DNA from: Candidatus Nitrotoga sp. BS
GTDB taxonomy: Bacteria; Pseudomonadota; Gammaproteobacteria; Burkholderiales; Gallionellaceae
Length of the DNA: 64,000 nt
Direction of reading: 5' to 3'
Assembly (NCBI RefSeq): GCF_927797785.1
Contig: NZ_CAKMLL010000043.1
Span: forward strand, 1-64,000
A program made the position numbers and the translations under genes. This document shows positions 1-64,000 of this stretch, piece after piece; position 1 is the first letter of the stretch, and the number at the start of each line of letters is the position of its first letter. Under the pieces are notes generated by a model, which saw nothing but the letters and a program-made list of their open reading frames with translations, was not told where the DNA came from and did not search any database.

Positions 1-62
1 AATGAGACAGGCACCATTGTTATTAGTTCCGTTAATTACGGTTCTCTACACTAGCAGTTAGC

Positions 63-473
63 TTGCGTGAACTAATGAATAAATGGTGCTTACATAATCC
101 AGACATAATCTTCGAGTTTGCATTTGAAGGTAATTTAAACGGTTTGAGTGAGATGATAAATATTACCGTATACCGCATTCTTCAGGAGGCACTCACCAAT
201 ATTTGCAGACACGCCTTGGCAAAGCGTGTTTCGGTGTGCTTGAGCCGCGAACCAGGTGAGACACCCGATGCCGAGGCAGTGTTCTTAAGAGTAACCGATG
301 ACGGCAAAGGTTTCGACCCAAATCAGGCACTAAATGGATTAGGGTTGCTAGGCATTCGTGAGCGGGTAATTGCAGTGGGGGGAGAGTTTTCCTCATTTAG
401 CGCTTCAGGCCACGGCGTTCGCATTGACGTTCGATTACCGCTTAAGTGTAAGCTGGAAAGAAGAAAGCAATGA
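63..473 (+). pseudogene. C-terminal fragment of a NarX/UhpB-type sensor histidine kinase
   Basis: The 136-residue reading frame (TTG at 63) holds only the ATP-binding half of a histidine kinase. An N-box with EALTN and RHA lies near residues 42-51, a G1 box DDGKGFD near 79-85 and a G2 box GLGLLGIRER near 92-101. This is the HATPase layout of the NarX/UhpB class. The phosphoacceptor region and any sensor domain are missing: the frame is closed by TAA at 33-35, and neither other frame of the first 60 bases reads as kinase. The gene is therefore either broken by a frameshift beyond the window edge or truncated. Its stop overlaps the start of the response regulator that follows (ATGA at 470-473), the usual coupling of a cognate pair. 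I infer that it is non-functional. Confidence 0.7.
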
Positions 474-1131
474 GTCTAAGCAATGTCGTTCAGCCGATTT
501 CAGTATTGCTGATAGACGATCATCCCGTGGTGCGCGACGGTTTTCGCCGCTTGCTTGAAAGTACAGCTGATATTCGAGTAGTGGCGGAAGCCGATGATGG
601 AGAAGCGGGCTATATTCTTTACCGGGCGATAAAACCCGATGTGGTGGTACTTGATCTTAATATGCCGGGTAGCGGTGGCCTGGAAACAATTCGTCGTATC
701 AGAGCGCATGATCCGGTTGCGCACATTCTGGTATTTAGTATGCACAATAATGAAACTATGGTGCAGCGCGTTCTGGAAATGGGCGCAACGGGTTATCTAA
801 CCAAGAAAAGCGGTCTCAATCAAATGACGCACGCGGTGCGTCAAGTAAAGCTGGGAAAAACATATATCGACCTTGAGCATATTTCGGACATCGTTGTTGA
901 CAGGCAGTTATTTCACGAGGCTCTAGATCCAATAAACGCGCTTTCCAAACGTGAATTTCAGCTGTTCAAGTTGATGGCTGAAGGCAATTCGATACTTGAA
1001 ATCGCCGAAAATCTTTCCATTAGTCCAAAACTGTTGGTGTTCATCACGCCAGCCTCATGAGAAAACTCAAACTGAAGAACGCTGCCCAGCTTGTTCGTTT
1101 CGCTATTCTTTGTGACATCATTTCTTTGTGA
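470..1131 (+). pseudogene. NarL/FixJ-type response regulator, frameshifted in its HTH domain
   Basis: A receiver domain fills residues 10-125, with acidic residues DDHP, a phosphoacceptor Asp in VVLDLNMPG and a conserved Lys in TKKSG. A LuxR-type HTH starts near residue 150 with LSKREFQLFKLMAEG. The open frame ends at 1060 just after NLSISPK, in mid-helix. Adding one A to the A-run at about 1026-1029 restores a normal HTH (TVGVHHASLMRKLKLKNAA and onward) that ends at TGA 1129-1131. This is a single-base deletion, or a sequencing error in a homopolymer. Without it the protein cannot bind DNA. The gene overlaps the kinase fragment by 4 bases, so the whole two-component system appears to be decaying. 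Confidence 0.8.
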
Positions 1132-1154
1132 CTTAGGCCTAAAAATACTAACAT

Positions 1155-1964
1155 ATGAAAAATATTGCCAAAGCAATGCAGCAGCAAATTGATCAGATGA
1201 TTGCCTGGATGACTAAGCCTCAAACGAATGTTGAAACCGATAAGCCTTATTTAACAGAGCGCGAAGGAATCCTGGCGTTGCATTTTGATGCCTTGTACGT
1301 ACAAAGCGGGATGTGTATTGAACAGCCAGACACGCTGGTCTTTAGTTATACCAGAGTCATGATGAGTTTTTTGTTGTTTGATCCATCACCCAAGCGTATC
1401 GCAATGATAGGGTTAGGCGGCGGTTCACTGGCTAAGTATTGCTACCGCTATTTGCCACAGACAAAAATTACGGTTGTCGAAATTAATCCCGATGTGATCG
1501 CACTGCGTAATGAATTTGCAATCCCTGCAGACGACACGCGCTTTCAAGTGGTGCTGGGCGATGGAGCCGAGTGGGTTGCAGATCCCGCCAATCAGCCGAA
1601 TGTACTGATGGTGGATGGATTTGATGCGGCTGGATTATCCGTTCAATTAGGCAGTCAGCAGTTTTATGATGATTGCTTCGCATCCTTGGCTGACAACGGC
1701 ATTTTGGTGGTCAACTTGTGGGGCAGCCATGCGCACCTCGATGAATATTTGGCACGCATCCACAACAGTTTTGCTAGCCACCTAGTGGTTGTTGAAACGG
1801 AGGATCGCTTCAATAAAATCGTCCTTGCCGTGAAAAATATTAAGTTTCCGCCCCCCGCATCCATAATACGGCACCATGCAAAATTGCTTTGCTCGTCGCA
1901 CTCGTTGAATTTTCAAGCGAAATCAAACAAGTTGATTCGTGCCTTGTCAATCGGCGCTATCTGA
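1155..1964 (+). CDS. Spermidine synthase-like (SpeE-fold) protein
   Basis: This 269-residue protein has the Rossmann fold of the polyamine aminopropyltransferase family. It shows a glycine-rich GLGGGSLAKY motif near residues 86-95, an acidic strand end VVEINPDV near 107-114, and ALGDGAEW-like and MVDGFDAAG segments that match the motifs following the nucleotide site. The usual catalytic DxTDP motif of true spermidine synthases is replaced by VDGFDAAG. It may therefore be one of the many SpeE-like paralogues of unknown substrate rather than a true spermidine synthase. The last 35 residues are basic and poorly conserved in appearance. No Shine-Dalgarno sequence is obvious before the ATG at 1155. 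It stands alone, downstream of the decayed two-component pair. Confidence 0.7.
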   Translation: MKNIAKAMQQQIDQMIAWMTKPQTNVETDKPYLTEREGILALHFDALYVQSGMCIEQPDTLVFSYTRVMMSFLLFDPSPKRIAMIGLGGGSLAKYCYRYLPQTKITVVEINPDVIALRNEFAIPADDTRFQVVLGDGAEWVADPANQPNVLMVDGFDAAGLSVQLGSQQFYDDCFASLADNGILVVNLWGSHAHLDEYLARIHNSFASHLVVVETEDRFNKIVLAVKNIKFPPPASIIRHHAKLLCSSHSLNFQAKSNKLIRALSIGAI

Positions 1965-2099
1965 TGAGCATTCTTGATGGTTGTGCGCTGTCATTGGGTG
2001 GCAGAAAAAATATTTCGGCGAGCTCGTTAGGTTGAGCTGCATGAAATGATGCTCAACATCTCAATTACGCATGGCCAAATGGCCTGGCGGATTTAAGAC

Positions 2100-2250
2100 T
2101 TAAGGGCACCTAAAAAATCGCAATACTGCGAGCAGTCGCTCTGAAGCTTGCTTGCTTACTCCGCTTCGTCACAATACGGCGTTGCCCGAAAAAATTATAG
2201 CTCACATATCAACTATATGCTGCGCACAAATTTTTTTATCGTGCCTCGTC
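2100..2250. repeat. Dispersed AT-rich repeat, copy 1
   Basis: This intergenic stretch lies between two convergent genes. It begins with GGGCACCTAAAAAATC and contains a core of A-run, about 30 bases with TATATGCTGCGC, then a T-run. The core closely matches the segment at 43876-43932, and the same overall plan recurs at 62541-62695. It probably works as a bidirectional terminator for the genes on either side. See the repeat-family finding. Confidence 0.6.
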
Positions 2251-3406
2251 ACAGTTCTTGAGCAAGACTTGTGTAGTCGGTATAGCCTTCTGCGCTGCCG
2301 CCATAGAAGGTGGTCTGATCGGCGGCATTGAGATGCGCGCGGGTGCGAAAGCGTTCCGGTAGGTCGGGATTGGCCAGAAATTTGCGGCCAAAGGCGATCA
2401 AGTCTGCCTTGTCTTGTTGCAACCAGGCTTCGGCTGTCTCGCGGTCAAAGCCGCCGGCCAGGATCAGGGTGCCGTGGAATTTTTCCCGTATCAGCTTCAG
2501 CATCCGCAGTGCGGCTGGGTCGGGAGTTGCGCCACTTTCAAGCGCGGCCGCGGCTGGATTGATAACATGAAGGTAGGCGAGCGGATAGTCGTTTAACTTT
2601 TCGGCGATGTAACCGAAGGTTGCTTCGGGATTGTCGTCACTTATGTCGTTGAACGTGCCAAGTGGTGATAGACGCACACCGACACGATCCGCCCCCCATA
2701 TTTCAATAGCTGCATCGACTATTTCCAGAAGCAGCCGTGCCCGATTTTCGACTGAGCCACCATATTCATCGTTGCGACGATTGGTGTGGGAATTGATAAA
2801 TTGATCGAGCAAATAACCGTTGGCGCTGTGAATTTCCACGCCATCAAAGCCCGAAATTAGCGCATTCTTGGCCCCGCGTACATACTGCCGAACAATGTAG
2901 GGTATCTCCTCGATCTGCAAGGCTCGCGGGGTTACGAATGGCACCATTTCGCCCTTGCCGTTTTTATTCTCAATGAATGCTTCTCCGCTAGGCTTGATGG
3001 CCGACGGAGCGACTGGCAGCATATTGTCGGGTTGCAGCGCTGGATGGGAAATGCGTCCAACATGCCATAGCTGCATGAAGATTAAACCACCAGCCTCATG
3101 CACTGTGTTGGTAACATTCCGCCAGCCATCGATTTGCTCACGACTGTGGATTCCTGGCGTCCAAGCGTAACCCTGACCCTGCATTGAGACTTGAGTCGCT
3201 TCGCTAACGATGAGCGCCGCCGAAGCCCGCTGTGCGTAATAAAGCGCATTGAGATGGGAAGGGGTATTGCCTGGTTGGTGGGCGCGTGAACGCGTTAGTG
3301 GCGCCATAACGATCCGGTAAGGAAGTGTGTAACGACCCAGCCGGACAGGCTGAAACAGCCGCTCTTCTGGAGTTGTTGGGAGAGAGGATGTGTTGGATAG
3401 TGTCAT
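2249..3406 (-). CDS. Old yellow enzyme family flavin oxidoreductase (NemA-like)
   Basis: This FMN-dependent ene-reductase reduces activated C=C bonds, nitro compounds or N-ethylmaleimide-like electrophiles with NAD(P)H. The TIM barrel is complete at 385 residues. Family signatures are PLTRSRA near the N-terminus, QLWHVGRISHP, the substrate-binding HSANGYLLDQF (His and Asn that hold the substrate), RRNDEYGGSVENRARLLLEI, and the FMN phosphate region LAGGFDRETA and LIAFGRKFLANPDLP. I chose the ATG at 3406 because GGAG lies 8 bases before it; an in-frame ATG 21 bases upstream lacks such a site. It is a single-gene unit with a promoter region shared with the divergent nadC. An odd palindrome lies 220 bases upstream. 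Confidence 0.9.
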   Translation of the reverse strand: MTLSNTSSLPTTPEERLFQPVRLGRYTLPYRIVMAPLTRSRAHQPGNTPSHLNALYYAQRASAALIVSEATQVSMQGQGYAWTPGIHSREQIDGWRNVTNTVHEAGGLIFMQLWHVGRISHPALQPDNMLPVAPSAIKPSGEAFIENKNGKGEMVPFVTPRALQIEEIPYIVRQYVRGAKNALISGFDGVEIHSANGYLLDQFINSHTNRRNDEYGGSVENRARLLLEIVDAAIEIWGADRVGVRLSPLGTFNDISDDNPEATFGYIAEKLNDYPLAYLHVINPAAAALESGATPDPAALRMLKLIREKFHGTLILAGGFDRETAEAWLQQDKADLIAFGRKFLANPDLPERFRTRAHLNAADQTTFYGGSAEGYTDYTSLAQEL

Positions 3407-3427
3407 AATAGTCTCCGATCGGAACAA

Positions 3428-3819
3428 TTAGCGTGCCATCACAATATATTAAGCTGTGATACAAGATGGCATGAGGTGCGAAATGGGGCGGAAGTATTTT
3501 CTCCTGCTCTGATTGCCCGACCAGAGAACCACTCGACATTGTTACATGAAAATAATACCTGCCTCATTTTAAGTGGAACATGATTTGAGAATGCTCATAG
3601 GGTGGCAGCGGAAAAAAATTAAATAAGCAAATTGCTTACTTGGGATAAGAGGTTTGCAGGCAGAGCTGTCGTGGTTAAGCTAAGTGATACACGCCCTGGC
3701 TCAAAAAATGCCGGAGGATATTGATGTGCGAGGAGTTTCTGGCTGTACTTGCTCATCGGTTAAAATGAAATTTATTATTTGTTAATGAGCCCGCTATGGG
3801 CGTCGAAGGCTAAATTAAA
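3428..3819. other. Intergenic region between the old yellow enzyme gene and nadC
   Basis: About 390 bases separate two divergent genes. No plausible coding frame was seen. The only clear structure is the perfect odd palindrome TAAGCAAATTGCTTA at 3624-3638, operator-like in form. A similar but less perfect AAATAAGTAAATTGCC string occurs at about 6604-6619 in another divergent intergenic region. Confidence 0.5.
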
Positions 3820-4665
3820 ATGATCAACCAACATGAACTGGCCACCCATATTAATGTCAGCGTAACTACCGCTCTCGATGAAGACTTGCGCGGCGGTGAC
3901 CTCACCGCACCACTAATTCCCCAGCATGCAAAAGCACAGGCCACTGTGATAACGCGCCAAGATGCAGTGCTATGCGGCACAGCTTGGTTTGATGCGTGTT
4001 TCCATGCAATGGATAAAAATTGCATCATTCATTGGCTTGCTCAGGATGGCGATGTTGTAACAGCCAAGCAAACGCTGTGCGAGATACGCGGAGATGCACG
4101 TGCGATGCTGACAGCAGAACGGTGCGCGCTCAATTTTTTGCAGACACTTTCCGCTACCGCCACGCAAACTCGGCATTATGTCGAGGCGGTGCGCGGCACG
4201 CACGCGAAAATTCTGGATACACGCAAGACACTGCCTGGTCTACGCATAGCGCAGAAATATGCTGTAAAAACGGGAGGGGGACATAACCAGCGGATTGGTT
4301 TATTTGATGGCGTGCTGATTAAGGAGAATCACATCCTGGCTGCGGGTGGTATTCGTCCTGCATTGGAACAAGCTTTCCGCATTGCCTCTGAGGATATAAG
4401 CATTCAAGTTGAAGTAGAAAATATGGAACAACTGAGTGAAGCGCTAGATGCTGGTGCCGAGCTAATTTTGCTCGACAATTTCGATCTCGATAGTCTGCGT
4501 GCTGCTGTTAGATTCACTGCCGGACGCGCCGAACTGGAAGCCTCCGGTGGCGTTACTCTTGATAAAGTACGCGCTATCGCCGAGACCGGCGTAGAGCGCA
4601 TTTCCATTGGTAGCCTGACAAAAGATATACTGGCTGTAGATTTATCGATGCGGTTTGAAATTTAA
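3820..4665 (+). CDS. nadC: Nicotinate-nucleotide pyrophosphorylase (quinolinate phosphoribosyltransferase)
   Basis: The enzyme converts quinolinate and PRPP to nicotinate mononucleotide, the last step of the de novo pathway before NadD. The 281-residue length is typical. Visible signatures are the N-terminal EDLRGGDLTA, the LNFLQTLSATAT segment, the active-site block ILDTRKTLPGLR followed by KYAVKTGGGHNQR, LIKENHI, and the barrel strands VEVENMEQL and LILLDNF, ending with ASGGV and ERISIGSLT. All basic residues known to bind quinolinate and phosphate appear to be present. nadA and nadB are not in the window. The next gene, trxC, follows after 46 bases and may be co-transcribed. Confidence 0.95.
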   Translation: MINQHELATHINVSVTTALDEDLRGGDLTAPLIPQHAKAQATVITRQDAVLCGTAWFDACFHAMDKNCIIHWLAQDGDVVTAKQTLCEIRGDARAMLTAERCALNFLQTLSATATQTRHYVEAVRGTHAKILDTRKTLPGLRIAQKYAVKTGGGHNQRIGLFDGVLIKENHILAAGGIRPALEQAFRIASEDISIQVEVENMEQLSEALDAGAELILLDNFDLDSLRAAVRFTAGRAELEASGGVTLDKVRAIAETGVERISIGSLTKDILAVDLSMRFEI

Positions 4666-4711
4666 TCTATCGTTCCCCATGTAGAGAGTATTCACAACTG
4701 AGGTTTAAATC

Positions 4712-5146
4712 ATGAGCGACTCTATAAATATCGTCTGTCCGAGTTGCGATGCGGTGAACCGTATTCCTTCTGGAAAGTTAAGCAGCCAGCCGAACTGCGG
4801 CAAATGCAAACAAGCTCTGTTTAACGCGCATCCGATTGAGCTGAACAGCAAGAACTTCGAGAAGCATATTACGCGTAACGATATACCGGTTTTGGTGGAT
4901 TTCTGGGCACCATGGTGTGGACCCTGTCGCATGATGGCACCCGCCTTTATACAAGCAGCAGAGAAACTGGAGCCGGGTATTCGTTTAGCTAAACTAAATA
5001 CAGAAGAAGCGCAGGAACTGGGCACGCGCTATAACATCCGCAGCATTCCCACCTTGGCAATCTTTAAAAATGGAAGTGAGGTGGCAAGGCAGGCAGGTGC
5101 CATGGATGTGGCCGGCATTGTGTCATGGGCTCGTGCTAATGTTTGA
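4712..5146 (+). CDS. trxC: Thioredoxin 2 (zinc-containing thioredoxin)
   Basis: This 144-residue cytoplasmic disulfide reductase has the TrxC plan. An N-terminal zinc ribbon carries four cysteines (C9, C12, C29, C32), followed by a thioredoxin fold with the active site WCGPC at 68-72 and the cis-proline segment RSIPTLAIF. TrxC serves the oxidative stress response and accepts electrons from thioredoxin reductase. A GAGG Shine-Dalgarno lies 9 bases before the ATG. It lies 46 bases after nadC on the same strand. Confidence 0.95.
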   Translation: MSDSINIVCPSCDAVNRIPSGKLSSQPNCGKCKQALFNAHPIELNSKNFEKHITRNDIPVLVDFWAPWCGPCRMMAPAFIQAAEKLEPGIRLAKLNTEEAQELGTRYNIRSIPTLAIFKNGSEVARQAGAMDVAGIVSWARANV

Positions 5147-5149
5147 AAC

Positions 5150-5450
5150 ACCAAGCACATGCTTTACCTTTGGTTGTTTCGATTGTCGGCCATCAACTGG
5201 TAAATGTAGTCGGTGAAAGTCCGGTACGATTTAAAGTGGGTCATCATCTTGGCACTGAGTCATGCGTTTGTCGTTATGAGCGGCAATCGCAGTTATAACA
5301 GGGGAAATTGGACAGTCGTAAACACTGACTATCTTGAAAAGCAACGTTGCGCAGGAACCGAGAGTAATGTAATGATGCCCGACGGTAGTTTGTCGGGCAA
5401 GGTGGGGAAGATAGACCGATACTTTATGTTCGGTTCACCCTGATGCTATA
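5150..5450 (+). other. Non-coding segment, possibly the 5' part of a dead group II intron
   Basis: This stretch follows trxC and contains a 76-codon open frame (5213-5443) with no recognisable protein family. Features such as GGTGAAAGTCCGG at 5210-5222, GGAACCGAGAGTAATG, and the inverted pair GCCCGACGG and TTGTCGGGC (5379-5401) recall the 5' domain I of bacterial group II introns. No maturase gene and no domain V/VI were found nearby. If it is an intron it is a short remnant. The identification is tentative. Confidence 0.25.
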
Positions 5451-6440
5451 TGAACCTGTACCTTGAGCCTTGTTATAGTGTCGAACCTGGGCAAAGTATT
5501 GTCCTGGAATGAGTTCAACTGCAATTTTTGAATTTAGCCCAAAGCCGCCATCGTCGTCTTCGGCGATCAAGCCAGTCTGACTGTTGGGGCCGAATAATTT
5601 CATCACTACATCGGTCTGACCGTCCGTTTGTATGATATAGCGACCACTCTTTTTTACGGTGAATTTGAATAGGTCTTCTTCACCAGGCTTGCCGATCGAA
5701 GTCGATACTGGTGCTGCATTGACACCCAACTCGATCGCTTGAACCGCAGCGTGCGGATAGGCTTGTTCGCTGGCGATGAATACCTTATCCAGCGCTGACA
5801 ACGCATTATTCTCTTTGGTGCCATGGCCGCTTTTGACCCAAGTGTCAGGAAAGAAGTAAAGCATGATCGAATCGGGATCGAATTCCGTCCCCTTGATCTG
5901 ATTAACCGCATACTTTTCCAAAACATTGTGCCGAATTTGATCTGGGGTCCAATTATTGGGCGGGCCGCTTAGGTCACGGAGAACGACTTCCTCGTTCCAT
6001 TCAATGCCCCCAGATGGATTTTGATGTTCGTGTGCTAGACCGATTGTATGGCCAAACTCATGGGCGGCAGTGCCACCATCGAGAAATCCAAGGTTCATCG
6101 TGGGCTGATCGCGGGGAATTGATAGACAATCTGTACCCATATAGGACCACGCTCCATCCGAGGAATTAAAGGCAATGCGAATCTCTGCGTCGGGCGCGTT
6201 GTTAAACTCGAATTTCAGATTTGCATGCGGAAGCCACCATAGCGCTTGTTCTTTGGCAATTGCTTGCTGGGCAGCGGTCCCACCCATGAATCGAACTCGT
6301 AATGTCGATCCATTGATCCACATCTTTCTAAAAACGAAGACCGCCTGCACTGGCCCAGTGCCTAGCCTGATAGTCTGTTGCGGGCGGACAAGATCGAGCG
6401 GCAGAAGTCTGTCGTGACAAATTTTTAAATTCTCTTTCAT
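5424..6440 (-). CDS. Zinc metallopeptidase (astacin/matrixin-like) with C-terminal PPC-type domain
   Basis: The catalytic site HEFGHTIGLAHE (H127, E128, H131, H137) fits the metzincin pattern HExxHxxGxxH, with a following His-Gln-Asn-Pro that resembles astacin. Residues 225-338 look like a bacterial pre-peptidase C-terminal beta domain (EEDLFKFTV, GRYIIQTDG, DDDGGFGLNS, GQYFAQV). I set the start at the ATG at 6440 because AAGGAGATCACC directly precedes it; the frame is open 39 bases further. No signal peptide is visible at this start, which is odd for a family normally secreted and suggests another export route or a leaderless effector. It stands alone, divergent from the exported protein at 7000. 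Confidence 0.8.
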   Translation of the reverse strand: MKENLKICHDRLLPLDLVRPQQTIRLGTGPVQAVFVFRKMWINGSTLRVRFMGGTAAQQAIAKEQALWWLPHANLKFEFNNAPDAEIRIAFNSSDGAWSYMGTDCLSIPRDQPTMNLGFLDGGTAAHEFGHTIGLAHEHQNPSGGIEWNEEVVLRDLSGPPNNWTPDQIRHNVLEKYAVNQIKGTEFDPDSIMLYFFPDTWVKSGHGTKENNALSALDKVFIASEQAYPHAAVQAIELGVNAAPVSTSIGKPGEEDLFKFTVKKSGRYIIQTDGQTDVVMKLFGPNSQTGLIAEDDDGGFGLNSKIAVELIPGQYFAQVRHYNKAQGTGSYSIRVNRT

Positions 6441-6999
6441 GGTGATCTCCTTGTAAGAAAAAGCTGAATTCTCAGTCAATGTTCATGTCATTCTGATGCA
6501 TCCTCGGGTAACCGCTTTTACAAGCAGCTCATATCGAACTCTCGTATTTCACTGGAAGCTATCATTCTAGCAAGGTCCTACATAGTAGGGCTACACCTAA
6601 AAAACAAATAAGTAAATTGCCTATTTTTTGATTATAGGGAGATACGTAAAATAGTCTATGCACAAGAACTTGCAATATTTCTGATGCCGCTACGATTTAG
6701 AGGGATCAGAGAGTTTCAATGAAAATGAATAACGCTTGATGAAATACTCAGTCTACCGAAATGCACCATTTCATTGACGCGCAGATGGGCAGTGTCCGCC
6801 AAGAGTTGAGGCTAATTACTGCACGTATTTGTCATGGGTAGGAGGGCAGCAATATCTGGAAGCGTCCACTGCAAAGCGATTGGGAAATTTTTGTTAAGAA
6901 AATCATTGAATGCTTGAGCATCGTCGCTACATAAAGAAGCAAGTAAAATAAAAAATGTGTTTATCATAAGTTTTTATGTATAACTCTGGGAGTCAAAAA
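6441..6999. other. Long intergenic region between two divergent genes
   Basis: About 560 AT-rich bases separate the metallopeptidase and the exported protein. I found no coding frame with family features. At 6589-6650 the sequence CACCTAAAAAACAAATAAG resembles the inverted end of the dispersed repeat seen at 2104, 43831 and 62541, but the rest of that repeat is not evident. Promoters for both flanking genes must lie here; no clear -35/-10 pair stood out. Confidence 0.4.
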
Positions 7000-7956
7000 A
7001 TGTTAAATCTTAAAATCATAGTGGCATTGCTGTGCTTTTTAATTTGCTCTCCCGCTTGGGCATTCATGCCAGCTGCCGGAATGTGGGGGGTTGATTCTGA
7101 GGATAATGGACTTCCCGGCAGAGGGTTCCAGATTGAGGCAGAAAACGGAACAGTCGTTTTTACATATTTCGGATACCGAGCAGATGGCAGCAGTGTATTT
7201 TATTTCGCGGCTGGCCCAATTGTAAATAATACCTTTACAGCCTCTCTTCTTGATTTGCGGGGAGGGACATCGTTAGGTGGGCCACATCAAAACGCGTCTT
7301 TATTAGACCCAGCTGGCACCGTTACAATTATTTTTTCAAGCGGAAAGCATGGCATCATTTCGTTGCCCAGTGAGCCACAAAGAGCTATGTCAAAGAGGCC
7401 ATTTGGATATTTCGACGGGCATGATGGATTGCTAGGGACATGGTTGTTCACGAGGATACAAGGCCTAACTCCGTATTCTCAGATGAAAAATTTAATCAAT
7501 AACACTGGAAAATCAACCGATACAGGTAATGGCATTGTTACGACGGCAGCATTAGATTTTCTTTGTGAGTATCAGATTTCAGGGGAACTTGCTGGGATAG
7601 TGTTATGTGGTGATCTCGCGGAAGTGGTAGGATCGTCGTTCTATGTCCTAAAATATTCAGGTGATAGGGGTGAGGGTGTCGCGGCTGTGCAATTATCTTC
7701 AAGTGGGGATTTTAGCGCCGACCAAGAAATGCATGCTCTCAGGATATCGACAAAAAATGGCATCGAAACGGGACTAAATGACGGAACAGGAGAGTCCATA
7801 TCAGTCAAATCTCAATTAGCTCCTGCGCAGGTATCCACTCAAAACTTGAAGAGGGTGGTCACTGATAAGCCGTTGTCATTGGAGGATGTGAGAACAGTTG
7901 AGGCTCTTAAAATATGGGCTTCTAAAGCTCAGGCAATTGTGCAGCAGGTTCCGTAG
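7000..7956 (+). CDS. Exported protein of unknown function
   Basis: A 318-residue protein begins with a classical signal peptide: two lysine-poor N-terminal residues, a hydrophobic core IIVALLCFLI and cleavage after AWA. I chose the ATG at 7000 because GGGAG precedes it by 7 bases; an in-frame ATG lies 24 bases upstream. After the signal the sequence GMWGVDSEDNGLPGRGFQIE, then TVVFTYFGYRADGSSVFYFAAG, recalls the short beta repeats found in exported betaproteobacterial proteins with the theme GxWxxxxxxGxGxxxxxxxG followed by WYxxDGxxxWY. The function is unknown. It is a single-gene unit followed by an IS630 relic. Confidence 0.7.
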   Translation: MLNLKIIVALLCFLICSPAWAFMPAAGMWGVDSEDNGLPGRGFQIEAENGTVVFTYFGYRADGSSVFYFAAGPIVNNTFTASLLDLRGGTSLGGPHQNASLLDPAGTVTIIFSSGKHGIISLPSEPQRAMSKRPFGYFDGHDGLLGTWLFTRIQGLTPYSQMKNLINNTGKSTDTGNGIVTTAALDFLCEYQISGELAGIVLCGDLAEVVGSSFYVLKYSGDRGEGVAAVQLSSSGDFSADQEMHALRISTKNGIETGLNDGTGESISVKSQLAPAQVSTQNLKRVVTDKPLSLEDVRTVEALKIWASKAQAIVQQVP

Positions 7957-8080
7957 TCACGCATTCATTACTTTGAGGCAGAGGGTGGCGTAGTGTGCGC
8001 TGAGTCGCGCGTAGTTCAGGAGGGTTAAATATCAAGTCCCGCCTGTTTTATAGACGCGTTTAACAATTAAATCTTGTTCT

Positions 8081-8367
8081 TTGTACCATAGTAAGCGCGA
8101 GAACGCGGGACCTATCTCTACAGTCACGAACCTAGGCAAGGTCAGGTGGATAATGTTGAATGGTGCGTTGGATTCAGATCAACTCATCGTGTTTCTGAAG
8201 CGATTGATGAAAGACACCAAGCGTAAGGTATATCTGATTCTGGATAACTTGCGAGTCCACCATGCCAAGCTGGTTAAGGCATGGCTCGCGAAACATCAGG
8301 ACGAGATTGAAGTGTTTTATCTGCCGAGTTGCAGCCCTGAGTTGAATCCAGATGAAATGCTGAATGC
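8081..8367 (+). pseudogene. IS630-family transposase remnant
   Basis: The frame reads through the catalytic half of an IS630/Tc1-type DDE transposase: TVTNLGKVRW, then VYLILDNLRVHHAKLVKAWL with the second Asp of the triad, and FYLPSCSPELNPDE with the final Glu. Homology stops at DEMLNA near 8367, where the universal stress gene on the other strand begins to overlap. No N-terminal helix-turn-helix and no terminal inverted repeats were found. It is a dead internal fragment. Confidence 0.75.
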
Positions 8368-8370
8368 CGG

Positions 8371-8796
8371 TTATTTTATCAGGGTCACCGGAACCTCGAC
8401 CAGATGTATGACCTTGGTGGCGACTGAACCGATCATCATGGCAGCTACCGGACTTAAGCCACGGGTGCCCATGATGATTGAGTTGCAATGTGTGTCGTGC
8501 ACATGCCGTGCAATTTCGTTGGCGGGTGAGCCGGCGCACCAATGCACTTGGTAGGGTACTCCCTCCGTGTCGAGAATCTGCTTGGCAGATCGCAGAGTGC
8601 GGTCGGCTTCGTCGGCTTGCCGATTATGCTCGGTTTCCTGTGCGGACAAGTTGGCGTACACCTTCATTAGTATAGGATCCTGCACATGCAGCAGTTCTAG
8701 CTGTAAATCGGGAAGGTCTTTTGCCACAGATGCTGCATACCGCACCGCTCGTAAAGAATTGTCCGAACCGTCGCAGGGGATCAATATTTTTCGCAT
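8371..8796 (-). CDS. Universal stress protein (UspA family, ATP-binding type)
   Basis: This 141-residue single-domain USP has MRKILIPCDGSDNS at the start and the nucleotide motif GTRGLSPVAAMMIGSVATKV near the end. That motif fits G-2x-G-9x-G-S/T, so it should bind ATP. The start at 8796 has a strong GGAAGG Shine-Dalgarno. An FNR-like box lies at 8906-8919, 110 bases upstream, which suggests induction under oxygen limitation, as is known for several USP genes under FNR or ANR. Its 3' end abuts the IS630 remnant, so an insertion once landed just downstream. Confidence 0.9.
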   Translation of the reverse strand: MRKILIPCDGSDNSLRAVRYAASVAKDLPDLQLELLHVQDPILMKVYANLSAQETEHNRQADEADRTLRSAKQILDTEGVPYQVHWCAGSPANEIARHVHDTHCNSIIMGTRGLSPVAAMMIGSVATKVIHLVEVPVTLIK

Positions 8797-8880
8797 GCTG
8801 GTTTCCTTCCAAAAGTGTTGATCGGCGGTATTCGATGCAGCGTTTGAATTAAAACGTCTCGTCGCATGATATGCGCCAAG

Positions 8881-8928
8881 GGTACCAGTGCTCCCGTAAG
8901 TTTATTTGACTCAGATCAAACTGGTACC
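8881..8928. promoter_or_regulatory. FNR/CRP-like box inside a perfect inverted repeat
   Basis: TTGACTCAGATCAA at 8906-8919 matches the FNR palindrome TTGAT-N4-ATCAA with one mismatch. It is framed by GGTACCAGT (8881-8889) and ACTGGTACC (8920-8928), a perfect 9-bp inverted repeat. The nearest intact gene is the universal stress protein transcribed leftward from 8796. An fnr-like gene is present at the end of the window. Confidence 0.6.
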
Positions 8929-8931
8929 TGA

Positions 8932-9220
8932 TTAGCCACAATGTTCAGTCGACCATTTCCCCGCGAGACGCTTGAGCCATGAGCGATAAGGAATGGGCAA
9001 AGAATACGCAGAGTTTAACACGCTTGAAGTAGTCAGTACCCAGCCAGCCCAAGCCGCACCAGCCATTCCCGCTTCGTGTAAGAGATAAGTTTTGCTTACA
9101 TAACAGGTAGTAAACGGGATACTAATCATGCCGAACTCGCCAATGCTAAACGCCACTGTCGCAACAGAATGAGCATGCCGTTCATTTTGCTGATCCTGTG
9201 CATGCTAAGCGTCTCTGCGA
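8932..9220 (-). pseudogene. Remnant of a proton-translocating NADH-quinone oxidoreductase/Mrp-type antiporter subunit
   Basis: On the minus strand, AFSIGEFGMISIPFTTCYVSK is followed by about 20 residues and then SSVLNSAYSLPIPYRSWLKR. Both blocks match the conserved helices of NuoL/M/N, MrpD and HyfB-type proton pumps (family theme AFxIGALxMIGxPPTAGFxSK, then SSLLNAAYFLPIVYRAF). Just upstream, ISKMNGM in a second frame continues the homology, so at least one frameshift is present. The rest of the gene is missing on both sides. It is a clear relic; no other nuo or mrp gene is in the window. Confidence 0.6.
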
Positions 9221-9534
9221 AATTGCCCACGCAGCAAACAACGTTATTTTTATGATTCCCTGATGTATCAAATGTAAATAATCGTTCAAGTTACTTGATT
9301 AATAATAAATTTCCAGACAACTTTTATTCCATGCGTCAATTCGATATTTTTGCGTATTAGTACTGATTAAGCGACTTGCCCCGTTGCTATTAAAATCAGT
9401 TGGCTTGTAGTTGTTTCTTAAGAGCGAGCGAGGATATGCGAAATTGCGTAAAATAAACGCATTTGGTAGCCATTTTTTCGGCTCAATTTGAACATCAAGG
9501 CATCACAATATGAATGTTCAAATAACTTTACCAA
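9221..9534. other. AT-rich region upstream of glgP
   Basis: About 310 bases between the antiporter relic and the phosphorylase gene. No coding frame was found. It should hold the glgP promoter. GGAG at 9549-9552 is the only Shine-Dalgarno-like site and has no ATG or GTG at the right distance. Confidence 0.4.
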
Positions 9535-12069
9535 TTGTCAATCTGGAGAATTATTATTAAGACCAAGCCGCCTATTACCAGCAAACCTTCAACAAACATT
9601 GCAGAACTGCCCGTCTTGGGTATGGATGTCGGAAGTATAGTCAAAGATTTTCGCCGTTATTTCAGTCATACGCTGGGTCGGGACAAGTTGAGTGAGTCGG
9701 CGTATTACGTCTATACATCACTCTCGCTTGCGCTGCGGGATCGGCTGGTGGAGCGCTGGAAAAAGACTCAACAAGCTTATGACGAACAGAACTCTAAACG
9801 TACTTACTACTTGTCGTTGGAGTTTCTGATGGGCAGGGCGCTGGGCAATGCCATGCTGAATCTTGAAGTAGAGCCGTCAATCTCTGGTGCGCTGAAGAAG
9901 CTGGGTCTGGTGATGGAGGAAATTATCGATCAGGAACACGATGCCGGTCTGGGAAATGGCGGCTTAGGGAGACTGGCCGCGTGTTTTCTGGATAGTTGCG
10001 CCACCTTGCAATTGCCGGTGAGAGGTTATGGCCTTCGCTACGAATACGGGATGTTCCGCCAAAAAATTGACAATGGCTACCAACTGGAAGAGCCGGATCA
10101 CTGGTTGCGTAACGGTAACCCTTGGGAAATTGAGCGCCCGGAACATAGCGTGTTGGTCAAGTTTGGTGGCAAAACCGAGCATCACAAGCAGCCTGATGGA
10201 ACGATGCGTGTCTATTGGAAATTTACCAATGATGTGATGGCGGTGCCTTACGATGTTCCGGTTCCCGGTTACCGCAATGGCACGGTCAACACGCTACGCT
10301 TGTGGAAAGCCACCGCTACTGAAGAGTTCGATCTGGACGAGTTTAATAAAGGCAGCTATGCCGATGCGGTTGAAGCAAAAAATACCGCCGAGCATATCAC
10401 CATGGTGCTGTATCCAAACGATACCAGCGAGAACGGCAAGGAGCTGCGCCTACGTCAGCAATATTTTCTGGCCTCGTCCAGCTTGCAAGATGTGCTGCGT
10501 TCATGGGTGAAAAAAAACGGCAATGATTTCAGCGGATTTGCCGACAAGAATTTCTTTCAGTTGAACGACACCCATCCCACGTGCGCGGTGCCGGAGCTGA
10601 TGCGCCTGCTGATGGACAAACATGGCCTGGGTTGGGACGCAGCCTGGAGCATTACCACCCGGACGGTCGCTTATACCAACCACACTTTGCTGCCGGAGGC
10701 GCTGGAGCGTTGGCAGGTCAACCTGTTCGGACGCTTGTTGCCGAGATTGCTGGAAATTATTCACGAGATCAACGCTCGTTTTCTCGCGATGGTGGCGCAG
10801 CGTTGGCCCGGAGACGTCGAGCGGCAACGGCGCATGTCGATTATCGAAGAAGGGCAAGATCAATATATCCGTATGGCCTATATGGCTGTGGTGGCAAGCG
10901 TGTCGGTGAACGGCGTGGCGGAATTGCACTCGCGTTTGTTGACTCAGCATCTGTTCCGCGATTTCTATGATCTGTGGCCAGAAAAGTTCAACAACAAAAC
11001 CAATGGCGTGACTTCCCGCCGTTGGTTAGTGTCGAGCAATCCTGCACTGAGCAATTTGATTACGCGCAACATTGGAGACGACTGGATTACTGATATGTCC
11101 AGGCTGAGAGATCTGGTGCCACATGCCGACAATGCAGCATTCCGAACAGAATGGCGAAAAATTAAGCAAGCCAACAAGGTCCGTCTGGCAGAGATGGTGC
11201 AACGCGATTGCGGCATTGTTTTTGACGTGAATTCCCTGTTTGACGTGCAAGTGAAACGCATTCATGAGTACAAGCGGCAGCTGCTCAACGTGCTGCATGT
11301 CATTCATCTGTATGACCGCATCAAGCGCGGCGATACGACGGATTGGACACCGCGTTGCGTACTTATTGGCGGCAAGGCTGCGCCCGGCTACATGATGGCC
11401 AAGCGCACCATCAAGCTGGTTAATGCAGTGGCTGAGATAGTCAACAACGACCCGGACGTGGCTGGTTTGTTGAAATTGGCCTTCCTGCCGAATTATCGGG
11501 TATCGGCGATGGAAGTCATCTGTGCTGGAACCGACTTATCAGAGCAGATATCCACCGCAGGCAAGGAAGCCTCCGGGACGGGTAACATGAAGTTCATGAT
11601 GAACGGTGCGTTGACTGTAGGTACGCTGGATGGCGCCAACATCGAAATTCGTGAAGAGGCGGGAGATGAAAGCTTCTTTCTGTTTGGCTTCTCTGCCGAA
11701 GAGGTGGAGGCAACCAGAGGGCACTATGATCCAAGCGCAATTGTCGCTACGGATGATGATCTACGCCGGGTGATGCACCTGCTTGAAAGTGGCCACTTCA
11801 ACTTGTTCGAGCCAGGCATTTTCGATTCGATTATTCAATCCATCTATAGCCCTGGCGACCCGTGGTTGACAGCGGCGGATTTCCGCAGTTATATCGATGC
11901 ACAGCAGAAAGTAGCAAAGGCTTACCGTGACACGAAGCGCTGGACACGTATGAGTATTATCAACACGGCGACCAGCGGCAAGTTTTCCAGCGACCGTACC
12001 ATATTGGATTACAACCGCGATATTTGGCATTTGTCGCAAATTGCAGCGAAATCTGTTAATGGAAAATAA
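9535..12069 (+). CDS. glgP: Glycogen/alpha-glucan phosphorylase
   Basis: The enzyme releases glucose-1-phosphate from glycogen or maltodextrin ends in the cytoplasm. It is full length (about 840 residues) with all the main family blocks: YYLSLEFLMGRAL, GNGGLGRLAACFLDS, YGLRYEYGMF, the catalytic QLNDTHP, TNHTLLPEALERW, the active-site segment VKRIHEYKRQLLN, GGKAAPGY, and the PLP-lysine block GKEASGTGNMKFMMNGALT (Lys near residue 677). The start is uncertain: the frame opens at TTG 9535, a GGAG lies just inside it, and the first well-placed ATG is at 9622. The family sequence becomes recognisable from about VKDFRRYF (residue 36). It stands alone; no other glg gene is in the window. Confidence 0.92.
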   Translation: MSIWRIIIKTKPPITSKPSTNIAELPVLGMDVGSIVKDFRRYFSHTLGRDKLSESAYYVYTSLSLALRDRLVERWKKTQQAYDEQNSKRTYYLSLEFLMGRALGNAMLNLEVEPSISGALKKLGLVMEEIIDQEHDAGLGNGGLGRLAACFLDSCATLQLPVRGYGLRYEYGMFRQKIDNGYQLEEPDHWLRNGNPWEIERPEHSVLVKFGGKTEHHKQPDGTMRVYWKFTNDVMAVPYDVPVPGYRNGTVNTLRLWKATATEEFDLDEFNKGSYADAVEAKNTAEHITMVLYPNDTSENGKELRLRQQYFLASSSLQDVLRSWVKKNGNDFSGFADKNFFQLNDTHPTCAVPELMRLLMDKHGLGWDAAWSITTRTVAYTNHTLLPEALERWQVNLFGRLLPRLLEIIHEINARFLAMVAQRWPGDVERQRRMSIIEEGQDQYIRMAYMAVVASVSVNGVAELHSRLLTQHLFRDFYDLWPEKFNNKTNGVTSRRWLVSSNPALSNLITRNIGDDWITDMSRLRDLVPHADNAAFRTEWRKIKQANKVRLAEMVQRDCGIVFDVNSLFDVQVKRIHEYKRQLLNVLHVIHLYDRIKRGDTTDWTPRCVLIGGKAAPGYMMAKRTIKLVNAVAEIVNNDPDVAGLLKLAFLPNYRVSAMEVICAGTDLSEQISTAGKEASGTGNMKFMMNGALTVGTLDGANIEIREEAGDESFFLFGFSAEEVEATRGHYDPSAIVATDDDLRRVMHLLESGHFNLFEPGIFDSIIQSIYSPGDPWLTAADFRSYIDAQQKVAKAYRDTKRWTRMSIINTATSGKFSSDRTILDYNRDIWHLSQIAAKSVNGK

Positions 12070-12094
12070 TTATAATCGACGATCAGACACAGGC

Positions 12095-12315
12095 CACGCA
12101 AGACCGGAAAAGCAATGGTGTATATTGCACGAAAGGTAGCGTGGTCATGGGTGACGTCATCGATATTGGTGAATTGGATTGGCGTCGATGGGGCACTTGG
12201 CTGTTACTCTGTTTAAGCGAGTGAGCTTGACGACGTACCCGATGTGGCACCATATTTAAATACGAATGTATGGAGATAGCCACGGTGCTACGCAAGCAAA
12301 AAAACAGTCTCAAAC
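12095..12315 (+). repeat. IS110-like left-end repeat, copy 1
   Basis: This non-coding segment is about 78 percent identical by eye to 15801-16020. Shared blocks include GGAAAAGCAA, CATGGGTGACGTCATCGA, GAGCTTGACGACG and GCACCCGATG-like strings. It lies directly upstream of a degenerate IS110-type transposase start (12318 onward). That is the position of the left-end non-coding region, which in IS110-group elements encodes the bridge RNA. Open frames on the minus strand in both copies (the codons for APHRVRRQAH are shared) appear to be a by-product of the similarity. Confidence 0.55.
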
Positions 12316-12317
12316 CC

Positions 12318-12445
12318 GGCATATCAAGAGAGCCTTTAACGATCGCCCATCCCAATGCGGCTGGGATCGATATCCGAAGTCTACGCTCACGCTTTTTGTC
12401 GCATCATCCGTTACCTGCAAACCAAGGCTTACAAGGAGGTGAATC
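12318..12445 (+). pseudogene. IS110-family transposase N-terminal relic
   Basis: Plus-strand reading gives IAHPNAAGIDIRSLRSR. This matches the RuvC-like start of IS110/IS1111 transposases (HPNAAGIDIGSxxHFVAV), with Gly changed to Arg. The frame then slips: the next codons make sense in another frame as LFVASS. After about 12445 nothing of the transposase remains. It lies just after copy 1 of the repeat, so together they look like the left end of one dead element inserted behind glgP. Confidence 0.55.
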
Positions 12446-12447
12446 CA

Positions 12448-12636
12448 ATGATTGCTATCCAAATGGCTTTGGCTGGCGCGATGGGGGCGAGTAGTTACTC
12501 AAATTCTTATGTAAGAGTGGGCTTGGCTGTTTTTATGAATAACGAAAAAATTTTATCATTATATAATTACCAAGATCCAACAGGCAACTGTGACATAGCA
12601 AAATTTATAGATTGTGTTCTTTTTTATAAAGCATGA
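12448..12636 (+). CDS. Possible small protein of unknown function
   Basis: A 62-codon frame starts at ATG 12448 behind an excellent Shine-Dalgarno (AAGGAGG, 8 bases before the ATG). It begins with the hydrophobic stretch MIAIQMALAGAMGASS, which could be a short membrane anchor or weak signal. It has no recognised family. The tail is AT-rich and overlaps the 3' end of the convergent YdcH gene by about 30 bases. It could be chance inside an IS scar; the ribosome-binding site is the main support. Confidence 0.3.
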   Translation: MIAIQMALAGAMGASSYSNSYVRVGLAVFMNNEKILSLYNYQDPTGNCDIAKFIDCVLFYKA

Positions 12637-12841
12637 TCAATGTGTAAGCTTCATCTTTGAGAAGCAGCTTCTCTTTTTTAAGTACTTCAAGTTCAATATC
12701 AGTCAGATGGGCTTCGCCGTTTTCAGCTTTTGTGATTTGACTATCAAGCTCATTGTGCTTGTCAAAAATTTTCAAAAAATGGGCATTAGCTGCATTGTTT
12801 TGTTTCATTTTGGTAATGATGTCGCGGTATTCGTGTAGCAT
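12605..12841 (-). CDS. YdcH family (DUF465) small protein
   Basis: This 78-residue protein is highly charged and predicted to be an all-helical hairpin. The C-terminal signature ELEVLKKEKLLLKDEAYTLI matches the YdcH/DUF465 family (LKKEKLxLKDEIxxMI). An AAGGA Shine-Dalgarno stands 6 bases before the ATG at 12841. The family has no firm molecular function. It is a single-gene unit upstream (in the transcriptional sense) of the IS110 scar. Confidence 0.8.
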   Translation of the reverse strand: MLHEYRDIITKMKQNNAANAHFLKIFDKHNELDSQITKAENGEAHLTDIELEVLKKEKLLLKDEAYTLIMLYKKEHNL

Positions 12842-12967
12842 TAAAATTCCTTATGTAGTGATCTGACTAAACAATTTTAACATGAATTATTCGAGTTAAT
12901 GCCGACCAAAAAGGAAGCATGTGACATCAACCGCAATAAAATCGGGGCTTAGTAAAACCTTTTTGTT

Positions 12968-14005
12968 TTAGCGTTTTATCTTGGTCAGAAATACAGTCAC
13001 TTCTTCACGGTCATGATATAGCTGTTTCGCTTGCAAGCTATATTTGAAGCCTTTATTATCCAGTACCTTGCGGATACTGGCGAGCGCTTTGTTCAAGGCT
13101 TCCACGCGTTTTTTCATCGGTAGCTTGAGGTTGAAAAAGGCGCGACTGGCTAAGCCGCTGGCTACCCAGTCAGCAACCAGTGCGGCCACTCGTCCCGGTT
13201 GTTCTATCATGTCGCATACCAGCCAGTCAACCGCGTGTTTGGGGCGATAGCGGAAGCCATCCTGGCGCAGGTGTTTAACCGAGGGGTGATCGGCCACCAC
13301 GCCTTTGAGCGGACCGTTATCGACTGCATCCACCTGCATACCCAGACTGACAAGGTGCCAAGTCCAACCACCGGGAGCTGCACCCAGATCAACTGCGCGC
13401 ATGCCCGGTTTGATCCATTGTTTTTTTTCGTCTTCGGATAAAAACACTTCGAAAGCTTCGGCCAGCTTGAGTACAGAACGACTGGGCGCTTCATAAGGCA
13501 TCTTCATGCGCAGGATGCCCATAGCGGAGGCTGCGCTGTTGCGCGGATCACTTGCACCGATCAATGCACGATTCTTGTCCGGGAAAAAGATGTGCAAGCG
13601 GGGCAGGTGAGGGGCTTCAGCCATGCGCCCACTAGCGCGCAGTTTTTCTTCCAGCAGGGGTTGAAAACGCTTGATAAAACCGGACAGGGTTTTGCCTTCG
13701 TTGGTGTCAGGTGTTTCCAGCCACAATACGCTGAATTGCGTGGGGGTAACGGGTATGGCTGCAAGCAGGGGAGTGAGGCGGTCGCGATCGGGCAGCGCGC
13801 TTACTTCGGCTAGCATGGTGATCAACTGGCGGGTAAAGGTGAGCTGGTCATAATTTAGGCGCGGTTTGTTCTGAAGAATGAGAAAACCGCTGTTGGCACT
13901 GGCTTCAAGTGGCAATGCCTGCGTTTCCTGCAGGCAGTCTCGCTCAAAGCCGGGGCGACAATACAGCAGCCATTGTTGTGATTTTGTTGGATTGGGTGTG
14001 CTCAT
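12968..14005 (-). CDS. rlmM: 23S rRNA 2'-O-ribose methyltransferase RlmM
   Basis: RlmM methylates the ribose of C2498 in 23S rRNA. The N-terminal THUMP-like part covers residues 1-180 (WLLYCRPGFERDCLQE). A FtsJ/RrmJ-type methyltransferase domain follows, with the SAM-binding motif KPGMRAVDLGAAPGGWTWHL and the conserved Asp and Lys residues in DWLVCDMIEQPG and FFNLKLPMKK. The length (345 residues from the ATG at 14005) is normal. A second ATG three codons earlier (14014) is also possible; neither has a strong Shine-Dalgarno. No neighbour is functionally linked. Confidence 0.92.
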   Translation of the reverse strand: MSTPNPTKSQQWLLYCRPGFERDCLQETQALPLEASANSGFLILQNKPRLNYDQLTFTRQLITMLAEVSALPDRDRLTPLLAAIPVTPTQFSVLWLETPDTNEGKTLSGFIKRFQPLLEEKLRASGRMAEAPHLPRLHIFFPDKNRALIGASDPRNSAASAMGILRMKMPYEAPSRSVLKLAEAFEVFLSEDEKKQWIKPGMRAVDLGAAPGGWTWHLVSLGMQVDAVDNGPLKGVVADHPSVKHLRQDGFRYRPKHAVDWLVCDMIEQPGRVAALVADWVASGLASRAFFNLKLPMKKRVEALNKALASIRKVLDNKGFKYSLQAKQLYHDREEVTVFLTKIKR

Positions 14006-14014
14006 GGCGCGCAT

Positions 14015-14596
14015 GTTAGCAGTCTGTAGGTGAGGGTCAATCTTTAATTTGTCTTTGAACTATTTTTATCTATGCTTTGTAAATCATTTATAATCAAATA
14101 CATATTTGTAGTCTTATGGGCGCGACGGAAACGAACCTACTGAGCTGGCAGAAAGGGTAAGGAACGGGAAAAGTCTGAGCCCAAGCGTGGGCGCAACAAC
14201 GCTGGCCCAAAGGAGTCTGCTAGCAGCAGGAGTTTATCAGGGTTGCTCTGGGGTAAAATTGGCAGCAGGCGAGTATACACAGTCTTTTTTAAAAAACTGT
14301 TATTATTTCAATGATATGTAATATCAAATTGCTACTTTGTTATTTACCATCATTTTTTGCAACATTCTAGCTGGGTAATTGTTCTGCGGTACATATTTAA
14401 AGATTCGATTTTTAACGCATATTTCTGGCGGCTTGACACGGGTTTTGATTTGGAATGATCGCTGTTGTTAATAAATACTTAAATATAATCAATTTGTTAT
14501 TTTTATACAAGGCTATCTGTTGGGAAATTATTTAAATGCTCGCCAACAGTTTTATTATGTCAGGCTTGATTATGACTGTAGCCAGAGGCTGGATAC
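14015..14596. other. Intergenic region with a GC-rich island
   Basis: This gap of about 580 bases lies between the divergent rlmM and thiO genes. Most is AT-rich and holds no credible coding frame. A block at about 14113-14275 is distinctly richer in G and C and contains short complementary runs, such as GCCCA and TGGGC around 14181-14192. It could be a small structured RNA or an old insertion. It does not match the TPP riboswitch consensus that one might expect before a thiamine gene. Confidence 0.35.
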
Positions 14597-15673
14597 TTGA
14601 ATTCCGATTTTTTGATTATTGGGGGTGGGGTGGCCGGGTTGTCGACGGCGCAACGTTTGCTGCAGCAGGGGGCGGCAGTCACCGTGTTGGAGCGCGGAAA
14701 AGTTGGCCAGGAAGCTTCTTGGGCAGGTGGCGGCATTTTGTCGCCGCTGTGCCCGTGGAATTATCCCGATGTGGTTACGCGGTTGACCGCTCGTGGCGCA
14801 GACCTGTTTTCGGCATGGACAGTGGAATTGCATGCGGCCACCGGCATAAATCCGGAATATGAAACAAGCGGAATGTTGGTTTTGCCACCATTTGATGCTC
14901 AGGCGGCAGAGCAATGGAGTGAGGCGCATAGTGCTTATTCTGTACATCAAGTTCGTGCCACAGACCATAAGCTGCTCACGCAAGGAGATGCCCTCTTTTT
15001 GCCGGAAGTCGCTCAGGTACGAAATCCTAGGTTAATGCGCGCTTTGCATCAGCACGTGAAATCGCTTGGAGGAAAAATCATAGAGCAATGTGCAGTCAGC
15101 GATATTGTGGTCGAAAATGGGCGAGTACAAACACTCACCACCTCCAGCGGCAAATTTCATGCACAGGGCTATATCGTTACCGCTGGAGCGTGGAGCAAGG
15201 AAGTGTTGGGAATAAATGCGCTACGATTAAACATTAAGCCGATGCGTGGGCAGATGCTGTTATTCAAGTTCGATGTGCCGCCGCTCCGTCATATTGTGTT
15301 GCAAGACGATTTGTATTTAATCCCGCGTCGCGATGGGCATCTTTTGGTCGGCAGTACTATGGAAGACGTTGGATTTGACCAGCGCACCACCAGTGAGGCT
15401 CGCGACATGTTGTGGCAACGAGCCCAAAAAATACTGCCATCTCTGCGCGATATACCGTTGGTACAACATTGGGCTGGACTGCGTCCCGCCTCGCCGCACA
15501 ATATCCCCACCATCGGGCGGCATCCGAAGCTGGACAATCTTTACATTAATAGCGGACATTTTCGTTATGGCGTGACGATGGCCCCAGCCAGCGCAGAAAT
15601 TTTGTTAAATGAGATTGCAGGTGTACAGCACCCATTCGATGTCACACCTTACCGGGCGGGGTGGGGCATTTAA
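14597..15673 (+). CDS. thiO: Glycine oxidase ThiO
   Basis: This FAD enzyme oxidises glycine to iminoglycine for the thiazole branch of thiamine synthesis. It belongs to the D-amino-acid-oxidase (DAO) family: the N-terminal Rossmann motif FLIIGGGVAGLSTAQRL is followed by VLERGKVGQEASWAGGGILS with the ThiO-type SWAGGGI block. C-terminal blocks are YLIPRRDGHLLVGSTMEDVGFD, WAGLRPASPHNIPTIG and SGHFRYGVTMAPAS. The length of 358 residues is typical. The frame starts at TTG 14597 with AGAGG 9 bases upstream, and the FAD motif begins only four residues later, so a start further inside is not possible. thiS and thiG are not in the window. Confidence 0.9.
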   Translation: MNSDFLIIGGGVAGLSTAQRLLQQGAAVTVLERGKVGQEASWAGGGILSPLCPWNYPDVVTRLTARGADLFSAWTVELHAATGINPEYETSGMLVLPPFDAQAAEQWSEAHSAYSVHQVRATDHKLLTQGDALFLPEVAQVRNPRLMRALHQHVKSLGGKIIEQCAVSDIVVENGRVQTLTTSSGKFHAQGYIVTAGAWSKEVLGINALRLNIKPMRGQMLLFKFDVPPLRHIVLQDDLYLIPRRDGHLLVGSTMEDVGFDQRTTSEARDMLWQRAQKILPSLRDIPLVQHWAGLRPASPHNIPTIGRHPKLDNLYINSGHFRYGVTMAPASAEILLNEIAGVQHPFDVTPYRAGWGI

Positions 15674-15800
15674 AAATGGTTTCTTTTTTCCAGTTTATTT
15701 CGCATGGCGTTCAACATATGGATAGCTTAGTAATCAGTTCAATACAGCAATTGCGCCGAAGTAACATGTCACATTTCCGAATGTGGAAAAGTGAATGTGG
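15674..15800. other. Short spacer after thiO
   Basis: Non-coding. It contains a small hairpin, CACATT-TCCG-AATGTG (about 15769-15784), and nothing else that I can identify. It may mark the edge of the dead IS110-like element that follows. Confidence 0.35.
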
Positions 15801-16020
15801 TGTCACGGAAGACTGGAAAAGCAACGGCGCATATTGCCCGAAGGGTTGCGTGGCCATGGGTGACGTCATCGACATCGGTGAATTGGCATTGCGTTGATGG
15901 GGCGCTTGGCTGATATCCCGTTTAAGACAGTGAGCTTGACGACGCACCCGATGCGGCGCCATATTCCAAAACGAATGATGAAGCATAGTCACGGCGCTAC
16001 TACGTAAAAAAACCAGTTTA
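15801..16020 (+). repeat. IS110-like left-end repeat, copy 2
   Basis: This is the second copy of the segment at 12095-12315, in the same orientation. Similarity runs from GACTGGAAAAGCAA through CATGGGTGACGTCATCGACAT and GTGAGCTTGACGACGCACCCG to the A-run near 16010. In copy 1 a transposase relic follows; here the reading frame ends at TAA after ten codons, so only the non-coding left end survives. It may be a solo left end or a mobilised non-autonomous copy. Confidence 0.55.
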
Positions 16021-16342
16021 ATGGTAAGACGCTACTTAAATTTATTCCAATATCTTAGGTTGTAGTCAGGCTATAGCCACAATATTTGCTGAATGCTTAA
16101 GGAGATGCTAGAGAATTATGAGCATAAGCTGCAGATAGTTTAATTGATCTTAAGCCACGCGAATATATTTCGCGCCGATTCTATTGATAAATTAATCAAT
16201 CAATATTTAAATGAAAAAATACGCGAGCTACCATGGTGCAATGGTTTGGGCGATGATTATGGGGTATTGGTATAAGCGGCGGTAATTGATATATTTTTTA
16301 ATTTTAAATACATTATGTTATATAAAATACTGGGTTAATAAT
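16021..16342. other. AT-rich region with a possible decayed frame
   Basis: Roughly 320 bases upstream of the acyltransferase gene. A plus-strand frame from ATG 16093 runs to TAA 16273-16275 with one internal stop at 16141. Its translation (the second part contains IDKLINQYLNEKIRELPW) looks protein-like, but I recognise no family. It may be a gene relic or chance. The rest shows nothing. Confidence 0.3.
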
Positions 16343-17110
16343 ATGAGCAAAATGTATGAAGAATTTCATAAGAATTTTGAGATTGTCATAGCCGATACGC
16401 CGGAATTGTTGCGTGTAGTTTTTCATGTGCGTTATCAAGCGTTGTGTGTTGAAAAGCGTCTCCCTGGATTCGATATGTCGTTGTATCCTGATCAGCTTGA
16501 AAAAGACCAGTATGATCATCATTCTTCTCATGCTCTTTTAAGATATCGAGAAACGGGGGATTTCATTGGGACAGTTCGCTTGATACGGTGTGACCCGATG
16601 AATTCTGGCAAACCATTTCCGGTCGAACTACATACGCTGATTGACCCCGCGCTCTGTAATATAGATGAATTGTCGCGCCAACATACAGTTGAAATATCTC
16701 GTTTAATTGTCCTTAATAACTTTGATCGTCGTAAGAGTGAGCGTCGCAACGTTGAAACTAGAAGTATGGATAGCAATACTTCCGAAACAGATCGGAGATA
16801 CCTTCCTAATTTAACTTTATTACTTGTGGCTGCTGCCGTACGTATGAGCAATCAAGGTAATGTCAGGAATTGGTTGTCAGTTATGGAACCTGCACTAAAC
16901 AGACTATTAGGGTATTATGGTTCAGGCCTCACTCCCATTGGGCCAAAGGTTAATTACCTTGGTTTGCGCAGGCCGTATTTCTCGAACTACGTGGATATGT
17001 TAGATAGAATGTATCTGACGCATCGTGATGCTTGGGAAATAGTGACGGAGAAGGGTATGTATTGTAGATCTCCCACTACGACAATTTTTGCGAAGAGAGA
17101 GTGTGATTGA
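16343..17110 (+). CDS. PEP-CTERM/exosortase system-associated acyltransferase (N-acyl amino acid synthase type)
   Basis: This GNAT-fold protein of 255 residues contains the family theme VVFHVRYQALCVEKR, then HALLRYRETGDFIGTVRLIRCDP, VEISRLIVL, and a C-terminal LGLRRPYFSNYV. This pattern fits the acyltransferases found in exosortase gene clusters and long-chain N-acyl amino acid synthases such as FeeM, which load fatty acyl groups from acyl carrier protein onto amino acids. The ATG at 16343 was chosen because the homology begins about ten residues later; the frame is open 57 bases upstream. No exosortase or PEP-CTERM protein was recognised in the window, so it appears to be an orphan. Confidence 0.75.
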   Translation: MSKMYEEFHKNFEIVIADTPELLRVVFHVRYQALCVEKRLPGFDMSLYPDQLEKDQYDHHSSHALLRYRETGDFIGTVRLIRCDPMNSGKPFPVELHTLIDPALCNIDELSRQHTVEISRLIVLNNFDRRKSERRNVETRSMDSNTSETDRRYLPNLTLLLVAAAVRMSNQGNVRNWLSVMEPALNRLLGYYGSGLTPIGPKVNYLGLRRPYFSNYVDMLDRMYLTHRDAWEIVTEKGMYCRSPTTTIFAKRECD

Positions 17111-17470
17111 AGGATGGTATTCACCCTCCTCTTTTCATTCAAAGCTTTGTAGACTGAAAGTCATATGTCACGCAGACAAAGCAATGAGTATTCGAGTTGT
17201 AGCGTAACTATACTGTCAAGCGACTAGCTAACGTGAGTTTTTAAGGCGGAATAAGTGTCTTTGCTCAATAGCGACAGCTTGGGGTGTGAGTTAGTCATTT
17301 ATGCTACATTAACGTGCACAATCAAGGCCAAAATATAACAACACCAAACAGTTTTATCGTTACAGTAAAACCATCTATACGTTCTGCAACGCAATGTGAA
17401 ACAGAGCTGTTGTACTCATTAAATTGAATTTAATCCTTTTTAAGTTGGATATTGGTTTGTATGAATAGTA
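17111..17470. other. Intergenic region before the first PBP-porin-GGDEF module
   Basis: About 360 AT-rich bases on the way from the acyltransferase gene to the binding-protein-like gene. No coding frame and no strong hairpin were found. It should hold the promoter of the 17471-22091 gene set; I cannot point to a confident -35/-10 pair. Confidence 0.4.
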
Positions 17471-17908
17471 ATGTTAAAAAATAACCTAAATAACTGTTCA
17501 ATTCTATTGATATGTTTTTTTTGCGTTATAACAAAAGGATGGGCAAATGAGCAATACGAAATTGTTACGCATCCTAATCTTAGTGTAAAAAGTCTATCTG
17601 TGAATTCATTACGAGCCATCTTCGGCATGCAGTTAAAAGCGTGGCCAGATGGAACAGCAATTAAAGTTTTTGTACTGCCAGATGACAATTTTTTGCACCA
17701 AAGATTTGCAAAAGAAAAGTTACATGTATTTCCATATCAGCTTCGATTGACTTGGGATCGGCTAGTGTTCTCGGGTACTGGCCAGGCTCCGAATAGTGTC
17801 TCCTCAAGCGCCGAAATGTTAACTAAGATTGCCAGTACACCTGGCTCAATCGGATATTTAGAAATTAGTCACATCAATAATAATGTCCATGTACTTAAAA
17901 TTGAATAA
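17471..17908 (+). CDS. Small periplasmic phosphate-binding-protein-like protein
   Basis: This 145-residue exported protein has a signal peptide (hydrophobic IILLICFFCVIT-like core, cleavage after GWA). The rest is a short version of the PstS-type fold: SVNSLRAIFGMQLKAWPDGT, then a VFVLPDD strand, LTWDRLVFSGTGQAP, and TPGSIGYLEIS, which corresponds to the substrate-loop GAIGYV motif of the family. It is about half the size of PstS, so ligand binding may differ. A paralogue of the same plan lies at 30065-30475. It is followed directly by an outer-membrane barrel and a GGDEF-EAL protein, which suggests a sensory rather than a transport role. Confidence 0.7.
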   Translation: MLKNNLNNCSILLICFFCVITKGWANEQYEIVTHPNLSVKSLSVNSLRAIFGMQLKAWPDGTAIKVFVLPDDNFLHQRFAKEKLHVFPYQLRLTWDRLVFSGTGQAPNSVSSSAEMLTKIASTPGSIGYLEISHINNNVHVLKIE

Positions 17909-17924
17909 GTGTGCATATCGTTAT

Positions 17925-19181
17925 ATGTACTCGTCTATTAAAATTCTAATCGTATCGACTGTACTCTGGCATAGTGCTGCGCAAGCTCAGGAACAAGTAA
18001 ACAATCTAGCAAATAAAAATCTTGTAACATCAGCAACAGACTGGTTTGATAGAGTAGCGTTACCATACAATTTGCAAATTCATGGATTCGCAAGTCAAGC
18101 CTTTATTTCAACTTCAGATAATGATTTTTTCGGAAATACAGATGGAAACGGAAATTTCGGTTTTACTGAGGTAGGGCTTAATGCTTTAGCTCAACCACTA
18201 CCAAAGCTACAGTTGTCAGTTCAGGTTTTATCTCGACGTGCTGGCAATGGAAATTCGGGTGAGCCACGACTCGATTTTGGATTTGCTGACTATCGATTGT
18301 TCTCTCGTGACACGGATCAATTTGGAATTCGGGTCGGAAGATTAAAAAATCCGTTTGGATTTTATAATGACACGCGCGATGTAGCCTTTACACGCCCAAG
18401 TATTTTATTGCCGCAATCCATTTATTTTGACCGAACTCGTAATCTTGGGCTTTCGGGAGATGCGGTACATTTATATGGTGAATCCTCTCATAAAAGTCTT
18501 GGGAGTCTGTCTGTGCAATTTGGAGTGTTCAGGCCATTAGTTGGTGATAAAGATACTGAGTTATCTCTTTTAGGGGGGGATAGAGCGGGTAACTTAACCA
18601 AGAAATTGTCCTATATCGGACGTGGAATTTATGAAACCAATAATAAGCAAATTCGTTTAGCCCTTAGTGGAATATGGTTAGACGTGGGTTATGATCCGGC
18701 AGCAAATGATCCTTTAGCTTCGGGGAACGTACAGTTCACACCTGTTTTCTTTTCTGCACAATACAATGGTGAACGCTGGAGTCTGACTTCAGAATATGCG
18801 ATTCGCCATTTTAAATATAAAAATTTCAATCATCCAGGATTTGATAGTCTAGATTTCACTGGTGAAAGCTATTATTTCCAGAGTGCTTACCGCTTCACCC
18901 CGAAATGGGAAGGTGTTTTACGTTACGATGCTCTCTTTACAGACAGAGCGGACCGTAGTGGTCAACAATACTTTGCTGCATCAGGACGTCCTGCGTACAG
19001 TCGTTTTGCTAAAGATATTACAGTAGGTTTACGTTGGAATGTTACCCCAGCATTTATGCTACGTACTGAATATCATAACGTAAATGGAACCGCTTGGCTT
19101 TCAACATTGGAAAACCCTAGCCCTTCAGACACCCGTCAACACTGGGATCTTTTTGCCGTACAAGCATCTTATCGTTTTTAA
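17925..19181 (+). CDS. Outer-membrane beta-barrel (porin-like) protein
   Basis: A signal peptide ending in AQA is followed by about 395 residues of alternating beta strands that end in an aromatic C-terminal residue (ASYRF), the usual outer-membrane insertion signal. Motifs such as FGIRVGRLKNPFGFYNDTRD and FGFADYRLFSRDTDQF recall the phosphate-selective porin-like (OprP/DUF3138-like) barrels. I prefer the ATG at 17925, which gives a normal signal peptide; an earlier ATG at 17883 would overlap the previous gene. The stop TAA is directly followed by the GTG of the next gene, so the set is likely one operon. A barrel of similar plan lies at 28740-30053. Confidence 0.75.
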   Translation: MYSSIKILIVSTVLWHSAAQAQEQVNNLANKNLVTSATDWFDRVALPYNLQIHGFASQAFISTSDNDFFGNTDGNGNFGFTEVGLNALAQPLPKLQLSVQVLSRRAGNGNSGEPRLDFGFADYRLFSRDTDQFGIRVGRLKNPFGFYNDTRDVAFTRPSILLPQSIYFDRTRNLGLSGDAVHLYGESSHKSLGSLSVQFGVFRPLVGDKDTELSLLGGDRAGNLTKKLSYIGRGIYETNNKQIRLALSGIWLDVGYDPAANDPLASGNVQFTPVFFSAQYNGERWSLTSEYAIRHFKYKNFNHPGFDSLDFTGESYYFQSAYRFTPKWEGVLRYDALFTDRADRSGQQYFAASGRPAYSRFAKDITVGLRWNVTPAFMLRTEYHNVNGTAWLSTLENPSPSDTRQHWDLFAVQASYRF

Positions 19182-22091
19182 GTGAAAATTTTGAAGAGTA
19201 AGAAATTGTCATTTCTGAGTCTGAAATGGAAGATATTGCTATTAAGCAGTCTGATTCTATTGGTGGTAGTCGTTTCATTTTGTATTGTTAGCTATCTTGG
19301 ACAGATGGCAAATTTTGAGAATCAGCAGGATTCGGAGTATCAGCGACATGCGCGTGAGGTGGGTACCTTAATTAAGGATTCGTCTAAAAGTTTACATCAA
19401 ATAGTCGAGACTATTCCAATTTTGGAGGGTATGGGCGCGGCTTTAAGAGTAAATAATGGAGAGAAAATAAAACTTGCTTTTGATCAACATTGGCCATTAC
19501 TTCAATTCCATAATGGAGTGGAATTTGTTCGCTTTTATAGTACATCGGGTCAACTTATAGCGAGCTGGGGTATGTATGAATCCATCACCTGCGAACATGA
19601 TGCAATGCATGGTTGTAAAGAAGATGCCATGACCAGTTGGGTTGATACTGCAAATCAAACTGAACAGCCACTTAGCCCCATACTCTGTAAGGACCGCTGC
19701 GAGCAGCTTATTATTGCACCATTATTGGTTCAAGGTGAAAAAGCAGGTGTGGTGGCAATGGGCGTTTCTCTGGCAGATGCTTTTTTGAAGTTTAAAAGCA
19801 TATCAGATGCTGATATCGGTTTGCTAATTAAGCCTCAAGAAGATTTTTCTGACTATGAAAAAACATTAATGCCTGATTGGGGTGTTCGTATTATTGCGCT
19901 TACTAATAGCAAAATAAATCTTGAGCTAATAAAGCAAGCGATGCGTCTATTTCCAGATTTAAGTAGCTTGGAACCAGGGGTTGAATTTAATTGGGACAAT
20001 CGCTATCAGCAAATCAAACTATTTCCTTTAGTCACTTCCGTTGCATCTGGTAAGGCATACTTTATTATCATCACGGATGTAACGCGAGCGGTTAAAAATA
20101 TACATGAATCAATTTTGAAAATTGCATTAATTGGGTTATTTGGCCTTGTCTTTTCGGAAATATTGTTGCTTCTGATTCTTACCAGAACATTGTCCCGTTT
20201 GAAGAGCTTTACTTTAGTATTACCATTGCTGGCCAAAGCGAATTTTGAAAAATTTCGGTCTTCACTTCTATTGCCTAAGCAGGCAAATCAATTCAGTGAT
20301 GAGGTTGATGTGCTTTACAACGCTGCAGAGAAATTGTCACATCAATTAGAACGACTTGAGAATGAAGTTACCGACCGAACAAAGATGTTGGTTGAGCAAA
20401 GGGACGAGTTAAGTAAGGAAAGAGATTTTATTTCAAATTTACTTGATACAGCACAAGTAATTGTTTTGACGCAAAATGCGAATGGAAAAATTCTTACACT
20501 TAATGCTTATGGTGAGATGCTCATACGGTATAAAGTAAGCGAATTGCGGGGAACACCTTTTGTTGACATTCTTGCTTTAGAAGGCGAGATTCAAGATCTA
20601 TCTGCTAGTCTTGAAGAACTATATCTTGGCCAACGAGAGCAATTTCGTCATGAAGCAATGGCAAATTGTAAGGATGGCTCAATACGTCAAGTTGTTTGGT
20701 TGCATTCACGTTTGAATTGGCATTCAGAAAATGATTCGGCAGTGTTATCGGTTGGTCTGGATATCACGGAATACAAGCGAGTTGAAGGCCATTTAGCCTG
20801 GCTTGCGGATCATGATCCTCTAACAAATTTATTTAATCGGCGTCGCTTTAGTGAGGAGTTGGAACTAACTTTAAGTTGGGCTGATAGATATAAGCGACCA
20901 GGCGCTCTTTTATTCTTTGACCTCGATAGATTTAAATATATCAATGACACAAGTGGGCACCAAGCGGGTGATGCATTGCTCAGAATGGTTGCGGATATGT
21001 TATCTAACACGGTACGTACTAACGACATCACAGGACGTTTAGGTGGTGATGAATTTGCAATAATTTTGCCTGAAATTAAGGTGGAGGATGCCATTGAAGT
21101 TGCCAAGAAGATTCTTGCTTATCTAGGCAATGCGGAATTAACGATAAACGGTCGGACACATAAAATTTCAGCCAGTATTGGTATAGCACTTTTCCCTGAG
21201 CATGGGTGTAATGTTCATGATTTGTTAGCAATTGCAGATCTAGCGATGTATCAAGCTAAAGAGAGTGGTCGCGGAGGATGGTATTTATTTTCTGAAAAAG
21301 ACCGTAGCCGTGAGCGCATGCATACGCTTGTGTACTGGAAAGAAAAAATTGAGTATGCGCACTTAAATGGCAATTTTCTGCTTTATTTGCAACCCATTGC
21401 AAATATCAAAAGCAAGGATGTTGAGTACTATGAGGTGCTGCTACGTATGCGTGATAGAGATGGCTCAGTGCTTTCACCTGCCGGATTCATTCAAGCGGCA
21501 GAGCATACAGGATTAATTCATGCAATCGATCATATGGTGTTGCATAAGGCTATTGCACTGGTTGCTAAAATTAATCAGCATGGGTCAAGTATCAAGCTTT
21601 CAATTAATTTGTCTGCACATGCATTTAATGATCCCGAATTGCTGCCAATAATTAAACGGGAGCTTGAGCGCAATCTTGTAGATCCTGGGACTTTGGTATT
21701 TGAAATAACCGAAACAGCAGCACTACAAGATTTACCGGGTGCCCGCAGCCTTATGATAGAAATTAAAGAGTTGGGTTGTGGTTTTGTCCTTGATGATTTT
21801 GGTGTTGGGTTCTCCTCTTTTTATTATTTGCGAGAGCTGCCAGTTGATTCGATAAAATTGGATGGCTCATTTATACAAAATTTGGTTAATAGTAAAGATG
21901 ATCAAATCTTAGTAAAAGCATTGTGTAGTGTGGCGAGGGGGTTTAATAAGACGATTACAGCTGAATTCGTGGAGAATGAAGAAACACTTCTTCTATTAGA
22001 AACGATGGGTATAGACTATGCTCAGGGATATTTTATCGGCAAACCAGCGCTTTATAGCGACTTTTTTCAGGTTGATTCTGTGTCCAATTGA
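19182..22091 (+). CDS. Membrane-bound GGDEF-EAL protein with periplasmic sensor and PAS domain
   Basis: This 969-residue c-di-GMP enzyme has the order TM1 (17-40), a periplasmic Cache-like sensor (about 41-310), TM2 (312-334), a coiled coil (385-425), PAS (418-535), GGDEF (545-705) and EAL (725-965). The cyclase site is intact (GRLGGDEF near 620), and RTND five residues before it forms an inhibitory I-site. In the EAL domain the signature is EVLLR rather than EALLR, but EITET, LDDFGVGFSS and the KLDGSF lysine are kept, so hydrolysis is plausible. The start is GTG 19182, touching the porin stop. It probably reads a signal relayed by the binding protein and barrel encoded just upstream. Confidence 0.9.
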   Translation: MKILKSKKLSFLSLKWKILLLSSLILLVVVVSFCIVSYLGQMANFENQQDSEYQRHAREVGTLIKDSSKSLHQIVETIPILEGMGAALRVNNGEKIKLAFDQHWPLLQFHNGVEFVRFYSTSGQLIASWGMYESITCEHDAMHGCKEDAMTSWVDTANQTEQPLSPILCKDRCEQLIIAPLLVQGEKAGVVAMGVSLADAFLKFKSISDADIGLLIKPQEDFSDYEKTLMPDWGVRIIALTNSKINLELIKQAMRLFPDLSSLEPGVEFNWDNRYQQIKLFPLVTSVASGKAYFIIITDVTRAVKNIHESILKIALIGLFGLVFSEILLLLILTRTLSRLKSFTLVLPLLAKANFEKFRSSLLLPKQANQFSDEVDVLYNAAEKLSHQLERLENEVTDRTKMLVEQRDELSKERDFISNLLDTAQVIVLTQNANGKILTLNAYGEMLIRYKVSELRGTPFVDILALEGEIQDLSASLEELYLGQREQFRHEAMANCKDGSIRQVVWLHSRLNWHSENDSAVLSVGLDITEYKRVEGHLAWLADHDPLTNLFNRRRFSEELELTLSWADRYKRPGALLFFDLDRFKYINDTSGHQAGDALLRMVADMLSNTVRTNDITGRLGGDEFAIILPEIKVEDAIEVAKKILAYLGNAELTINGRTHKISASIGIALFPEHGCNVHDLLAIADLAMYQAKESGRGGWYLFSEKDRSRERMHTLVYWKEKIEYAHLNGNFLLYLQPIANIKSKDVEYYEVLLRMRDRDGSVLSPAGFIQAAEHTGLIHAIDHMVLHKAIALVAKINQHGSSIKLSINLSAHAFNDPELLPIIKRELERNLVDPGTLVFEITETAALQDLPGARSLMIEIKELGCGFVLDDFGVGFSSFYYLRELPVDSIKLDGSFIQNLVNSKDDQILVKALCSVARGFNKTITAEFVENEETLLLLETMGIDYAQGYFIGKPALYSDFFQVDSVSN

Positions 22092-22118
22092 TAGAGCTCA
22101 TTGTGGTTTGAGGTCGGT

Positions 22119-23401
22119 TGTCAATAATGGACACCAACGGGTTCATGCTGCTAACCTACTCCTATAGAATTGATGCTCAAATGCGACAGGAGACAGATAT
22201 TCCAAATGTGCCTGTTTGCGCTGCCGCCGGTAAAATATTTCGATGTATTCGGTGATGGCCTGAATGGCCTCGGCGCGGGTCTTGAAGCGCCGGTGGTGCA
22301 CTAATTCATTTTTGAGTAATCCCCAGAAGCTTTCCATGGGGGCGTGTCGTAGCAATTTCCCCGGCGCGACATCAAGGGCACCATGCTGAACTGATCGAGC
22401 AATTTTCTGTACTCATAGGCGCAATACTGGCTACCCCGATCCGAGTGGTGTATCAGTCCGCGCGGTGGGCATTTTGTCGCTATACCGCGAAACAATGATT
22501 AGCTGACCAAATTTTAGGTCATGCGCTCGCTCATGGCGTATCCCACCAGATCGCCACTGAACAAATCTTTGTGGCCTGCCAGATAGAGCCAACCCTCATC
22601 CGTCGGGATGTAGGTGATGTCGGTCACCGAGATCTGATTGGGGGCGGTCGCCTTGAATGTCTGCTCCAGCAAATTTGGCGCAACCGGCATGACGTGATCC
22701 GGGTTCGTCGTCGCCTTGAACTTGCGTTTTTTTGTTTGCAGCGTATCCCCCATTTCACACGAATACATTTGATGCTGTGAACACTGGTATTGACGCCGTT
22801 TTCAGCCAAATCTTCCTTGAGTCGCTCGAGACCATCGGTCTCGCGGGTGCGCGGGTGGGCAGCTCGGATTTCCACTTCCAGTCGCCCCTCTTTCTGAGCC
22901 CGTTTTGATGGTGAACGCCCAAGCCAAGCGGTATAACCGCTCGGCGAAACTTCGTAGATATGGCACATAAACGGCACCGGGTCATCCCCCTGACATTCCT
23001 TCATCATCGCGTACTTCACCGCACTTCCCTGGCAAAGTACGCTGCCGCTTTTTTTAACAGGTCGCGCTCCATTTTGATTTCCGCCAGTTCACGTTGGGTC
23101 TTGGTTAGGCCCAGTTCAATCTCGGTTAACGGCCGTTGTGTCTTGCCGACATCGCCCAATTTGCACGGCCTTTAACCAATACTTCAATGTGGAAACAGGC
23201 ATCGACAAATGCCAGGCAGCTTCCTTCGGGCTTAACCCTTCTTCTGTGACTTGCTTGGCCGCCTGTTCACGAAATTCTTTGCTGAAAATTGTGTTGGGTA
23301 TTCTTTGCTTCATTTCACACCTCCGTTTCAAGTTTAACAAAACGTTGGTGTCCATTTCTCTCAGCTTACTTCACCATCTATTGGTCAAGTTTTTACGGAC
23401 A
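22119..23401 (-). mobile_element. Dead IS3-family insertion sequence
   Basis: Minus-strand pieces of both IS3 genes are present in order. OrfA (23355 down to about 23116) has EFREQAAKQVTEEGLSPKEA, a helix-turn-helix. OrfB follows in at least three frames: a HTH_21-like part (23019-22755), the first catalytic block with SVTDITYIPTDEGWLYLAG (22768-22514), the second with HSDRGSQYCAYEYRKLL (22495-22301) and the last with MESFWGLLKNELVHHRRF (22355-22143). Several frameshifts break it. Imperfect inverted ends are TGTCAATAATGGACACC at 22119 and the complement of the end at 23401 (TGTCCGTAAAAACTTGACC). Flanking bases show no clear target duplication. The element cannot move by itself. Confidence 0.75.
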
Positions 23402-23501
23402 CCTTGATAGGCAGCTTTGCTGCGAACAGTTTTTCGTAAACTTTGAGTGCAAAATTTCCCAAGGCTATGTGCCGTCATGTGCAGTTATAGAATCCCACTA
23501 T

Positions 23502-23789
23502 TTACACCTTCATGTCTTGCGTGGACTCTATCTGGTTTGCATGCTCCCATTGCCACACCCGCTCCATCTTAAATTTCAAGAAGAAACGTTCCATCACTGT
23601 ATTATCCCAATAATTACTTTTGCGACTCATACTACAAATGATGCCATATTGTTTCAGTAAGTCTTGGAATTCGTGGCTGGCGTACTGACTAACTTGATCC
23701 GAATGCAATACAGTCCAACCGTTGTTTGCCTCTGTCCAATTGTCATCTGCAACGCCTGACAGACTAGAGCGATACTGGGGTTTCGACAA
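23502..23789 (-). pseudogene. Second IS3-family OrfB fragment
   Basis: A separate minus-strand fragment carries HSDQVSQYASHEFQDLLKQY and SMSRKSNYWDNTVMERFF, the D-E part of an IS3-family catalytic domain. Its wording differs from the IS at 22119-23401, so it comes from another element. It is cut on both sides and lies next to that element, making a small graveyard of IS sequence between the two c-di-GMP modules. Confidence 0.7.
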
Positions 23790-24182
23790 TTCTCACTGTG
23801 TGGATTGGAAACATCAAAAGCGAGTTTATACTGGTCGCGATGAGGTGGAAACTGAAGCGAATGTTTGTCTTGGCAGGGTAATGCAAGAAGGAAAAGATTA
23901 ATTTTCGGTGGAAATGACCGTTAATGAGAGACTGACAACTGATTTGATGAAAAGCTGAAAATACAATTTCAGCTTGATAAGCCCGAATTGTTTGCAGCTT
24001 TGACGGTAAGTTCGACAGGTGTTTTAGAGCATTTGATAAATTCAGCTATCCTGATGGTGAACCCTAATGGCCTGATGGTGAAACTTGTGGCACGATGATG
24101 GAACTTATGCTGAAAGCAGTTATACGCGACCGAATATGCCAAATCCATGTGAATACACCTCTGTAGACGGTCACCTGTACCG
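23790..24182. other. Scar region upstream of the hybrid histidine kinase
   Basis: About 390 bases. It contains a perfect 9-bp hairpin, AAGCTGAAA/TTTCAGCTT (23952-23975), without a T-run, and the direct repeat CCTGATGGTGAA twice near 24052-24080. No coding frame with family features was seen. It should carry the promoter for the gene set that starts at 24183. Confidence 0.4.
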
Positions 24183-26558
24183 ATGAAACTGCGCAAACTC
24201 TCAATATGGTTTTCTGTGGGGGTGTTGCTGGTGTTGGGTGCAAACATGTTGTGTGTTGTGCTGATTGATCAGGCATACAGCAAAATGTTGGCCGTGCAAG
24301 AGCATCGGCGGCTGTCCATTGAATTGGCCAACGAACTGCAACAAGAGACCAAGCAGCTAACCAAGTTGGTCCGCGCGTACACGACCACTGGCGAGCTGCG
24401 CTATCTGTTTTATTACTACGACATCCTCGCCATACGTCAGGGCGAAAAACCTGCGCCTGCCATGTTTGATCCCGCGATTTATTGGGATGATGTGATTGCA
24501 GAGCGGGTGCTGCATGTCATACCTGAACAAGGTGAACGCGTTGCATTAACGGACAGGATGCGCGCTTTGGGTTTCAACGCACTGGAACTCCAGGCACTAA
24601 CGCGGGTTTTTGCAGCCACTGAGGCAATGGAGAAAACCGAACAAATCGCTTTTGCCGCTACGCAAGGGCTTTATGACCCGGACAAACGCGTATTCGTTTC
24701 TGAAGGGGCTCCTCGCCTCGATTTTGCCAGCAAGCTAGTTTACAGTCAGGTTTATAACCGGCTGAAAGCTGATTTGACACACGCTGTCGAGGGACTAAAG
24801 GAACAAGTCAGCAAACGCACCCAGAGCGAGGTCGAGCAAGCAACCGCACGCTTGCAGCGGCTCATTATGGTTTTGTTGGCAAGCATGGTGGTCTCCATCG
24901 GTCTGGTTGGATTAGCTTTTAACACTGTGCGTCTTCAGGTATTAAAGCCGATCGAGCGACTCAAGTTGTCTGCCGACCGATTGTCGGCAGGTGATTACAC
25001 TAGCCGCACCCGTCTGGATTCGGCACGGGGTTCAGAGGTAGATGAATTAGCCGTGTTGAACGAGACGTTTGACAGCATGGCGCAATCAATTGAAGCTGAT
25101 ATCAGCCGCCGCCAAACTGTACAGTTGGCATTGGAAAAAGCGCGCAACCAAGCCGAGAAGGCGACCAAGATTAAATCCATGTTTTTGGCTACGATGAGCC
25201 ATGAAATTCGCACCCCCATGAACGCTATTCTAGGCATGTCCTACTTGACGCTAAAGACCAGCCTGAATGCGCGTCAGCGCGATTATATTTCCAAGGTGCA
25301 TAACGCCGCCAAGATGCTGATGGACATCATCAACAACGTTTTGGATTTTTCCAAGATTGAAGCTGGCAAGCTAGAGCTGGAACAAAATCGCTTTCTGGTT
25401 GAGGAGGTGGTTTCCAACGCTCTGGCCTTGTTGCAGCAGCGTGCTTACGAAAAAGAAGTGGAATTATTGTTTGAAATAGACACCCCTCATTTATTAGGTG
25501 AAGGCGGCGCTTTTGTTGGGGATGCGCTGCGCCTGGGACAAATCCTCATCAATTTGTTATCCAACGCCATCAAATTTACGCATAGTGGTCATGTCAAGTT
25601 GACGTTGGGTATTGACGCACAAAATGCCGAATCGATGACACTGCGCTTTGCCGTGAGCGATACAGGTATCGGCATGACGGCGGAACAGATAGAAAACTTG
25701 TTTCAAGAGTTCAGTCAGGCGGATGGTTCTACTACGCGAAAATACGGGGGGACAGGCTTGGGATTGGTGATTGCCAAGCGTTTTGTTGAGCTGATGGGGG
25801 GGCGTATCTGGGTAGAAAGTAAACCCGATGCAGGCTCGCACTTTATCTTTACTGCTTGCCTCTTGCGTGCGCAACAGAGCATGGCTTCCCCAGCGAGTTT
25901 GCCCGGTGTAGTGACTCTGCGCGTTTTGGTCGTGGACGATCAACCCGAATCGCGCATGGTGCTGGTCAAAATATTGCGTCATCTTGGCGTGGGTCAGACA
26001 CCGGAAGCCGGCATCGACAGTGCCGAAAACGGGCAGATTGCGCTAGAGATGATTGCCCAGGCGCAGCAACAAGGCCGCCCCTATCATCTGCTGATGTTGG
26101 ACTGGGTCATGCCCGATATGGATGGGGAACAAGTCTTGCGCAGCCTGCTCGCACAACCTACAGACAACCAGCCTTTGCCGGTCATCGTCTCCGCCTACGA
26201 TACGGATATCATGCACGACACAGTCGTCAGATTGAATGCTCATCTATTTCTCTCCAAACCTGTATTACCTGAGGCGCTGCGGCATTTACTCAGGGGGCTG
26301 TCGAAGCATGTGCCCGAATTGCCATCGCATAAAGCTAGTGCACCACCAGCGACTGTCACGCTACCAGGCCAATGGCCAGACTGTTTGCCTCAACTCAAAA
26401 TATTGCTGGGAGAATGCAATGTTGAGGCGGCAGATTTGTGGCAAACTCACAAGCCCGCATTTGCAAGCAAAATGCCAGTGCAAACCGTACATCGCATCTC
26501 GATGGCGCTGGAAAATTTTGATTTTGATATTGCTTTGGACTTGTTGCCGGAAACTTGA
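24183..26558 (+). CDS. Hybrid sensor histidine kinase (HAMP-HisKA-HATPase-REC)
   Basis: This 791-residue membrane kinase has TM1 (8-29), a periplasmic sensor of about 195 residues, TM2 (226-246), HAMP (247-300) and HisKA with the phosphoacceptor in MSHEIRTPMNAILG (near 340). HATPase follows with LLSNAIKFTHSG, DTGIGM and GGTGLGLVIAKR. A receiver domain (580-705) has Asp in MLDWVMPDMDG (near 638) and Lys in LSKPVLPEALR. The last 70 residues have no clear domain. The next gene, a REC-GGDEF protein, begins 37 bases later and is its likely partner, giving a phosphorelay that controls c-di-GMP. Confidence 0.9.
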   Translation: MKLRKLSIWFSVGVLLVLGANMLCVVLIDQAYSKMLAVQEHRRLSIELANELQQETKQLTKLVRAYTTTGELRYLFYYYDILAIRQGEKPAPAMFDPAIYWDDVIAERVLHVIPEQGERVALTDRMRALGFNALELQALTRVFAATEAMEKTEQIAFAATQGLYDPDKRVFVSEGAPRLDFASKLVYSQVYNRLKADLTHAVEGLKEQVSKRTQSEVEQATARLQRLIMVLLASMVVSIGLVGLAFNTVRLQVLKPIERLKLSADRLSAGDYTSRTRLDSARGSEVDELAVLNETFDSMAQSIEADISRRQTVQLALEKARNQAEKATKIKSMFLATMSHEIRTPMNAILGMSYLTLKTSLNARQRDYISKVHNAAKMLMDIINNVLDFSKIEAGKLELEQNRFLVEEVVSNALALLQQRAYEKEVELLFEIDTPHLLGEGGAFVGDALRLGQILINLLSNAIKFTHSGHVKLTLGIDAQNAESMTLRFAVSDTGIGMTAEQIENLFQEFSQADGSTTRKYGGTGLGLVIAKRFVELMGGRIWVESKPDAGSHFIFTACLLRAQQSMASPASLPGVVTLRVLVVDDQPESRMVLVKILRHLGVGQTPEAGIDSAENGQIALEMIAQAQQQGRPYHLLMLDWVMPDMDGEQVLRSLLAQPTDNQPLPVIVSAYDTDIMHDTVVRLNAHLFLSKPVLPEALRHLLRGLSKHVPELPSHKASAPPATVTLPGQWPDCLPQLKILLGECNVEAADLWQTHKPAFASKMPVQTVHRISMALENFDFDIALDLLPET

Positions 26559-26595
26559 AGCACTAAAACTTTAAAACCTAGCGGAGTGCAATCCC

Positions 26596-27540
26596 ATGTT
26601 TGCCGAAACCGAACGCGCGACTATTTTGCTGGTGGACGATGTCCCCTCAAACCTCAGCTTGTTGAGCAGTATCTTGCGCGATGAGTACCGTGTTCAGTTG
26701 GCGACCAGCGGCGCTAAAGCCCTGGAGCTGGTAGCGACCAACTCGCCGGATTTGATTTTGCTGGATGTGATGATGCCGGAGATGGATGGTTATGAAGTCT
26801 GCAAGCGCCTCAAAGCCAATCCAGATACCTGTGATATTCCCGTGTTGTTCGTCACTGCCCGCAATCAAACCGAAGATGAAGAACTTGGACTGACGCTGGG
26901 CGCAATGGACTACATTCATAAGCCGATTAGCCCACCGATTATCAGAGCAAGGGTGCGTAATCACATTGCACTCAAGCTGCAAACCGATGCGTTAAAACGG
27001 CTTTCTTTCATGGATGGGCTAACACAAGTCGCCAATCGACGTCGTTTCGACGACACGTTGGACAACGAGCTACGGCGTGCGGCACGGCAGCAATATGAAC
27101 TGTCCTTGCTGATGATGGATGTGGATTGCTTCAAACTGTTTAACGACCACTATGGGCACGGATTGGGCGATCAGTGTTTAACGCGGGTCGCCCAAGCCAT
27201 GCAGGCTGAGGTGAACCGTCCGCTGGATTTGCTAGCGCGCTACGGTGGCGAAGAATTTGTCGTTTTGTTGCCAGAAACCGATCTGGAAGGTGCGCGCAAA
27301 GTGGCCGAATCCTTGCGTGAAACCGTTGCCGCCATACAGATTCCCCACGTCCACTCACTAGCTGCAGCACATATAACGATCAGCATCGGTGTCGCTTGCA
27401 ACACCCAGAGCGAAACAAACTCAGCGGCGGAGTTGCTCAAGCTAGCTGACCAAGCGCTCTACTTCGCCAAACAATCTGGGCGCAATCAGGTAAAGTCTTG
27501 GCATCACAATAAATCCATTCCGAGGACGAGGAACGACTAA
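26596..27540 (+). CDS. PleD-like response regulator with diguanylate cyclase domain
   Basis: This 314-residue protein has a receiver (9-125, phosphoacceptor Asp in LILLDVMMPEMDG near 56, Lys in HKPISPP) and a GGDEF domain (145-305) with the intact site RYGGEEF near 216. RPLD five residues before it is an inhibitory I-site, so product feedback is expected. CGGAG lies 9 bases before the ATG. Phosphorylation by the upstream hybrid kinase should promote dimerisation and c-di-GMP synthesis. The stop is 2 bases before the next gene, implying one operon. Confidence 0.93.
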   Translation: MFAETERATILLVDDVPSNLSLLSSILRDEYRVQLATSGAKALELVATNSPDLILLDVMMPEMDGYEVCKRLKANPDTCDIPVLFVTARNQTEDEELGLTLGAMDYIHKPISPPIIRARVRNHIALKLQTDALKRLSFMDGLTQVANRRRFDDTLDNELRRAARQQYELSLLMMDVDCFKLFNDHYGHGLGDQCLTRVAQAMQAEVNRPLDLLARYGGEEFVVLLPETDLEGARKVAESLRETVAAIQIPHVHSLAAAHITISIGVACNTQSETNSAAELLKLADQALYFAKQSGRNQVKSWHHNKSIPRTRND

Positions 27541-27542
27541 GC

Positions 27543-28631
27543 ATGCGCGCAATCTGGCAAAAATTACCTTGGCTCATCGTGCTGATTCTGGCGCTGATGG
27601 CTTTAAAATACCCACCATTACTGCCGTGGATACTGCTTGTGGTGGTCATTTTTATGTGCTGGTTTAGCCCAAAGCGCGGTTTGATTGGTTCTGTGAGCCT
27701 ACCAGCAGACGATGGATTTTTATCCACCGAGCAGGTGCAATGGTGGTACTGGACGGGTCATCTGGAAACGGAAGACGGCCAGCATTTCGGTTTTGAAGTG
27801 GTGTTTTTTAGCTTCGATGCTTTTCTGTTCATGCGTGATCAGTTGGTGCAAGCAGCCATCACCGATGTGAACGGCAATCGCTTTGAATTCAAGGAATTTG
27901 TAGAATTCCATCTCCCCAACAAAACCCTCAATGGTTTCAAGCTCAGCGCCGGTGCGCACAAATCTGTCACTGCGGTGGGTGGCAATGGCACAGATCACTT
28001 GCATAGCGTGATCGGTGATTACGTACTGGATATTGACCTGCAGTCAACAAAACCGCCCGCGCTGCACTATGGAGGCGATGCACACCCCTATGTTTTTGGC
28101 GGCTACACCTACTATTACTCGCGTACCCACATGGTGACGACTGGCACCCTGAGTATAAAAGGAAAATCTTACAATGTTACCGGAACCAGTTGGTTTGACC
28201 GCCAGTACGGCGAACTGTTTCAAGCGATCAGTAAAGGCTGGCAATGGTTTGCCATCGAACTGGCAGACAACCGCCAAATCATGCTGTTCGATTTCAACGG
28301 CGCAGATGCCACGGTAGAAAAATCCGGTTCAATCACCGACGCGCAGGGGCGCACCACAACTCTCGCCGCGCATCAATTCGACGTGACCATACTGGGTTAC
28401 TGGACCAGCCCCACCACCGGCTGCACCTATCCCGCCGGCTGGACGGTGACAATCGGCAGCGAAACCTTCACCGTGCAGCCTGCCGTGCAAGACCAGGAAC
28501 TACGCGGCAGCCACAGTTTCTGGGTCGGCCCGGTGTATTGGGAAGGGGCGTGCAATATCAGCGGCGCGGCAAGCGGCCAGGCCTATGTGGAGCTAAATGG
28601 CTATTGCAAATGTCCAAAGCCTGCTTATTAG
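27543..28631 (+). CDS. AttH/CrtC-type lipocalin-like protein with N-terminal membrane segments
   Basis: This 362-residue protein begins with two hydrophobic stretches (about 9-40). It continues with the AttH/carotenoid 1,2-hydratase theme: VQWWYWTGHLETEDGQHFGFEVVFF, GTSWFDRQYGELF, GWQWFAIELADNRQIMLFDF, and YWTSPTTGCTYPAGWTV. In CrtC this double lipocalin fold hydrates carotenoids; related AttH proteins have unknown ligands. No carotenoid gene is present here, so I would not call it a hydratase. Its place between a c-di-GMP response regulator and an outer-membrane barrel suggests a lipid-linked envelope task. GAGG lies just before the ATG, and it is nearly fused to the preceding gene. Confidence 0.75.
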   Translation: MRAIWQKLPWLIVLILALMALKYPPLLPWILLVVVIFMCWFSPKRGLIGSVSLPADDGFLSTEQVQWWYWTGHLETEDGQHFGFEVVFFSFDAFLFMRDQLVQAAITDVNGNRFEFKEFVEFHLPNKTLNGFKLSAGAHKSVTAVGGNGTDHLHSVIGDYVLDIDLQSTKPPALHYGGDAHPYVFGGYTYYYSRTHMVTTGTLSIKGKSYNVTGTSWFDRQYGELFQAISKGWQWFAIELADNRQIMLFDFNGADATVEKSGSITDAQGRTTTLAAHQFDVTILGYWTSPTTGCTYPAGWTVTIGSETFTVQPAVQDQELRGSHSFWVGPVYWEGACNISGAASGQAYVELNGYCKCPKPAY

Positions 28632-28739
28632 TAAACCTGCCAAGGGAAAGCCAAACCGTTATAATTTGCCGCGTTTTAATATAGATGCGCTGAATTCTAA
28701 AATCCTGCAACCGCATAGTTCCGACTCATAACCAAGTAA

Positions 28740-30053
28740 ATGGCCATGCAAAAACGGCTTAGGAATACTGCACGTAAGCTTGCCTGCCTCCTGATAGGCA
28801 TGGTCAGCCTATCCACGCAAGCAGTCGATTTTTCATTGTCAGGATATGGCACGATAGGCTATGCCATATCCGACCAAAGCTACAACTATCAACGTTATAT
28901 CGACAAAAAAGGCAGCTTAAAACGTGACACCATCTTCGGCGCACAATTAAATGCCCAATTCAATCCAGAATGGAGCGCGACGCTACAAGTCAATGTCGCG
29001 CCGCCCGCACTGCTAAGTGACAATCAGAACTGGCAACCAACCATTACTTGGGCATTTTTATCCTACCGCCCAACTAATGATTGGTTGTTTCGTGTAGGTA
29101 AATTACGTATTCCCTTTTACCTGAATTCCGAGAATGCCAATATAGGTACAACTTACACGTCCGCTCGCTTGCCGGTTGAGGTTTATGCCACCTCATCTAC
29201 AGTGGACTTTATTGGAGCATCGTTCGCCAAAACCTGGCAGGTTAACGAGAACGAATTCACTCTTGATGGCTATTGGGGGAACGCCACGAATGAATCATGG
29301 CGCTTCTATGCACGTGACCCCGGCAATATACTCACCCCAAGCGGTGCGGCGGGTGAGTTTTTTGCACCCTTGTCGCTCGAGTCAAAAGGACTGCGGCTAA
29401 GCCTGAATCGCGGCGGAAATACATTTTTGGCGGGCGTACATTTCGCCGATACCAGGGCACGCAACGGTACCACACTGGGGCCTTCAACTTACGTGCCCGC
29501 GCCGGCTGGCGGTTGCGCACCGATTGGCATCCCACCGGCATTCATAGGTGACTATTACTGCCCTGCTGCGGACGGTCCATCCAAGATACAAACTGTTACC
29601 ACCAATTTAGGTGCCAGCATTGATTTGGGGCACGGCTTTCGCACAATCGGCGAGTTTGTCAGACGCAAAAATGAAGGCTCAACCCTTTCTCCCGACAGTA
29701 AAGGCTTTTACCTAAGCCTACAGAAAGAAATCGGTGGCTGGACACCTTACCTGACCTACGCCAAGCTAACCACTAAAAACCGCGACCTGTACCGGGCGGT
29801 AAATGGTGTTCAAACGATTATTCCGGCTGTCAACGCTTTTGAACGTAACCTGGCGGATACACTGGTGGTGTATGACCAAAACACATGGGCATTCGGCACC
29901 GCCTACTCACTTGATCTTAAAAGTAAAATAAAAGCAGAATGGTCTGTTGTTCAAACCGGCATTGCGTCCAGCTTTATTGATGCGCCGCCGGGTGAAAAAT
30001 CCGGCGATCAACGCATCAATGTGTTTTCTCTCTCTTACAACTTTACGTTCTAA
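28740..30053 (+). CDS. Outer-membrane beta-barrel (porin-like) protein
   Basis: The signal peptide (core ACLLIGMVSLS, cleavage after TQA) is followed by a barrel that begins with VDFSLSGYGTIGYA and ends with SLSYNFTF, a C-terminal Phe typical of outer-membrane proteins. GKLRIPFYLNSENANIG corresponds in place to the PFGFYNDTRD block of the barrel at 17925-19181, so the two belong to a similar family. A loop with two cysteines (GGCAP and DYYCP near 257-275) could be disulfide bonded. The small binding-protein-like gene follows after 11 bases. It starts 108 bases after the AttH-like gene. Confidence 0.75.
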   Translation: MAMQKRLRNTARKLACLLIGMVSLSTQAVDFSLSGYGTIGYAISDQSYNYQRYIDKKGSLKRDTIFGAQLNAQFNPEWSATLQVNVAPPALLSDNQNWQPTITWAFLSYRPTNDWLFRVGKLRIPFYLNSENANIGTTYTSARLPVEVYATSSTVDFIGASFAKTWQVNENEFTLDGYWGNATNESWRFYARDPGNILTPSGAAGEFFAPLSLESKGLRLSLNRGGNTFLAGVHFADTRARNGTTLGPSTYVPAPAGGCAPIGIPPAFIGDYYCPAADGPSKIQTVTTNLGASIDLGHGFRTIGEFVRRKNEGSTLSPDSKGFYLSLQKEIGGWTPYLTYAKLTTKNRDLYRAVNGVQTIIPAVNAFERNLADTLVVYDQNTWAFGTAYSLDLKSKIKAEWSVVQTGIASSFIDAPPGEKSGDQRINVFSLSYNFTF

Positions 30054-30064
30054 GGGAGACAGCC

Positions 30065-30475
30065 ATGATGAAATTCAAACTCAAGCTGATCTTCGCGCTA
30101 CTGGCGCTTGTGATATGCGAGGCGCATGCGGACAACGTGGTTGTCATCGGCCATGCTGGTCTAAATAAGTTGAACGCAAATACCATACAAAGAATATTTA
30201 CCGGCAAGATCATCGAAATCGAGGGTAAGCATGTCACAGCGGTAAATCTCAAAGCAGGTGCATTGCGTGATCGTTTCTTGCAGCACTATCTGAATCAGAA
30301 AGATGACAAATACACCGCTTATTGGACGGTGCGCCGCTTCATTGGTAAAGGTATTCCGCCAAAAGAACTATCGAGTGCCGCCGAAGTTATTCGCTTTGTC
30401 CAAGCTACACCCGGCGCTATCGGATATGTCGATGAAAACGAATTGAAGCCGGACATGAATGTGATAAGCCGCTAA
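30065..30475 (+). CDS. Small periplasmic phosphate-binding-protein-like protein
   Basis: This 136-residue exported protein has a signal peptide ending in AHA. The remaining part has the short PstS-type plan: VVIGHAGLNKLNANTIQRIF, TAVNLKAGALRDRFLQHYLN, YWTVRRFIGKGIPP, and TPGAIGYVDENEL with the classical GAIGYV loop. It is the counterpart of the protein at 17471-17908, here placed after the barrel instead of before it. GGGAGACAGCC precedes the ATG, a good Shine-Dalgarno. It is the last gene of the likely operon 24183-30475. The ligand is unknown; phosphate or a related anion is only a guess from the fold. Confidence 0.75.
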   Translation: MMKFKLKLIFALLALVICEAHADNVVVIGHAGLNKLNANTIQRIFTGKIIEIEGKHVTAVNLKAGALRDRFLQHYLNQKDDKYTAYWTVRRFIGKGIPPKELSSAAEVIRFVQATPGAIGYVDENELKPDMNVISR

Positions 30476-30688
30476 GGAAGCGTCAATATATTCAATGTTG
30501 CCCAGCGAGTTTTGCCTAGTAGCCTTCGAACTTAAAGGAAATCGGCTGCAAATTTAGCTGGGCGGTGTTTATTTCTCTGTTTTTTTGGGCAATAGAACAA
30601 CTGTTACCCTGTAAAATTGTTAAAATCACTTAACTCACTAATTTTCATCGTATAGCAATAACTGCTATCAAATAACCGGGAAAAATCT

Positions 30689-31198
30689 ATGACCACTTAT
30701 ATGTACACTACGTCCGTACCCGTTTTCAAACAGCTATTGACCAGTCTCAGCGCTATTTTGATCAAGGCTGAAGCATATACTACCGAGAAAAAATTTAAAC
30801 CGACAGTATTATTGGATGCGCGGCTATTCCCTGATATGTTCCCTTTGAACCGCCAAGTGCAAATCGCTACTGATTTCGCCAAGAGCGTGTCAGCGCGGCT
30901 GGCAGATGTCGAGGTGCCAGCGTATGACGATAGCGAACAAACCTTCGCCGAGTTGCAGGCACGAATTAGCAAGGCTTTGTCGTTTATCGAAAGCCTAACG
31001 CCTGCACAATTCGAAGGCAGCGAAACGCGTGAAATTGTGTTACGCCCGGGCACACCGAAAGAGAAAAAAATGGATGGCCACACCTACCTATCCAACTAAG
31101 GTTTGCCGCAATTTTTCTTCCATGTCACAACGGCTTATGCAATTTTGCGGCACAATGGTCTAGAAGTCGGCAAAGGCGATTTTATGGGTGCCTATTAG
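30689..31198 (+). pseudogene. DUF1993 family protein with one premature stop
   Basis: The frame begins at ATG 30689 and reads as a DUF1993 protein (TSVPVFKQLLTSLSAIL, LFPDMFPLNRQVQIATDFAK, REIVLRPGTPKEKK). It meets TAA at 31097-31099 after HTYLSN. The same frame, without any shift, then continues GLPQFFFHVTTAYAILRHNG and ends at TAG 31196-31198 with GDFMGAY, the normal family C-terminus. Thus a single codon that should encode Tyr has become TAA. Total length would be 169 residues, normal for the family. The 136-residue product may be partly functional; I annotate it as a nonsense-interrupted gene. Confidence 0.8.
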
Positions 31199-31664
31199 GG
31201 TTTTTGAGTCTAGAGAACAATTCCAAGCGTTGCTCAAACAAGGCGTCCAGATTAAGAATGGGAACGTTTTCATCTACCAGTTGAAAACATGAGTGAGCGA
31301 TAGATGGCCATGCGGACGAATCTTGGGGTAGCAGACATGCTGCATCGTCACCGACGCTCACCGTGCGGAAATAGGCGGATAGCCCTAGGGCGCCCCATCG
31401 TTGCTCGCCGTTTGGTCGGGCAAAGTACGTAACCACCAGCGCAAGTTGGATTTTATCCAGAGAACGTTGGCCGATGAGCGGTGCCAGCTCCACGAATGGA
31501 ATGGCGTGATCCTGCCAAATACAAAGCGAATGACAGTAATCTGGAGCCAGCGGTACAGGTATAAGCTTAGGCGATAGAACGAGTTCAGCGACTTCGTGCA
31601 GGCCGATTGCTGCGTGGTGGCCACTTGTGAACTCAAACAAAACGGCGTTATTCCTTGTATTCAT
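31182..31664 (-). CDS. CheW-like adaptor protein
   Basis: This 160-residue CheW-domain protein is the last gene of the Chp-like operon. It shows the CheW beta fold in degenerate form: AVLFEFTSGHHAAIGLHEVAELVL, IPVPLAPDYCHSLCIWQDHAIPFVELAPLIG, then a C-terminal LVDENVPILNLDALF. The ATG at 31664 lies inside the end of the preceding gene (overlap about 17 bases), which suggests translational coupling. The open frame extends 15 codons upstream. Its 3' end overlaps the convergent DUF1993 gene by 17 bases. Two neighbouring CheW-like genes in a row may replace the modulatory PilI/ChpC pair known from Pseudomonas. Confidence 0.7.
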   Translation of the reverse strand: MNTRNNAVLFEFTSGHHAAIGLHEVAELVLSPKLIPVPLAPDYCHSLCIWQDHAIPFVELAPLIGQRSLDKIQLALVVTYFARPNGEQRWGALGLSAYFRTVSVGDDAACLLPQDSSAWPSIAHSCFQLVDENVPILNLDALFEQRLELFSRLKNPNRHP

Positions 31665-32097
31665 GCCTGCTCTCAGAAGATTTGATGCGACACCACAATG
31701 TACTGACATCGCAACAAAATGCGATACGCTCTTTTACCTGCACGTAAGCTTTGATCGGTGATTCGGAAATGCTCATGCATGCGGGTAAAGCATGCAGTTT
31801 TGGGTCTTGAATAGGGAGTGATTGAACCGAGTCCACAGTAATGCCGAAGCGGTGCTCATCTGCCTGTAGTACGACAATGTAGCGACAGCGTGTATCGATC
31901 TTGTCTGCCACGACCAATTGTGCAGTCAGCGAATGTACTTCGCATGCATCCCCTGCAATGACCTCGCTCGCTTTCACTTCATCATTTTTACCTTGTAATA
32001 CGATCATATTCTCGAGGGAGACGATCGCGTGTTGGTCGATGAGCAGATCCAGGCCGTCAAAACAGATCAACGCGTACCCGGCTGCGGCCGCGTTCAT
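31648..32097 (-). CDS. CheW-like adaptor protein
   Basis: This 149-residue protein has the CheW-type pattern ALICFDGLDLLIDQHAIVSLENM and later FGITVDSVQSLPIQDPKLHALPACM, with a short third part. It overlaps the upstream hybrid CheA gene by 4 bases (ATGA) and the downstream CheW-like gene by about 17 bases, so the three should be made together. CheW domains bridge receptors and CheA. This one is divergent in sequence and could be tuned to a distinct partner. Confidence 0.7.
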   Translation of the reverse strand: MNAAAAGYALICFDGLDLLIDQHAIVSLENMIVLQGKNDEVKASEVIAGDACEVHSLTAQLVVADKIDTRCRYIVVLQADEHRFGITVDSVQSLPIQDPKLHALPACMSISESPIKAYVQVKERIAFCCDVSTLWCRIKSSESRHEYKE

Positions 32098-35000
32098 TGC
32101 ACTCTGCCGATCGTGCCGTGGATGTGCCCGAGAAGGTCGGTGTCAGTGTAGGGTTTGGTCATGTATACGCTAACACCTGCGAGCTCTGCCTGTTTACGAT
32201 GTTTATCCATGGAGCGAGAGGTGATCATGATCACCGGCAGCTCGCGAGTGTCGGCGCGCGCGCGCAGGTGCGAGGTGAGTTCAAGCCCGTTCATGTTTGG
32301 CATTTCAAGGTCAGTGAGTATTATCCCGGGCATGAAATCTTTTAAAAGCGCGATCGCTTCTAATCCATCCTTTGCTGCTTTCACGTTATATCCTGCATCG
32401 CTTACGAGTTGTACGAGTGATTTGCGCACGCTAAGGGAATCGTCCACAACGAGAATGTCGCGTCGCGTTATCGCTTCAGAGTTGCTTGAGTTAATGGAGG
32501 TTGCGGCCTCGATCAATTGCGGCATGGGAAGACGCAGCAATTCAGCTAAATCGAGCAGCGGTGCGACGGTTCCATCACCCAGAATCGCGATGCCGCCAAC
32601 GCCATTAATCTTCTTTACATACCGGCCCGGATCCTTGAGGATCAGGTCACGACCGTCAACAATGCGGTCGACCAGCACCGCATGAATATCAAGGTCGACG
32701 TGAACAAGTAATACGGATTTCGAGTTCATGATTTCTGACGTCATCACGCCGCTGTCATAGCCTATCAGTGCACTCAGAGTTTTTACCGGATAGGTACGTT
32801 TTTGATAGCGCAGGTTTATTTCGCTGCCTATTGATATGAACTCTCCTGCGGCGGGTGGTAATGCTTGGTCCAGCGCATAGCTTGGTACCGCAAAAATCTG
32901 GGTGGAAGATTCTATGAGTAACGCATGCTGGGCGACAAGCGATGCCTGGAAGCGAAGTAGAAACTCGCAACCCTTACCGAACTCGGATCGTACTTCGACC
33001 ATTCCCTTCATGACAAGAAGTCGATCTCGCACTACATCGAGCCCGACGCCACGTCCCGATATTTCATTCGCGCGTTCTCGTGTTGAAAAGCCAGGAAGTA
33101 GAATCAAGCGTGACAGTTCTTCTTCAGAGACATCCTGGCCGGCTTGCATCAGGCCACGCTCGATTGCCTTGTTTCGGATCGCGCTGTAGTCGAGTCCGTG
33201 CCCGTCATCCCGGCAACGCACAGTGACCGTTTGGCCGCGCCTCGAGAACGTAAGATGAATGGTGGACACCTCCGATTTACCGGCGCGCGTACGTTCATCG
33301 GGTGTCTCAATACCATGATCAATGGCGTTTCGCAGTATATGCAGCAGCGGGTCGACAAGGTTGTTCAGCATGTCTCCGTCAATCAGGATGTCTTCCCCTT
33401 CGATTATCAGCTTTGCTTTTTTTCCTGTTTGCTGCGAGGTCTGGCGGATGTTGCGGTGCAGGCGAGGGGCGAGGCTTCCTACTGGGCTCATGCGAGTGGT
33501 CATAGCCATGTATTGAAGTTCGCGCTGTACTCGTTGCGTTTGCTGAAGTACGGCGCCCATCTGCGCCACGTCTTCTTCGATACGTCGACTGAACTCTCTG
33601 GTGTCGGCGGCTTCTTCTGTCAGTGCGCGGGTATTACTCTGAAGCTCGGTGTACTGTTCCATTTCCAGCGCATCAAATATTTGGTCACTGCGAGAGATTT
33701 TCGTTTCACGCAGACTCGAGAGGCCACGGATGTCAACCAGGTTCTCAAGATCAAAAATACGCTGCTGTACCTTGAGGTTCTGACGTAATAAGCCGTTAGT
33801 GCGTTGCTGAGTTTGCTTCACTTGCTCGGTAAGTTGGCCAATCTTTACAGATAGCTCGCCCGTGAGACGGAAGAGTTCGTCCATGGTTGCTACCGGGACG
33901 CGTAATATTGGGGCGACAGGAATCTGGTCGGTCACGTTGTTGGGCAGAGGAGCTTCAGGCAGAGAAGTTTTTTCTTCCCTGAAGGTTTCAGTCAGCGCTT
34001 GGTGTGTCTTGTTGTGGTGGACAGCTTCAATCAAAAGTGGAAGCGTCGTGTTGAGATTGGTGGTTTCTGTTTGAATCGAAAACGTTGCTTCGAGATCAGT
34101 GATTTCAGTTGGTGCTAGTAGCGAGGCGTCGAGATATGCATTGTCAGCTTGGATCAGAGGTGTCGTGTTGAGATCGTTGGTTTCTGTTTGAATTGCGAAC
34201 GTTGCTTCGAGATCGGTGATTTCAGTTGGTGCTAGTAGCGAGGCGACGAGATCTGCATTGTCAGCTTGGATCGGAGGTGTCGTGTTGAAATCGTTGGTTT
34301 CTGTTTGAATTGCAAACGTTGCTTCGAGATCAGTGATTTCAGTTGGTGCTGGTAGCGAGGCATCGAGATCTGCAAGCACAGGCGAAGTGGCATCGATTTC
34401 GTCCTCAATATTTCCTGAGTGAATCCAGCTTGCCCAATCGAGAACCGACTGTAATATTTCCTTCGACTGAGTCTGTGTGGGGGCATCCTCGATCCCGAGC
34501 AGGGAACCTATCATTTGTTCCAGGCAAGCTGTTGCATCGAGCAGTGCATTGGTAAGCGCCAGCGGTGGGCGTTTCTGGTTCTGCTCGAACCATTCGAGAA
34601 TGTCCTCAGTGTGGTGCCCGAGCGTCGCAATACCTCGGATGCCGACGATGCTTGCCGAGCCTTTTAACGAGTGTGCAATGCGTTTTGCTGCTGCCATATC
34701 CTCGTTCGTGGCTTCGCCGTCTACAATGTTGCGAATGTAGGTGGAAAGCTCGGCGGCCTGCGTTGGCGCTTCGTGCAGCAGCGCCTCGTACACGCCCCGA
34801 TCCACATCTGTTGGCAGGGCGAGCGAGAGGTCTTCATCAGTCGCCACGCGAGGACGTTCCAGCTCCTCGGCCGCTGCTTCTGCGCGTAAATACTCCGCTA
34901 GCACCGGCTCGGCGGTGAGCGCGATAATGAGTTCGAGATTGCCATCGGCATCCACTGGTGCAGGACAAGGGGGTTGGGAAAAGTGTTCTGCCAAGTGCTC

Positions 35001-35339
35001 TGCGGACTCGAAGTTCGTGATGTCAGCAAGATAGGCGAGCACAAGATCGGGCCAGAGATCGAAGAAGGTTTGCGCCGAGCTGCGTTCTTCCGCGTTAAGC
35101 CCAAAAATGACCACCAGGCATTCCTGTACCTGAGCGCAACAAGACTCCAAGCCGCGCAGCCCGAGCATTCCACAGGTTGAAGCCGTGCGATCAATCTGGC
35201 CAACATATTGATCGAGTGCGTCGCCGAATGCAGGATCCTCGGGGGTGACTGAACAGATCGTTGCGATCCAACCGGCAAGATCGGTGCGCGCTTCTTCGAT
35301 TTCGGTTAGTAGCGCTTCGATGAAATCGCTCATTTGCAT
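32094..35339 (-). CDS. Hybrid chemotaxis-type histidine kinase CheA/ChpA-like
   Basis: This 1081-residue cytoplasmic kinase has an N-terminal helical region that looks like a degenerate Hpt without the His (1-120). A true Hpt has the phosphoacceptor in AHSLKGSA (His 223), followed by a linker with a threefold 39-residue repeat (321-434). A dimerisation region then precedes HATPase (NAIDHGIETP, RDDGHGLD, GRGVGLDVV), a CheW-like domain, and a C-terminal receiver (955-1075) with Asp in ILTDLEMPNMNG and Lys in TKPYTD. The layout fits ChpA/PilL of twitching-motility chemosensory systems, but with fewer Hpt domains than in Pseudomonas. It lies between the receptor gene and two CheW genes. Confidence 0.9.
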   Translation of the reverse strand: MQMSDFIEALLTEIEEARTDLAGWIATICSVTPEDPAFGDALDQYVGQIDRTASTCGMLGLRGLESCCAQVQECLVVIFGLNAEERSSAQTFFDLWPDLVLAYLADITNFESAEHLAEHFSQPPCPAPVDADGNLELIIALTAEPVLAEYLRAEAAAEELERPRVATDEDLSLALPTDVDRGVYEALLHEAPTQAAELSTYIRNIVDGEATNEDMAAAKRIAHSLKGSASIVGIRGIATLGHHTEDILEWFEQNQKRPPLALTNALLDATACLEQMIGSLLGIEDAPTQTQSKEILQSVLDWASWIHSGNIEDEIDATSPVLADLDASLPAPTEITDLEATFAIQTETNDFNTTPPIQADNADLVASLLAPTEITDLEATFAIQTETNDLNTTPLIQADNAYLDASLLAPTEITDLEATFSIQTETTNLNTTLPLLIEAVHHNKTHQALTETFREEKTSLPEAPLPNNVTDQIPVAPILRVPVATMDELFRLTGELSVKIGQLTEQVKQTQQRTNGLLRQNLKVQQRIFDLENLVDIRGLSSLRETKISRSDQIFDALEMEQYTELQSNTRALTEEAADTREFSRRIEEDVAQMGAVLQQTQRVQRELQYMAMTTRMSPVGSLAPRLHRNIRQTSQQTGKKAKLIIEGEDILIDGDMLNNLVDPLLHILRNAIDHGIETPDERTRAGKSEVSTIHLTFSRRGQTVTVRCRDDGHGLDYSAIRNKAIERGLMQAGQDVSEEELSRLILLPGFSTRERANEISGRGVGLDVVRDRLLVMKGMVEVRSEFGKGCEFLLRFQASLVAQHALLIESSTQIFAVPSYALDQALPPAAGEFISIGSEINLRYQKRTYPVKTLSALIGYDSGVMTSEIMNSKSVLLVHVDLDIHAVLVDRIVDGRDLILKDPGRYVKKINGVGGIAILGDGTVAPLLDLAELLRLPMPQLIEAATSINSSNSEAITRRDILVVDDSLSVRKSLVQLVSDAGYNVKAAKDGLEAIALLKDFMPGIILTDLEMPNMNGLELTSHLRARADTRELPVIMITSRSMDKHRKQAELAGVSVYMTKPYTDTDLLGHIHGTIGRVQ
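34037..34375 (-). repeat. In-frame 117-bp tandem repeat in the CheA-like gene
   Basis: Near-identical units start at 34092, 34209 and 34326 (spacing exactly 117 bases, 39 codons). The third copy is partial and a leading partial copy begins near 34037. Each unit codes for LLAPTEITDLEATFAIQTET with a following DNLNTT-like part. Acidic and threonine-rich composition suggests a flexible linker. The spacing preserves frame, so copy number can vary without killing the gene. Confidence 0.85.
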
Positions 35340-35397
35340 TATCTATCGTCCTTAGGTCGAAGCACGGCGGCACAGGCGTACCGCTGTCATTGCAGGC

Positions 35398-37716
35398 TTA
35401 AATAACAGCTTGGAGTTTGGGCATGGCGCTCGTACGCTCTGGCATGCTCGACAATCCAAGAACATGAGCGCTAGGTAGCTTGAATACGCCCACCGCTTTT
35501 ACCAATTGTTCGGCGGATCGGGAGAGCAGGTTGGCTTCAGCTGTCTGAGTTGTAATCTGCTCCCCGGTCTTTTCTGCACTACGGCCAAGATCATCAACTT
35601 TGCTTTGCAGAATTTCCGCACTCTTGACCTGTACTTCTAAACTGGCAGCAATTTGCACCACCAAGTCCACCAGATTGTCGGTTGCTTTTTGTGTTTCCGC
35701 CATTTGAACACCGGCTTTTTCAGCGAATTCGGTTCCTTGTACCACTTGGGAGATTGTTTTGTTCACAGTGTTGATTGTGTCGTTCGTTTCGATTTGAATG
35801 TTATTTACCAACGTACCAATTTGCGCTGTAGCATTACGTGATGATTCGGCAAGGCGTTGAACTTCCTCAGCGACCACCGCAAAACCACGGCCAGCATCGC
35901 CTGCGACTGCGGCTTGTACGCTCGCATTTAACGCAAGTACGTGTGTACGTTCTGCGATGGTGTTGATCAAGTTCACGATACCGCTAATTTCTTGTGACCG
36001 TTCGCCAAGGCGCTTGATTCGTTTTTCGGTCTCGGCAATCATTTCACGGATTGAGTTCATACCCTGCATTGTTCCGGTTACGGCATTTAGCGCGGAGAGG
36101 GTTGAGCGGGTAGCATCGCCTGACGCAATGTGAGATTTTGCGGTGAGCTGCGCCACGTTGTTCATGGCTTGGGTTGAAGTGGCGAGCTCACGGATCATTT
36201 CCTCAACGCCTTTTCGTTCTATTTCAGAGGTTGCTTGCACCTGGTCGGCCTGTCCTTTGAGTTTGACCGAGGCATTTTCAACTTGGCCGGCAATTTGCAT
36301 TACCCTATAAAGCACTCTGCTCGTTTCTTCCGTGTTCTGATTTACGGCGTCAGACACTGTACCCACGATGTCCTGGGTGACCGGCGCTTTGGCCGTGAGG
36401 TTTTTATCCGAGAGTTTCTGCATGGTCTGCAGGAGCGAAATTACCGAGTCATTGAGTGTTTCGGTTTCTGCTTCAGCTTTGCGTTGCGCTGCCATACGCT
36501 CTTCCAATAGTTGGTTTACCGTCCGTCCTAAATCACCGACTTCATCTTGTGCGTCGATTGAGCCGAGTGCGGTGTTGTCTCCGTGCCGTACCTTTTCAAC
36601 TGATAGCTGTAGTAAGCGCACTGTTGCAGTGATGTTTCGTGTAATTAACAAGGCGAGAAGCGCCGCAAATATAATGAAGGCGATTACTACACCTGATAAA
36701 ACGAACGAACGTTTGAGCAGGCCGTCAACTTTGAGTTGCAATTCGTCATTCAGCACTGCCGTCGCGGTATCGATTAGTTTGAACTGATCGTTAATGCCGC
36801 TAGTGAATTGTTTTACATACTCCGCAGAGCTCAGCTTGATTCGTTGCGCATTAATGATTTCTGCGGCAGCCAGATCGGCCAGGCGTTTTATTTGTTCTTC
36901 AGCGATCTGGTCTTTGCCTGCAATTTTGTTCTTGATGCGCGTTTCTTCTGTCTGCGCTTTATTTAACTGAGTAATCGCTTGATTGGTTTTGGTTACCAAT
37001 GCGGAGATTAGCGTTGCCATTGTTGCGCGATCGGTTGAACTGAGCGCCTCATTGTCTAGTTCAGAGCCGGAATTTTGAGCGATGGTAGAACGCTCGGCTT
37101 CCGCAAGTCGGGCGGCTCCAAATGCCCGTGTTTGCCCAAGTGACTCAGATACTTGGGGCAAGTCGGACAGTGCGGCCTGAATTAAAAAATGCGTCGCGGC
37201 ATCTGATTCGAAAGAGAGTTTGTAATGATCCATTAGAAGATCAAGCAAGGTCATCTCGGTAGCGACCAATGTAGAGTGGTCAGTAAATGATTTGCGCGCG
37301 TTTGTGCGTTGGTTCGTGGTTTCGGCTGAAATTCGTGTCCAATTAGCCTTTATCTTGTCCCATATTTCGGCCTGCTTTGCATTGTTGTTATTTTTTACGT
37401 AGGGCTCGAAGGTGTTGATCGCTTGGACGACTTCCGCTTCTTTGGCGGCGCGGTCTGCGGTAACGGCAGTATTTCCGCCGATGAGAGCAGCGGATAAACC
37501 GCGGTGCTGCTGAGTATTCTGTATTAGTTTCAGCAGTTTTGATGCGGGGTCAATTCCGCTAGCCTCGAGCTTGGCGGTCTGAATGGCGGCGGTGGTTTGC
37601 GCCAAAAACAAGTAGGCGGGCACTCCGGCAGCAGGTAGCGCGACAGCGCCCAGAAGCAGGAACTTCTGCCATAGCTTCATCCGGGTAAGGAAGGTGATTT
37701 TCAGCTTTTTTTTCAT
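35398..37716 (-). CDS. Methyl-accepting chemotaxis protein, PilJ-like
   Basis: This 772-residue membrane receptor has a short cytoplasmic start, TM1 (about 15-37), a large periplasmic region (38-335) and TM2 (336-360). Then come HAMP and a signalling hairpin with the PilJ-type tip AERTHVLALNASVQAAVAGD and GRGFAVVAEEVQRLAESSRNA. The periplasmic part contains IQNTQQHRGLSAALIGGN, which resembles the nitrate/nitrite-sensing (NIT) family rather than PilJ of Pseudomonas. So it may sense a small ligand. It lies between the PilI-like CheW and the CheA. No cheR or cheB gene is in the cluster, so adaptation may lie elsewhere or be absent. Confidence 0.88.
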   Translation of the reverse strand: MKKKLKITFLTRMKLWQKFLLLGAVALPAAGVPAYLFLAQTTAAIQTAKLEASGIDPASKLLKLIQNTQQHRGLSAALIGGNTAVTADRAAKEAEVVQAINTFEPYVKNNNNAKQAEIWDKIKANWTRISAETTNQRTNARKSFTDHSTLVATEMTLLDLLMDHYKLSFESDAATHFLIQAALSDLPQVSESLGQTRAFGAARLAEAERSTIAQNSGSELDNEALSSTDRATMATLISALVTKTNQAITQLNKAQTEETRIKNKIAGKDQIAEEQIKRLADLAAAEIINAQRIKLSSAEYVKQFTSGINDQFKLIDTATAVLNDELQLKVDGLLKRSFVLSGVVIAFIIFAALLALLITRNITATVRLLQLSVEKVRHGDNTALGSIDAQDEVGDLGRTVNQLLEERMAAQRKAEAETETLNDSVISLLQTMQKLSDKNLTAKAPVTQDIVGTVSDAVNQNTEETSRVLYRVMQIAGQVENASVKLKGQADQVQATSEIERKGVEEMIRELATSTQAMNNVAQLTAKSHIASGDATRSTLSALNAVTGTMQGMNSIREMIAETEKRIKRLGERSQEISGIVNLINTIAERTHVLALNASVQAAVAGDAGRGFAVVAEEVQRLAESSRNATAQIGTLVNNIQIETNDTINTVNKTISQVVQGTEFAEKAGVQMAETQKATDNLVDLVVQIAASLEVQVKSAEILQSKVDDLGRSAEKTGEQITTQTAEANLLSRSAEQLVKAVGVFKLPSAHVLGLSSMPERTSAMPKLQAVI

Positions 37717-37756
37717 TTTGTTTCTCCAGTCGGGTCGTAATTTGAGGGCGGGTAAG

Positions 37757-38314
37757 TTAGCCTGATATTCTGCGCGCCATCATTTCGAAGAAGCGGATGT
37801 GGTCGAGCTCCAGCCACACCTGGGCTTCTTCTGCATAAGCGTTCGATATATAGTCGCGGATTGCCTCTGGGAACGCTGGAAGAGGAACTCGATTCGAGAC
37901 CCCGAAACGCTTGCGGTTCGGAATGCCGTTAACCACAATGGCGGCGATCGCATCACCGCGACCAAGCACGAGGAGCATTGATTTCGATTTCGTGTCGCAT
38001 GCGCCACCGACGAGCGATGCTAGGTCAAACACTGGCACAAGATTACCGTGAAGGTTCACCAGACCGAGTAACCAGCGGCCAGTGTTTGGAAGGCGAAAAA
38101 CAGGTAGCATTTCTGAAATTTCGTTTACTTGCGCGTGTGGCACCAGAAACTTAACGTTTTTGACCTCAAAGCCAATCCATTCCTGAGTTGTGGTGAGAGT
38201 CGCTCTGTGCCGTCGATTTAGTCCGATAGTCACGAGTGACCCTGCCGTGCGTGCCGGCTGCAGTGCCACGCTCGGCGCTAGCAGCGAATTAGCAGAATCG
38301 TTTTCGTTTTGCAT
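37757..38314 (-). CDS. CheW-domain adaptor, PilI-like
   Basis: This 185-residue protein has a clear CheW domain (about 45-180): EWIGFEVKNVKFLVPHAQVNEI, RWLLGLVNLHGNLVPVFDLASLVG, and MLLVLGRGDAIAAIVVNGIP. It precedes the receptor gene in the operon, as pilI precedes pilJ in Pseudomonas. It should couple the receptor to the CheA-like kinase. The N-terminal 40 residues are poorly conserved. Confidence 0.85.
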   Translation of the reverse strand: MQNENDSANSLLAPSVALQPARTAGSLVTIGLNRRHRATLTTTQEWIGFEVKNVKFLVPHAQVNEISEMLPVFRLPNTGRWLLGLVNLHGNLVPVFDLASLVGGACDTKSKSMLLVLGRGDAIAAIVVNGIPNRKRFGVSNRVPLPAFPEAIRDYISNAYAEEAQVWLELDHIRFFEMMARRISG

Positions 38315-38371
38315 GACTGTCTCGTACAGAATGGATCAGCAATATGGCATTCAAACGTGGGTACAAAATGC

Positions 38372-38734
38372 TCATAACGTGTTGACGAACCTGACGATAT
38401 CATCAGGTGTGTAGGGTTTAACGACGTATCCGCTACCCCCTTGCATTTGGCCCCACATTTTGTCTGCTTTCTGATCCTTGCTGGTAACAAATACGATAGG
38501 GATATCTTTGGTCATGGGGTCTTTTTTCAAAGCGCGGGTCGCGGCAAAGCCATCCATATCTGGCATGTTTACGTCCATGAAGATCAGATCCGGCTTCTCG
38601 GATTTGGTCATCTCGATCGCTTCCTTGCCATTGGCGGCGGTGACGACAAAGCGGCCTGTGCCGATTACGATTTTTTGAATATTGACAAGATCGGTATGTG
38701 AGTCGTCGACGCAAAGAACTTTCTTGACTGTCAT
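38372..38734 (-). CDS. Single-domain response regulator, PilH-like
   Basis: This 120-residue receiver has all catalytic residues: DDSH near 10-13, phosphoacceptor Asp in LIFMDVNMPDMDG (near 53), Ser/Thr in FVTSKDQ and Lys in VVKPYTPDD. MWGQMQGGSGYVVKPY is typical of the PilG/PilH class. There is no output domain, so it acts by protein contact or as a phosphate sink for the CheA-like kinase. It lies between the larger PilG-like gene and the PilI-like gene. Confidence 0.9.
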   Translation of the reverse strand: MTVKKVLCVDDSHTDLVNIQKIVIGTGRFVVTAANGKEAIEMTKSEKPDLIFMDVNMPDMDGFAATRALKKDPMTKDIPIVFVTSKDQKADKMWGQMQGGSGYVVKPYTPDDIVRFVNTL

Positions 38735-38782
38735 GGTTGCTTCTCCTTTAATTGGATTGAGTTAAATATAATGCGGTCGAGG

Positions 38783-39721
38783 TTAGGTATTCGTTGGTAG
38801 ATATTTGCTGATTACAGCGTAAAGCCGGTTTTCGTTGACCGGTTTTGTGAGGTAAGTATCGCAGCCAGACATGGTTGCCCGGATTTTGTCGAAAGTTGAA
38901 TCTTTGCTCGAGAGCATCACTACTGCAGTTTTTGCGGCTCCTTTTCTGGACTTGATAAGCTTGCAGACCTGATAGCCATTGATTCCTGGCATCACGACAT
39001 CAAGAAAGATGCAGGTGTAGTGTTTGGTGCCGCTGAGTCCAACCGCTTGTTCCCCTGTCTCGGCGAAATCGACATTAAAACCAAATGGCGCGAGCTTTAC
39101 GCGCATGAATTCACGCACAGTCATATTGTCGTCACAGACTAGAACCGAGTTAAGTTGGCGATCCGGCCGGCACACGGGTGCTACAAAGCTGCCTGTCAGG
39201 CTTTGATTCGTTGAGCCCGCCTTCAGCGGTGGTGTATTTGATATTTTTGGTAAAGTTGTCGAGGACGACGATGATCGCTGTGCTGGTATTGCGATCATCG
39301 GTTGAGTTTTATCTAAGGGAGGAGCTATACGAGCTGCAGGCTCTGGTTTGGGCATATGGCTTGTTTCGTTAATTCCCACTGCGAGATCGAATGCTTTGAA
39401 CAGCTTGGTCCATTGCAATGGTCGAGACAGCGTTGTGCACGAGATACCGTGATTGGTGTCGCCAACCAGGATCGCAGGCCGAGTGTTCGTGGAATTTTTT
39501 TGACGAAAATTCGCTATCGCACTCGCGTCTTCAGCATCAACGAGAAAAACATCTGGTGCCGAACCCATCGTCTGCATAAACTCGACAAATTTAGGCGCGC
39601 GACGTGCGGATAAACTAAAAATACTTTTCAAGATAATCCGTTCGGTCTGGCTGAAGCCTTGGACATCAACGGTGTATTGTGGTTTTGCCGATGGCACGGT
39701 TGTGGATGCTTCCATCATCAC
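38783..39721 (-). CDS. Two-domain response regulator, PilG-like, with N-terminal pseudo-receiver
   Basis: This 312-residue protein has a complete receiver in its C-terminal half (192-310), with DDNMT, Asp in CIFLDVVMPGINGYQVCKL and Lys in LTKPVNE. The N-terminal 130 residues look like a receiver that has lost its active-site residues (PDVFLVDAED, AILVGDTNHG, LSRPLQWTKLF). The linker is rich in Pro, Ser and Thr. Its ATG overlaps the end of the cyclase-kinase gene by 4 bases, so both are made together. In Pseudomonas PilG is a single receiver; this fused form is unusual. Confidence 0.8.
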   Translation of the reverse strand: MMMEASTTVPSAKPQYTVDVQGFSQTERIILKSIFSLSARRAPKFVEFMQTMGSAPDVFLVDAEDASAIANFRQKNSTNTRPAILVGDTNHGISCTTLSRPLQWTKLFKAFDLAVGINETSHMPKPEPAARIAPPLDKTQPMIAIPAQRSSSSSTTLPKISNTPPLKAGSTNQSLTGSFVAPVCRPDRQLNSVLVCDDNMTVREFMRVKLAPFGFNVDFAETGEQAVGLSGTKHYTCIFLDVVMPGINGYQVCKLIKSRKGAAKTAVVMLSSKDSTFDKIRATMSGCDTYLTKPVNENRLYAVISKYLPTNT

Positions 39722-41493
39722 ATATTTCCGATCAAACCTGATGAAATCATGTATTCAATAACCGCATCGGCACTCTCAAAGCGTGCTACGGCTGATTTGG
39801 CCATCATGCGATTCAGGATGGCTTGAAAGCGTTCGAGGCCCACGGGTAGTATGGGAATTGGGAGATGGACGTGTTGGTAAAGAATCGCCTGCACGGAGCT
39901 GCCTTTGTATGGCGGCCGTCCCGTTAACATTTCGTAAAACATAGCCCCCGTGCTATATATGTCGGTTCGCACGTCGACTGGAAGATCCAACGCCTGCTCA
40001 GGCGCTAGGTATGACGGCGAGCCCATGATTTCACCGGGGAGGGTAGGTAACCTGATTGCGTCGGAATGCTCGGCAATTCCGAAATCGGCGAGTGCAAGTG
40101 AGCCGTCTTTGCGAATCATCACATTATCGGGTTTCATGTCGCAATGAATGATCCCCAGTGCGTGAATCGCAGAGAGTCCGCCCAGAATCTGCAGCAACGA
40201 GGCGATTGCGATTTGCGGAGTGGGATAATCTGAGATTAGGCACCTTAAATCCCCGCCGGGGAAAAACTCCATTGAAATATAAGCGTGGGTTGATGTGAAA
40301 CCCTGATGATAGATGCGGGCGACGTTAGGATGATCAATTTGCGAAATTAGTGCGAACTCATGCAGAAAACGCTGCAATATGTTGTCGTTGTCGAAGTCGA
40401 TCGCTGTCGTCGGAATAAGTTTCAGTACTTGCTGGGTATGCGTAACAATATTTTTTGCGAGAAAAACCTCAGACATTCCACCTTGTCCCAATTTGCGGAG
40501 TAAGTGATAACCTTCCACTTCGATCGATTGACTTTGAGGAGTCTTCTCAAACGTGTATCCGGTGCTCGAACAAGGGTTTTGAATCAAGTCTGCCTGCTCC
40601 CTTTCTAATTCTAATATTGCTGTATTTACAACTACAGATTGGCTCAGCTTCTCGTAGAAAGCGTTATCAGTGTGCGAGCTTGCAGTGCGCGGATAGAGCC
40701 CAGTGACCTCTATGGCCTGAATTTGTTGTATGTCCCCTTGCATGGTTACTATGCCGCCACGGCCGAGCTGAAAACGACTTCCGGCAATATTTGCACAGGT
40801 GCGGCTTGTCGCTATGCTCCAGCCAATAGCTTTGGTCATCGCTTGCAGGCGTGCAGCGATATTTACTGTATCGCCGATTACGGTGGTTTTGATAGCGGTG
40901 CCACTGCCAATATTACAGAGCATTACATCACCTGAATGTATGCCGACACCGACTGCGAACTCCGGCAATTTCCGTTCCGGGAAGCGCTGCGCGATCCAAT
41001 CACGGAAAGTGGTGGCGGCGAGCACTATCAGGAGTGCCACTTTAAGCGCACGTTCGGCATGATCATCCGGTTGTTCCACTCTTGGCTCAAACATTGCCAC
41101 CATTTCATGACCGAGAAATCTCACCACCCATCCACACTGTTGACGGACTGGTTCATATGCTCGGTCAAAAAATGTATTCAAAAACTCAACAATTTCTTCG
41201 CTGTGAAGTCGGTCTGCGAACAAGGTAAAGTTACGAATATCGACGAAGAGCACTGAACCATAGATTGCGATTTGAGCCGCAGGAGCGATATTGCTGCCGT
41301 TGGATAGCTCGCCACGGGACAAAAAACTGGTATTGGTGCACTCATTGGTTTGGTACAGCAATGAACTATCACAGGTCGGAGCATATTTGGTGATATCGCC
41401 ATTTATTATCTTGTGCATGGTGTCGGCCTGCTTTAGATGCCGGGAAACGGCATCGGGCAATGCGGTATGCCCTATTTCTGATGATGTAATCAT
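39718..41493 (-). CDS. Class III nucleotide cyclase-like domain fused to a Ser/Thr protein kinase
   Basis: This 591-residue protein has an N-terminal cyclase homology domain (80-260) and a C-terminal Hanks-type kinase (325-590). The cyclase part keeps the first metal Asp (VLFVDIRNFT, D85), the dimer motif VGVGIHSGDVMLCNIGSG, and the Asn and Arg of GDTVNIAARLQ. At the second metal position the expected GD is GH (FLGHEMVAMF, H129). Catalysis is therefore doubtful. The kinase is complete: KLGQGGMSEVFLA, Lys in QVLKLIP, HCDMKPDN, LADFGIAE, and SPSYLAPEQ. It heads the Pil-Chp-like operon and is divergent from a PP2C gene. It may phosphorylate the FHA partner or the assembly ATPase. Confidence 0.85.
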   Translation of the reverse strand: MITSSEIGHTALPDAVSRHLKQADTMHKIINGDITKYAPTCDSSLLYQTNECTNTSFLSRGELSNGSNIAPAAQIAIYGSVLFVDIRNFTLFADRLHSEEIVEFLNTFFDRAYEPVRQQCGWVVRFLGHEMVAMFEPRVEQPDDHAERALKVALLIVLAATTFRDWIAQRFPERKLPEFAVGVGIHSGDVMLCNIGSGTAIKTTVIGDTVNIAARLQAMTKAIGWSIATSRTCANIAGSRFQLGRGGIVTMQGDIQQIQAIEVTGLYPRTASSHTDNAFYEKLSQSVVVNTAILELEREQADLIQNPCSSTGYTFEKTPQSQSIEVEGYHLLRKLGQGGMSEVFLAKNIVTHTQQVLKLIPTTAIDFDNDNILQRFLHEFALISQIDHPNVARIYHQGFTSTHAYISMEFFPGGDLRCLISDYPTPQIAIASLLQILGGLSAIHALGIIHCDMKPDNVMIRKDGSLALADFGIAEHSDAIRLPTLPGEIMGSPSYLAPEQALDLPVDVRTDIYSTGAMFYEMLTGRPPYKGSSVQAILYQHVHLPIPILPVGLERFQAILNRMMAKSAVARFESADAVIEYMISSGLIGNM

Positions 41494-42101
41494 TTGTCCA
41501 CACCAAAATATATATACTTGTGGAGAGATGAGAAATGCTCAAAATTTTCGATAACTGGGTTCATGGCCTGCATTCTTAATGCTTGGATGATCATGACAAT
41601 GCCGCCCCGATTTACCGTATGCTGCAAGTCATAATTAGCCGCTGCTAGTTGAAATAGCGGATAAGCTTTGAAAAACTTTAGCTCAACTTTGATGTTTTTA
41701 TTTGATTGGTGTGCAGTAACAGATTGCCACTTTATACTCAGCGTAAATATGTTCTGCCATATTTCAGTTCGCCGTTGATATGCGTGGTGGGCCGAAAAAA
41801 TGTTACGCTAAGAAAGTGGCAATCAATAAAATTGAGAATGCATGTCGCTGGAATCTCATACTGGCCTGGAAATATTTGTATAGGTAAGCATCGTAAGTCA
41901 TTGGCGAAGCAAGTTGAAACGCGTTACCATGTTGGCGCTGGAATGACTGGGGTATTTGTCCGTATGTGGCAAGTTGCATGTATAAAACAGGTTGCTCCTA
42001 CTATCGTTGCAATATGGTTTTGCGAGTGCCCAGTCGCTTGCCAGCTTAAATTGACTAGTAGCGTCACGCTTAGAATTTTGAATGTATAGAGATACCCTAA
42101 T
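41494..42101. other. Divergent regulatory region with a long inverted repeat
   Basis: About 610 bases separate the minus-strand Chp operon from the plus-strand PP2C operon. One open frame (41706-42089, 127 codons) has no protein-family features and is probably chance. The notable structure is an imperfect 22 to 25-bp inverted repeat, 41722-41746 and 41803-41824 (listed separately). Promoters for both operons should be here. Confidence 0.5.
41722..41824. repeat. Inverted repeat pair in the divergent control region
   Basis: The left arm GATTGCCACTTTATACTCAG plus CGTAA (41722-41746) is the near-complement of the right arm TTACGCTAAGAAAGTGGCAA plus TC (41803-41824), with a small bulge. The 56-base spacer shows no gene. 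It may form a large hairpin in RNA or a cruciform, or be the ends of a miniature element or an invertible segment. Confidence 0.7.
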
Positions 42102-42944
42102 ATGTATATCGAACAGGCGTTAGAAATCGTTAGTCAGACTCACCCAGGTGTTGTGCGATCGCAAAACGAAGATTGCGTGGAGTTTGACGTGTCGTGTGGG
42201 TTAGTTGTGCTGGCTGATGGTATGGGTGGTCATAATGCAGGTGAAATTGCAAGCAGCATTACAGTTTCACTGATATTGACCGAAATAAAGCATAGCTTGG
42301 AAAACATGCGCCCTGAAGAGCGGGGTGAAGGTGGTGAAGATGTTGGAGTGATGCTGTTGCGCGAAAAATTGCAAAAAGCCAATACTGCTATCTACAATGC
42401 GTCGCTGAGCCAGCCACAATGTGCTGGCATGGGTACTACGGTGGTGGCCGGGCTATTCTACGATAACCGTTTAGCAGTCGCCCACGTAGGTGATTCGCGT
42501 ATGTACCGGTTGCGTGGCGCAATATTTGAGCCAATTACTCGTGACCATTCTCTGTTGCAGGAGCAAATCGACAGAGGCATGCTGAGCCCAAAAGATGCGC
42601 GACTATCCAGGAATAAAAATCTGATTACGCGTGCGGTCGGAGTTGATCCAGCGGTTGAGGCGGAAATTCACGTGCATGCGGTGCAAGTAGGCGATATTTA
42701 TCTACTATGCTCTGATGGTTTGAACGATATGGTCGAAGATGATGAGATCGGTACCAGGTTGCATATGCTGCGTGCCAATCTCCAGCTGATGGCGAAACAG
42801 TTGATTGAAATGGCAAATGATAATGGTGGGCGTGATAATGTATCCGTGATACTGGTTAAAATTAACGGTGAATTTGCCGTGCCGCGGGGCTGGCTCGCAA
42901 AAATGTTGTCCTGGTTCAAGTCAAGAATTAAATACGGGGATTGA
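42102..42944 (+). CDS. PP2C-type Ser/Thr protein phosphatase
   Basis: This 280-residue phosphatase has the PP2C metal residues in NEDC (near 22-25) and LADGMGGHNAGEIAS, then MGTTVVAGLF, VAHVGDSRMYRLR, LCSDGLNDMVEDDE and GGRDNVSVILVKI. This is the Stp1/PrpC pattern. The insert MRPEERGEGGEDVGV is unusual but lies in a loop. It should reverse phosphorylation by the kinase encoded divergently at 39718-41493. The stop is 4 bases before the ATG of the FHA gene, so both form an operon. Confidence 0.92.
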   Translation: MYIEQALEIVSQTHPGVVRSQNEDCVEFDVSCGLVVLADGMGGHNAGEIASSITVSLILTEIKHSLENMRPEERGEGGEDVGVMLLREKLQKANTAIYNASLSQPQCAGMGTTVVAGLFYDNRLAVAHVGDSRMYRLRGAIFEPITRDHSLLQEQIDRGMLSPKDARLSRNKNLITRAVGVDPAVEAEIHVHAVQVGDIYLLCSDGLNDMVEDDEIGTRLHMLRANLQLMAKQLIEMANDNGGRDNVSVILVKINGEFAVPRGWLAKMLSWFKSRIKYGD

Positions 42945-42948
42945 TGAT

Positions 42949-43746
42949 ATGGCGGCAAAACTGATGCTAAGCATGGATGGTGTGGTGTTGCAGGAATATG
43001 CTCTGGACAAGGAACGCATGACGATAGGCCGCAGGCCGAGCAGTGAGATCGTAATTGATAACATTGCTGTTAGCGGTGAGCACGCTGCAATCGTAACCAT
43101 ACTTAATGATTCCTTTCTGGAAGATTTGGATAGTACCAATGGAACCTTGGTAAATGATGTGGCAATTAAGAGGCATTTTTTGCAAAATAATGACGTAATC
43201 GAAATTGGCAAATATAAACTCAAATATTTGAACGATCAGCAAAGCCCATCTACTGCGGCAGATTTTGAGAAAACAATGGTATTTCGTGCGTCTCCTCATA
43301 TCGCATCCTCCACCCCAGTGAAAGCTGATCCGTCTGAAATGTCAGAGAGGTCAAATCCTACTGAGCAACCACAATCAACACCCGCCGAGAAAGCGCTTGA
43401 ATTGCGACAGACTGAGGCTGCCACATCGCCACAGCCTGCTCGTGTACCGTCAGCTGAGATAGCGCCGCCTGACTCACAGCAAGCAATGGGGGTAATACAG
43501 ATACTTACCGGACCTAATGCTGGAAAAGAGCTTGAGCTAGTTAAAAATTTGACTACCGTAGGAAAAGCTGGCTTGCAAGTCGTCGTGTTTACACGTCGTC
43601 CGCGTGGTTATTTCGTCACTCATGTGGAAGGAGCAAGTTACCCTAATCTTAATGGCAAGCCGCTGGACGATCAACCGCGCCAGCTTAATGAGAACGACAT
43701 TATTGAGTTGGCGGGGATCAAAATGGAGTTTTATTTAAAAAGGTGA
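42949..43746 (+). CDS. Protein with two FHA domains
   Basis: This 265-residue cytoplasmic protein has an N-terminal FHA domain (about 20-85) with the phosphothreonine-binding pattern GRRPSSEIVIDNIAVSGEHA and DLDSTNGTLVN. After a Pro/Thr-rich linker a second, looser FHA-like fold follows at the C-terminus (GKELELVKNLTTVGKAG, SYPNLNGKPL, ENDIIELAG). The start is ATG 42949, with GGGG a few bases before it; the frame is open upstream inside the PP2C gene. FHA domains bind phosphothreonine, so it is a likely reader of the adjacent kinase and might link it to the assembly ATPase encoded next. Confidence 0.85.
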   Translation: MAAKLMLSMDGVVLQEYALDKERMTIGRRPSSEIVIDNIAVSGEHAAIVTILNDSFLEDLDSTNGTLVNDVAIKRHFLQNNDVIEIGKYKLKYLNDQQSPSTAADFEKTMVFRASPHIASSTPVKADPSEMSERSNPTEQPQSTPAEKALELRQTEAATSPQPARVPSAEIAPPDSQQAMGVIQILTGPNAGKELELVKNLTTVGKAGLQVVVFTRRPRGYFVTHVEGASYPNLNGKPLDDQPRQLNENDIIELAGIKMEFYLKR

Positions 43747-43828
43747 GGGCCTGTTTCACAGAGGGCTTTATGCGGCACAAGCCGCTAACCTACACTATTA
43801 CATCATTGAAACCACCTTCTTCTATTCA

Positions 43829-43968
43829 TGACGCCTCTAAAAATCCAATTGTTGTCACAATGCCGCATAACTCGAAAAAATAATTACTTACCTATCACTA
43901 TATGCTGCGCTAGAATTTTTTTCTTGTGCCTTGCCTTGCCTAAAATCTTGAATTTTTAGAGGTGTCTT
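43829..43968. repeat. Dispersed AT-rich repeat with inverted ends, copy 2
   Basis: This copy is bounded by GACGCCTCTAAAAATC (43829 onward) and its near-complement GAATTTTTAGAGGTGTC (ending at about 43967). The core is an A-run, CACTATATGCTGCGC and a T-run. It lies between the FHA gene and the ATPase gene. The core resembles 2165-2245, and the ends resemble the end at 54467-54485. It may be a non-autonomous mobile repeat that also serves as a terminator. Confidence 0.65.
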
Positions 43969-44068
43969 GAAGAATTTTCGCTAAATGCCGCTATCTTGAT
44001 AGCGAGCAACAAAGTTACGCATTCACACCATGTAGCAAGCCACATTTGGAGTTATCAGGGAGAAGTAG

Positions 44069-46495
44069 ATGGATCATGAACCAGTAATACGGCTAGAACG
44101 ACGGGCCAATGTTAGCCACATTGAGGCTCAACTGGCATTCACGAAAAATCTTAATTCCGTCATAAGCAATATTCATGACCACGTCATAAGCAAGATCGAC
44201 ACTGCATACGATTTTGACGAAATTATGCTGGAAGTAAGCAAGGATATCTGCACGATATTCAATGCTGATCGCATCACTATTTATTCACTGGATAAAGACA
44301 AGACTACGCTGATTTCAAAAATAAAGACCGGGGCCAATTCATTCAGAGATCTCAAGTTACGCATTACTGAGCAAAGCCTCGCTGGGTATGTGGCACTAAA
44401 TAAAAAAATACTTAACATCTCGGATGTATACGATGAGAACGAGCTCGCTTCGCATAGTGTCAATCTACGCTTCCTACAAGACGTAGATCAACGCACAGGT
44501 TATCGTACCAAGCAAGCTCTTGTAGTGCCCATACTCGATCCAGATAGCATGAATCTGGCGGGTGTCATTCAGGTTCTGAATAATAAGATAGACCAACCTT
44601 TTTCGAGGATGCTAGTAGATGGAATATTGGAACTAGCGCAGAACTTGGCGGTGGCGCTGCGCCAGAGTCAGCAGCCTGCTGCTAAAACAAAATACGATTA
44701 CTTGGTTTATGACGCGGTGTTATCTGCCGACGAATTAGATCTGGCCATGTCCACAGCGCGGCGTAAAAATTCTGACATTGAAGATGTGTTGCTCGACGAA
44801 TTTCAGGTTAAACCGGCCGCACTTGGTAAAGCGCTTGCACTGTTCTTCGGTGTGTCCTATGAACCGTTCAAGACTAATCGCACCAGACCATCCGATTTAC
44901 TCAAAAATCTGAAACGGGAATATATAGAAAGCAGTCAATGGGTGCCGATAGATGAGATAAAGGAAGGCTTGGTAATACTTACCACTGATCCAGAGAGGAT
45001 ACAGACCTCACGCGTGGTGAACAACGTTTTTTCGAGGAGCCGACTGCTTTACAGAGTGTGTTCGCAGCGCGAATTCAATGCAACTCTCAGCTTGTTCTTT
45101 GGCGGAGGTGGGGTCGGTGGCAAGCTGGGTGACTCGGAAATGGACGGCACCTCAATGGATGAGATGCTTATCGCCATGGGAGGAGATGAAGAAGAGCCTG
45201 AAGATATTATTCAGGAGGAGGCAAGTGCAGCGGCAGACAATGAACTGGTGAAGCTGGTTAACAAGATTATCATGGATGCCCACAGGATGGGCGCTTCCGA
45301 CATTCATGTCGAACCCGCGCCGGGCAAAGGCAAGACCGTGATTCGTTTGCGCAAGGATGGTTCTCTGTTACCTTATATTGAAGTGCCATCATCCTTCCGC
45401 AACTCACTGGTTACACGTATAAAGATAATGTGTGATCTTGATATTTCGGAGAAGCGCCGTCCGCAGGATGGCAAGATCAAGTTCAATAAATATGGGCCAC
45501 TGGATATTGAGTTGCGTGTTGCTACCATTCCCTCTCAGGGCGGCATGGAAGACATCGTGATGCGTATTTTGGCCGCCGGCGAGCCAATCAAGCTTGACGA
45601 GCTGGGTCTGTCGGCACGTAATTTGGAAACCCTGAAAGCGGTGGTAAGCAAGCCTTACGGCCTGTTTTTTGTATGTGGTCCGACCGGATCCGGTAAAACG
45701 ACCACTTTGCATTCCGTTCTTGGCCACATTAATAAGCCTGAGACCAAAATCTGGACGGCAGAAGATCCGGTAGAAATTACACAGAAGGGTCTGCGTCAGG
45801 TGCAAATTAACAAAAAGGCCGGTATGGATTTTGCCACCATCATGAGGGCATTTTTGCGCGCCGACCCAGACGTAATCATGGTGGGTGAAATGCGCGACAA
45901 GGAAACGGTTTCCATCGGCATAGAAGCCTCGCTTACCGGTCATTTGGTGTTCGCCACCCTGCACACCAATAGCGCGCCGGAATCCGTCGTACGATTATTG
46001 GATATGGGTATGGATCCATTTAATTTTGCAGACGCTCTGCTAGGTGTTCTGGCGCAACGTTTAGCCAAACGTTTGTGCAAGAAGTGCAAAAAACCACATA
46101 CCGCCACTCAAGACGAACTCAAATTATTGCTTGCTGAATATTCGACAGAGCTTATGGACTGCGCGCTCTGGAAAAAAGATGCCAATGCTGCTTACAAGGC
46201 ACTGTACACTGAATGGGTCAAGCTGTTTGCTGATGAAATGGGGAAATTTACCTTGTATGAACCGGTTGGCTGTGAACATTGTTCCGGCACAGGCTATCGC
46301 GGACGGGTGGGTTTGCATGAATTAATGGTAGGCACTGACCTGATAAAAAAGAATATTCAGGAACACGCCAGAGTCGCGGAAATTTATGCCAGCGCACTCA
46401 ACGAAGGCATGCGCACCCTGAAGCAAGATGGCATTGAAAAAGTTTTGTCCGGCATCACCGATATGCATCAGGTGCGTGTTGTTTGCATAAAGTAA
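44069..46495 (+). CDS. GspE/PilB-type assembly ATPase with N-terminal GAF domain
   Basis: This 808-residue secretion/pilus ATPase has a GAF domain (about 41-205), an N1 (MshEN-like) domain (215-340), and the catalytic core with Walker A GPTGSGKTTTL (near 536), an Asp box, Walker B RADPDVIMVGEMRD (near 600) and the His box HLVFATLHTNSAPESVVRLLDMG. Two CxxC pairs (CKKC near 670, CEHCSGTGYRGR near 734) form the usual zinc finger. An insertion of about 45 residues lies between the two CxxC pairs. GGGAG precedes the ATG. Fusion to GAF suggests control by a small ligand such as a cyclic nucleotide, fitting a cyclase-like gene nearby. The pilin gene follows after a terminator. Confidence 0.9.
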   Translation: MDHEPVIRLERRANVSHIEAQLAFTKNLNSVISNIHDHVISKIDTAYDFDEIMLEVSKDICTIFNADRITIYSLDKDKTTLISKIKTGANSFRDLKLRITEQSLAGYVALNKKILNISDVYDENELASHSVNLRFLQDVDQRTGYRTKQALVVPILDPDSMNLAGVIQVLNNKIDQPFSRMLVDGILELAQNLAVALRQSQQPAAKTKYDYLVYDAVLSADELDLAMSTARRKNSDIEDVLLDEFQVKPAALGKALALFFGVSYEPFKTNRTRPSDLLKNLKREYIESSQWVPIDEIKEGLVILTTDPERIQTSRVVNNVFSRSRLLYRVCSQREFNATLSLFFGGGGVGGKLGDSEMDGTSMDEMLIAMGGDEEEPEDIIQEEASAAADNELVKLVNKIIMDAHRMGASDIHVEPAPGKGKTVIRLRKDGSLLPYIEVPSSFRNSLVTRIKIMCDLDISEKRRPQDGKIKFNKYGPLDIELRVATIPSQGGMEDIVMRILAAGEPIKLDELGLSARNLETLKAVVSKPYGLFFVCGPTGSGKTTTLHSVLGHINKPETKIWTAEDPVEITQKGLRQVQINKKAGMDFATIMRAFLRADPDVIMVGEMRDKETVSIGIEASLTGHLVFATLHTNSAPESVVRLLDMGMDPFNFADALLGVLAQRLAKRLCKKCKKPHTATQDELKLLLAEYSTELMDCALWKKDANAAYKALYTEWVKLFADEMGKFTLYEPVGCEHCSGTGYRGRVGLHELMVGTDLIKKNIQEHARVAEIYASALNEGMRTLKQDGIEKVLSGITDMHQVRVVCIK

Positions 46496-46513
46496 CTGTG
46501 GCACACGTAGAAA

Positions 46514-46566
46514 AATAAATCCGCTCGTCCCGAGCTTGTCGAAGGATGAGCGGATTTGCTTTTTTT
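46514..46566 (+). terminator. Rho-independent terminator after the GAF-ATPase gene
   Basis: AAATCCGCTCGTCC and GGATGAGCGGATTT pair with one mismatch, followed by CTTTTTTT. The loop includes CGAGCTTGTCGAAGGA, part of a very common bacterial intergenic motif. It ends transcription of the 42102-46495 operon before the pilin gene. Confidence 0.8.
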
Positions 46567-46838
46567 AACCTCCCTCAGAAGAAATAAATCTCCAGATCAT
46601 CTCCTTTTGCGCTGACAGGATAAAACAGCTGTCACGTTATCTTATTGCGCAAAATGATATATCTTGGCCAACGTGCAGTAGTTTGCCGACGCGATAATAT
46701 TTGGTAAACAGGGTGACGAAAATCGTCACTTACCTGACGAAAATCGGCTTTCCCCCTAAATGTGAAGTGTCAATATCTATCTTGAGATTGCTCCGTAAAC
46801 CCACGCCCCGACGTGATTAGTTGCAAATTTTGATAAGT
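46567..46838. other. Upstream region of the pilin gene
   Basis: About 270 bases with short direct repeats of GACGAAAATCG (near 46716-46727 and 46738-46748). These could be binding sites for a sigma54 activator such as PilR, since they lie 90-125 bases upstream of the -24 element. No coding frame was seen. Confidence 0.45.
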
Positions 46839-46854
46839 TGGCACGTATCCTGCT
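46839..46854 (+). promoter_or_regulatory. Sigma54 (-24/-12) promoter of the pilin gene
   Basis: TGGCACGTATCCTGCT fits the RpoN consensus TGGCACG-N4-TTGCW, with GG and GC spaced correctly. The pilin ATG is 57 bases downstream. Type IV pilin genes in many proteobacteria are transcribed by RpoN with PilR. Confidence 0.8.
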
Positions 46855-46910
46855 TATGATAAAGCACACACCCCGTGTATTATATGTTCAACTCTTAAGG
46901 AGTCTCAATC

Positions 46911-47366
46911 ATGAAACAAATGCAAAAAGGTTTTACCCTGATCGAATTAATGATCGTGGTCGCGATAATTGGAATTTTGGCAGCCGTTGCAATTCCGGCT
47001 TACTCGGATTATGTGGTGAAGGCTAAGCTCGCAAAAGTCGCATCTGCTGTGGATCCAATCAAGCTTGCTGTTGCCACGTTTATGCAGGAAAATGGTTCTG
47101 CCGCACTGCTAACTGCTAATAACTGGACTTCTTTGGGGATGAGCGGAGCTCCAACTGCAACCACAGAGGTTACAGGTATTGCTGTGACGGCTACAACTGG
47201 CGCTATCGTAGCTACTCTCTGTGGTTCTGGTTGCATTAAGACTTCACTCAATGGCGCGACTATCACTTGGCTTCCAGCAATGGGAACGTCGGCTATAACT
47301 TGGACGGTAACTCCAAGTGTTACGTCTGACACAGTTTTGAATAACATCCTTTCCAAGTGGATTTAG
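46911..47366 (+). CDS. pilA: Type IV major pilin-like prepilin
   Basis: This 151-residue prepilin has a short leader MKQMQKG and cleavage before Phe 8 in [19 protein letters not shown], with the essential Glu at mature position 5. The hydrophobic helix is followed by a small globular part rich in Thr and Ala. The only two cysteines (C104 and C108, in LCGSGC) are four residues apart, unlike the usual wide C-terminal disulfide loop. AAGGAG lies 9 bases before the ATG. A sigma54 promoter lies upstream and a strong terminator downstream, so it is expressed as a single highly active unit. Confidence 0.92.
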
Positions 47367-47426
47367 TATGAGATAAAAATCAGTTCTCCGATCCATTATT
47401 TTAAATTGTAGAATTGATGATTTTCT

Positions 47427-47463
47427 AAAACCCCGCGATCTGTAATGGATCGCGGGGTTTTTT
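47427..47463 (+). terminator. Rho-independent terminator after the pilin gene
   Basis: AAAACCCCGCGATC, a short loop (TGTAAT) and GGATCGCGGGGTTTT form a near-perfect stem followed by more T residues. Confidence 0.9.
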
Positions 47464-47495
47464 GTGTAAGCAGTTAATGCGATATGGTGTGAGTA

Positions 47496-49136
47496 ATGAA
47501 TTTTATTTCTAATCTTGTTTATCCGCTTGACCGAATAAAAGCGCTGATTTTGGTGTTGCTGGTAATTGTGGTGTATGCACCATTTTTGAATAACACTTTG
47601 ATATTCGATGACATTCCATTCTTTGGGACAGCGATAAGTCATTACGCCAATACACTGTTTCGTTTTGATTTACGCTGGTTTCCCTATACGACGTTTGGTA
47701 TTACATGGGTGTTTTTAGGTGAGGACCCATTTGTTTTTCGCATACAGAATTTATTGCTGCATGGTGTGAATGTATTGTTGTTATTGTTGGTATTGCGGAT
47801 GTGGATCAAACTGTTTATCACTGATGTAAGCAAAGAAAATATTGCAAATTGGGGCGCGTGGTTGGGCGCGCTGGTATTCGCCTGCCACCCCCTTGCGGTT
47901 TATGGCGTAGGCTATTTGATACAGCGCAGCATATTGATGGCGACATTGTTCACACTGATAATGCAATTAACCTACCTACGTGGCCTGCTGGAGGGCGACA
48001 AACGCTATATGGTGCTAGCGGTCATGGCGTATTTTCTGGCACTGTTCAGTAAGGAACACAGCTTGATGGCTCCTGCCATATTGCTACCTTTAACTCTGGC
48101 GATTCGTACCCAGAATAAACTTTCACTACGTGCACTGCTGGCAACTTGGCTAGGATTTGCATTGGTTGGGCTGTTTGTGGTGCTACGTATAAAAGGTTTG
48201 TTTGGTGTACCTTATGAGAAGGATGCTGCGGCATTGTTTGGGGAACAAGCGCTGCTTCAGGGGACTTCATCGCTGCACTTGCTGAGCGTATTGACGCAGG
48301 CAGGGCTTTTTTTCAAATACTGCTTGTTGATGCTTGTGCCCAATCCCACGTGGATGTCGCTGGATATGCGCGAGCCATTTATCCTCACCTGGAAAGAGTG
48401 GACAAGTTGGATCGGCCTGCTTGCTTTTGTTGCTTATGGCGCATTTGCGCTGGTTATTTTGCTGCGCGGTGGGCGCGTTGCTTTGTTGGGGTTGGCATTG
48501 CTATATCCGTGGTGTTACTACATGGTGGAGTTTTCCAGCATACGCGTTCAGGAAATTTTTGTGTTGTATCGCAGTTATTTATGGTTGCCCGGCTATATGC
48601 TGTTATTGCCTTTACTGCTGAGTTCACTCCCCAGCCGAAAAATTATGCTGGTGGGGGCATTAACGGTTTTCCTACTCGTGCCGCTGGCATGGAATCGATT
48701 ATGGGTGTTTGCAGATAAATACCGCCTGTGGGATGACGCGGTGCGCTTGCTGCATGGTGAAGACCGCCTCGGCGCCCATCGAACCTATTTTAATCGCGCA
48801 CAGGCTTCGTTTGCGGTTAAAAATTGGGATGCGGCCATTGCAGATTATAAAAAATCGCTATCAATTAATTCAACCTATCCTGAGGTGAATGTTGCTTTGG
48901 CTTCTGTATATTCAAATTCAGGGCGGTATCTGGAAGCGCTGGCAGAGTTTGATAAAGCGATTGCTGGCAACCCAAAAAATGCCAGTGCTTATTATGGTAA
49001 AAGCATTGTTTTGAAAAATTTACGCGATATGGCGGGATCGATACAGCAAATGGAAAAAAGCTGTCAGTTGGGGCTACAGCAAGCTTGCATTATTGTGGCA
49101 GTGAGTCAGCAGCAACAAAAAAATATTTCACCATAA
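47496..49136 (+). CDS. Multi-pass membrane protein with C-terminal TPR repeats, possible pilin glycosyltransferase
   Basis: This 546-residue protein has about ten membrane segments (residues 14-400), followed by TPR repeats (about 425-530; ASFAVKNWDAAIADYKKSLS, VYSNSGRYLEALAEFDKAIA). The first loop contains LIFDDIPFF; an acidic pair at this place is typical of GT-C glycosyltransferases of the TMTC/PMT kind. It starts 130 bases after the pilin stop, the place where pilin-modifying genes (pilO, tfpW) lie in Pseudomonas. From topology and location I infer O-glycosylation of pilin; there is no direct sequence proof. Confidence 0.7.
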   Translation: MNFISNLVYPLDRIKALILVLLVIVVYAPFLNNTLIFDDIPFFGTAISHYANTLFRFDLRWFPYTTFGITWVFLGEDPFVFRIQNLLLHGVNVLLLLLVLRMWIKLFITDVSKENIANWGAWLGALVFACHPLAVYGVGYLIQRSILMATLFTLIMQLTYLRGLLEGDKRYMVLAVMAYFLALFSKEHSLMAPAILLPLTLAIRTQNKLSLRALLATWLGFALVGLFVVLRIKGLFGVPYEKDAAALFGEQALLQGTSSLHLLSVLTQAGLFFKYCLLMLVPNPTWMSLDMREPFILTWKEWTSWIGLLAFVAYGAFALVILLRGGRVALLGLALLYPWCYYMVEFSSIRVQEIFVLYRSYLWLPGYMLLLPLLLSSLPSRKIMLVGALTVFLLVPLAWNRLWVFADKYRLWDDAVRLLHGEDRLGAHRTYFNRAQASFAVKNWDAAIADYKKSLSINSTYPEVNVALASVYSNSGRYLEALAEFDKAIAGNPKNASAYYGKSIVLKNLRDMAGSIQQMEKSCQLGLQQACIIVAVSQQQQKNISP

Positions 49137-49209
49137 GCAATAACGTCTCACGCCGAATAATCTGAACGCTATTCTTATGGCCGAATGAATGTTGGACAGG
49201 AAAAACATA

Positions 49210-50631
49210 TCAATTCTTTTTCGCGTGCGCCGCCGCGATCTCCTTGAACTGTTTCAGTTCACTTTCAATGATCGATAACTCGTGAAAATCAGTGCCTGCT
49301 CTCTTGGCTAATTCCAGTTGTTCAATTGCATTGTGCAAGTTACCGCGCAGAATGTAAGTGTAGGCCAGCATGTGGTGTTCTTCTTGTCGTTTGCCCAAGG
49401 CCGCGTAATTACGTGCCAGGAGTTCATGCAAACGCAGGTCATTGGGATGCGTGATAATTTGTTCGTTGAGCAGTTTGAGCGCGTCTTCAAAACGCTTGGT
49501 ATCCAGCAGCAGCTCGACATAATCATAGATTAGTGCTCGGTGCTGTGGAAAGCTCAGTGTAGCGCTGCGGTAGAATGCAACGATGCCGTCGTTATTCTTG
49601 CTCGCACGTTTGATTTTTCCGGCCAGCGTCGCGATCATCGGGTTTCGTGATGTTAGTGCTTGCAAAGGAGCGAATTCTTGAGCGGCGAGAGCGACTTGTC
49701 CGATCCGCAGTAGTGCCAGTGCCAAACCGTAACGCTTGGCGGTCTGATTACCATATTTTTGCTCCCCAAGTGCGCTTTTGAAAAAATTTACCGTTTCCTG
49801 CGAATTGTTTTGCATGGCCCGCAGTTTGGCGCGCACTAGCTGGAAGTTGAGGCTGTCGGCAACCAGACGATAGGGAATCTGTTGTACGCGGTTTGCGACA
49901 TCGGCGATGCGGTCACTGGTGATCGGGTGGGTGCGCAGGTAAGATGGCATGTTGTTGTCCAGTAGGCGTGTGGACTTTTGCAAGCGTTCGAAGAAGATGG
50001 GCATGGCGTACGGATCGAGGCCTGCTTTTTGCAGCGTGGTGAGGCCGATGCGATCTGCTTCTTGTTCATGAACGCGGGTAAAATTTAGTTGCCGTTGGAT
50101 GGAGCTGGCCTGCATTCCGACCATGGCTGCCTGAGAGGCTTGCGGGTTGCTGCGCGCAGCTAAGATTGCCACTGCCAGAGCCGCTATGGCGGTGATTGAG
50201 TCGATTTTCTGCCCCGCTACCATACGTGCCAGGTGATGCTGGGTGACGTGGGCGATTTCATGGCCAAGCACAGAGGCGAGTTCGGATTCGCTTTGAGCCA
50301 TGAGTATTAGCCCAGTGTTTACGCCAATGAAGCCGCCGGGCAGCGCAAAAGCGTTGATGGTGTTGTCGTTGAGAGCAAAGAACTCAAATTTCTGCCATGG
50401 TTCGTTGCTATTGGAAACCAGTTGATAACCAAGCTGATTAAGGTAATCATTGACTTCAGCATCATCAAGGTAGTCTTTGTCGGAGCGGATTTCAAACATG
50501 CTCTGTTCGCCGATTTGTCGCTCCTGTTGCGGTGACATAGCCCCTTGAGATGCGTCACCCAGGTCTGGCAGGCCGTCAGCGTGGCACAATAGCGACCATG
50601 TGTAGAGCACTATGAACAACAAGTTTTTCAT
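49210..50631 (-). CDS. bepA: Periplasmic M48-family metalloprotease/chaperone with TPR domain
   Basis: This 473-residue exported protein has a signal peptide (ends near CHADG), an M48 catalytic domain with HEIAH (H124, E125, H128) and further Glu in VHEQEADRIG, then a TPR-rich C-terminal half. This is the BepA (YfgC) layout, a protease that supports LptD and outer-membrane protein assembly. HTIN-like and GGFIGVNTGLI blocks agree. The gene has its own promoter region (50632-50849). It is convergent with the pilin-side TPR gene. Confidence 0.85.
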   Translation of the reverse strand: MKNLLFIVLYTWSLLCHADGLPDLGDASQGAMSPQQERQIGEQSMFEIRSDKDYLDDAEVNDYLNQLGYQLVSNSNEPWQKFEFFALNDNTINAFALPGGFIGVNTGLILMAQSESELASVLGHEIAHVTQHHLARMVAGQKIDSITAIAALAVAILAARSNPQASQAAMVGMQASSIQRQLNFTRVHEQEADRIGLTTLQKAGLDPYAMPIFFERLQKSTRLLDNNMPSYLRTHPITSDRIADVANRVQQIPYRLVADSLNFQLVRAKLRAMQNNSQETVNFFKSALGEQKYGNQTAKRYGLALALLRIGQVALAAQEFAPLQALTSRNPMIATLAGKIKRASKNNDGIVAFYRSATLSFPQHRALIYDYVELLLDTKRFEDALKLLNEQIITHPNDLRLHELLARNYAALGKRQEEHHMLAYTYILRGNLHNAIEQLELAKRAGTDFHELSIIESELKQFKEIAAAHAKKN

Positions 50632-50849
50632 GACAATATGATACCTACTTTGTTTGGTGGTTCCCAGATTTGGCGTGCAGGGTTTTTTAGAGCAGGATGC
50701 AGGTGGGATGTCCGTGATTATTTGTTAGCAAGGTATAATTAATATTATATTTGCTCTATTTTATATAGAGTCCTGTATTACACATTTGCTGCATAATTAT
50801 TGCGAGAGTCCGCTTACACACTGAAGAAAAGTAATTAACTGTAAATAAT
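50632..50849. other. Intergenic region between bepA and the small ORF-tusA pair
   Basis: About 220 AT-rich bases that must serve two divergent promoters. No coding frame, strong hairpin or clear operator was seen. Confidence 0.4.
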
Positions 50850-51002
50850 ATGAATGTTAACAAGACAGAATCACAGATTCAAACGGACGAAAGTTCCGCG
50901 CATGTTGTGGGTTTCACCACAGCTCTGAGTTTTGCTTTGACGGTCAAACTGCAGAGTGAATTTACGGATCAGGTGCAAGCAAGTGCGCCACCGCAGACAT
51001 GA
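50850..51002 (+). CDS. Small protein (50 residues) translationally coupled to a TusA-like gene
   Basis: An ATG at 50850 opens a 50-codon frame (start MNVNKTESQIQTDESS, end QASAPPQT) that ends with TGA overlapping the ATG of the next gene (ATGA at 50999-51002). The overlap suggests a real leader or partner protein. It has no recognised family; a mid segment VVGFTTALSFALTVKL is hydrophobic. Confidence 0.5.
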   Translation: MNVNKTESQIQTDESSAHVVGFTTALSFALTVKLQSEFTDQVQASAPPQT

Positions 51003-51241
51003 GCACAATAGAATTCGATGTCGAATTGGATGCTCGTAAGTTGAGTTGTCCTTTGCCTATTCTGCGTACTAAAAAAATGCTGTCGCAGATGCAAGGTGGC
51101 CAAGTACTGAAAGTAGTTGCGACAGACAAAAAATCACCGGATGACTTTACCGATTTCTGCAAGCAAACCGGGAATGATTTGTTGTCTGTAGCACAGCTGG
51201 GTGACGAGTTCGTATTTTACCTGCGTCGCCGACAAATTTAA
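50999..51241 (+). CDS. TusA/SirA-family sulfur carrier protein
   Basis: This 80-residue protein has the family hallmark [17 protein letters not shown] with the catalytic Cys, followed by [22 protein letters not shown]. These proteins move sulfur as persulfide for tRNA thiolation, molybdenum cofactor synthesis or sulfur oxidation. It overlaps the upstream small ORF by 4 bases. The valS gene ends convergently 3 bases inside it. Confidence 0.9.
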
Positions 51242-54200
51242 CCAAGCTTGTCGAGCTGCGCCTGTAACTGGGTCAGCATAGTGGTGAAGTCGTTCATCCG
51301 CCTACGTTCTTGTTCCACTACTTGCTGCGGGGCGCGCGAGACGAAACTGGCATTTCCGAGCTTGCCTTGCGCCTTGGTGATTTCGCCTGCAAGACGAGCA
51401 ATCTCCTTGTCCAGGCGTTCGCATTCTGCTTCCACGTCAATTTCGATTTCCAGCATCAGCTTGAAGTTGCCGACGATTGCGACTGGCGCATCGGTGTTAG
51501 GTAGTTCATCCGCCAGGCTAACCCCGCTTAACTTGCCCAGTGCTTGCAGGTAGGGTGCGAAGTTGTGCAGGATAGCTGCATCGCCACACACAATCAGTGG
51601 CACTCTCTGTGCTGGCGACAAGTTCATCTCGCTGCGCAGCTTGCGGCAGGCAGTGACCATTTCTTGTAGCAGGCTGATTCGCTGCAAGGAAATTTGGTCA
51701 ATCAGCTTGGGGTTAGCTTGTGGATAGGGTTGCAGCATGATGCTGTCGCCTTTTTTGCTAGCCAGCGGCGCAACTTTCTGCCACAGCTCTTCGGTGATGA
51801 AAGGGATGATGGGGTGCGCCAAGCGTAGTATGGTTTCCAGTACTCGCACCAAGGTACGCCGCGTGGTGCGTTGTCGTACTGCATTTAAAACCTCTTCTTC
51901 CGCTGAGACTGGATTGTCGGAACGAGTGCTGAGTTGCACCTTGGCTAACTCCAGATACCAGTCACAGTAGGTGTCCCACACTAACTCATGCAGTGTGCGC
52001 GCCGCCATGTCGAAACGATAGTGGTCGAAGTGCTCCGCCATTTCCGTTTCCGCCTGTTGCAAACGACCGATCAACCATTTGTCTGCTGCACTGTATTTAA
52101 CTGGCAATGATTCGTCCAACCCGACATCCTGACCTTCGCAATTCATTAGTACGAAGCGCGTGGCATTCCACAGCTTGTTACAGAAATTGCGGTAACCTTC
52201 ACATCGTTGCAGGTCAAATTTGATGTCGCGCCCATGCGAGGCAAGGCTGGCAAAGGTGAAACGCATTGCATCTGTACCGAAGGCCGGTATGCCGTCCGGA
52301 AAATGTTTGCGTGTCTGTTTTTCGATACTTTCTGCCTGCTTGGGGTTCATCAGATTTTGCGTGCGCTTGGCCACCAAATCTTCCAGCGAGATGCCATCTA
52401 TGAGATCGAGAGGGTCTAACACATTCCCCTTGGATTTGCTCATTTTCTGTCCCTCAGCGTCGCGGATCAGGCCATGTACATACACTTCGCGGAATGGCAC
52501 TTTGTCGGTAAAGTGCAGCGACATCATCACCATACGCGCCACCCAGAAGAAGATGATGTCAAAGCCGGTAACCAGTACCGAGGTTGGCAGGAAAGTTTTG
52601 AGTTCTTGAGTATTGTGTGGCCAGCCCAATGTTGAGAACGGCCACAATGCGGAGGAAAACCAAGTGTCGAGCACGTCCTCGTCCCGGCGCAGCTTTGTGT
52701 TGCCTGCCTGCTTGCGGGCATCTTCTTCGTTGCGTGCGACAAATATATTACCCTGTTCGTCATGCCACGCAGGAATGCGATGTCCCCACCACAGTTGACG
52801 CGAGATGCACCAGTCCTGAATGTTGGTTAGCCACTGGTTGTATGTGTTGGTCCAGTTTTCCGGCACGAATTTAATTTCGCCATCCGCTACCGCTTTCAGA
52901 CCGCGCTGCGCCAAACCCTCCATTTTTACGAACCACTGGTCAGTGAGCATCGGTTCAATTACCGCATGGCTGCGGTCACCTCGCGGTACCATCAGTTTGT
53001 GCGGCTTGGTGTCCACAAGCAGCTTTTGAGTGGATAGATCGGAAAGTATTTTCTTGCGTGCGTCGAAGCGATCCAGCCCCTGATAGACGTCTGGTGCATG
53101 TTCGTTTATTTTCGCATCCAGCGTAAATATGTTGATCGGTGTAAGGCTGTGACGCTGTCCTACTATGTGATCGTTGAAATCGTGCGCGGGCGTGATTTTT
53201 ACGCAGCCAGTGCCGAAAGCTGGATCGACATACTCATCGGCGATGATGGGAATAGTGCGATTGCATAGCGGCAGTTGCAAGCGCTTGCCGATCAGGTGGC
53301 GGTAACGTGTATCTTCAGGATGCACCGCCACAGCAACGTCGCCAAGCAGCGTTTCAGGACGTGTGGTAGCGACGATTAAAGCACCGACACCGGCTTCCAG
53401 CGGATAAGCGATATGCCACATGAAGCCGTCTTCTTCCTGTGCTACTACTTCCAGATCGGATACTGCTGTACCCAGCACCGGATCCCAGTTTACCAATCGC
53501 TTCCCGCGATAGATTAAACCTTGTTCGTAGAGTTTGACGAATACTTCGGTAACGGCCTCGGATAGACCTTCGTCCATGGTAAAGCGCTCCCGCGACCAAT
53601 CACACGAGGCGCCGAGGCGGCGCATCTGTCGTGTGATGGTTGAACCGGACTCTTCCTTCCATTCCCACACGCGCTCAATAAATTTTTCACGGCCAAGGTC
53701 GTGGCGTTTAATTTTTTGTGCGTCCAGTTGGCGTTCTACTACGATTTGAGTGGCAATCCCGGCATGGTCAGTGCCAGGCTGCCATAAGGTGTTGTCTCCA
53801 CGCATGCGGTGATAGCGGGTGAGCGCGTCCATAAGCGTGTCCTGGAAGGCGTGTCCCATGTGCAGCGTGCCGGTCACATTGGGTGGCGGTAGCATGATGG
53901 CGTAAGCGGGCTTGTCGCTCTCTAACTTGGTTTGGAAATAACCAGCATTTTCCCATATGGGATACCAGCGCGCCTCGATTGCTTGCGGTTCAAAGCTTTT
54001 TGTAAGTTCCATGTTGATAGTGTTTAATTTAATACTGTCAGCTACAGTGGGAAGGGGCGTGATTATAACGGATGGAGGGGGTACGGGCGGTGCGGATATG
54101 TGTGCTTGTATTAGTTCTGGCAGATTTGATTTGGCCTGGTGCCAAGCATCCTGCCACAGTGCATCGAACAGTGGTGAAAGTTTTGCGCGCAGCAGCGTTT

Positions 54201-54405
54201 CCAGTTGCGGTGCGATCTGCGTCGCGAGATGCTGGTAATGTGCATCGGATAAGTTAGGAAGTTCTTCGTTTTCCTCTATGAGCTTCACAGGTTCTTCAAT
54301 AACGACTTCTGTCAGGGTGGGAATTTCTGAGGAATCAGTACCGACGACATCTGTCAGTACAGGAAGGTTGCTTAATTCATTTAACTGATCGGAATAATAG
54401 TTCAT
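51238..54405 (-). CDS. valS: Valyl-tRNA synthetase with an extra N-terminal segment
   Basis: Class I tRNA synthetase core: [15 protein letters not shown] (HIGH box), the editing domain (about [10 protein letters not shown] to [12 protein letters not shown]), [13 protein letters not shown] (KMSKS box), the anticodon domain and a C-terminal coiled coil. A normal ValS would start at the ATG at 54012 ([16 protein letters not shown]). The same frame stays open upstream for another 131 codons to ATG 54405 (and to 54465). The upstream part contains LPVLTDVVG and IPTLTEVVI repeats and a helical region that resemble the DUF2486-type proteins of betaproteobacteria. Neither ATG has a clear Shine-Dalgarno, so the fused form is plausible. 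holC lies upstream on the same strand, a classic pairing. Confidence 0.9.
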
Positions 54406-54466
54406 GGTATCTATAAAAATTCGCAATAAATTTCTTGAGGGTTGCTGAGTGATAGATGCTGTCAAG

Positions 54467-54485
54467 TCTGAATTTTTAGAGGCAC
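54467..54485. repeat. Single end of the dispersed AT-rich repeat
   Basis: GAATTTTTAGAGGCACC matches one inverted end of the element at 43829-43968. No partner end was found within 300 bases. It lies between holC and valS. Confidence 0.4.
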
Positions 54486-54499
54486 CATCATGTCCAATA

Positions 54500-54925
54500 T
54501 CAGGCTTGTTTACTCAGGTCGAAGTGACGCATTTCATAGCCTCGGTCTCGATAAAAGCTGAAGCGTTCACGGCCCAAGCGTGCATCGTCAGCATCTTTGC
54601 TGACAATTTCAAGTACGCGTTCGAAACGACTGAAAAATGGCAAACACACGGTGTGCAGACTAATCAACACTTCATTGTGTGGAAAAGTTTCGCCGCAGTG
54701 ATCGATCACCACCGGCATTTCAGTGGTGGTTGCTTCATCGTTGCGGCAGTGCGGCATAAAGGCAGTCACGGGAAACTGCCACAGCAACCTGTCCAATGCC
54801 TCGGTGGTGGCTTCGTCCGAAGTGTGCAGCAGCACACGTAGTCCGCTTTGCATAGCTTTGTGGCTAAGGTGACAGGCGGCGCGCAGCTTGTCGTCCACAC
54901 CAGTGTAAAAATCTACTTTGGTCAT
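54500..54925 (-). CDS. holC: DNA polymerase III chi subunit
   Basis: This 141-residue HolC protein binds SSB and the clamp loader. The start [21 protein letters not shown] and the middle [20 protein letters not shown] fit the family, as does the C-terminal [16 protein letters not shown]. Genes pepA, holC and valS follow each other on the same strand, as in many gammaproteobacteria and betaproteobacteria. Confidence 0.93.
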
Positions 54926-54977
54926 TTTATTGAGTTATAGCGATGATTTGGAATTGATATTTATGGCTGCCTGATCT

Positions 54978-55021
54978 GCGTACTGCACTCCCTGTCCTTA
55001 AAGGCAAGGAGTGCAGTACGC
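54978..55021. terminator. Perfect 14-bp hairpin between pepA and holC
   Basis: GCGTACTGCACTCC (54978-54991) and GGAGTGCAGTACGC (55008-55021) are exact complements with a 16-base loop. No T-run follows on either strand. It may be a processing or attenuation signal between pepA and holC rather than a standard terminator. Confidence 0.7.
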
Positions 55022-55066
55022 TGCTAACCTGAATTCCTCACCTTGACCTAACCAGTATGAATCCAA

Positions 55067-56566
55067 CTAATTTTCTGCTTGAACACGATTGATCAAATAC
55101 TGTGCCAGTAGTGGTACGGGGCGTCCTGTCGCACCTTTTTCTTTGCCTGACTTCCATGCGGTGCCTGCGATATCCAGATGCGCCCAGCGATAGTCCTTGG
55201 TGAAGCGTGACAGGAAGCAAGCGGCGGTAATGCTGCCGCCTGCGCGCCCACCGATATTCTGTATGTCAGCAAAGTTACTGTCCAGTTGCGGTTGATACTC
55301 ATCCCACAAAGGCATGTGCCAAGCGCGGTCATTCGTTTGTTCGCCCGCCACTAGCAGTTCCTGTGCCAGGGTATCCTGATTACTATAAAGCCCGCTGGCG
55401 ACATGCCCTAATGCGATAACGCAGGCGCCGGTTAGAGTGGCTATATCAATGACTGTGGTTGGTTCGAACTTGGCCGCATAAGTCAGTGCATCGCACAGGA
55501 TGAGACGGCCTTCTGCGTCGGTATTCAGAATTTCGATGGTCTGCCCAGACATGCTGGTGACGATGTCGCCCGGTTTGGTGGCGGTACCGCTAGGCATGTT
55601 TTCACAGGTGGGGATAATGCCGACTACATTTAGCTTGAGTCCAATTTCAGCAATGGCTTGCAGCGTACCAAAAACGCTGGCTGCACCGCACATGTCGTAC
55701 TTCATTTCATCCATATCGGCGCTTGGCTTGAGCGAGATGCCACCGGTGTCAAAAGTAACGCCTTTGCCGACCAGCACGATGGGTTTTTGTTTTTTATCGG
55801 CACCACGATACTCAAGAGTAATCAACTTGGCAGGTTCATCGCTGCCCCGGGTCACAGACAATAGTGAACCCATGCCAAGTTTTTGCATGTCCTTTTCTTC
55901 CAGTACGGTAACTTTGAGCGATTTGTGCGCCTTGGCTAAATCCAAGGCTTGTTGCGCCAGATAGCTGGGGGTGCATATGTTAGCCGGCAGATTACCTAAG
56001 TCCTTGGCCAGCTTCATACCTTGCCCGATGGCTGCGGCCTGAGAGAGAGTGGCATTCTGTATAGCGGTTGGTTTGCCAGAGATCAAGCCGAACTGGATTT
56101 TGCATAAAGCTTTCTTGTTTTTTTCCGACTTGCTTTTTAGGTGGTCAAAACGATAAGTCGTGTCGAATGCAGCAAACACTGCCTGGCTGATATACCAAGC
56201 GCTATCACGGCCTGCCAATGGTAATTCAGCCAGATAGAGCACTGCGTCCTTGGCACCGGTGGCAAATAGCGCGCGCATTACGGCACGGATACTGTCGATA
56301 TATTGGCGTGCGGTAAACTCATCACGCTTGCCCAGCCCGACCAGTAGTACCCGTTCGCTCAGAATGTTGGGCACATTATGCAGTAATAGCGTAGTAGCGA
56401 CCTTGCCGCTCATGTCGCCGCGCGCGATGATGCCGCTAAGCGATTTATTGGCAGCCTTGTCCAGTATTTGTGCTGCATCCGATAGATTGCCGCCCTCAAA
56501 TACACCCACCACCACGCAACCACTACGCTGTTTTTCCGGGCTGCCTAGTTTTATGCTAAATTCCAC
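55067..56566 (-). CDS. pepA: Leucyl aminopeptidase (M17)
   Basis: This cytosolic two-metal aminopeptidase of 499 residues is also a DNA-binding factor in some bacteria. Key blocks are VLVGKGVTFDTGGISLKPS (metal Lys and Asp), MKYDMCGAASV-like, CENMPSGTATKPGD, the signature NTDAEGRLILCDAL, and the catalytic bicarbonate region. I set the start at GTG 56566 because AAGGAGATACAA directly precedes it; the frame is open another 33 bases upstream without such a site. It is divergent from lptF, with 34 bases between starts, so promoters overlap. Confidence 0.95.
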   Translation of the reverse strand: MEFSIKLGSPEKQRSGCVVVGVFEGGNLSDAAQILDKAANKSLSGIIARGDMSGKVATTLLLHNVPNILSERVLLVGLGKRDEFTARQYIDSIRAVMRALFATGAKDAVLYLAELPLAGRDSAWYISQAVFAAFDTTYRFDHLKSKSEKNKKALCKIQFGLISGKPTAIQNATLSQAAAIGQGMKLAKDLGNLPANICTPSYLAQQALDLAKAHKSLKVTVLEEKDMQKLGMGSLLSVTRGSDEPAKLITLEYRGADKKQKPIVLVGKGVTFDTGGISLKPSADMDEMKYDMCGAASVFGTLQAIAEIGLKLNVVGIIPTCENMPSGTATKPGDIVTSMSGQTIEILNTDAEGRLILCDALTYAAKFEPTTVIDIATLTGACVIALGHVASGLYSNQDTLAQELLVAGEQTNDRAWHMPLWDEYQPQLDSNFADIQNIGGRAGGSITAACFLSRFTKDYRWAHLDIAGTAWKSGKEKGATGRPVPLLAQYLINRVQAEN

Positions 56567-56600
56567 TTGTATCTCCTTAATGATTTTTGTTGTACACACA

Positions 56601-57746
56601 ATGCCGGATTATCCGCAGTTTCCAAAGCAAAAGTCAAAATCGCCCCGCTTTAAGTTATTGCGTAGCAATATTTTCCATAGAGAATTAGTGCGCGAGTCCG
56701 CTAGCATGGGGTTATTAGTATTCGCCATTCTACTCGGTATTGTTGTACTTACTCAGTTGGTTCGCTTGTTGGGTCAATCCGTTAGCGGCTCTTTAGCGGT
56801 GGACGGCGTGCTGGCATTGCTGGGCTTTAGTGCTTTGGATTACCTGCCAGCCCTACTTTCCCTGAGTTTATTTCTGTCGGTGTTGTTGACGCTGACACGC
56901 AGCTACCGTGACAACGAAATGGTGGTGTGGTTTAGCTCAGGGATTGGGCTGACACGCTGGATACGCCCGGTGATGTGGTATGCACTGCCGGTGGTATTCC
57001 TGATTGCTCTGCTAAGCCTGGTGTTGTCACCTTGGGCTGTGTCTCAAGTGGAAGAGCTAAAGCGCAGGCTGGATAGCCGTGATGACGTAACTGCTGCATC
57101 ACCTGGAGCATTTCGTGAATCCAAGCAAGCTGACCGTGTGTTCTTTATTGAAAACGTGGATGTGGGCAAAAACCGAGTTGGCAACATTTTTGTGCAATCG
57201 TTGCAGCACGGCAAGATTGGCACCATGGTGGCCAAGCAAGGCATGCAAGAAACTGCACTTAACGGTGATCGTTTCCTCATATTGCTGAACGGTATTCGCT
57301 ATGAGGGAGTGCCTGGGCAGCTTGATTTCAAGATCATCGAATTTGAGCGCTACGCGGTACGCATTAAGGCGGTGGAGGCGAGGCAACGAACTGCCCCTGT
57401 CGATTCATTGCCTACTTTGCAGTTGATACAAAACCTTAACAGCTGGAATATATCCGAACTGGAGCGGCGGCTCAGCTTGCCGCTTGGTGCGCTGATATTA
57501 TCTCTGCTGGCGATCCCGTTAAGTTTTGTAAATCCGCGCGCCGGACGGTCGCTTAACCTTATTATGGCGTTGGTGATTTACATGCTCTATAACAACCTTA
57601 TTAGTGTTTCTAACACATTGGTGAGACAAGACAAAATTGATCCCCTTATTGGCTTTTGGGGTATTCATGTGCTGATGTTTATACTGATGGTGTTGCTGTT
57701 CTATCACCGTCTGTCAGTGTTTACCTTGCGGCGGTTGGCGCGATGA
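56601..57746 (+). CDS. lptF: LPS export ABC transporter permease LptF
   Basis: This 381-residue inner-membrane protein of the YjgP/YjgQ family has six membrane segments and a periplasmic jellyroll domain in the middle (about 150-290). It begins MPDYPQFPKQKSKSP, about 20 residues longer at the N-terminus than many LptF proteins, whose usual start corresponds to IFHRELVRESA. The C-terminal coupling block NPRAGRSLNLI is present. It partners LptG and LptB to pull lipopolysaccharide to the Lpt bridge. Its stop overlaps the lptG ATG by 4 bases. Confidence 0.93.
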   Translation: MPDYPQFPKQKSKSPRFKLLRSNIFHRELVRESASMGLLVFAILLGIVVLTQLVRLLGQSVSGSLAVDGVLALLGFSALDYLPALLSLSLFLSVLLTLTRSYRDNEMVVWFSSGIGLTRWIRPVMWYALPVVFLIALLSLVLSPWAVSQVEELKRRLDSRDDVTAASPGAFRESKQADRVFFIENVDVGKNRVGNIFVQSLQHGKIGTMVAKQGMQETALNGDRFLILLNGIRYEGVPGQLDFKIIEFERYAVRIKAVEARQRTAPVDSLPTLQLIQNLNSWNISELERRLSLPLGALILSLLAIPLSFVNPRAGRSLNLIMALVIYMLYNNLISVSNTLVRQDKIDPLIGFWGIHVLMFILMVLLFYHRLSVFTLRRLAR

Positions 57747-58819
57747 GGCTGTTGACCCGCTGTCTGGCGCGTGAGATATACACCAGCGTTGCACTTGTGT
57801 TATCAGCCTTGCTGATGTTGTTTTCATTTTTTGACCTGATACATGAACTGAATGCGCTGGGTAGCGGCAATTATCATTTAGGCTATGCATCGCTGTTTGT
57901 GCTGTTGTCAGTGCCTGGTCATATATATGAATTGTTTCCAGTGGCTGTTCTTATTGGTACAATTTTTGCTTTGTCACAGATGGCTGCGAATTCGGAATTG
58001 ACCGTCTATCGTTCTTCCGGCGTTTCGCTGCGACAAATGATAGTAGCTTTGTTCAAGATAGGTTTGCCTCTCGTTCTGTTGACTTTTCTGTGTGGCGAAA
58101 TGGTTGCACCTTTCAGCGAACGCATGGCGCAGGAGCTCAGGCTTAAAGCGCAGAATGCAGAAATGTCGCTGAGAGAATTTCGTTCTGGCGTATGGGTTAA
58201 AGATGAGCGCAGTTTCGTAAACATAAAAAATGTTCTTCCAGACATAACATTGTTAAATATAAGTATTTATGAATTTGATGAGAGTTACCGTCTGCTCGCC
58301 ATAACTGCAGCTAAACGTGCTGCTTATGTTGAAAAAAACCACTGGCAACTGGAAGACGTGACGCAAACCCTTTTCAGTAAACAAGGTGCGACAGTAAACC
58401 ATCAGCCAATCATGGAATGGCGCTCGGCGCTTAACTTGGGAATTTTAAGGGCGTTACTGGTAGGGCCGGGCCAAATGTCGGCGTTGAATCTTTATCAATA
58501 CATTCAACATTTGCGCGACAATCATCAGAAGACCGTGTCATATGAAATTGCTATGTGGAGCAAACTGATATATCCATTCGCGGTACTGGTAATGATGCTA
58601 CTGGCCTTGCCATTTGCTTCGCATCAGCGGCGTGAGGGCGGCATTAGCGCCAAAATATTCTTGGGTATTATATTGGGGCTAACTTTTCATTTTGTGGGGA
58701 AGCTATTCACCAGTTTGGGTGCACTCAACGAGTGGCAGCCAATACTGAGTGCTGTGACGATACCTATACTGTTCCTATTGTTGGCGACGGGGATGTTATG
58801 GCGGACTGAAAGGCGTTAA
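57743..58819 (+). CDS. lptG: LPS export ABC transporter permease LptG
   Basis: This 358-residue partner of LptF has six membrane segments and a beta-jellyroll domain between the third and fourth. The start MRLLTRCLAREIYTSVALV fits LptG. SELTVYRSSGVSLRQM contains the coupling helix that contacts LptB. The C-terminal part has LALPFASHQRREGGISAKIF. The ATGA overlap with lptF fixes the start at 57743. Together with lptF it forms a two-gene operon. Confidence 0.93.
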   Translation: MRLLTRCLAREIYTSVALVLSALLMLFSFFDLIHELNALGSGNYHLGYASLFVLLSVPGHIYELFPVAVLIGTIFALSQMAANSELTVYRSSGVSLRQMIVALFKIGLPLVLLTFLCGEMVAPFSERMAQELRLKAQNAEMSLREFRSGVWVKDERSFVNIKNVLPDITLLNISIYEFDESYRLLAITAAKRAAYVEKNHWQLEDVTQTLFSKQGATVNHQPIMEWRSALNLGILRALLVGPGQMSALNLYQYIQHLRDNHQKTVSYEIAMWSKLIYPFAVLVMMLLALPFASHQRREGGISAKIFLGIILGLTFHFVGKLFTSLGALNEWQPILSAVTIPILFLLLATGMLWRTERR

Positions 58820-58950
58820 ATTACTTTTTATAATTGCTGGATAGCCAATAACCTTTGCAAATAACAGGATAGTGGGCTTTATGTTGCATTAGCATTCATG
58901 ATTATTTCCGGTGTGTTGACAAGGATGTATAGCAGGTGCTAATTTTGCAC

Positions 58951-59004
58951 GTGCGCCGATTTGAGGAACAGCTTGCGGGCGCTTTATAAATACAGCTAAA
59001 GCGG
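58951..59004 (+). ncRNA. SAM-II-type riboswitch aptamer
   Basis: A compact aptamer upstream of metZ carries the SAM-II blocks in order: stem GCGCC (58953-58957) with GGCGC (58978-58982), GATTT just after the first arm, CTTGCGG, then ATAAAT and CAGCTAAA. These agree well with the known SAM-II (SAM_alpha) pseudoknot pattern. The last block GCTAAA also takes part in an antiterminator (see next entry). A gene for methionine synthesis follows, as expected. Confidence 0.8.
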
Positions 59005-59043
59005 GAGAAGCCCGGTTTAGCTCAAGCTATCCGGGTTTTTTAT
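58994..59043 (+). terminator. Terminator/antiterminator switch of the metZ riboswitch
   Basis: Two exclusive hairpins can be drawn. The terminator is CCCGG (59011-59015) with CCGGG followed by TTTTTT (59031-59041). The antiterminator is GCTAAAGCGGG (58994-59004) with CCCGGTTTAGC (59011-59021), with one mismatch. The antiterminator uses the GCTAAA of the aptamer, so SAM binding should release CCCGG, form the terminator and turn metZ off. Confidence 0.8.
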
Positions 59044-59062
59044 TTTGTCCGAGGGAGTAGTT

Positions 59063-60256
59063 ATGCCAGAACAACCCAATCACGCAGAGCATTCTTATCA
59101 GCCTGAAACACTTGCAGTACACGCGGGAACAACGCGCAGCCAGTTTAATGAACATAGTGAAGCGATGTTTCTCACTTCTAGTTTCGTGTTCGATAGCGCG
59201 GCTCAAGCCGCTGCACGCTTCATCGGCGCTGAACCGGGCAATATTTATTCGCGCTTCACCAACCCCACCGTTACCATGTTTGAGGAGCGTTTGGCTGCGC
59301 TGGAAGGTGCGGAACAGTGTGTGGCGACGGCATCAGGCATGTCGGCGATTTTAGCGTGCTGTATGGGTGTACTGAAAAGCGGGGATCACATCGTTGCTTC
59401 GCGCAGTATATTCGGTTCGACGGTCAATTTGTTTGGCACCATCTTCAAACGTTTTGGTGTTGACATTACCTTTGTTTCTGCCACAGATGTGAACGAGTGG
59501 GACGTTGCGGTACGGCCCAACACACGGCTATTTTTCCTGGAGACGCCGTCTAATCCGCTTACCGAAATATCCGACATTGCAGGCATTGCGGTAGTGGCAA
59601 AGCAGCATGGTGTTTTGCTGGCGGTAGACAATTGTTTTTGCACCCCCGTGCTGCAACGTCCACTTGAATTTGGCGCGGACATCGTGATTCATTCCGCCAC
59701 CAAATATCTTGACGGACAAGGGCGGATGCTGGGCGGTGCGGTGCTGGGCAGCAAGAAAGTGATGGAGCCCATATATCAATTTCTGCGTACAGCAGGGCCG
59801 ACTATGAGTGCGTTCAACGCATGGGTATTCTTGAAAGGAATGGAGACGTTGAAGATTCGCATGGAAGCGCACAGTGCTAATGCTTTGTCCGTGGCGCAAT
59901 GGCTGGAAGCGCAAGCTAATGTGGTGCGCGTGTATTACCCAGGTCTCCCATCGCATCCACAACATCAATTGGCGATGAAACAGCAGAAGACGGGTGGCGG
60001 TATCGTATCGTTCGAAGTGAAGGGGGGCAGAGAGGAGGCGTGGCATCTTATTGACAGCACGCGTATGATTTCGATCACCGCTAACTTGGGCGATACCAAG
60101 ACCACGTTAACTCATCCAGCCACCACCACACATGCCCGTATAACGCAGGAGGCTAGAGATGCAGCAGGCATTACTGAGGGGTTACTGCGCATTGCGGTCG
60201 GATTAGAGGCTGTTAGTGATATACAGGCCGATCTGGCACGTGGGTTGCATAAATAA
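59063..60256 (+). CDS. metZ: O-succinylhomoserine sulfhydrylase
   Basis: This 397-residue PLP enzyme of the Cys/Met metabolism family makes homocysteine from O-succinylhomoserine and sulfide. Blocks are AVHAGTTRSQFNEHSEAMFLTSSF, the PLP-Tyr/Arg region YSRFTNPTV, the Lys in VIHSATKYLDGQGRMLGG, and the C-terminal THPATTTHARIT. The order TTRSQFNEHSEA separates MetZ from MetB and MetC. GAGGGAG precedes the ATG at 59063. It lies directly behind a SAM-II riboswitch and a terminator, so SAM represses it. Confidence 0.93.
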   Translation: MPEQPNHAEHSYQPETLAVHAGTTRSQFNEHSEAMFLTSSFVFDSAAQAAARFIGAEPGNIYSRFTNPTVTMFEERLAALEGAEQCVATASGMSAILACCMGVLKSGDHIVASRSIFGSTVNLFGTIFKRFGVDITFVSATDVNEWDVAVRPNTRLFFLETPSNPLTEISDIAGIAVVAKQHGVLLAVDNCFCTPVLQRPLEFGADIVIHSATKYLDGQGRMLGGAVLGSKKVMEPIYQFLRTAGPTMSAFNAWVFLKGMETLKIRMEAHSANALSVAQWLEAQANVVRVYYPGLPSHPQHQLAMKQQKTGGGIVSFEVKGGREEAWHLIDSTRMISITANLGDTKTTLTHPATTTHARITQEARDAAGITEGLLRIAVGLEAVSDIQADLARGLHK

Positions 60257-60339
60257 TAAGCTGCAAAAACAGGGTTTCTACATTGGGTCTGCTTGTCGTG
60301 TGATGAGTTGAAGCGTGGAAATGATGAGCCAATGAAATT

Positions 60340-60849
60340 ATGCTTGTGAGTCGTGACATTGAACATTTGGCACTACAAATTGGTAGTGCGCTTAAGTCGC
60401 ATGGCCTTATGCTGGCCACAGCCGAATCATGCACGGGCGGCGCGGTAGCTACTGCTGTGACTGATATTGCGGGAAGTTCTAAATGGTTTGAACGCGGCTT
60501 TATCACATATTCAAATGAGGCCAAGCGCGAAATGCTGGGCGTAGCCCAAGAAACTCTGACACTTTACGGTGCGGTAAGCGAGGCCGTAGTGCGCGAAATG
60601 GTGGTGGGCGCGTTGTGTCATAGTCATGCGCAAGTAGCATTAGCGGTCAGCGGTATTGCCGGGCCGACGGGTAGCATGCCGGATAAACCTGTTGGCACAG
60701 TGTGGTTTGCTTGGGCGGTCGAAAGGAGGCAGTGTGTTGTGCGCCTGCATCATCTTTCGGGTAACCGTGCAGATATTCGGATACAGTCGGTATGTATAGC
60801 TTTAAAAGGGATATTGGAACTGCTGAATCAAGTAACGGAGGTAGCTTAG
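60340..60849 (+). CDS. pncC: Nicotinamide-nucleotide amidohydrolase (CinA C-terminal domain protein)
   Basis: This 169-residue protein matches the stand-alone PncC form. LATAESCTGGAVATAVTDIAGSS carries the catalytic Ser, followed by GFITYSNEAKREMLGV and ALAVSGIAGPTGSMPDKPVGTVWFA. The enzyme recycles NMN to nicotinate mononucleotide. It often precedes recA in proteobacteria, as here. No N-terminal CinA domain is attached. Confidence 0.92.
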   Translation: MLVSRDIEHLALQIGSALKSHGLMLATAESCTGGAVATAVTDIAGSSKWFERGFITYSNEAKREMLGVAQETLTLYGAVSEAVVREMVVGALCHSHAQVALAVSGIAGPTGSMPDKPVGTVWFAWAVERRQCVVRLHHLSGNRADIRIQSVCIALKGILELLNQVTEVA

Positions 60850-61036
60850 ATCGTGTTGGTTATAGTTGTCTCAACAAACCCTGAGGATATTTTTAAAGTC
60901 AGGAAATTTGCGACAATCTTCATGGAATCGTAAAAATCCATTGCTCCTTCAGCACTCGCCTAGTCTGAGTGTTTCTGGTTCAGATTCAGATGGCTTATGC
61001 CATAATCATGTATCATTTTTTAAGGGAAAAAGTTGC

Positions 61037-62068
61037 ATGGATGATAATAAAAGCAAGGCACTCGCGGCGGCTCTGAGTCAGATTGAAAAGCAGTTCGGCA
61101 AGGGCTCTATTATGCGTTTGGGCGAGCATGATATTGCACGAGATATTCAAGTGGTTTCTACTGGGTCATTAGGGTTGGATATCGCGCTGGGTGTGGGCGG
61201 ACTGCCGCGTGGACGTGTAATTGAAATCTACGGGCCGGAATCGTCCGGCAAGACCACGCTCACACTGCAAGTGATCGCCGAGATGCAAAAGTTGGGCGGC
61301 ACAGCTGCATTTGTTGATGCAGAACATGCGCTCGATCCGCAATATGCGCAAAAGCTGGGCGTGAATGTCAGTGAGCTGCTTATTTCCCAACCGGATAACG
61401 GTGAGCAAGCGTTGGAGATAGCTGATATGTTGGTGCGTTCGGCCGCTGTGGATGTGGTGGTGGTTGATTCTGTGGCAGCACTGACTCCTAAGGCAGAAAT
61501 TGAAGGTGAAATGGGTGAGCCGCAAATGGGCTTGCAAGCACGCTTGATGTCGCAGGCACTGCGTAAGCTGACCGCTAACATCAAGCGTTCCAATACAACG
61601 GTGATTTTCATTAATCAGATACGGATGAAAATCGGTGTGATGTTTGGTAGCCCTGAAACTACGACCGGTGGCAATGCTCTAAAATTCTACGCTTCAGTTC
61701 GGCTGGATATTCGTCGCGTTGGTGCGATTAAGAAGGGCGACGAGGTGATCGGTTCAGAAACCCGCGTGAAAGTGGTCAAGAATAAGGTGGCGCCGCCGTT
61801 TAAACAGGCGGAATTCGATATTTTGTATGGTGAAGGTATTTCTCGTGAAGGCGAAGTAGTTGAGCTGGGCGTGCTGCACAAGCTGGTTGATAAAGCTGGC
61901 GCTTGGTACAGTTACAAAGGTGAGAAGATTGGCCAGGGAAAAGATAATGCGCGTGAATATCTGAAAGAGCATCCTGAAATTTCAATTGAAATTGAGAATA
62001 AAATCCGCGCTGTAGCTGGTGTAGCTGCACTCAATGAGCGAGCGGAAAGTGGTGTCAAAGAAGCCTGA
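61037..62068 (+). CDS. recA: RecA recombinase
   Basis: This 343-residue RecA has the Walker [11 protein letters not shown], the catalytic Glu in VDAEHALDP, the L1 and L2 DNA-binding loops ([15 protein letters not shown] and [17 protein letters not shown]) and [10 protein letters not shown]. The start at ATG 61037 fits [24 protein letters not shown]; the frame is open farther upstream but with non-RecA sequence. AAGGGAAAAAG precedes it. No classical LexA box with correct CTG-N10-CAG spacing was found in the 190 bases upstream. recX follows and overlaps. Confidence 0.97.
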
Positions 62069-62507
62069 GTTAAGTTTGCATACCCGTGCCATGAAATACT
62101 TGGTGCGGCGTGAACACAGCCGAGCCGAACTTCACGCCAAGCTAATACTCAAGGCCACGTCAGACGACAATGTGGATAAGGTTTTGGATGATTTGGCGGC
62201 ACGAGGTTGGTTATCCGATTCCCGTGCAGTCGAGCAGTTGGTGCGCCTGCGCCGTAATCGTTTCGGCATGCAACGCATCGCATATGAACTTCGTCAGAAA
62301 GGTATAGATGAAGATCTGATTAACGATGCCTTACCTCAAATGAGAGAGTCAGAGTTGGAAGCTGCTCGTAGCATCTGGCAAAAAAAATTCGGTATTGCTC
62401 CCGAGGGTGCGAAGGATAAAGCCAGGCAGATACGTTTTATGCAGTCACGCGGCTTTATGCCGGATGTGATTTTTAAAATCTTACAAGGTGCAGACGATGG
62501 TGGGTAG
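62034..62507 (+). CDS. recX: Regulatory protein RecX
   Basis: This 157-residue RecX inhibits RecA filament growth. It has three RecX repeats; the first is [16 protein letters not shown], then [39 protein letters not shown], and the third ends [16 protein letters not shown]. The ATG at 62034 lies inside recA (overlap 35 bases), so translation is coupled. A GTG at 62049 is an alternative start. Confidence 0.9.
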
Positions 62508-62540
62508 GTGGTTTGCGCACCCGTCGGATAGTAAAGATTA

Positions 62541-62695
62541 CCTTTAAAAATCCAAATTGCGTCACATACGGCGTTACTCTAAAAAACTATCGCTTACCTA
62601 TCAAATATAGGTAAGCGATAGTTTTTTTCTCGTTCCTTGTCTGGTTTAGCAACGTGAGTTTACGAGGTACCCTAAATAATTTTTAGGTGTGTAAA
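62541..62695. repeat. Dispersed AT-rich repeat, copy 3, with a perfect hairpin
   Basis: Located between convergent recX and the SCO1 gene. The core is a perfect stem of about 20 bp, ACTATCGCTTACCTAT with ATAGGTAAGCGATAGT, flanked by A and T runs (about 62581-62628), which makes a bidirectional terminator. The outer ends CTTTAAAAATCC and AATTTTTAGGTGTG resemble those of copies 1 and 2. Confidence 0.7.
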
Positions 62696-62772
62696 TTGCT
62701 TTTGTTGTTGTAATTGTGGCGATATTTCACATACCTCTCAGAGCGCTTGATCAGGGGGCTTCAGAAGCCAGC

Positions 62773-63360
62773 TTAATGCTCCATCTGCAGTAGCAACTTT
62801 ATATCCTGGACTACCAGTTTGGCGCTCTGGTTATAGGGAGAAAGCAATACGTGCTTGCCGTTTGTGCCAATCAAGTAGGTGCCATCGGAATGATCCAATG
62901 CATAGCTGCCCTTTTCGACCCGCTTTTCATAATTGACGCCAAATGTCTTGGCTACCTGTGCAGTAGTTTGGGTATCACCGTACAAGCCCAAAAAGGACGG
63001 ATGAAAAAAGGGAACATATTCGGCCAATAGTTTTGGCGTGTCGCGTTCAGGATCCAAGGTGACGAATAATACTTGCACCTTTTCTGCATCCTTATCAAGC
63101 AAGCGCATCACTTGCGCTAAGTCAGCCAGTGTGGTTGGGCAAATTTCTGGACAGTGGGTATAACCAAAAAACATCACCACCACTTTGTCTTTGAAATCCG
63201 ATAATCTGCGTATTTTGCCGTTAGGGTCGGTGAGCTGGAAATCTACGGGTTTTTCTGCATATCGCCAACTTACATCAATGGCCTGGAATGGAGTGAGCGG
63301 CTGGGATTTCTCGCAACTGACCAGCAGCGTCGTGATTAATAGTAACAGCAGGGTACGCAT
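62773..63360 (-). CDS. SCO1/SenC/PrrC family lipoprotein
   Basis: This 195-residue thioredoxin-fold copper protein has a lipoprotein signal with lipobox LVSC (Cys 16). The copper-binding pair is in CPEICP (C70 and C74) and the His in DHSDG (H157). SCO proteins deliver copper to, or reduce, the CuA site of cytochrome oxidase. No oxidase gene is in the window. The neighbour is an fnr-like gene on the same strand, in line with respiratory control. A GGAG-type site before the ATG is visible on the minus strand. Confidence 0.92.
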   Translation of the reverse strand: MRTLLLLLITTLLVSCEKSQPLTPFQAIDVSWRYAEKPVDFQLTDPNGKIRRLSDFKDKVVVMFFGYTHCPEICPTTLADLAQVMRLLDKDAEKVQVLFVTLDPERDTPKLLAEYVPFFHPSFLGLYGDTQTTAQVAKTFGVNYEKRVEKGSYALDHSDGTYLIGTNGKHVLLSPYNQSAKLVVQDIKLLLQMEH

Positions 63361-63523
63361 TTATTTCTCCTTGGGGCTGAGGAAGCAGCCAATATCCCTT
63401 TGATTGATGAGCTGAAGGGTGTGCAACGATGGGTCGTGACAGATTTTCATCACAGTGATGCTGGTGATTGTAAAGAAAGTCACACGGTTCATGCTCTGAC
63501 TGAATATCAACTGAGGGTACGTC

Positions 63524-63541
63524 ATCAGACAAAGGTCTGAT
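63524..63541. other. Small hairpin at the end of the fnr-like gene
   Basis: ATCAGAC, loop AAAG, GTCTGAT: a perfect 7-bp stem just past the stop codon. There is no T-run, so it is not a standard terminator. Confidence 0.4.
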
Positions 63542-63544
63542 CAG

Positions 63545-64000
63545 TTAGCGCGCGCGCTTCCCCATGCTGGCCTGTAGCCCAGACAGGCAAAGTATTTCCA
63601 AGGATCTATTACGCACATTAATCAGTTTGCCTTCCTGCAAGTGTGACAGTGCGCGGCTGACGGTTTCCAGTTTTAATCCGAGATAGCTGCCGATTTCTTG
63701 ACGTGTCATGCGTAATTGGAATGATGTAGGCGAATAACCGCGAACCGCAAAACGCTGCGATAGATTGAGCAGGAAAGCCGCCAAGCGTTCCTCTGCACGC
63801 ATTGATCCAAGCAGCAGCATAATGTTTTGATCGCGCACGATCTCTCGACTGAGGATGCGGTGCAGGTGCCTCTGCAGAGGGGGAAGATCGCGGCTGAGAT
63901 CCTCCAGACGATTAAAGGGGATTTCGCATACCTCACTGTCTTCAAGTGCTACGGCATCGCAAGTGTGTGCATCGCTATTAATGCCATCCATGCCGATGAT
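63545..64000 (-). CDS. fnr: FNR/CRP-family transcription regulator (5' part beyond the window)
   Basis: The visible 152 residues cover the end of the cyclic-nucleotide-like domain (GMDGI, CEIPFNRLEDLSRDLP), the dimer helix, and the DNA-binding HTH with MTRQEIGSYLGLKLETVSRALSHLQ. The recognition helix has E-T-V-S-R, the FNR type that reads TTGAT. The N-terminal cysteines that would prove an iron-sulfur sensor lie outside the window. It may control the box at 8906-8919. Confidence 0.85.
   Translation of the reverse strand: MIGMDGINSDAHTCDAVALEDSEVCEIPFNRLEDLSRDLPPLQRHLHRILSREIVRDQNIMLLLGSMRAEERLAAFLLNLSQRFAVRGYSPTSFQLRMTRQEIGSYLGLKLETVSRALSHLQEGKLINVRNRSLEILCLSGLQASMGKRAR

Follow-up and report, generated by a model that had tools for sequence, protein, structure and literature searches.

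Control of the type IV pilus (T4P) motor is known to operate via c-di-GMP, PilZ, FimX and the Pil-Chp chemosensory system. The Pil-Chp system of Pseudomonas aeruginosa, with the order PilG-PilH-PilI-PilJ-ChpA-CheW and a hybrid CheA with REC, is linked to a cyclase and to pili, and PilB is known with an MshEN c-di-GMP domain as well as under FimX/PilZ control; a 2024 review of PilB control makes no mention of GAF or FHA (PMC11656802). Phosphothreonine switches, for their part, have been described from other pathways: in the actinobacterial proteins GarA and OdhI, a phospho-motif (ETTSVFR in GarA; PMC8546545) precedes an FHA domain and the target is 2-oxoglutarate metabolism. Outside Actinobacteria, FHA-based control is exemplified by DgcB of Bdellovibrio, a fusion of an FHA domain and a diguanylate cyclase (PMC6733907).

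Here, we analyzed a 64,000-nucleotide stretch of DNA (the window) from Candidatus Nitrotoga sp. BS, a probably nitrite-oxidizing member of the Gallionellaceae, in which a chemosensory gene set, a Ser/Thr kinase, a PP2C phosphatase, and an FHA protein lie beside the gene for the probable pilus assembly motor (Table 1). A nitrite-oxidoreductase signature indicated Nitrotoga; a search for AMO gave no hit, but neither did its control, and it thus carries no weight alone against an ammonia oxidizer. Targeted searches of open-licence literature returned no description of this combination of genes. Every gene named in a preliminary description of the window was recovered at its place and on its strand, with a minus-strand run diverging from the PP2C, FHA, and GAF-ATPase genes. 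The "several" 4-base overlaps reported there are real, yet number exactly two, at 32094/32097 (CheWa/ChpA-like) and 39718/39721 (PilG/fusion). When the divergent promoter was searched for a CRP-like site, the best match agreed at 7 of 10 positions, which is not meaningful, and a promoter scan gave the same result as shuffled sequences.

Table 1 Features of the chemosensory and pilus motor locus in the window
Feature	Position	Strand	Evidence or remark
CheW-like adaptor CheWb (second)	31182..31709	-	Pfam CheW, 28.2 bits (cut-off 23.5)
CheW-like adaptor CheWa (first)	31648..32097	-	Weak: 18.9 bits to Pfam CheW (cut-off 23.5)
Hybrid CheA (ChpA-like), 1081 aa	32094..35339	-	Pfam Hpt, HATPase, CheW, REC
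MCP receptor in PilJ-like position	35398..37716	-	Pfam MCPsignal and HAMP; NIT-like periplasmic domain
PilI-like CheW	37757..38314	-	Pfam CheW, 64 bits
PilH-like single-domain response regulator	38372..38734	-	Pfam Response_reg, 88 bits
PilG-like response regulator with N-terminal extension	38783..39721	-	Response_reg at residues 193-304
Class III cyclase-Ser/Thr kinase fusion	39718..41493	-	Pfam Guanylate_cyc, 49 bits; Pkinase, 144 bits
PP2C-type Ser/Thr phosphatase	42102..42944	+	NCBIfam NF033484, 236 bits (cut-off 230)
FHA protein: FHA1, linker, degenerate FHA2	42949..43746 (start 42949 probable)	+	Pfam FHA; alignment of 39
EKTMVFR motif, proposed phospho-switch site	43267..43287	+	Codons 134-140 of ORF starting 42868
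GAF-MshEN-T2SSE assembly ATPase (GAF-PilB)	44069..46495	+	Pfam
Type IV pilin	46911..47366	+	Pfam N_methyl and Pilin
Membrane protein with TPRs, adjoining pilin	47496..49136	+	Pfam TPR; kept across genus

The same order of at least 11 of 13 genes recurred in ten other genomes of the genus (relatives with contigs spanning the locus), and the arrangement is therefore not a product of chance. Among 28 loci outside the Nitrotoga clade, from many families of the order, GAF-PilB was preceded by PP2C and FHA genes in 25, by a Ser/Thr kinase (STK) in 21, and by a cyclase in 19. Both of the outgroup cassettes whose kinase and cyclase partners we examined contained CHASE2 domains, and chemosensory genes were absent from all 28 loci. 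It follows that the pilus-side cassette is old, and that the chemosensory operon and the fusion are a later neighbor; in the ten genus genomes, the fusion kinase occupies the position of the CHASE2 kinase. Comparison shows the PP2C and FHA proteins to be ancient partners of GAF-PilB together with a Ser/Thr kinase, and the earlier view was borne out in that these three signaling proteins and the motor make up a genuine, conserved unit.

In an alignment of 39 homologs of the FHA protein, FHA1 keeps the GR, S..H, and NG residues of an intact phosphothreonine site, whereas the second domain of what had been described as a double-FHA protein is degenerate. The PDB sequences nearest to the FHA domain are those of OdhI and GarA; entries 6hbz, 6hc0, and 6hc1 (DgcB FHA) match as well, although the window protein is separate and not fused to a diguanylate cyclase. 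In 38 of the 39 homologs, the linker carries FEKT, FERT, or YEKT, and while the remainder of the linker is variable, the motif FEKTMV(L/F)R is almost invariant and close to the phospho-switch motif of GarA/OdhI. The likeness comprises the nearest FHA domains by sequence, a near-invariant E-x-T-x-V-x-R, and kinase and PP2C partners. The two motifs are similar but not identical, and the one in the window lies behind FHA1 rather than ahead of the FHA domain; further differences are the second, degenerate FHA and the proposed target, the pilus motor.

On the minus strand, Pfam matches and open reading frames placed PilG, PilH, PilI, the receptor, and the hybrid ChpA within one operon. Gene set and operon are consistent with the Pil-Chp-like reading proposed earlier; ChpA, however, is not the ortholog of the order's usual Pil-Chp protein. 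Our tree separated the window ChpA and the canonical ChpA (1650-2000 aa in this order) into two clades, each supported at 100/99, and both types are present in G025, G034, and G028. The operon further differs from Pil-Chp in that it has neither PilK nor ChpB, and in its receptor (P0004), which lacks the PilJ domain (PF13675) found in canonical L108 and instead has a periplasmic domain resembling the nitrate/nitrite-sensing domain NIT (PF08376; E 1.4e-4, profile positions 1-222 of 239), at 22.8 bits against a cut-off of 24.9. A PDB profile search with this domain returned no match, and its predicted structural model was poor (pLDDT 50). The "pseudo-receiver" previously assigned to PilG found no backing: neither Pfam nor the PDB yielded a match to its N-terminal ~120 residues.

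Within the family, the best matches to the cyclase-kinase fusion, in the same operon type, are confined to the very 13 genomes that also carry the window-type ChpA (>50% identity); these represent only two independent lineages. A scan of genome contigs for named relatives of the clade yielded nothing but distant fusions. Homologous fusions elsewhere start with a receiver domain that has been lost in the window; one such REC-CYC-STK protein adjoins PilG-PilH-PilI in G028 (L100). The kinase keeps its catalytic residues, with HCD in place of HRD throughout the clade (a non-RD kinase), and is strongly constrained (dN/dS about 0.08 vs about 0.16-0.20 for the cyclase). A DFEKT motif was seen in the kinase tails of G028 only—a lead rather than a rule.

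That sensing genes, kinase, phosphatase, and FHA protein adjoin the motor gene suggests phosphothreonine control of the pilus by a type of switch described to date in other pathways. We tentatively favor, at somewhat less than an even chance, a model in which kinase and PP2C control a GarA-like FHA switch on the motor and the chemosensory operon sets the kinase. The kinase would phosphorylate the threonine of FEKTMVFR in the FHA-protein linker; by analogy to GarA/OdhI, the phosphothreonine may fold back onto FHA1, and the folded protein would bind GAF-PilB differently and thereby change pilus extension, with PP2C resetting the phosphorylation. In the Nitrotoga clade, a REC-cyclase-kinase fusion probably arrived with a second, Chp-like chemosensory operon, and its kinase half appears to have taken over from the original membrane-bound CHASE2 kinase, whereupon the NIT-type (nitrate/nitrite-like) receptor, ChpA, and PilG/PilH would set the kinase. 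PilG is the likely link, because the fusion has no receiver left here and the PilG and kinase genes overlap. Against the model count this loss and the non-RD kinase, which make the chemosensory input uncertain, the position of the motif behind FHA1, the small number of independent lineages (two) behind the 13 co-occurrences, and the window-type ChpA in G025 and G034, where no kinase is nearby. We infer a signal flow from chemosensing via the kinase to the motor. A more sweeping version—that across many Burkholderiales a GarA/OdhI-type switch, rather than c-di-GMP, acts directly on the T4P assembly motor, and that in Ca. Nitrotoga this switch has come under a nitrate/nitrite-type chemosensory array via the swapped kinase—is doubtful. 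If true, kinase, phosphatase, and FHA protein would make Ser/Thr phosphorylation, at one conserved threonine, a further and widespread means of regulating pilus extension, and a chemosensory pathway would have been re-plumbed by kinase exchange, in bacteria for which nitrite may be an attractant or a repellent.

Alternatively, the locus may hold two independent modules, the Chp-like operon steering the pilus via the usual PilG/PilH route while kinase, PP2C, and FHA serve another process. We consider this rather unlikely. It would agree with the distribution of the two divergent operons, which are adjacent in ten other genomes of the genus but not outside it; likewise, G025 and G034 have the window-type ChpA without a kinase nearby. 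Yet the retention of PP2C-FHA-GAF-PilB across many families speaks against it, as do the inclusion of the kinase gene in the chemosensory operons of G028 and the window clade, and the absence of both parts from G004, a relative with a 100% complete genome devoid of GAF-PilB, PilC, window-type ChpA, and the fusion.

Less probable again is a second-messenger route, by which the cyclase product would bind the GAF domain of the motor directly, and kinase, PP2C, and FHA would tune the cyclase. Its attraction is that the motor GAF is closest in sequence to the GAFs with which cyanobacterial CyaB2 binds cAMP (1ykd, E 9e-24) and to PDE2A GAF-B, that the Lcd1 GAF with cAMP was among the Foldseek matches, and that all 19 outgroup cyclase genes directly precede GAF-PilB, with CHASE2 in the two tested. 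However, the NKFDE motif of this GAF is incomplete, and nucleotide-binding GAFs did not stand out when folds were compared, a PtsP GAF giving the highest Z. Nor does the window cyclase, the sole class III cyclase identified in this genome, retain the active set (two metal Asp, adenine Lys, catalytic Asn and Arg): in our alignment, its second metal Asp is replaced by His (GHE for GDG), Arg takes the place of the adenine Lys in every clade copy, and the catalytic Arg is lost in one relative. With the domain so damaged—and, unlike in Pil-Chp, fused to a kinase—the CyaB-like cAMP route carried over from Pseudomonas in the preliminary description is doubtful in this genome.

That the GAF-ATPase powers type II secretion (T2SS) or another pseudopilus is highly improbable and was rejected as a T2SS assignment: although it scores below the curated PilB cut-off (TIGR02538; 476.7 vs 675.65 bits), it also falls below that for GspE (437 vs 630), the T2SS locus (on C23) has its own GspE (TIGR02533, 668.9 bits, cut-off 630), GspF, and GspG, G004 retains a single GspE-like and a single GspF-like protein while GAF-PilB and PilC are missing, and within the genus a pilin gene follows the ATPase, as it does in about 16 of the 28 outgroup loci. 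GAF-PilB is the only assembly ATPase in the genome besides GspE, and PilC, PilM, PilQ, and PilT are located away from the T2SS locus. By gene content, its presence follows pilus genes and not T2SS genes, in line with the original assignment to the T4P; since the T2SS has its own GspE and G004, without the locus, also lost PilC, no other candidate is left for the motor of pilus assembly. GAF-PilB shares a T2SSE ATPase and an MshEN-type N-domain with c-di-GMP-controlled PilB proteins, but differs from them by its extra GAF, its PP2C and FHA partners, and the loss of the c-di-GMP motif: RLGxxLVxxGxL, kept in GspE, gives way to a KYDYLV-type sequence in GAF-PilB and is lost in 41 of 41 aligned homologs.

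The locus consists of two divergent gene runs. The minus strand carries two CheW-like adaptors, a ChpA-like hybrid kinase, an MCP, PilI, PilH, PilG and a class III cyclase–Ser/Thr kinase fusion, and the plus strand PP2C, an FHA protein, the GAF-MshEN-T2SSE ATPase (GAF-PilB) and a pilin. Every gene listed in the preliminary description was recovered in place and on the same strand. Of its finer details, the 4-base overlaps reported at several junctions were seen at two, the pseudo-receiver described for the PilG-like protein was not confirmed at its N-terminus, and of the two FHA domains in the double-FHA protein the second is present but lacks the residues for phosphothreonine binding. The gene directly 3′ of the pilin encodes a membrane protein with TPRs that is kept across the genus and possibly acts on the pilin.

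Coordinates of features in the window, elsewhere in the window genome (G000) and in the relative G028
Feature	Sequence	Position	Strand
ChpA-like hybrid CheA	window	32094-35339	-
Receptor outer domain (NIT-like)	window	36697-37599	-
Cyclase–kinase fusion	window	39718-41493	-
PP2C	window	42102-42944	+
FHA protein	window	42949 (probable start)-43746	+
GAF-PilB	window	44069-46495	+
Pilin	window	46911-47366	+
TPR membrane protein	window	47496-49136	
PilC (L118)	G000 C98	12442-13665	
Third PilT-like ATPase (L106)	G000 C30	9586-10725	
REC–cyclase–kinase (L100)	G028 C42	3199-5328	-

Gene order is kept in the ten genus genomes whose contigs span the locus, with all 13 genes in nine and the contig of the tenth (G013) stopping after GAF-PilB. 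The two divergent operons, expected to co-occur in relatives, do so in these ten genomes, but at none of 28 loci outside the clade, where no chemosensory operon was found. By our own count over these 28 loci, from many families of the order, PP2C and FHA lie upstream of GAF-PilB in 25, preceded by a large STK in 21, and a cyclase gene stands between FHA and GAF-PilB in 19; in two cassettes tested, both STK and cyclase carry CHASE2 domains. This comparison shows the gene partnership and its age. Each component is of a known kind; in a search of the open-licence literature we found no description of a GarA-like FHA protein fixed with a GAF-bearing pilus motor, or of the capture of this association by a second Chp-like operon.

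In the window clade the kinase neighbouring the cassette has been exchanged. Of 158 genomes of the family, 13 carry the fusion—12 members of the genus plus G028, where a REC–cyclase–kinase gene heads an operon continuing with PilG, PilH and PilI on one contig, PilJ, ChpA and two CheW genes lie on a second, and a third carries PP2C together with a kinase of the large type (847 residues). Since both kinases are present and not joined, G028 looks like an intermediate. In two other Burkholderiales/Betaproteobacteria MAGs the fusions, too, have an N-terminal receiver, with no chemosensory genes nearby; the receiver is lost in the window clade. In G014, PP2C, FHA and GAF-PilB lie at a contig end, and searches of this genome found neither fusion nor ChpA. 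In G018 the locus is split over two contigs, each ending in insertion-sequence-like DNA, upstream of PP2C and at the cyclase/kinase border (L049, L098), and no class III cyclase was found in the genome.

The ChpA core tree resolved two clades, both with support of 100/99: one of the window type, which takes in G028, G025 and G034, and one of the order-wide canonical type. Those three genomes hold both, and the window genome the window type only. We do not rely on the mutual placement of the clades, because the tree program flags long branches meeting between them. Whereas the receptor at the canonical locus (L108) has a PilJ domain, the outer domain of the window receptor resembles NIT, a nitrate/nitrite sensing domain (E 1.4e-4, just below the curated cut-off, over nearly the whole profile; only one of six homologues scores). 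This NIT-like domain occurs in a probable nitrite oxidiser: the window genome (3.1 Mb, 121 contigs, 99% complete) encodes a molybdopterin enzyme of 1169 residues that has a Tat-like beginning (RRSFLK) and whose Mo-site reads Y-4x-D-11x-QM, as has been described for Ca. Nitrotoga fabula NxrA (PMC6050957); three copies are present in complete relatives. On this basis we regard the genome as very probably Ca. Nitrotoga (Gallionellaceae).

Five T2SSE proteins of the window genome exceed the cut-off: GAF-PilB, three of the PilT kind (two checked by model) and one on C23, which passes the GspE model and belongs to a type II secretion operon, where GspF and GspG follow it. As that operon has its own GspE and the others are of the PilT kind, GAF-PilB is left as the sole candidate for the pilus assembly ATPase, in agreement with its earlier assignment to the pilus rather than to type II secretion. 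PilM and PilQ lie on C56, and C121 carries both PilT and another PilT-like gene; PilC on C98 is isolated, adjoined by neither PilB nor PilD, and the third PilT-like ATPase is distant from PilT/PilU. A search of the 100% complete genome of G004, from the same genus, found no GAF-PilB, PilC, ChpA-like protein or fusion; it retains one GspE-kind and one GspF-kind protein. A single match to GAF-PilB at E < 1e-20, versus four in the window genome, suggests the additional loss of PilT and PilU. Streamlined lake Nitrotoga reportedly do without pilus biogenesis, motility and chemotaxis (PMC9239080).

The c-di-GMP motif of MshEN is absent from GAF-PilB in 41 of 41 sequences; the GspE of the window genome retains it (RLGEWLVEQGKL). 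Cyclic-nucleotide control of the GAF domain is possible in relatives whose CHASE2 cyclase is intact: the domain matches CyaB2 (E 9e-24), albeit with an incomplete NKFDE motif, and structure comparison was not discriminating. It is unlikely in the window genome, where the fusion holds the only class III cyclase found. With residue roles that we presume from class III cyclases generally, this cyclase retains its first metal Asp as well as Asn and Arg. Arg replaces the adenine Lys in the whole clade, and in the window copy alone His takes the place of the second metal Asp. Loss of the catalytic Arg in G008 (L042; NIAAH) is another sign of cyclase decay. The kinase keeps its Gly-loop, Lys, catalytic Asp, Asn and DFG, with HRD changed to HCD throughout the clade; the kinase has a dN/dS of ~0.08 and the cyclase one of about 0.16-0.20.

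Phosphothreonine signalling, the control that we favour, may act through the FHA protein, whose first FHA domain is closest to OdhI and GarA. The FHA1–FHA2 linker is variable save for [DE]FEKTMV(L/F)R: of 39 rows (the G014 locus counted twice), 38 show FEKT, FERT or YEKT. The phosphorylated segment of GarA is VTVETTSVFRADFL (PMC8546545). Among six-frame ORFs totalling 1.35 million residues, there are 44 instances of [DE][FYW]E[KR]T, and these FHA proteins account for 40. We propose that the kinase, putatively controlled by ChpA/PilG, would phosphorylate the FEKT threonine, which FHA1 of the same protein could then bind, with a consequent effect on GAF-PilB. The [DE][FYW]E[KR]T pattern occurs once more in the G028 REC–cyclase–kinase, at its C-terminal tail (SQDFEKTQPLPR); the DFEKT there is identical to that of the FHA linker and is perhaps an FHA docking site.
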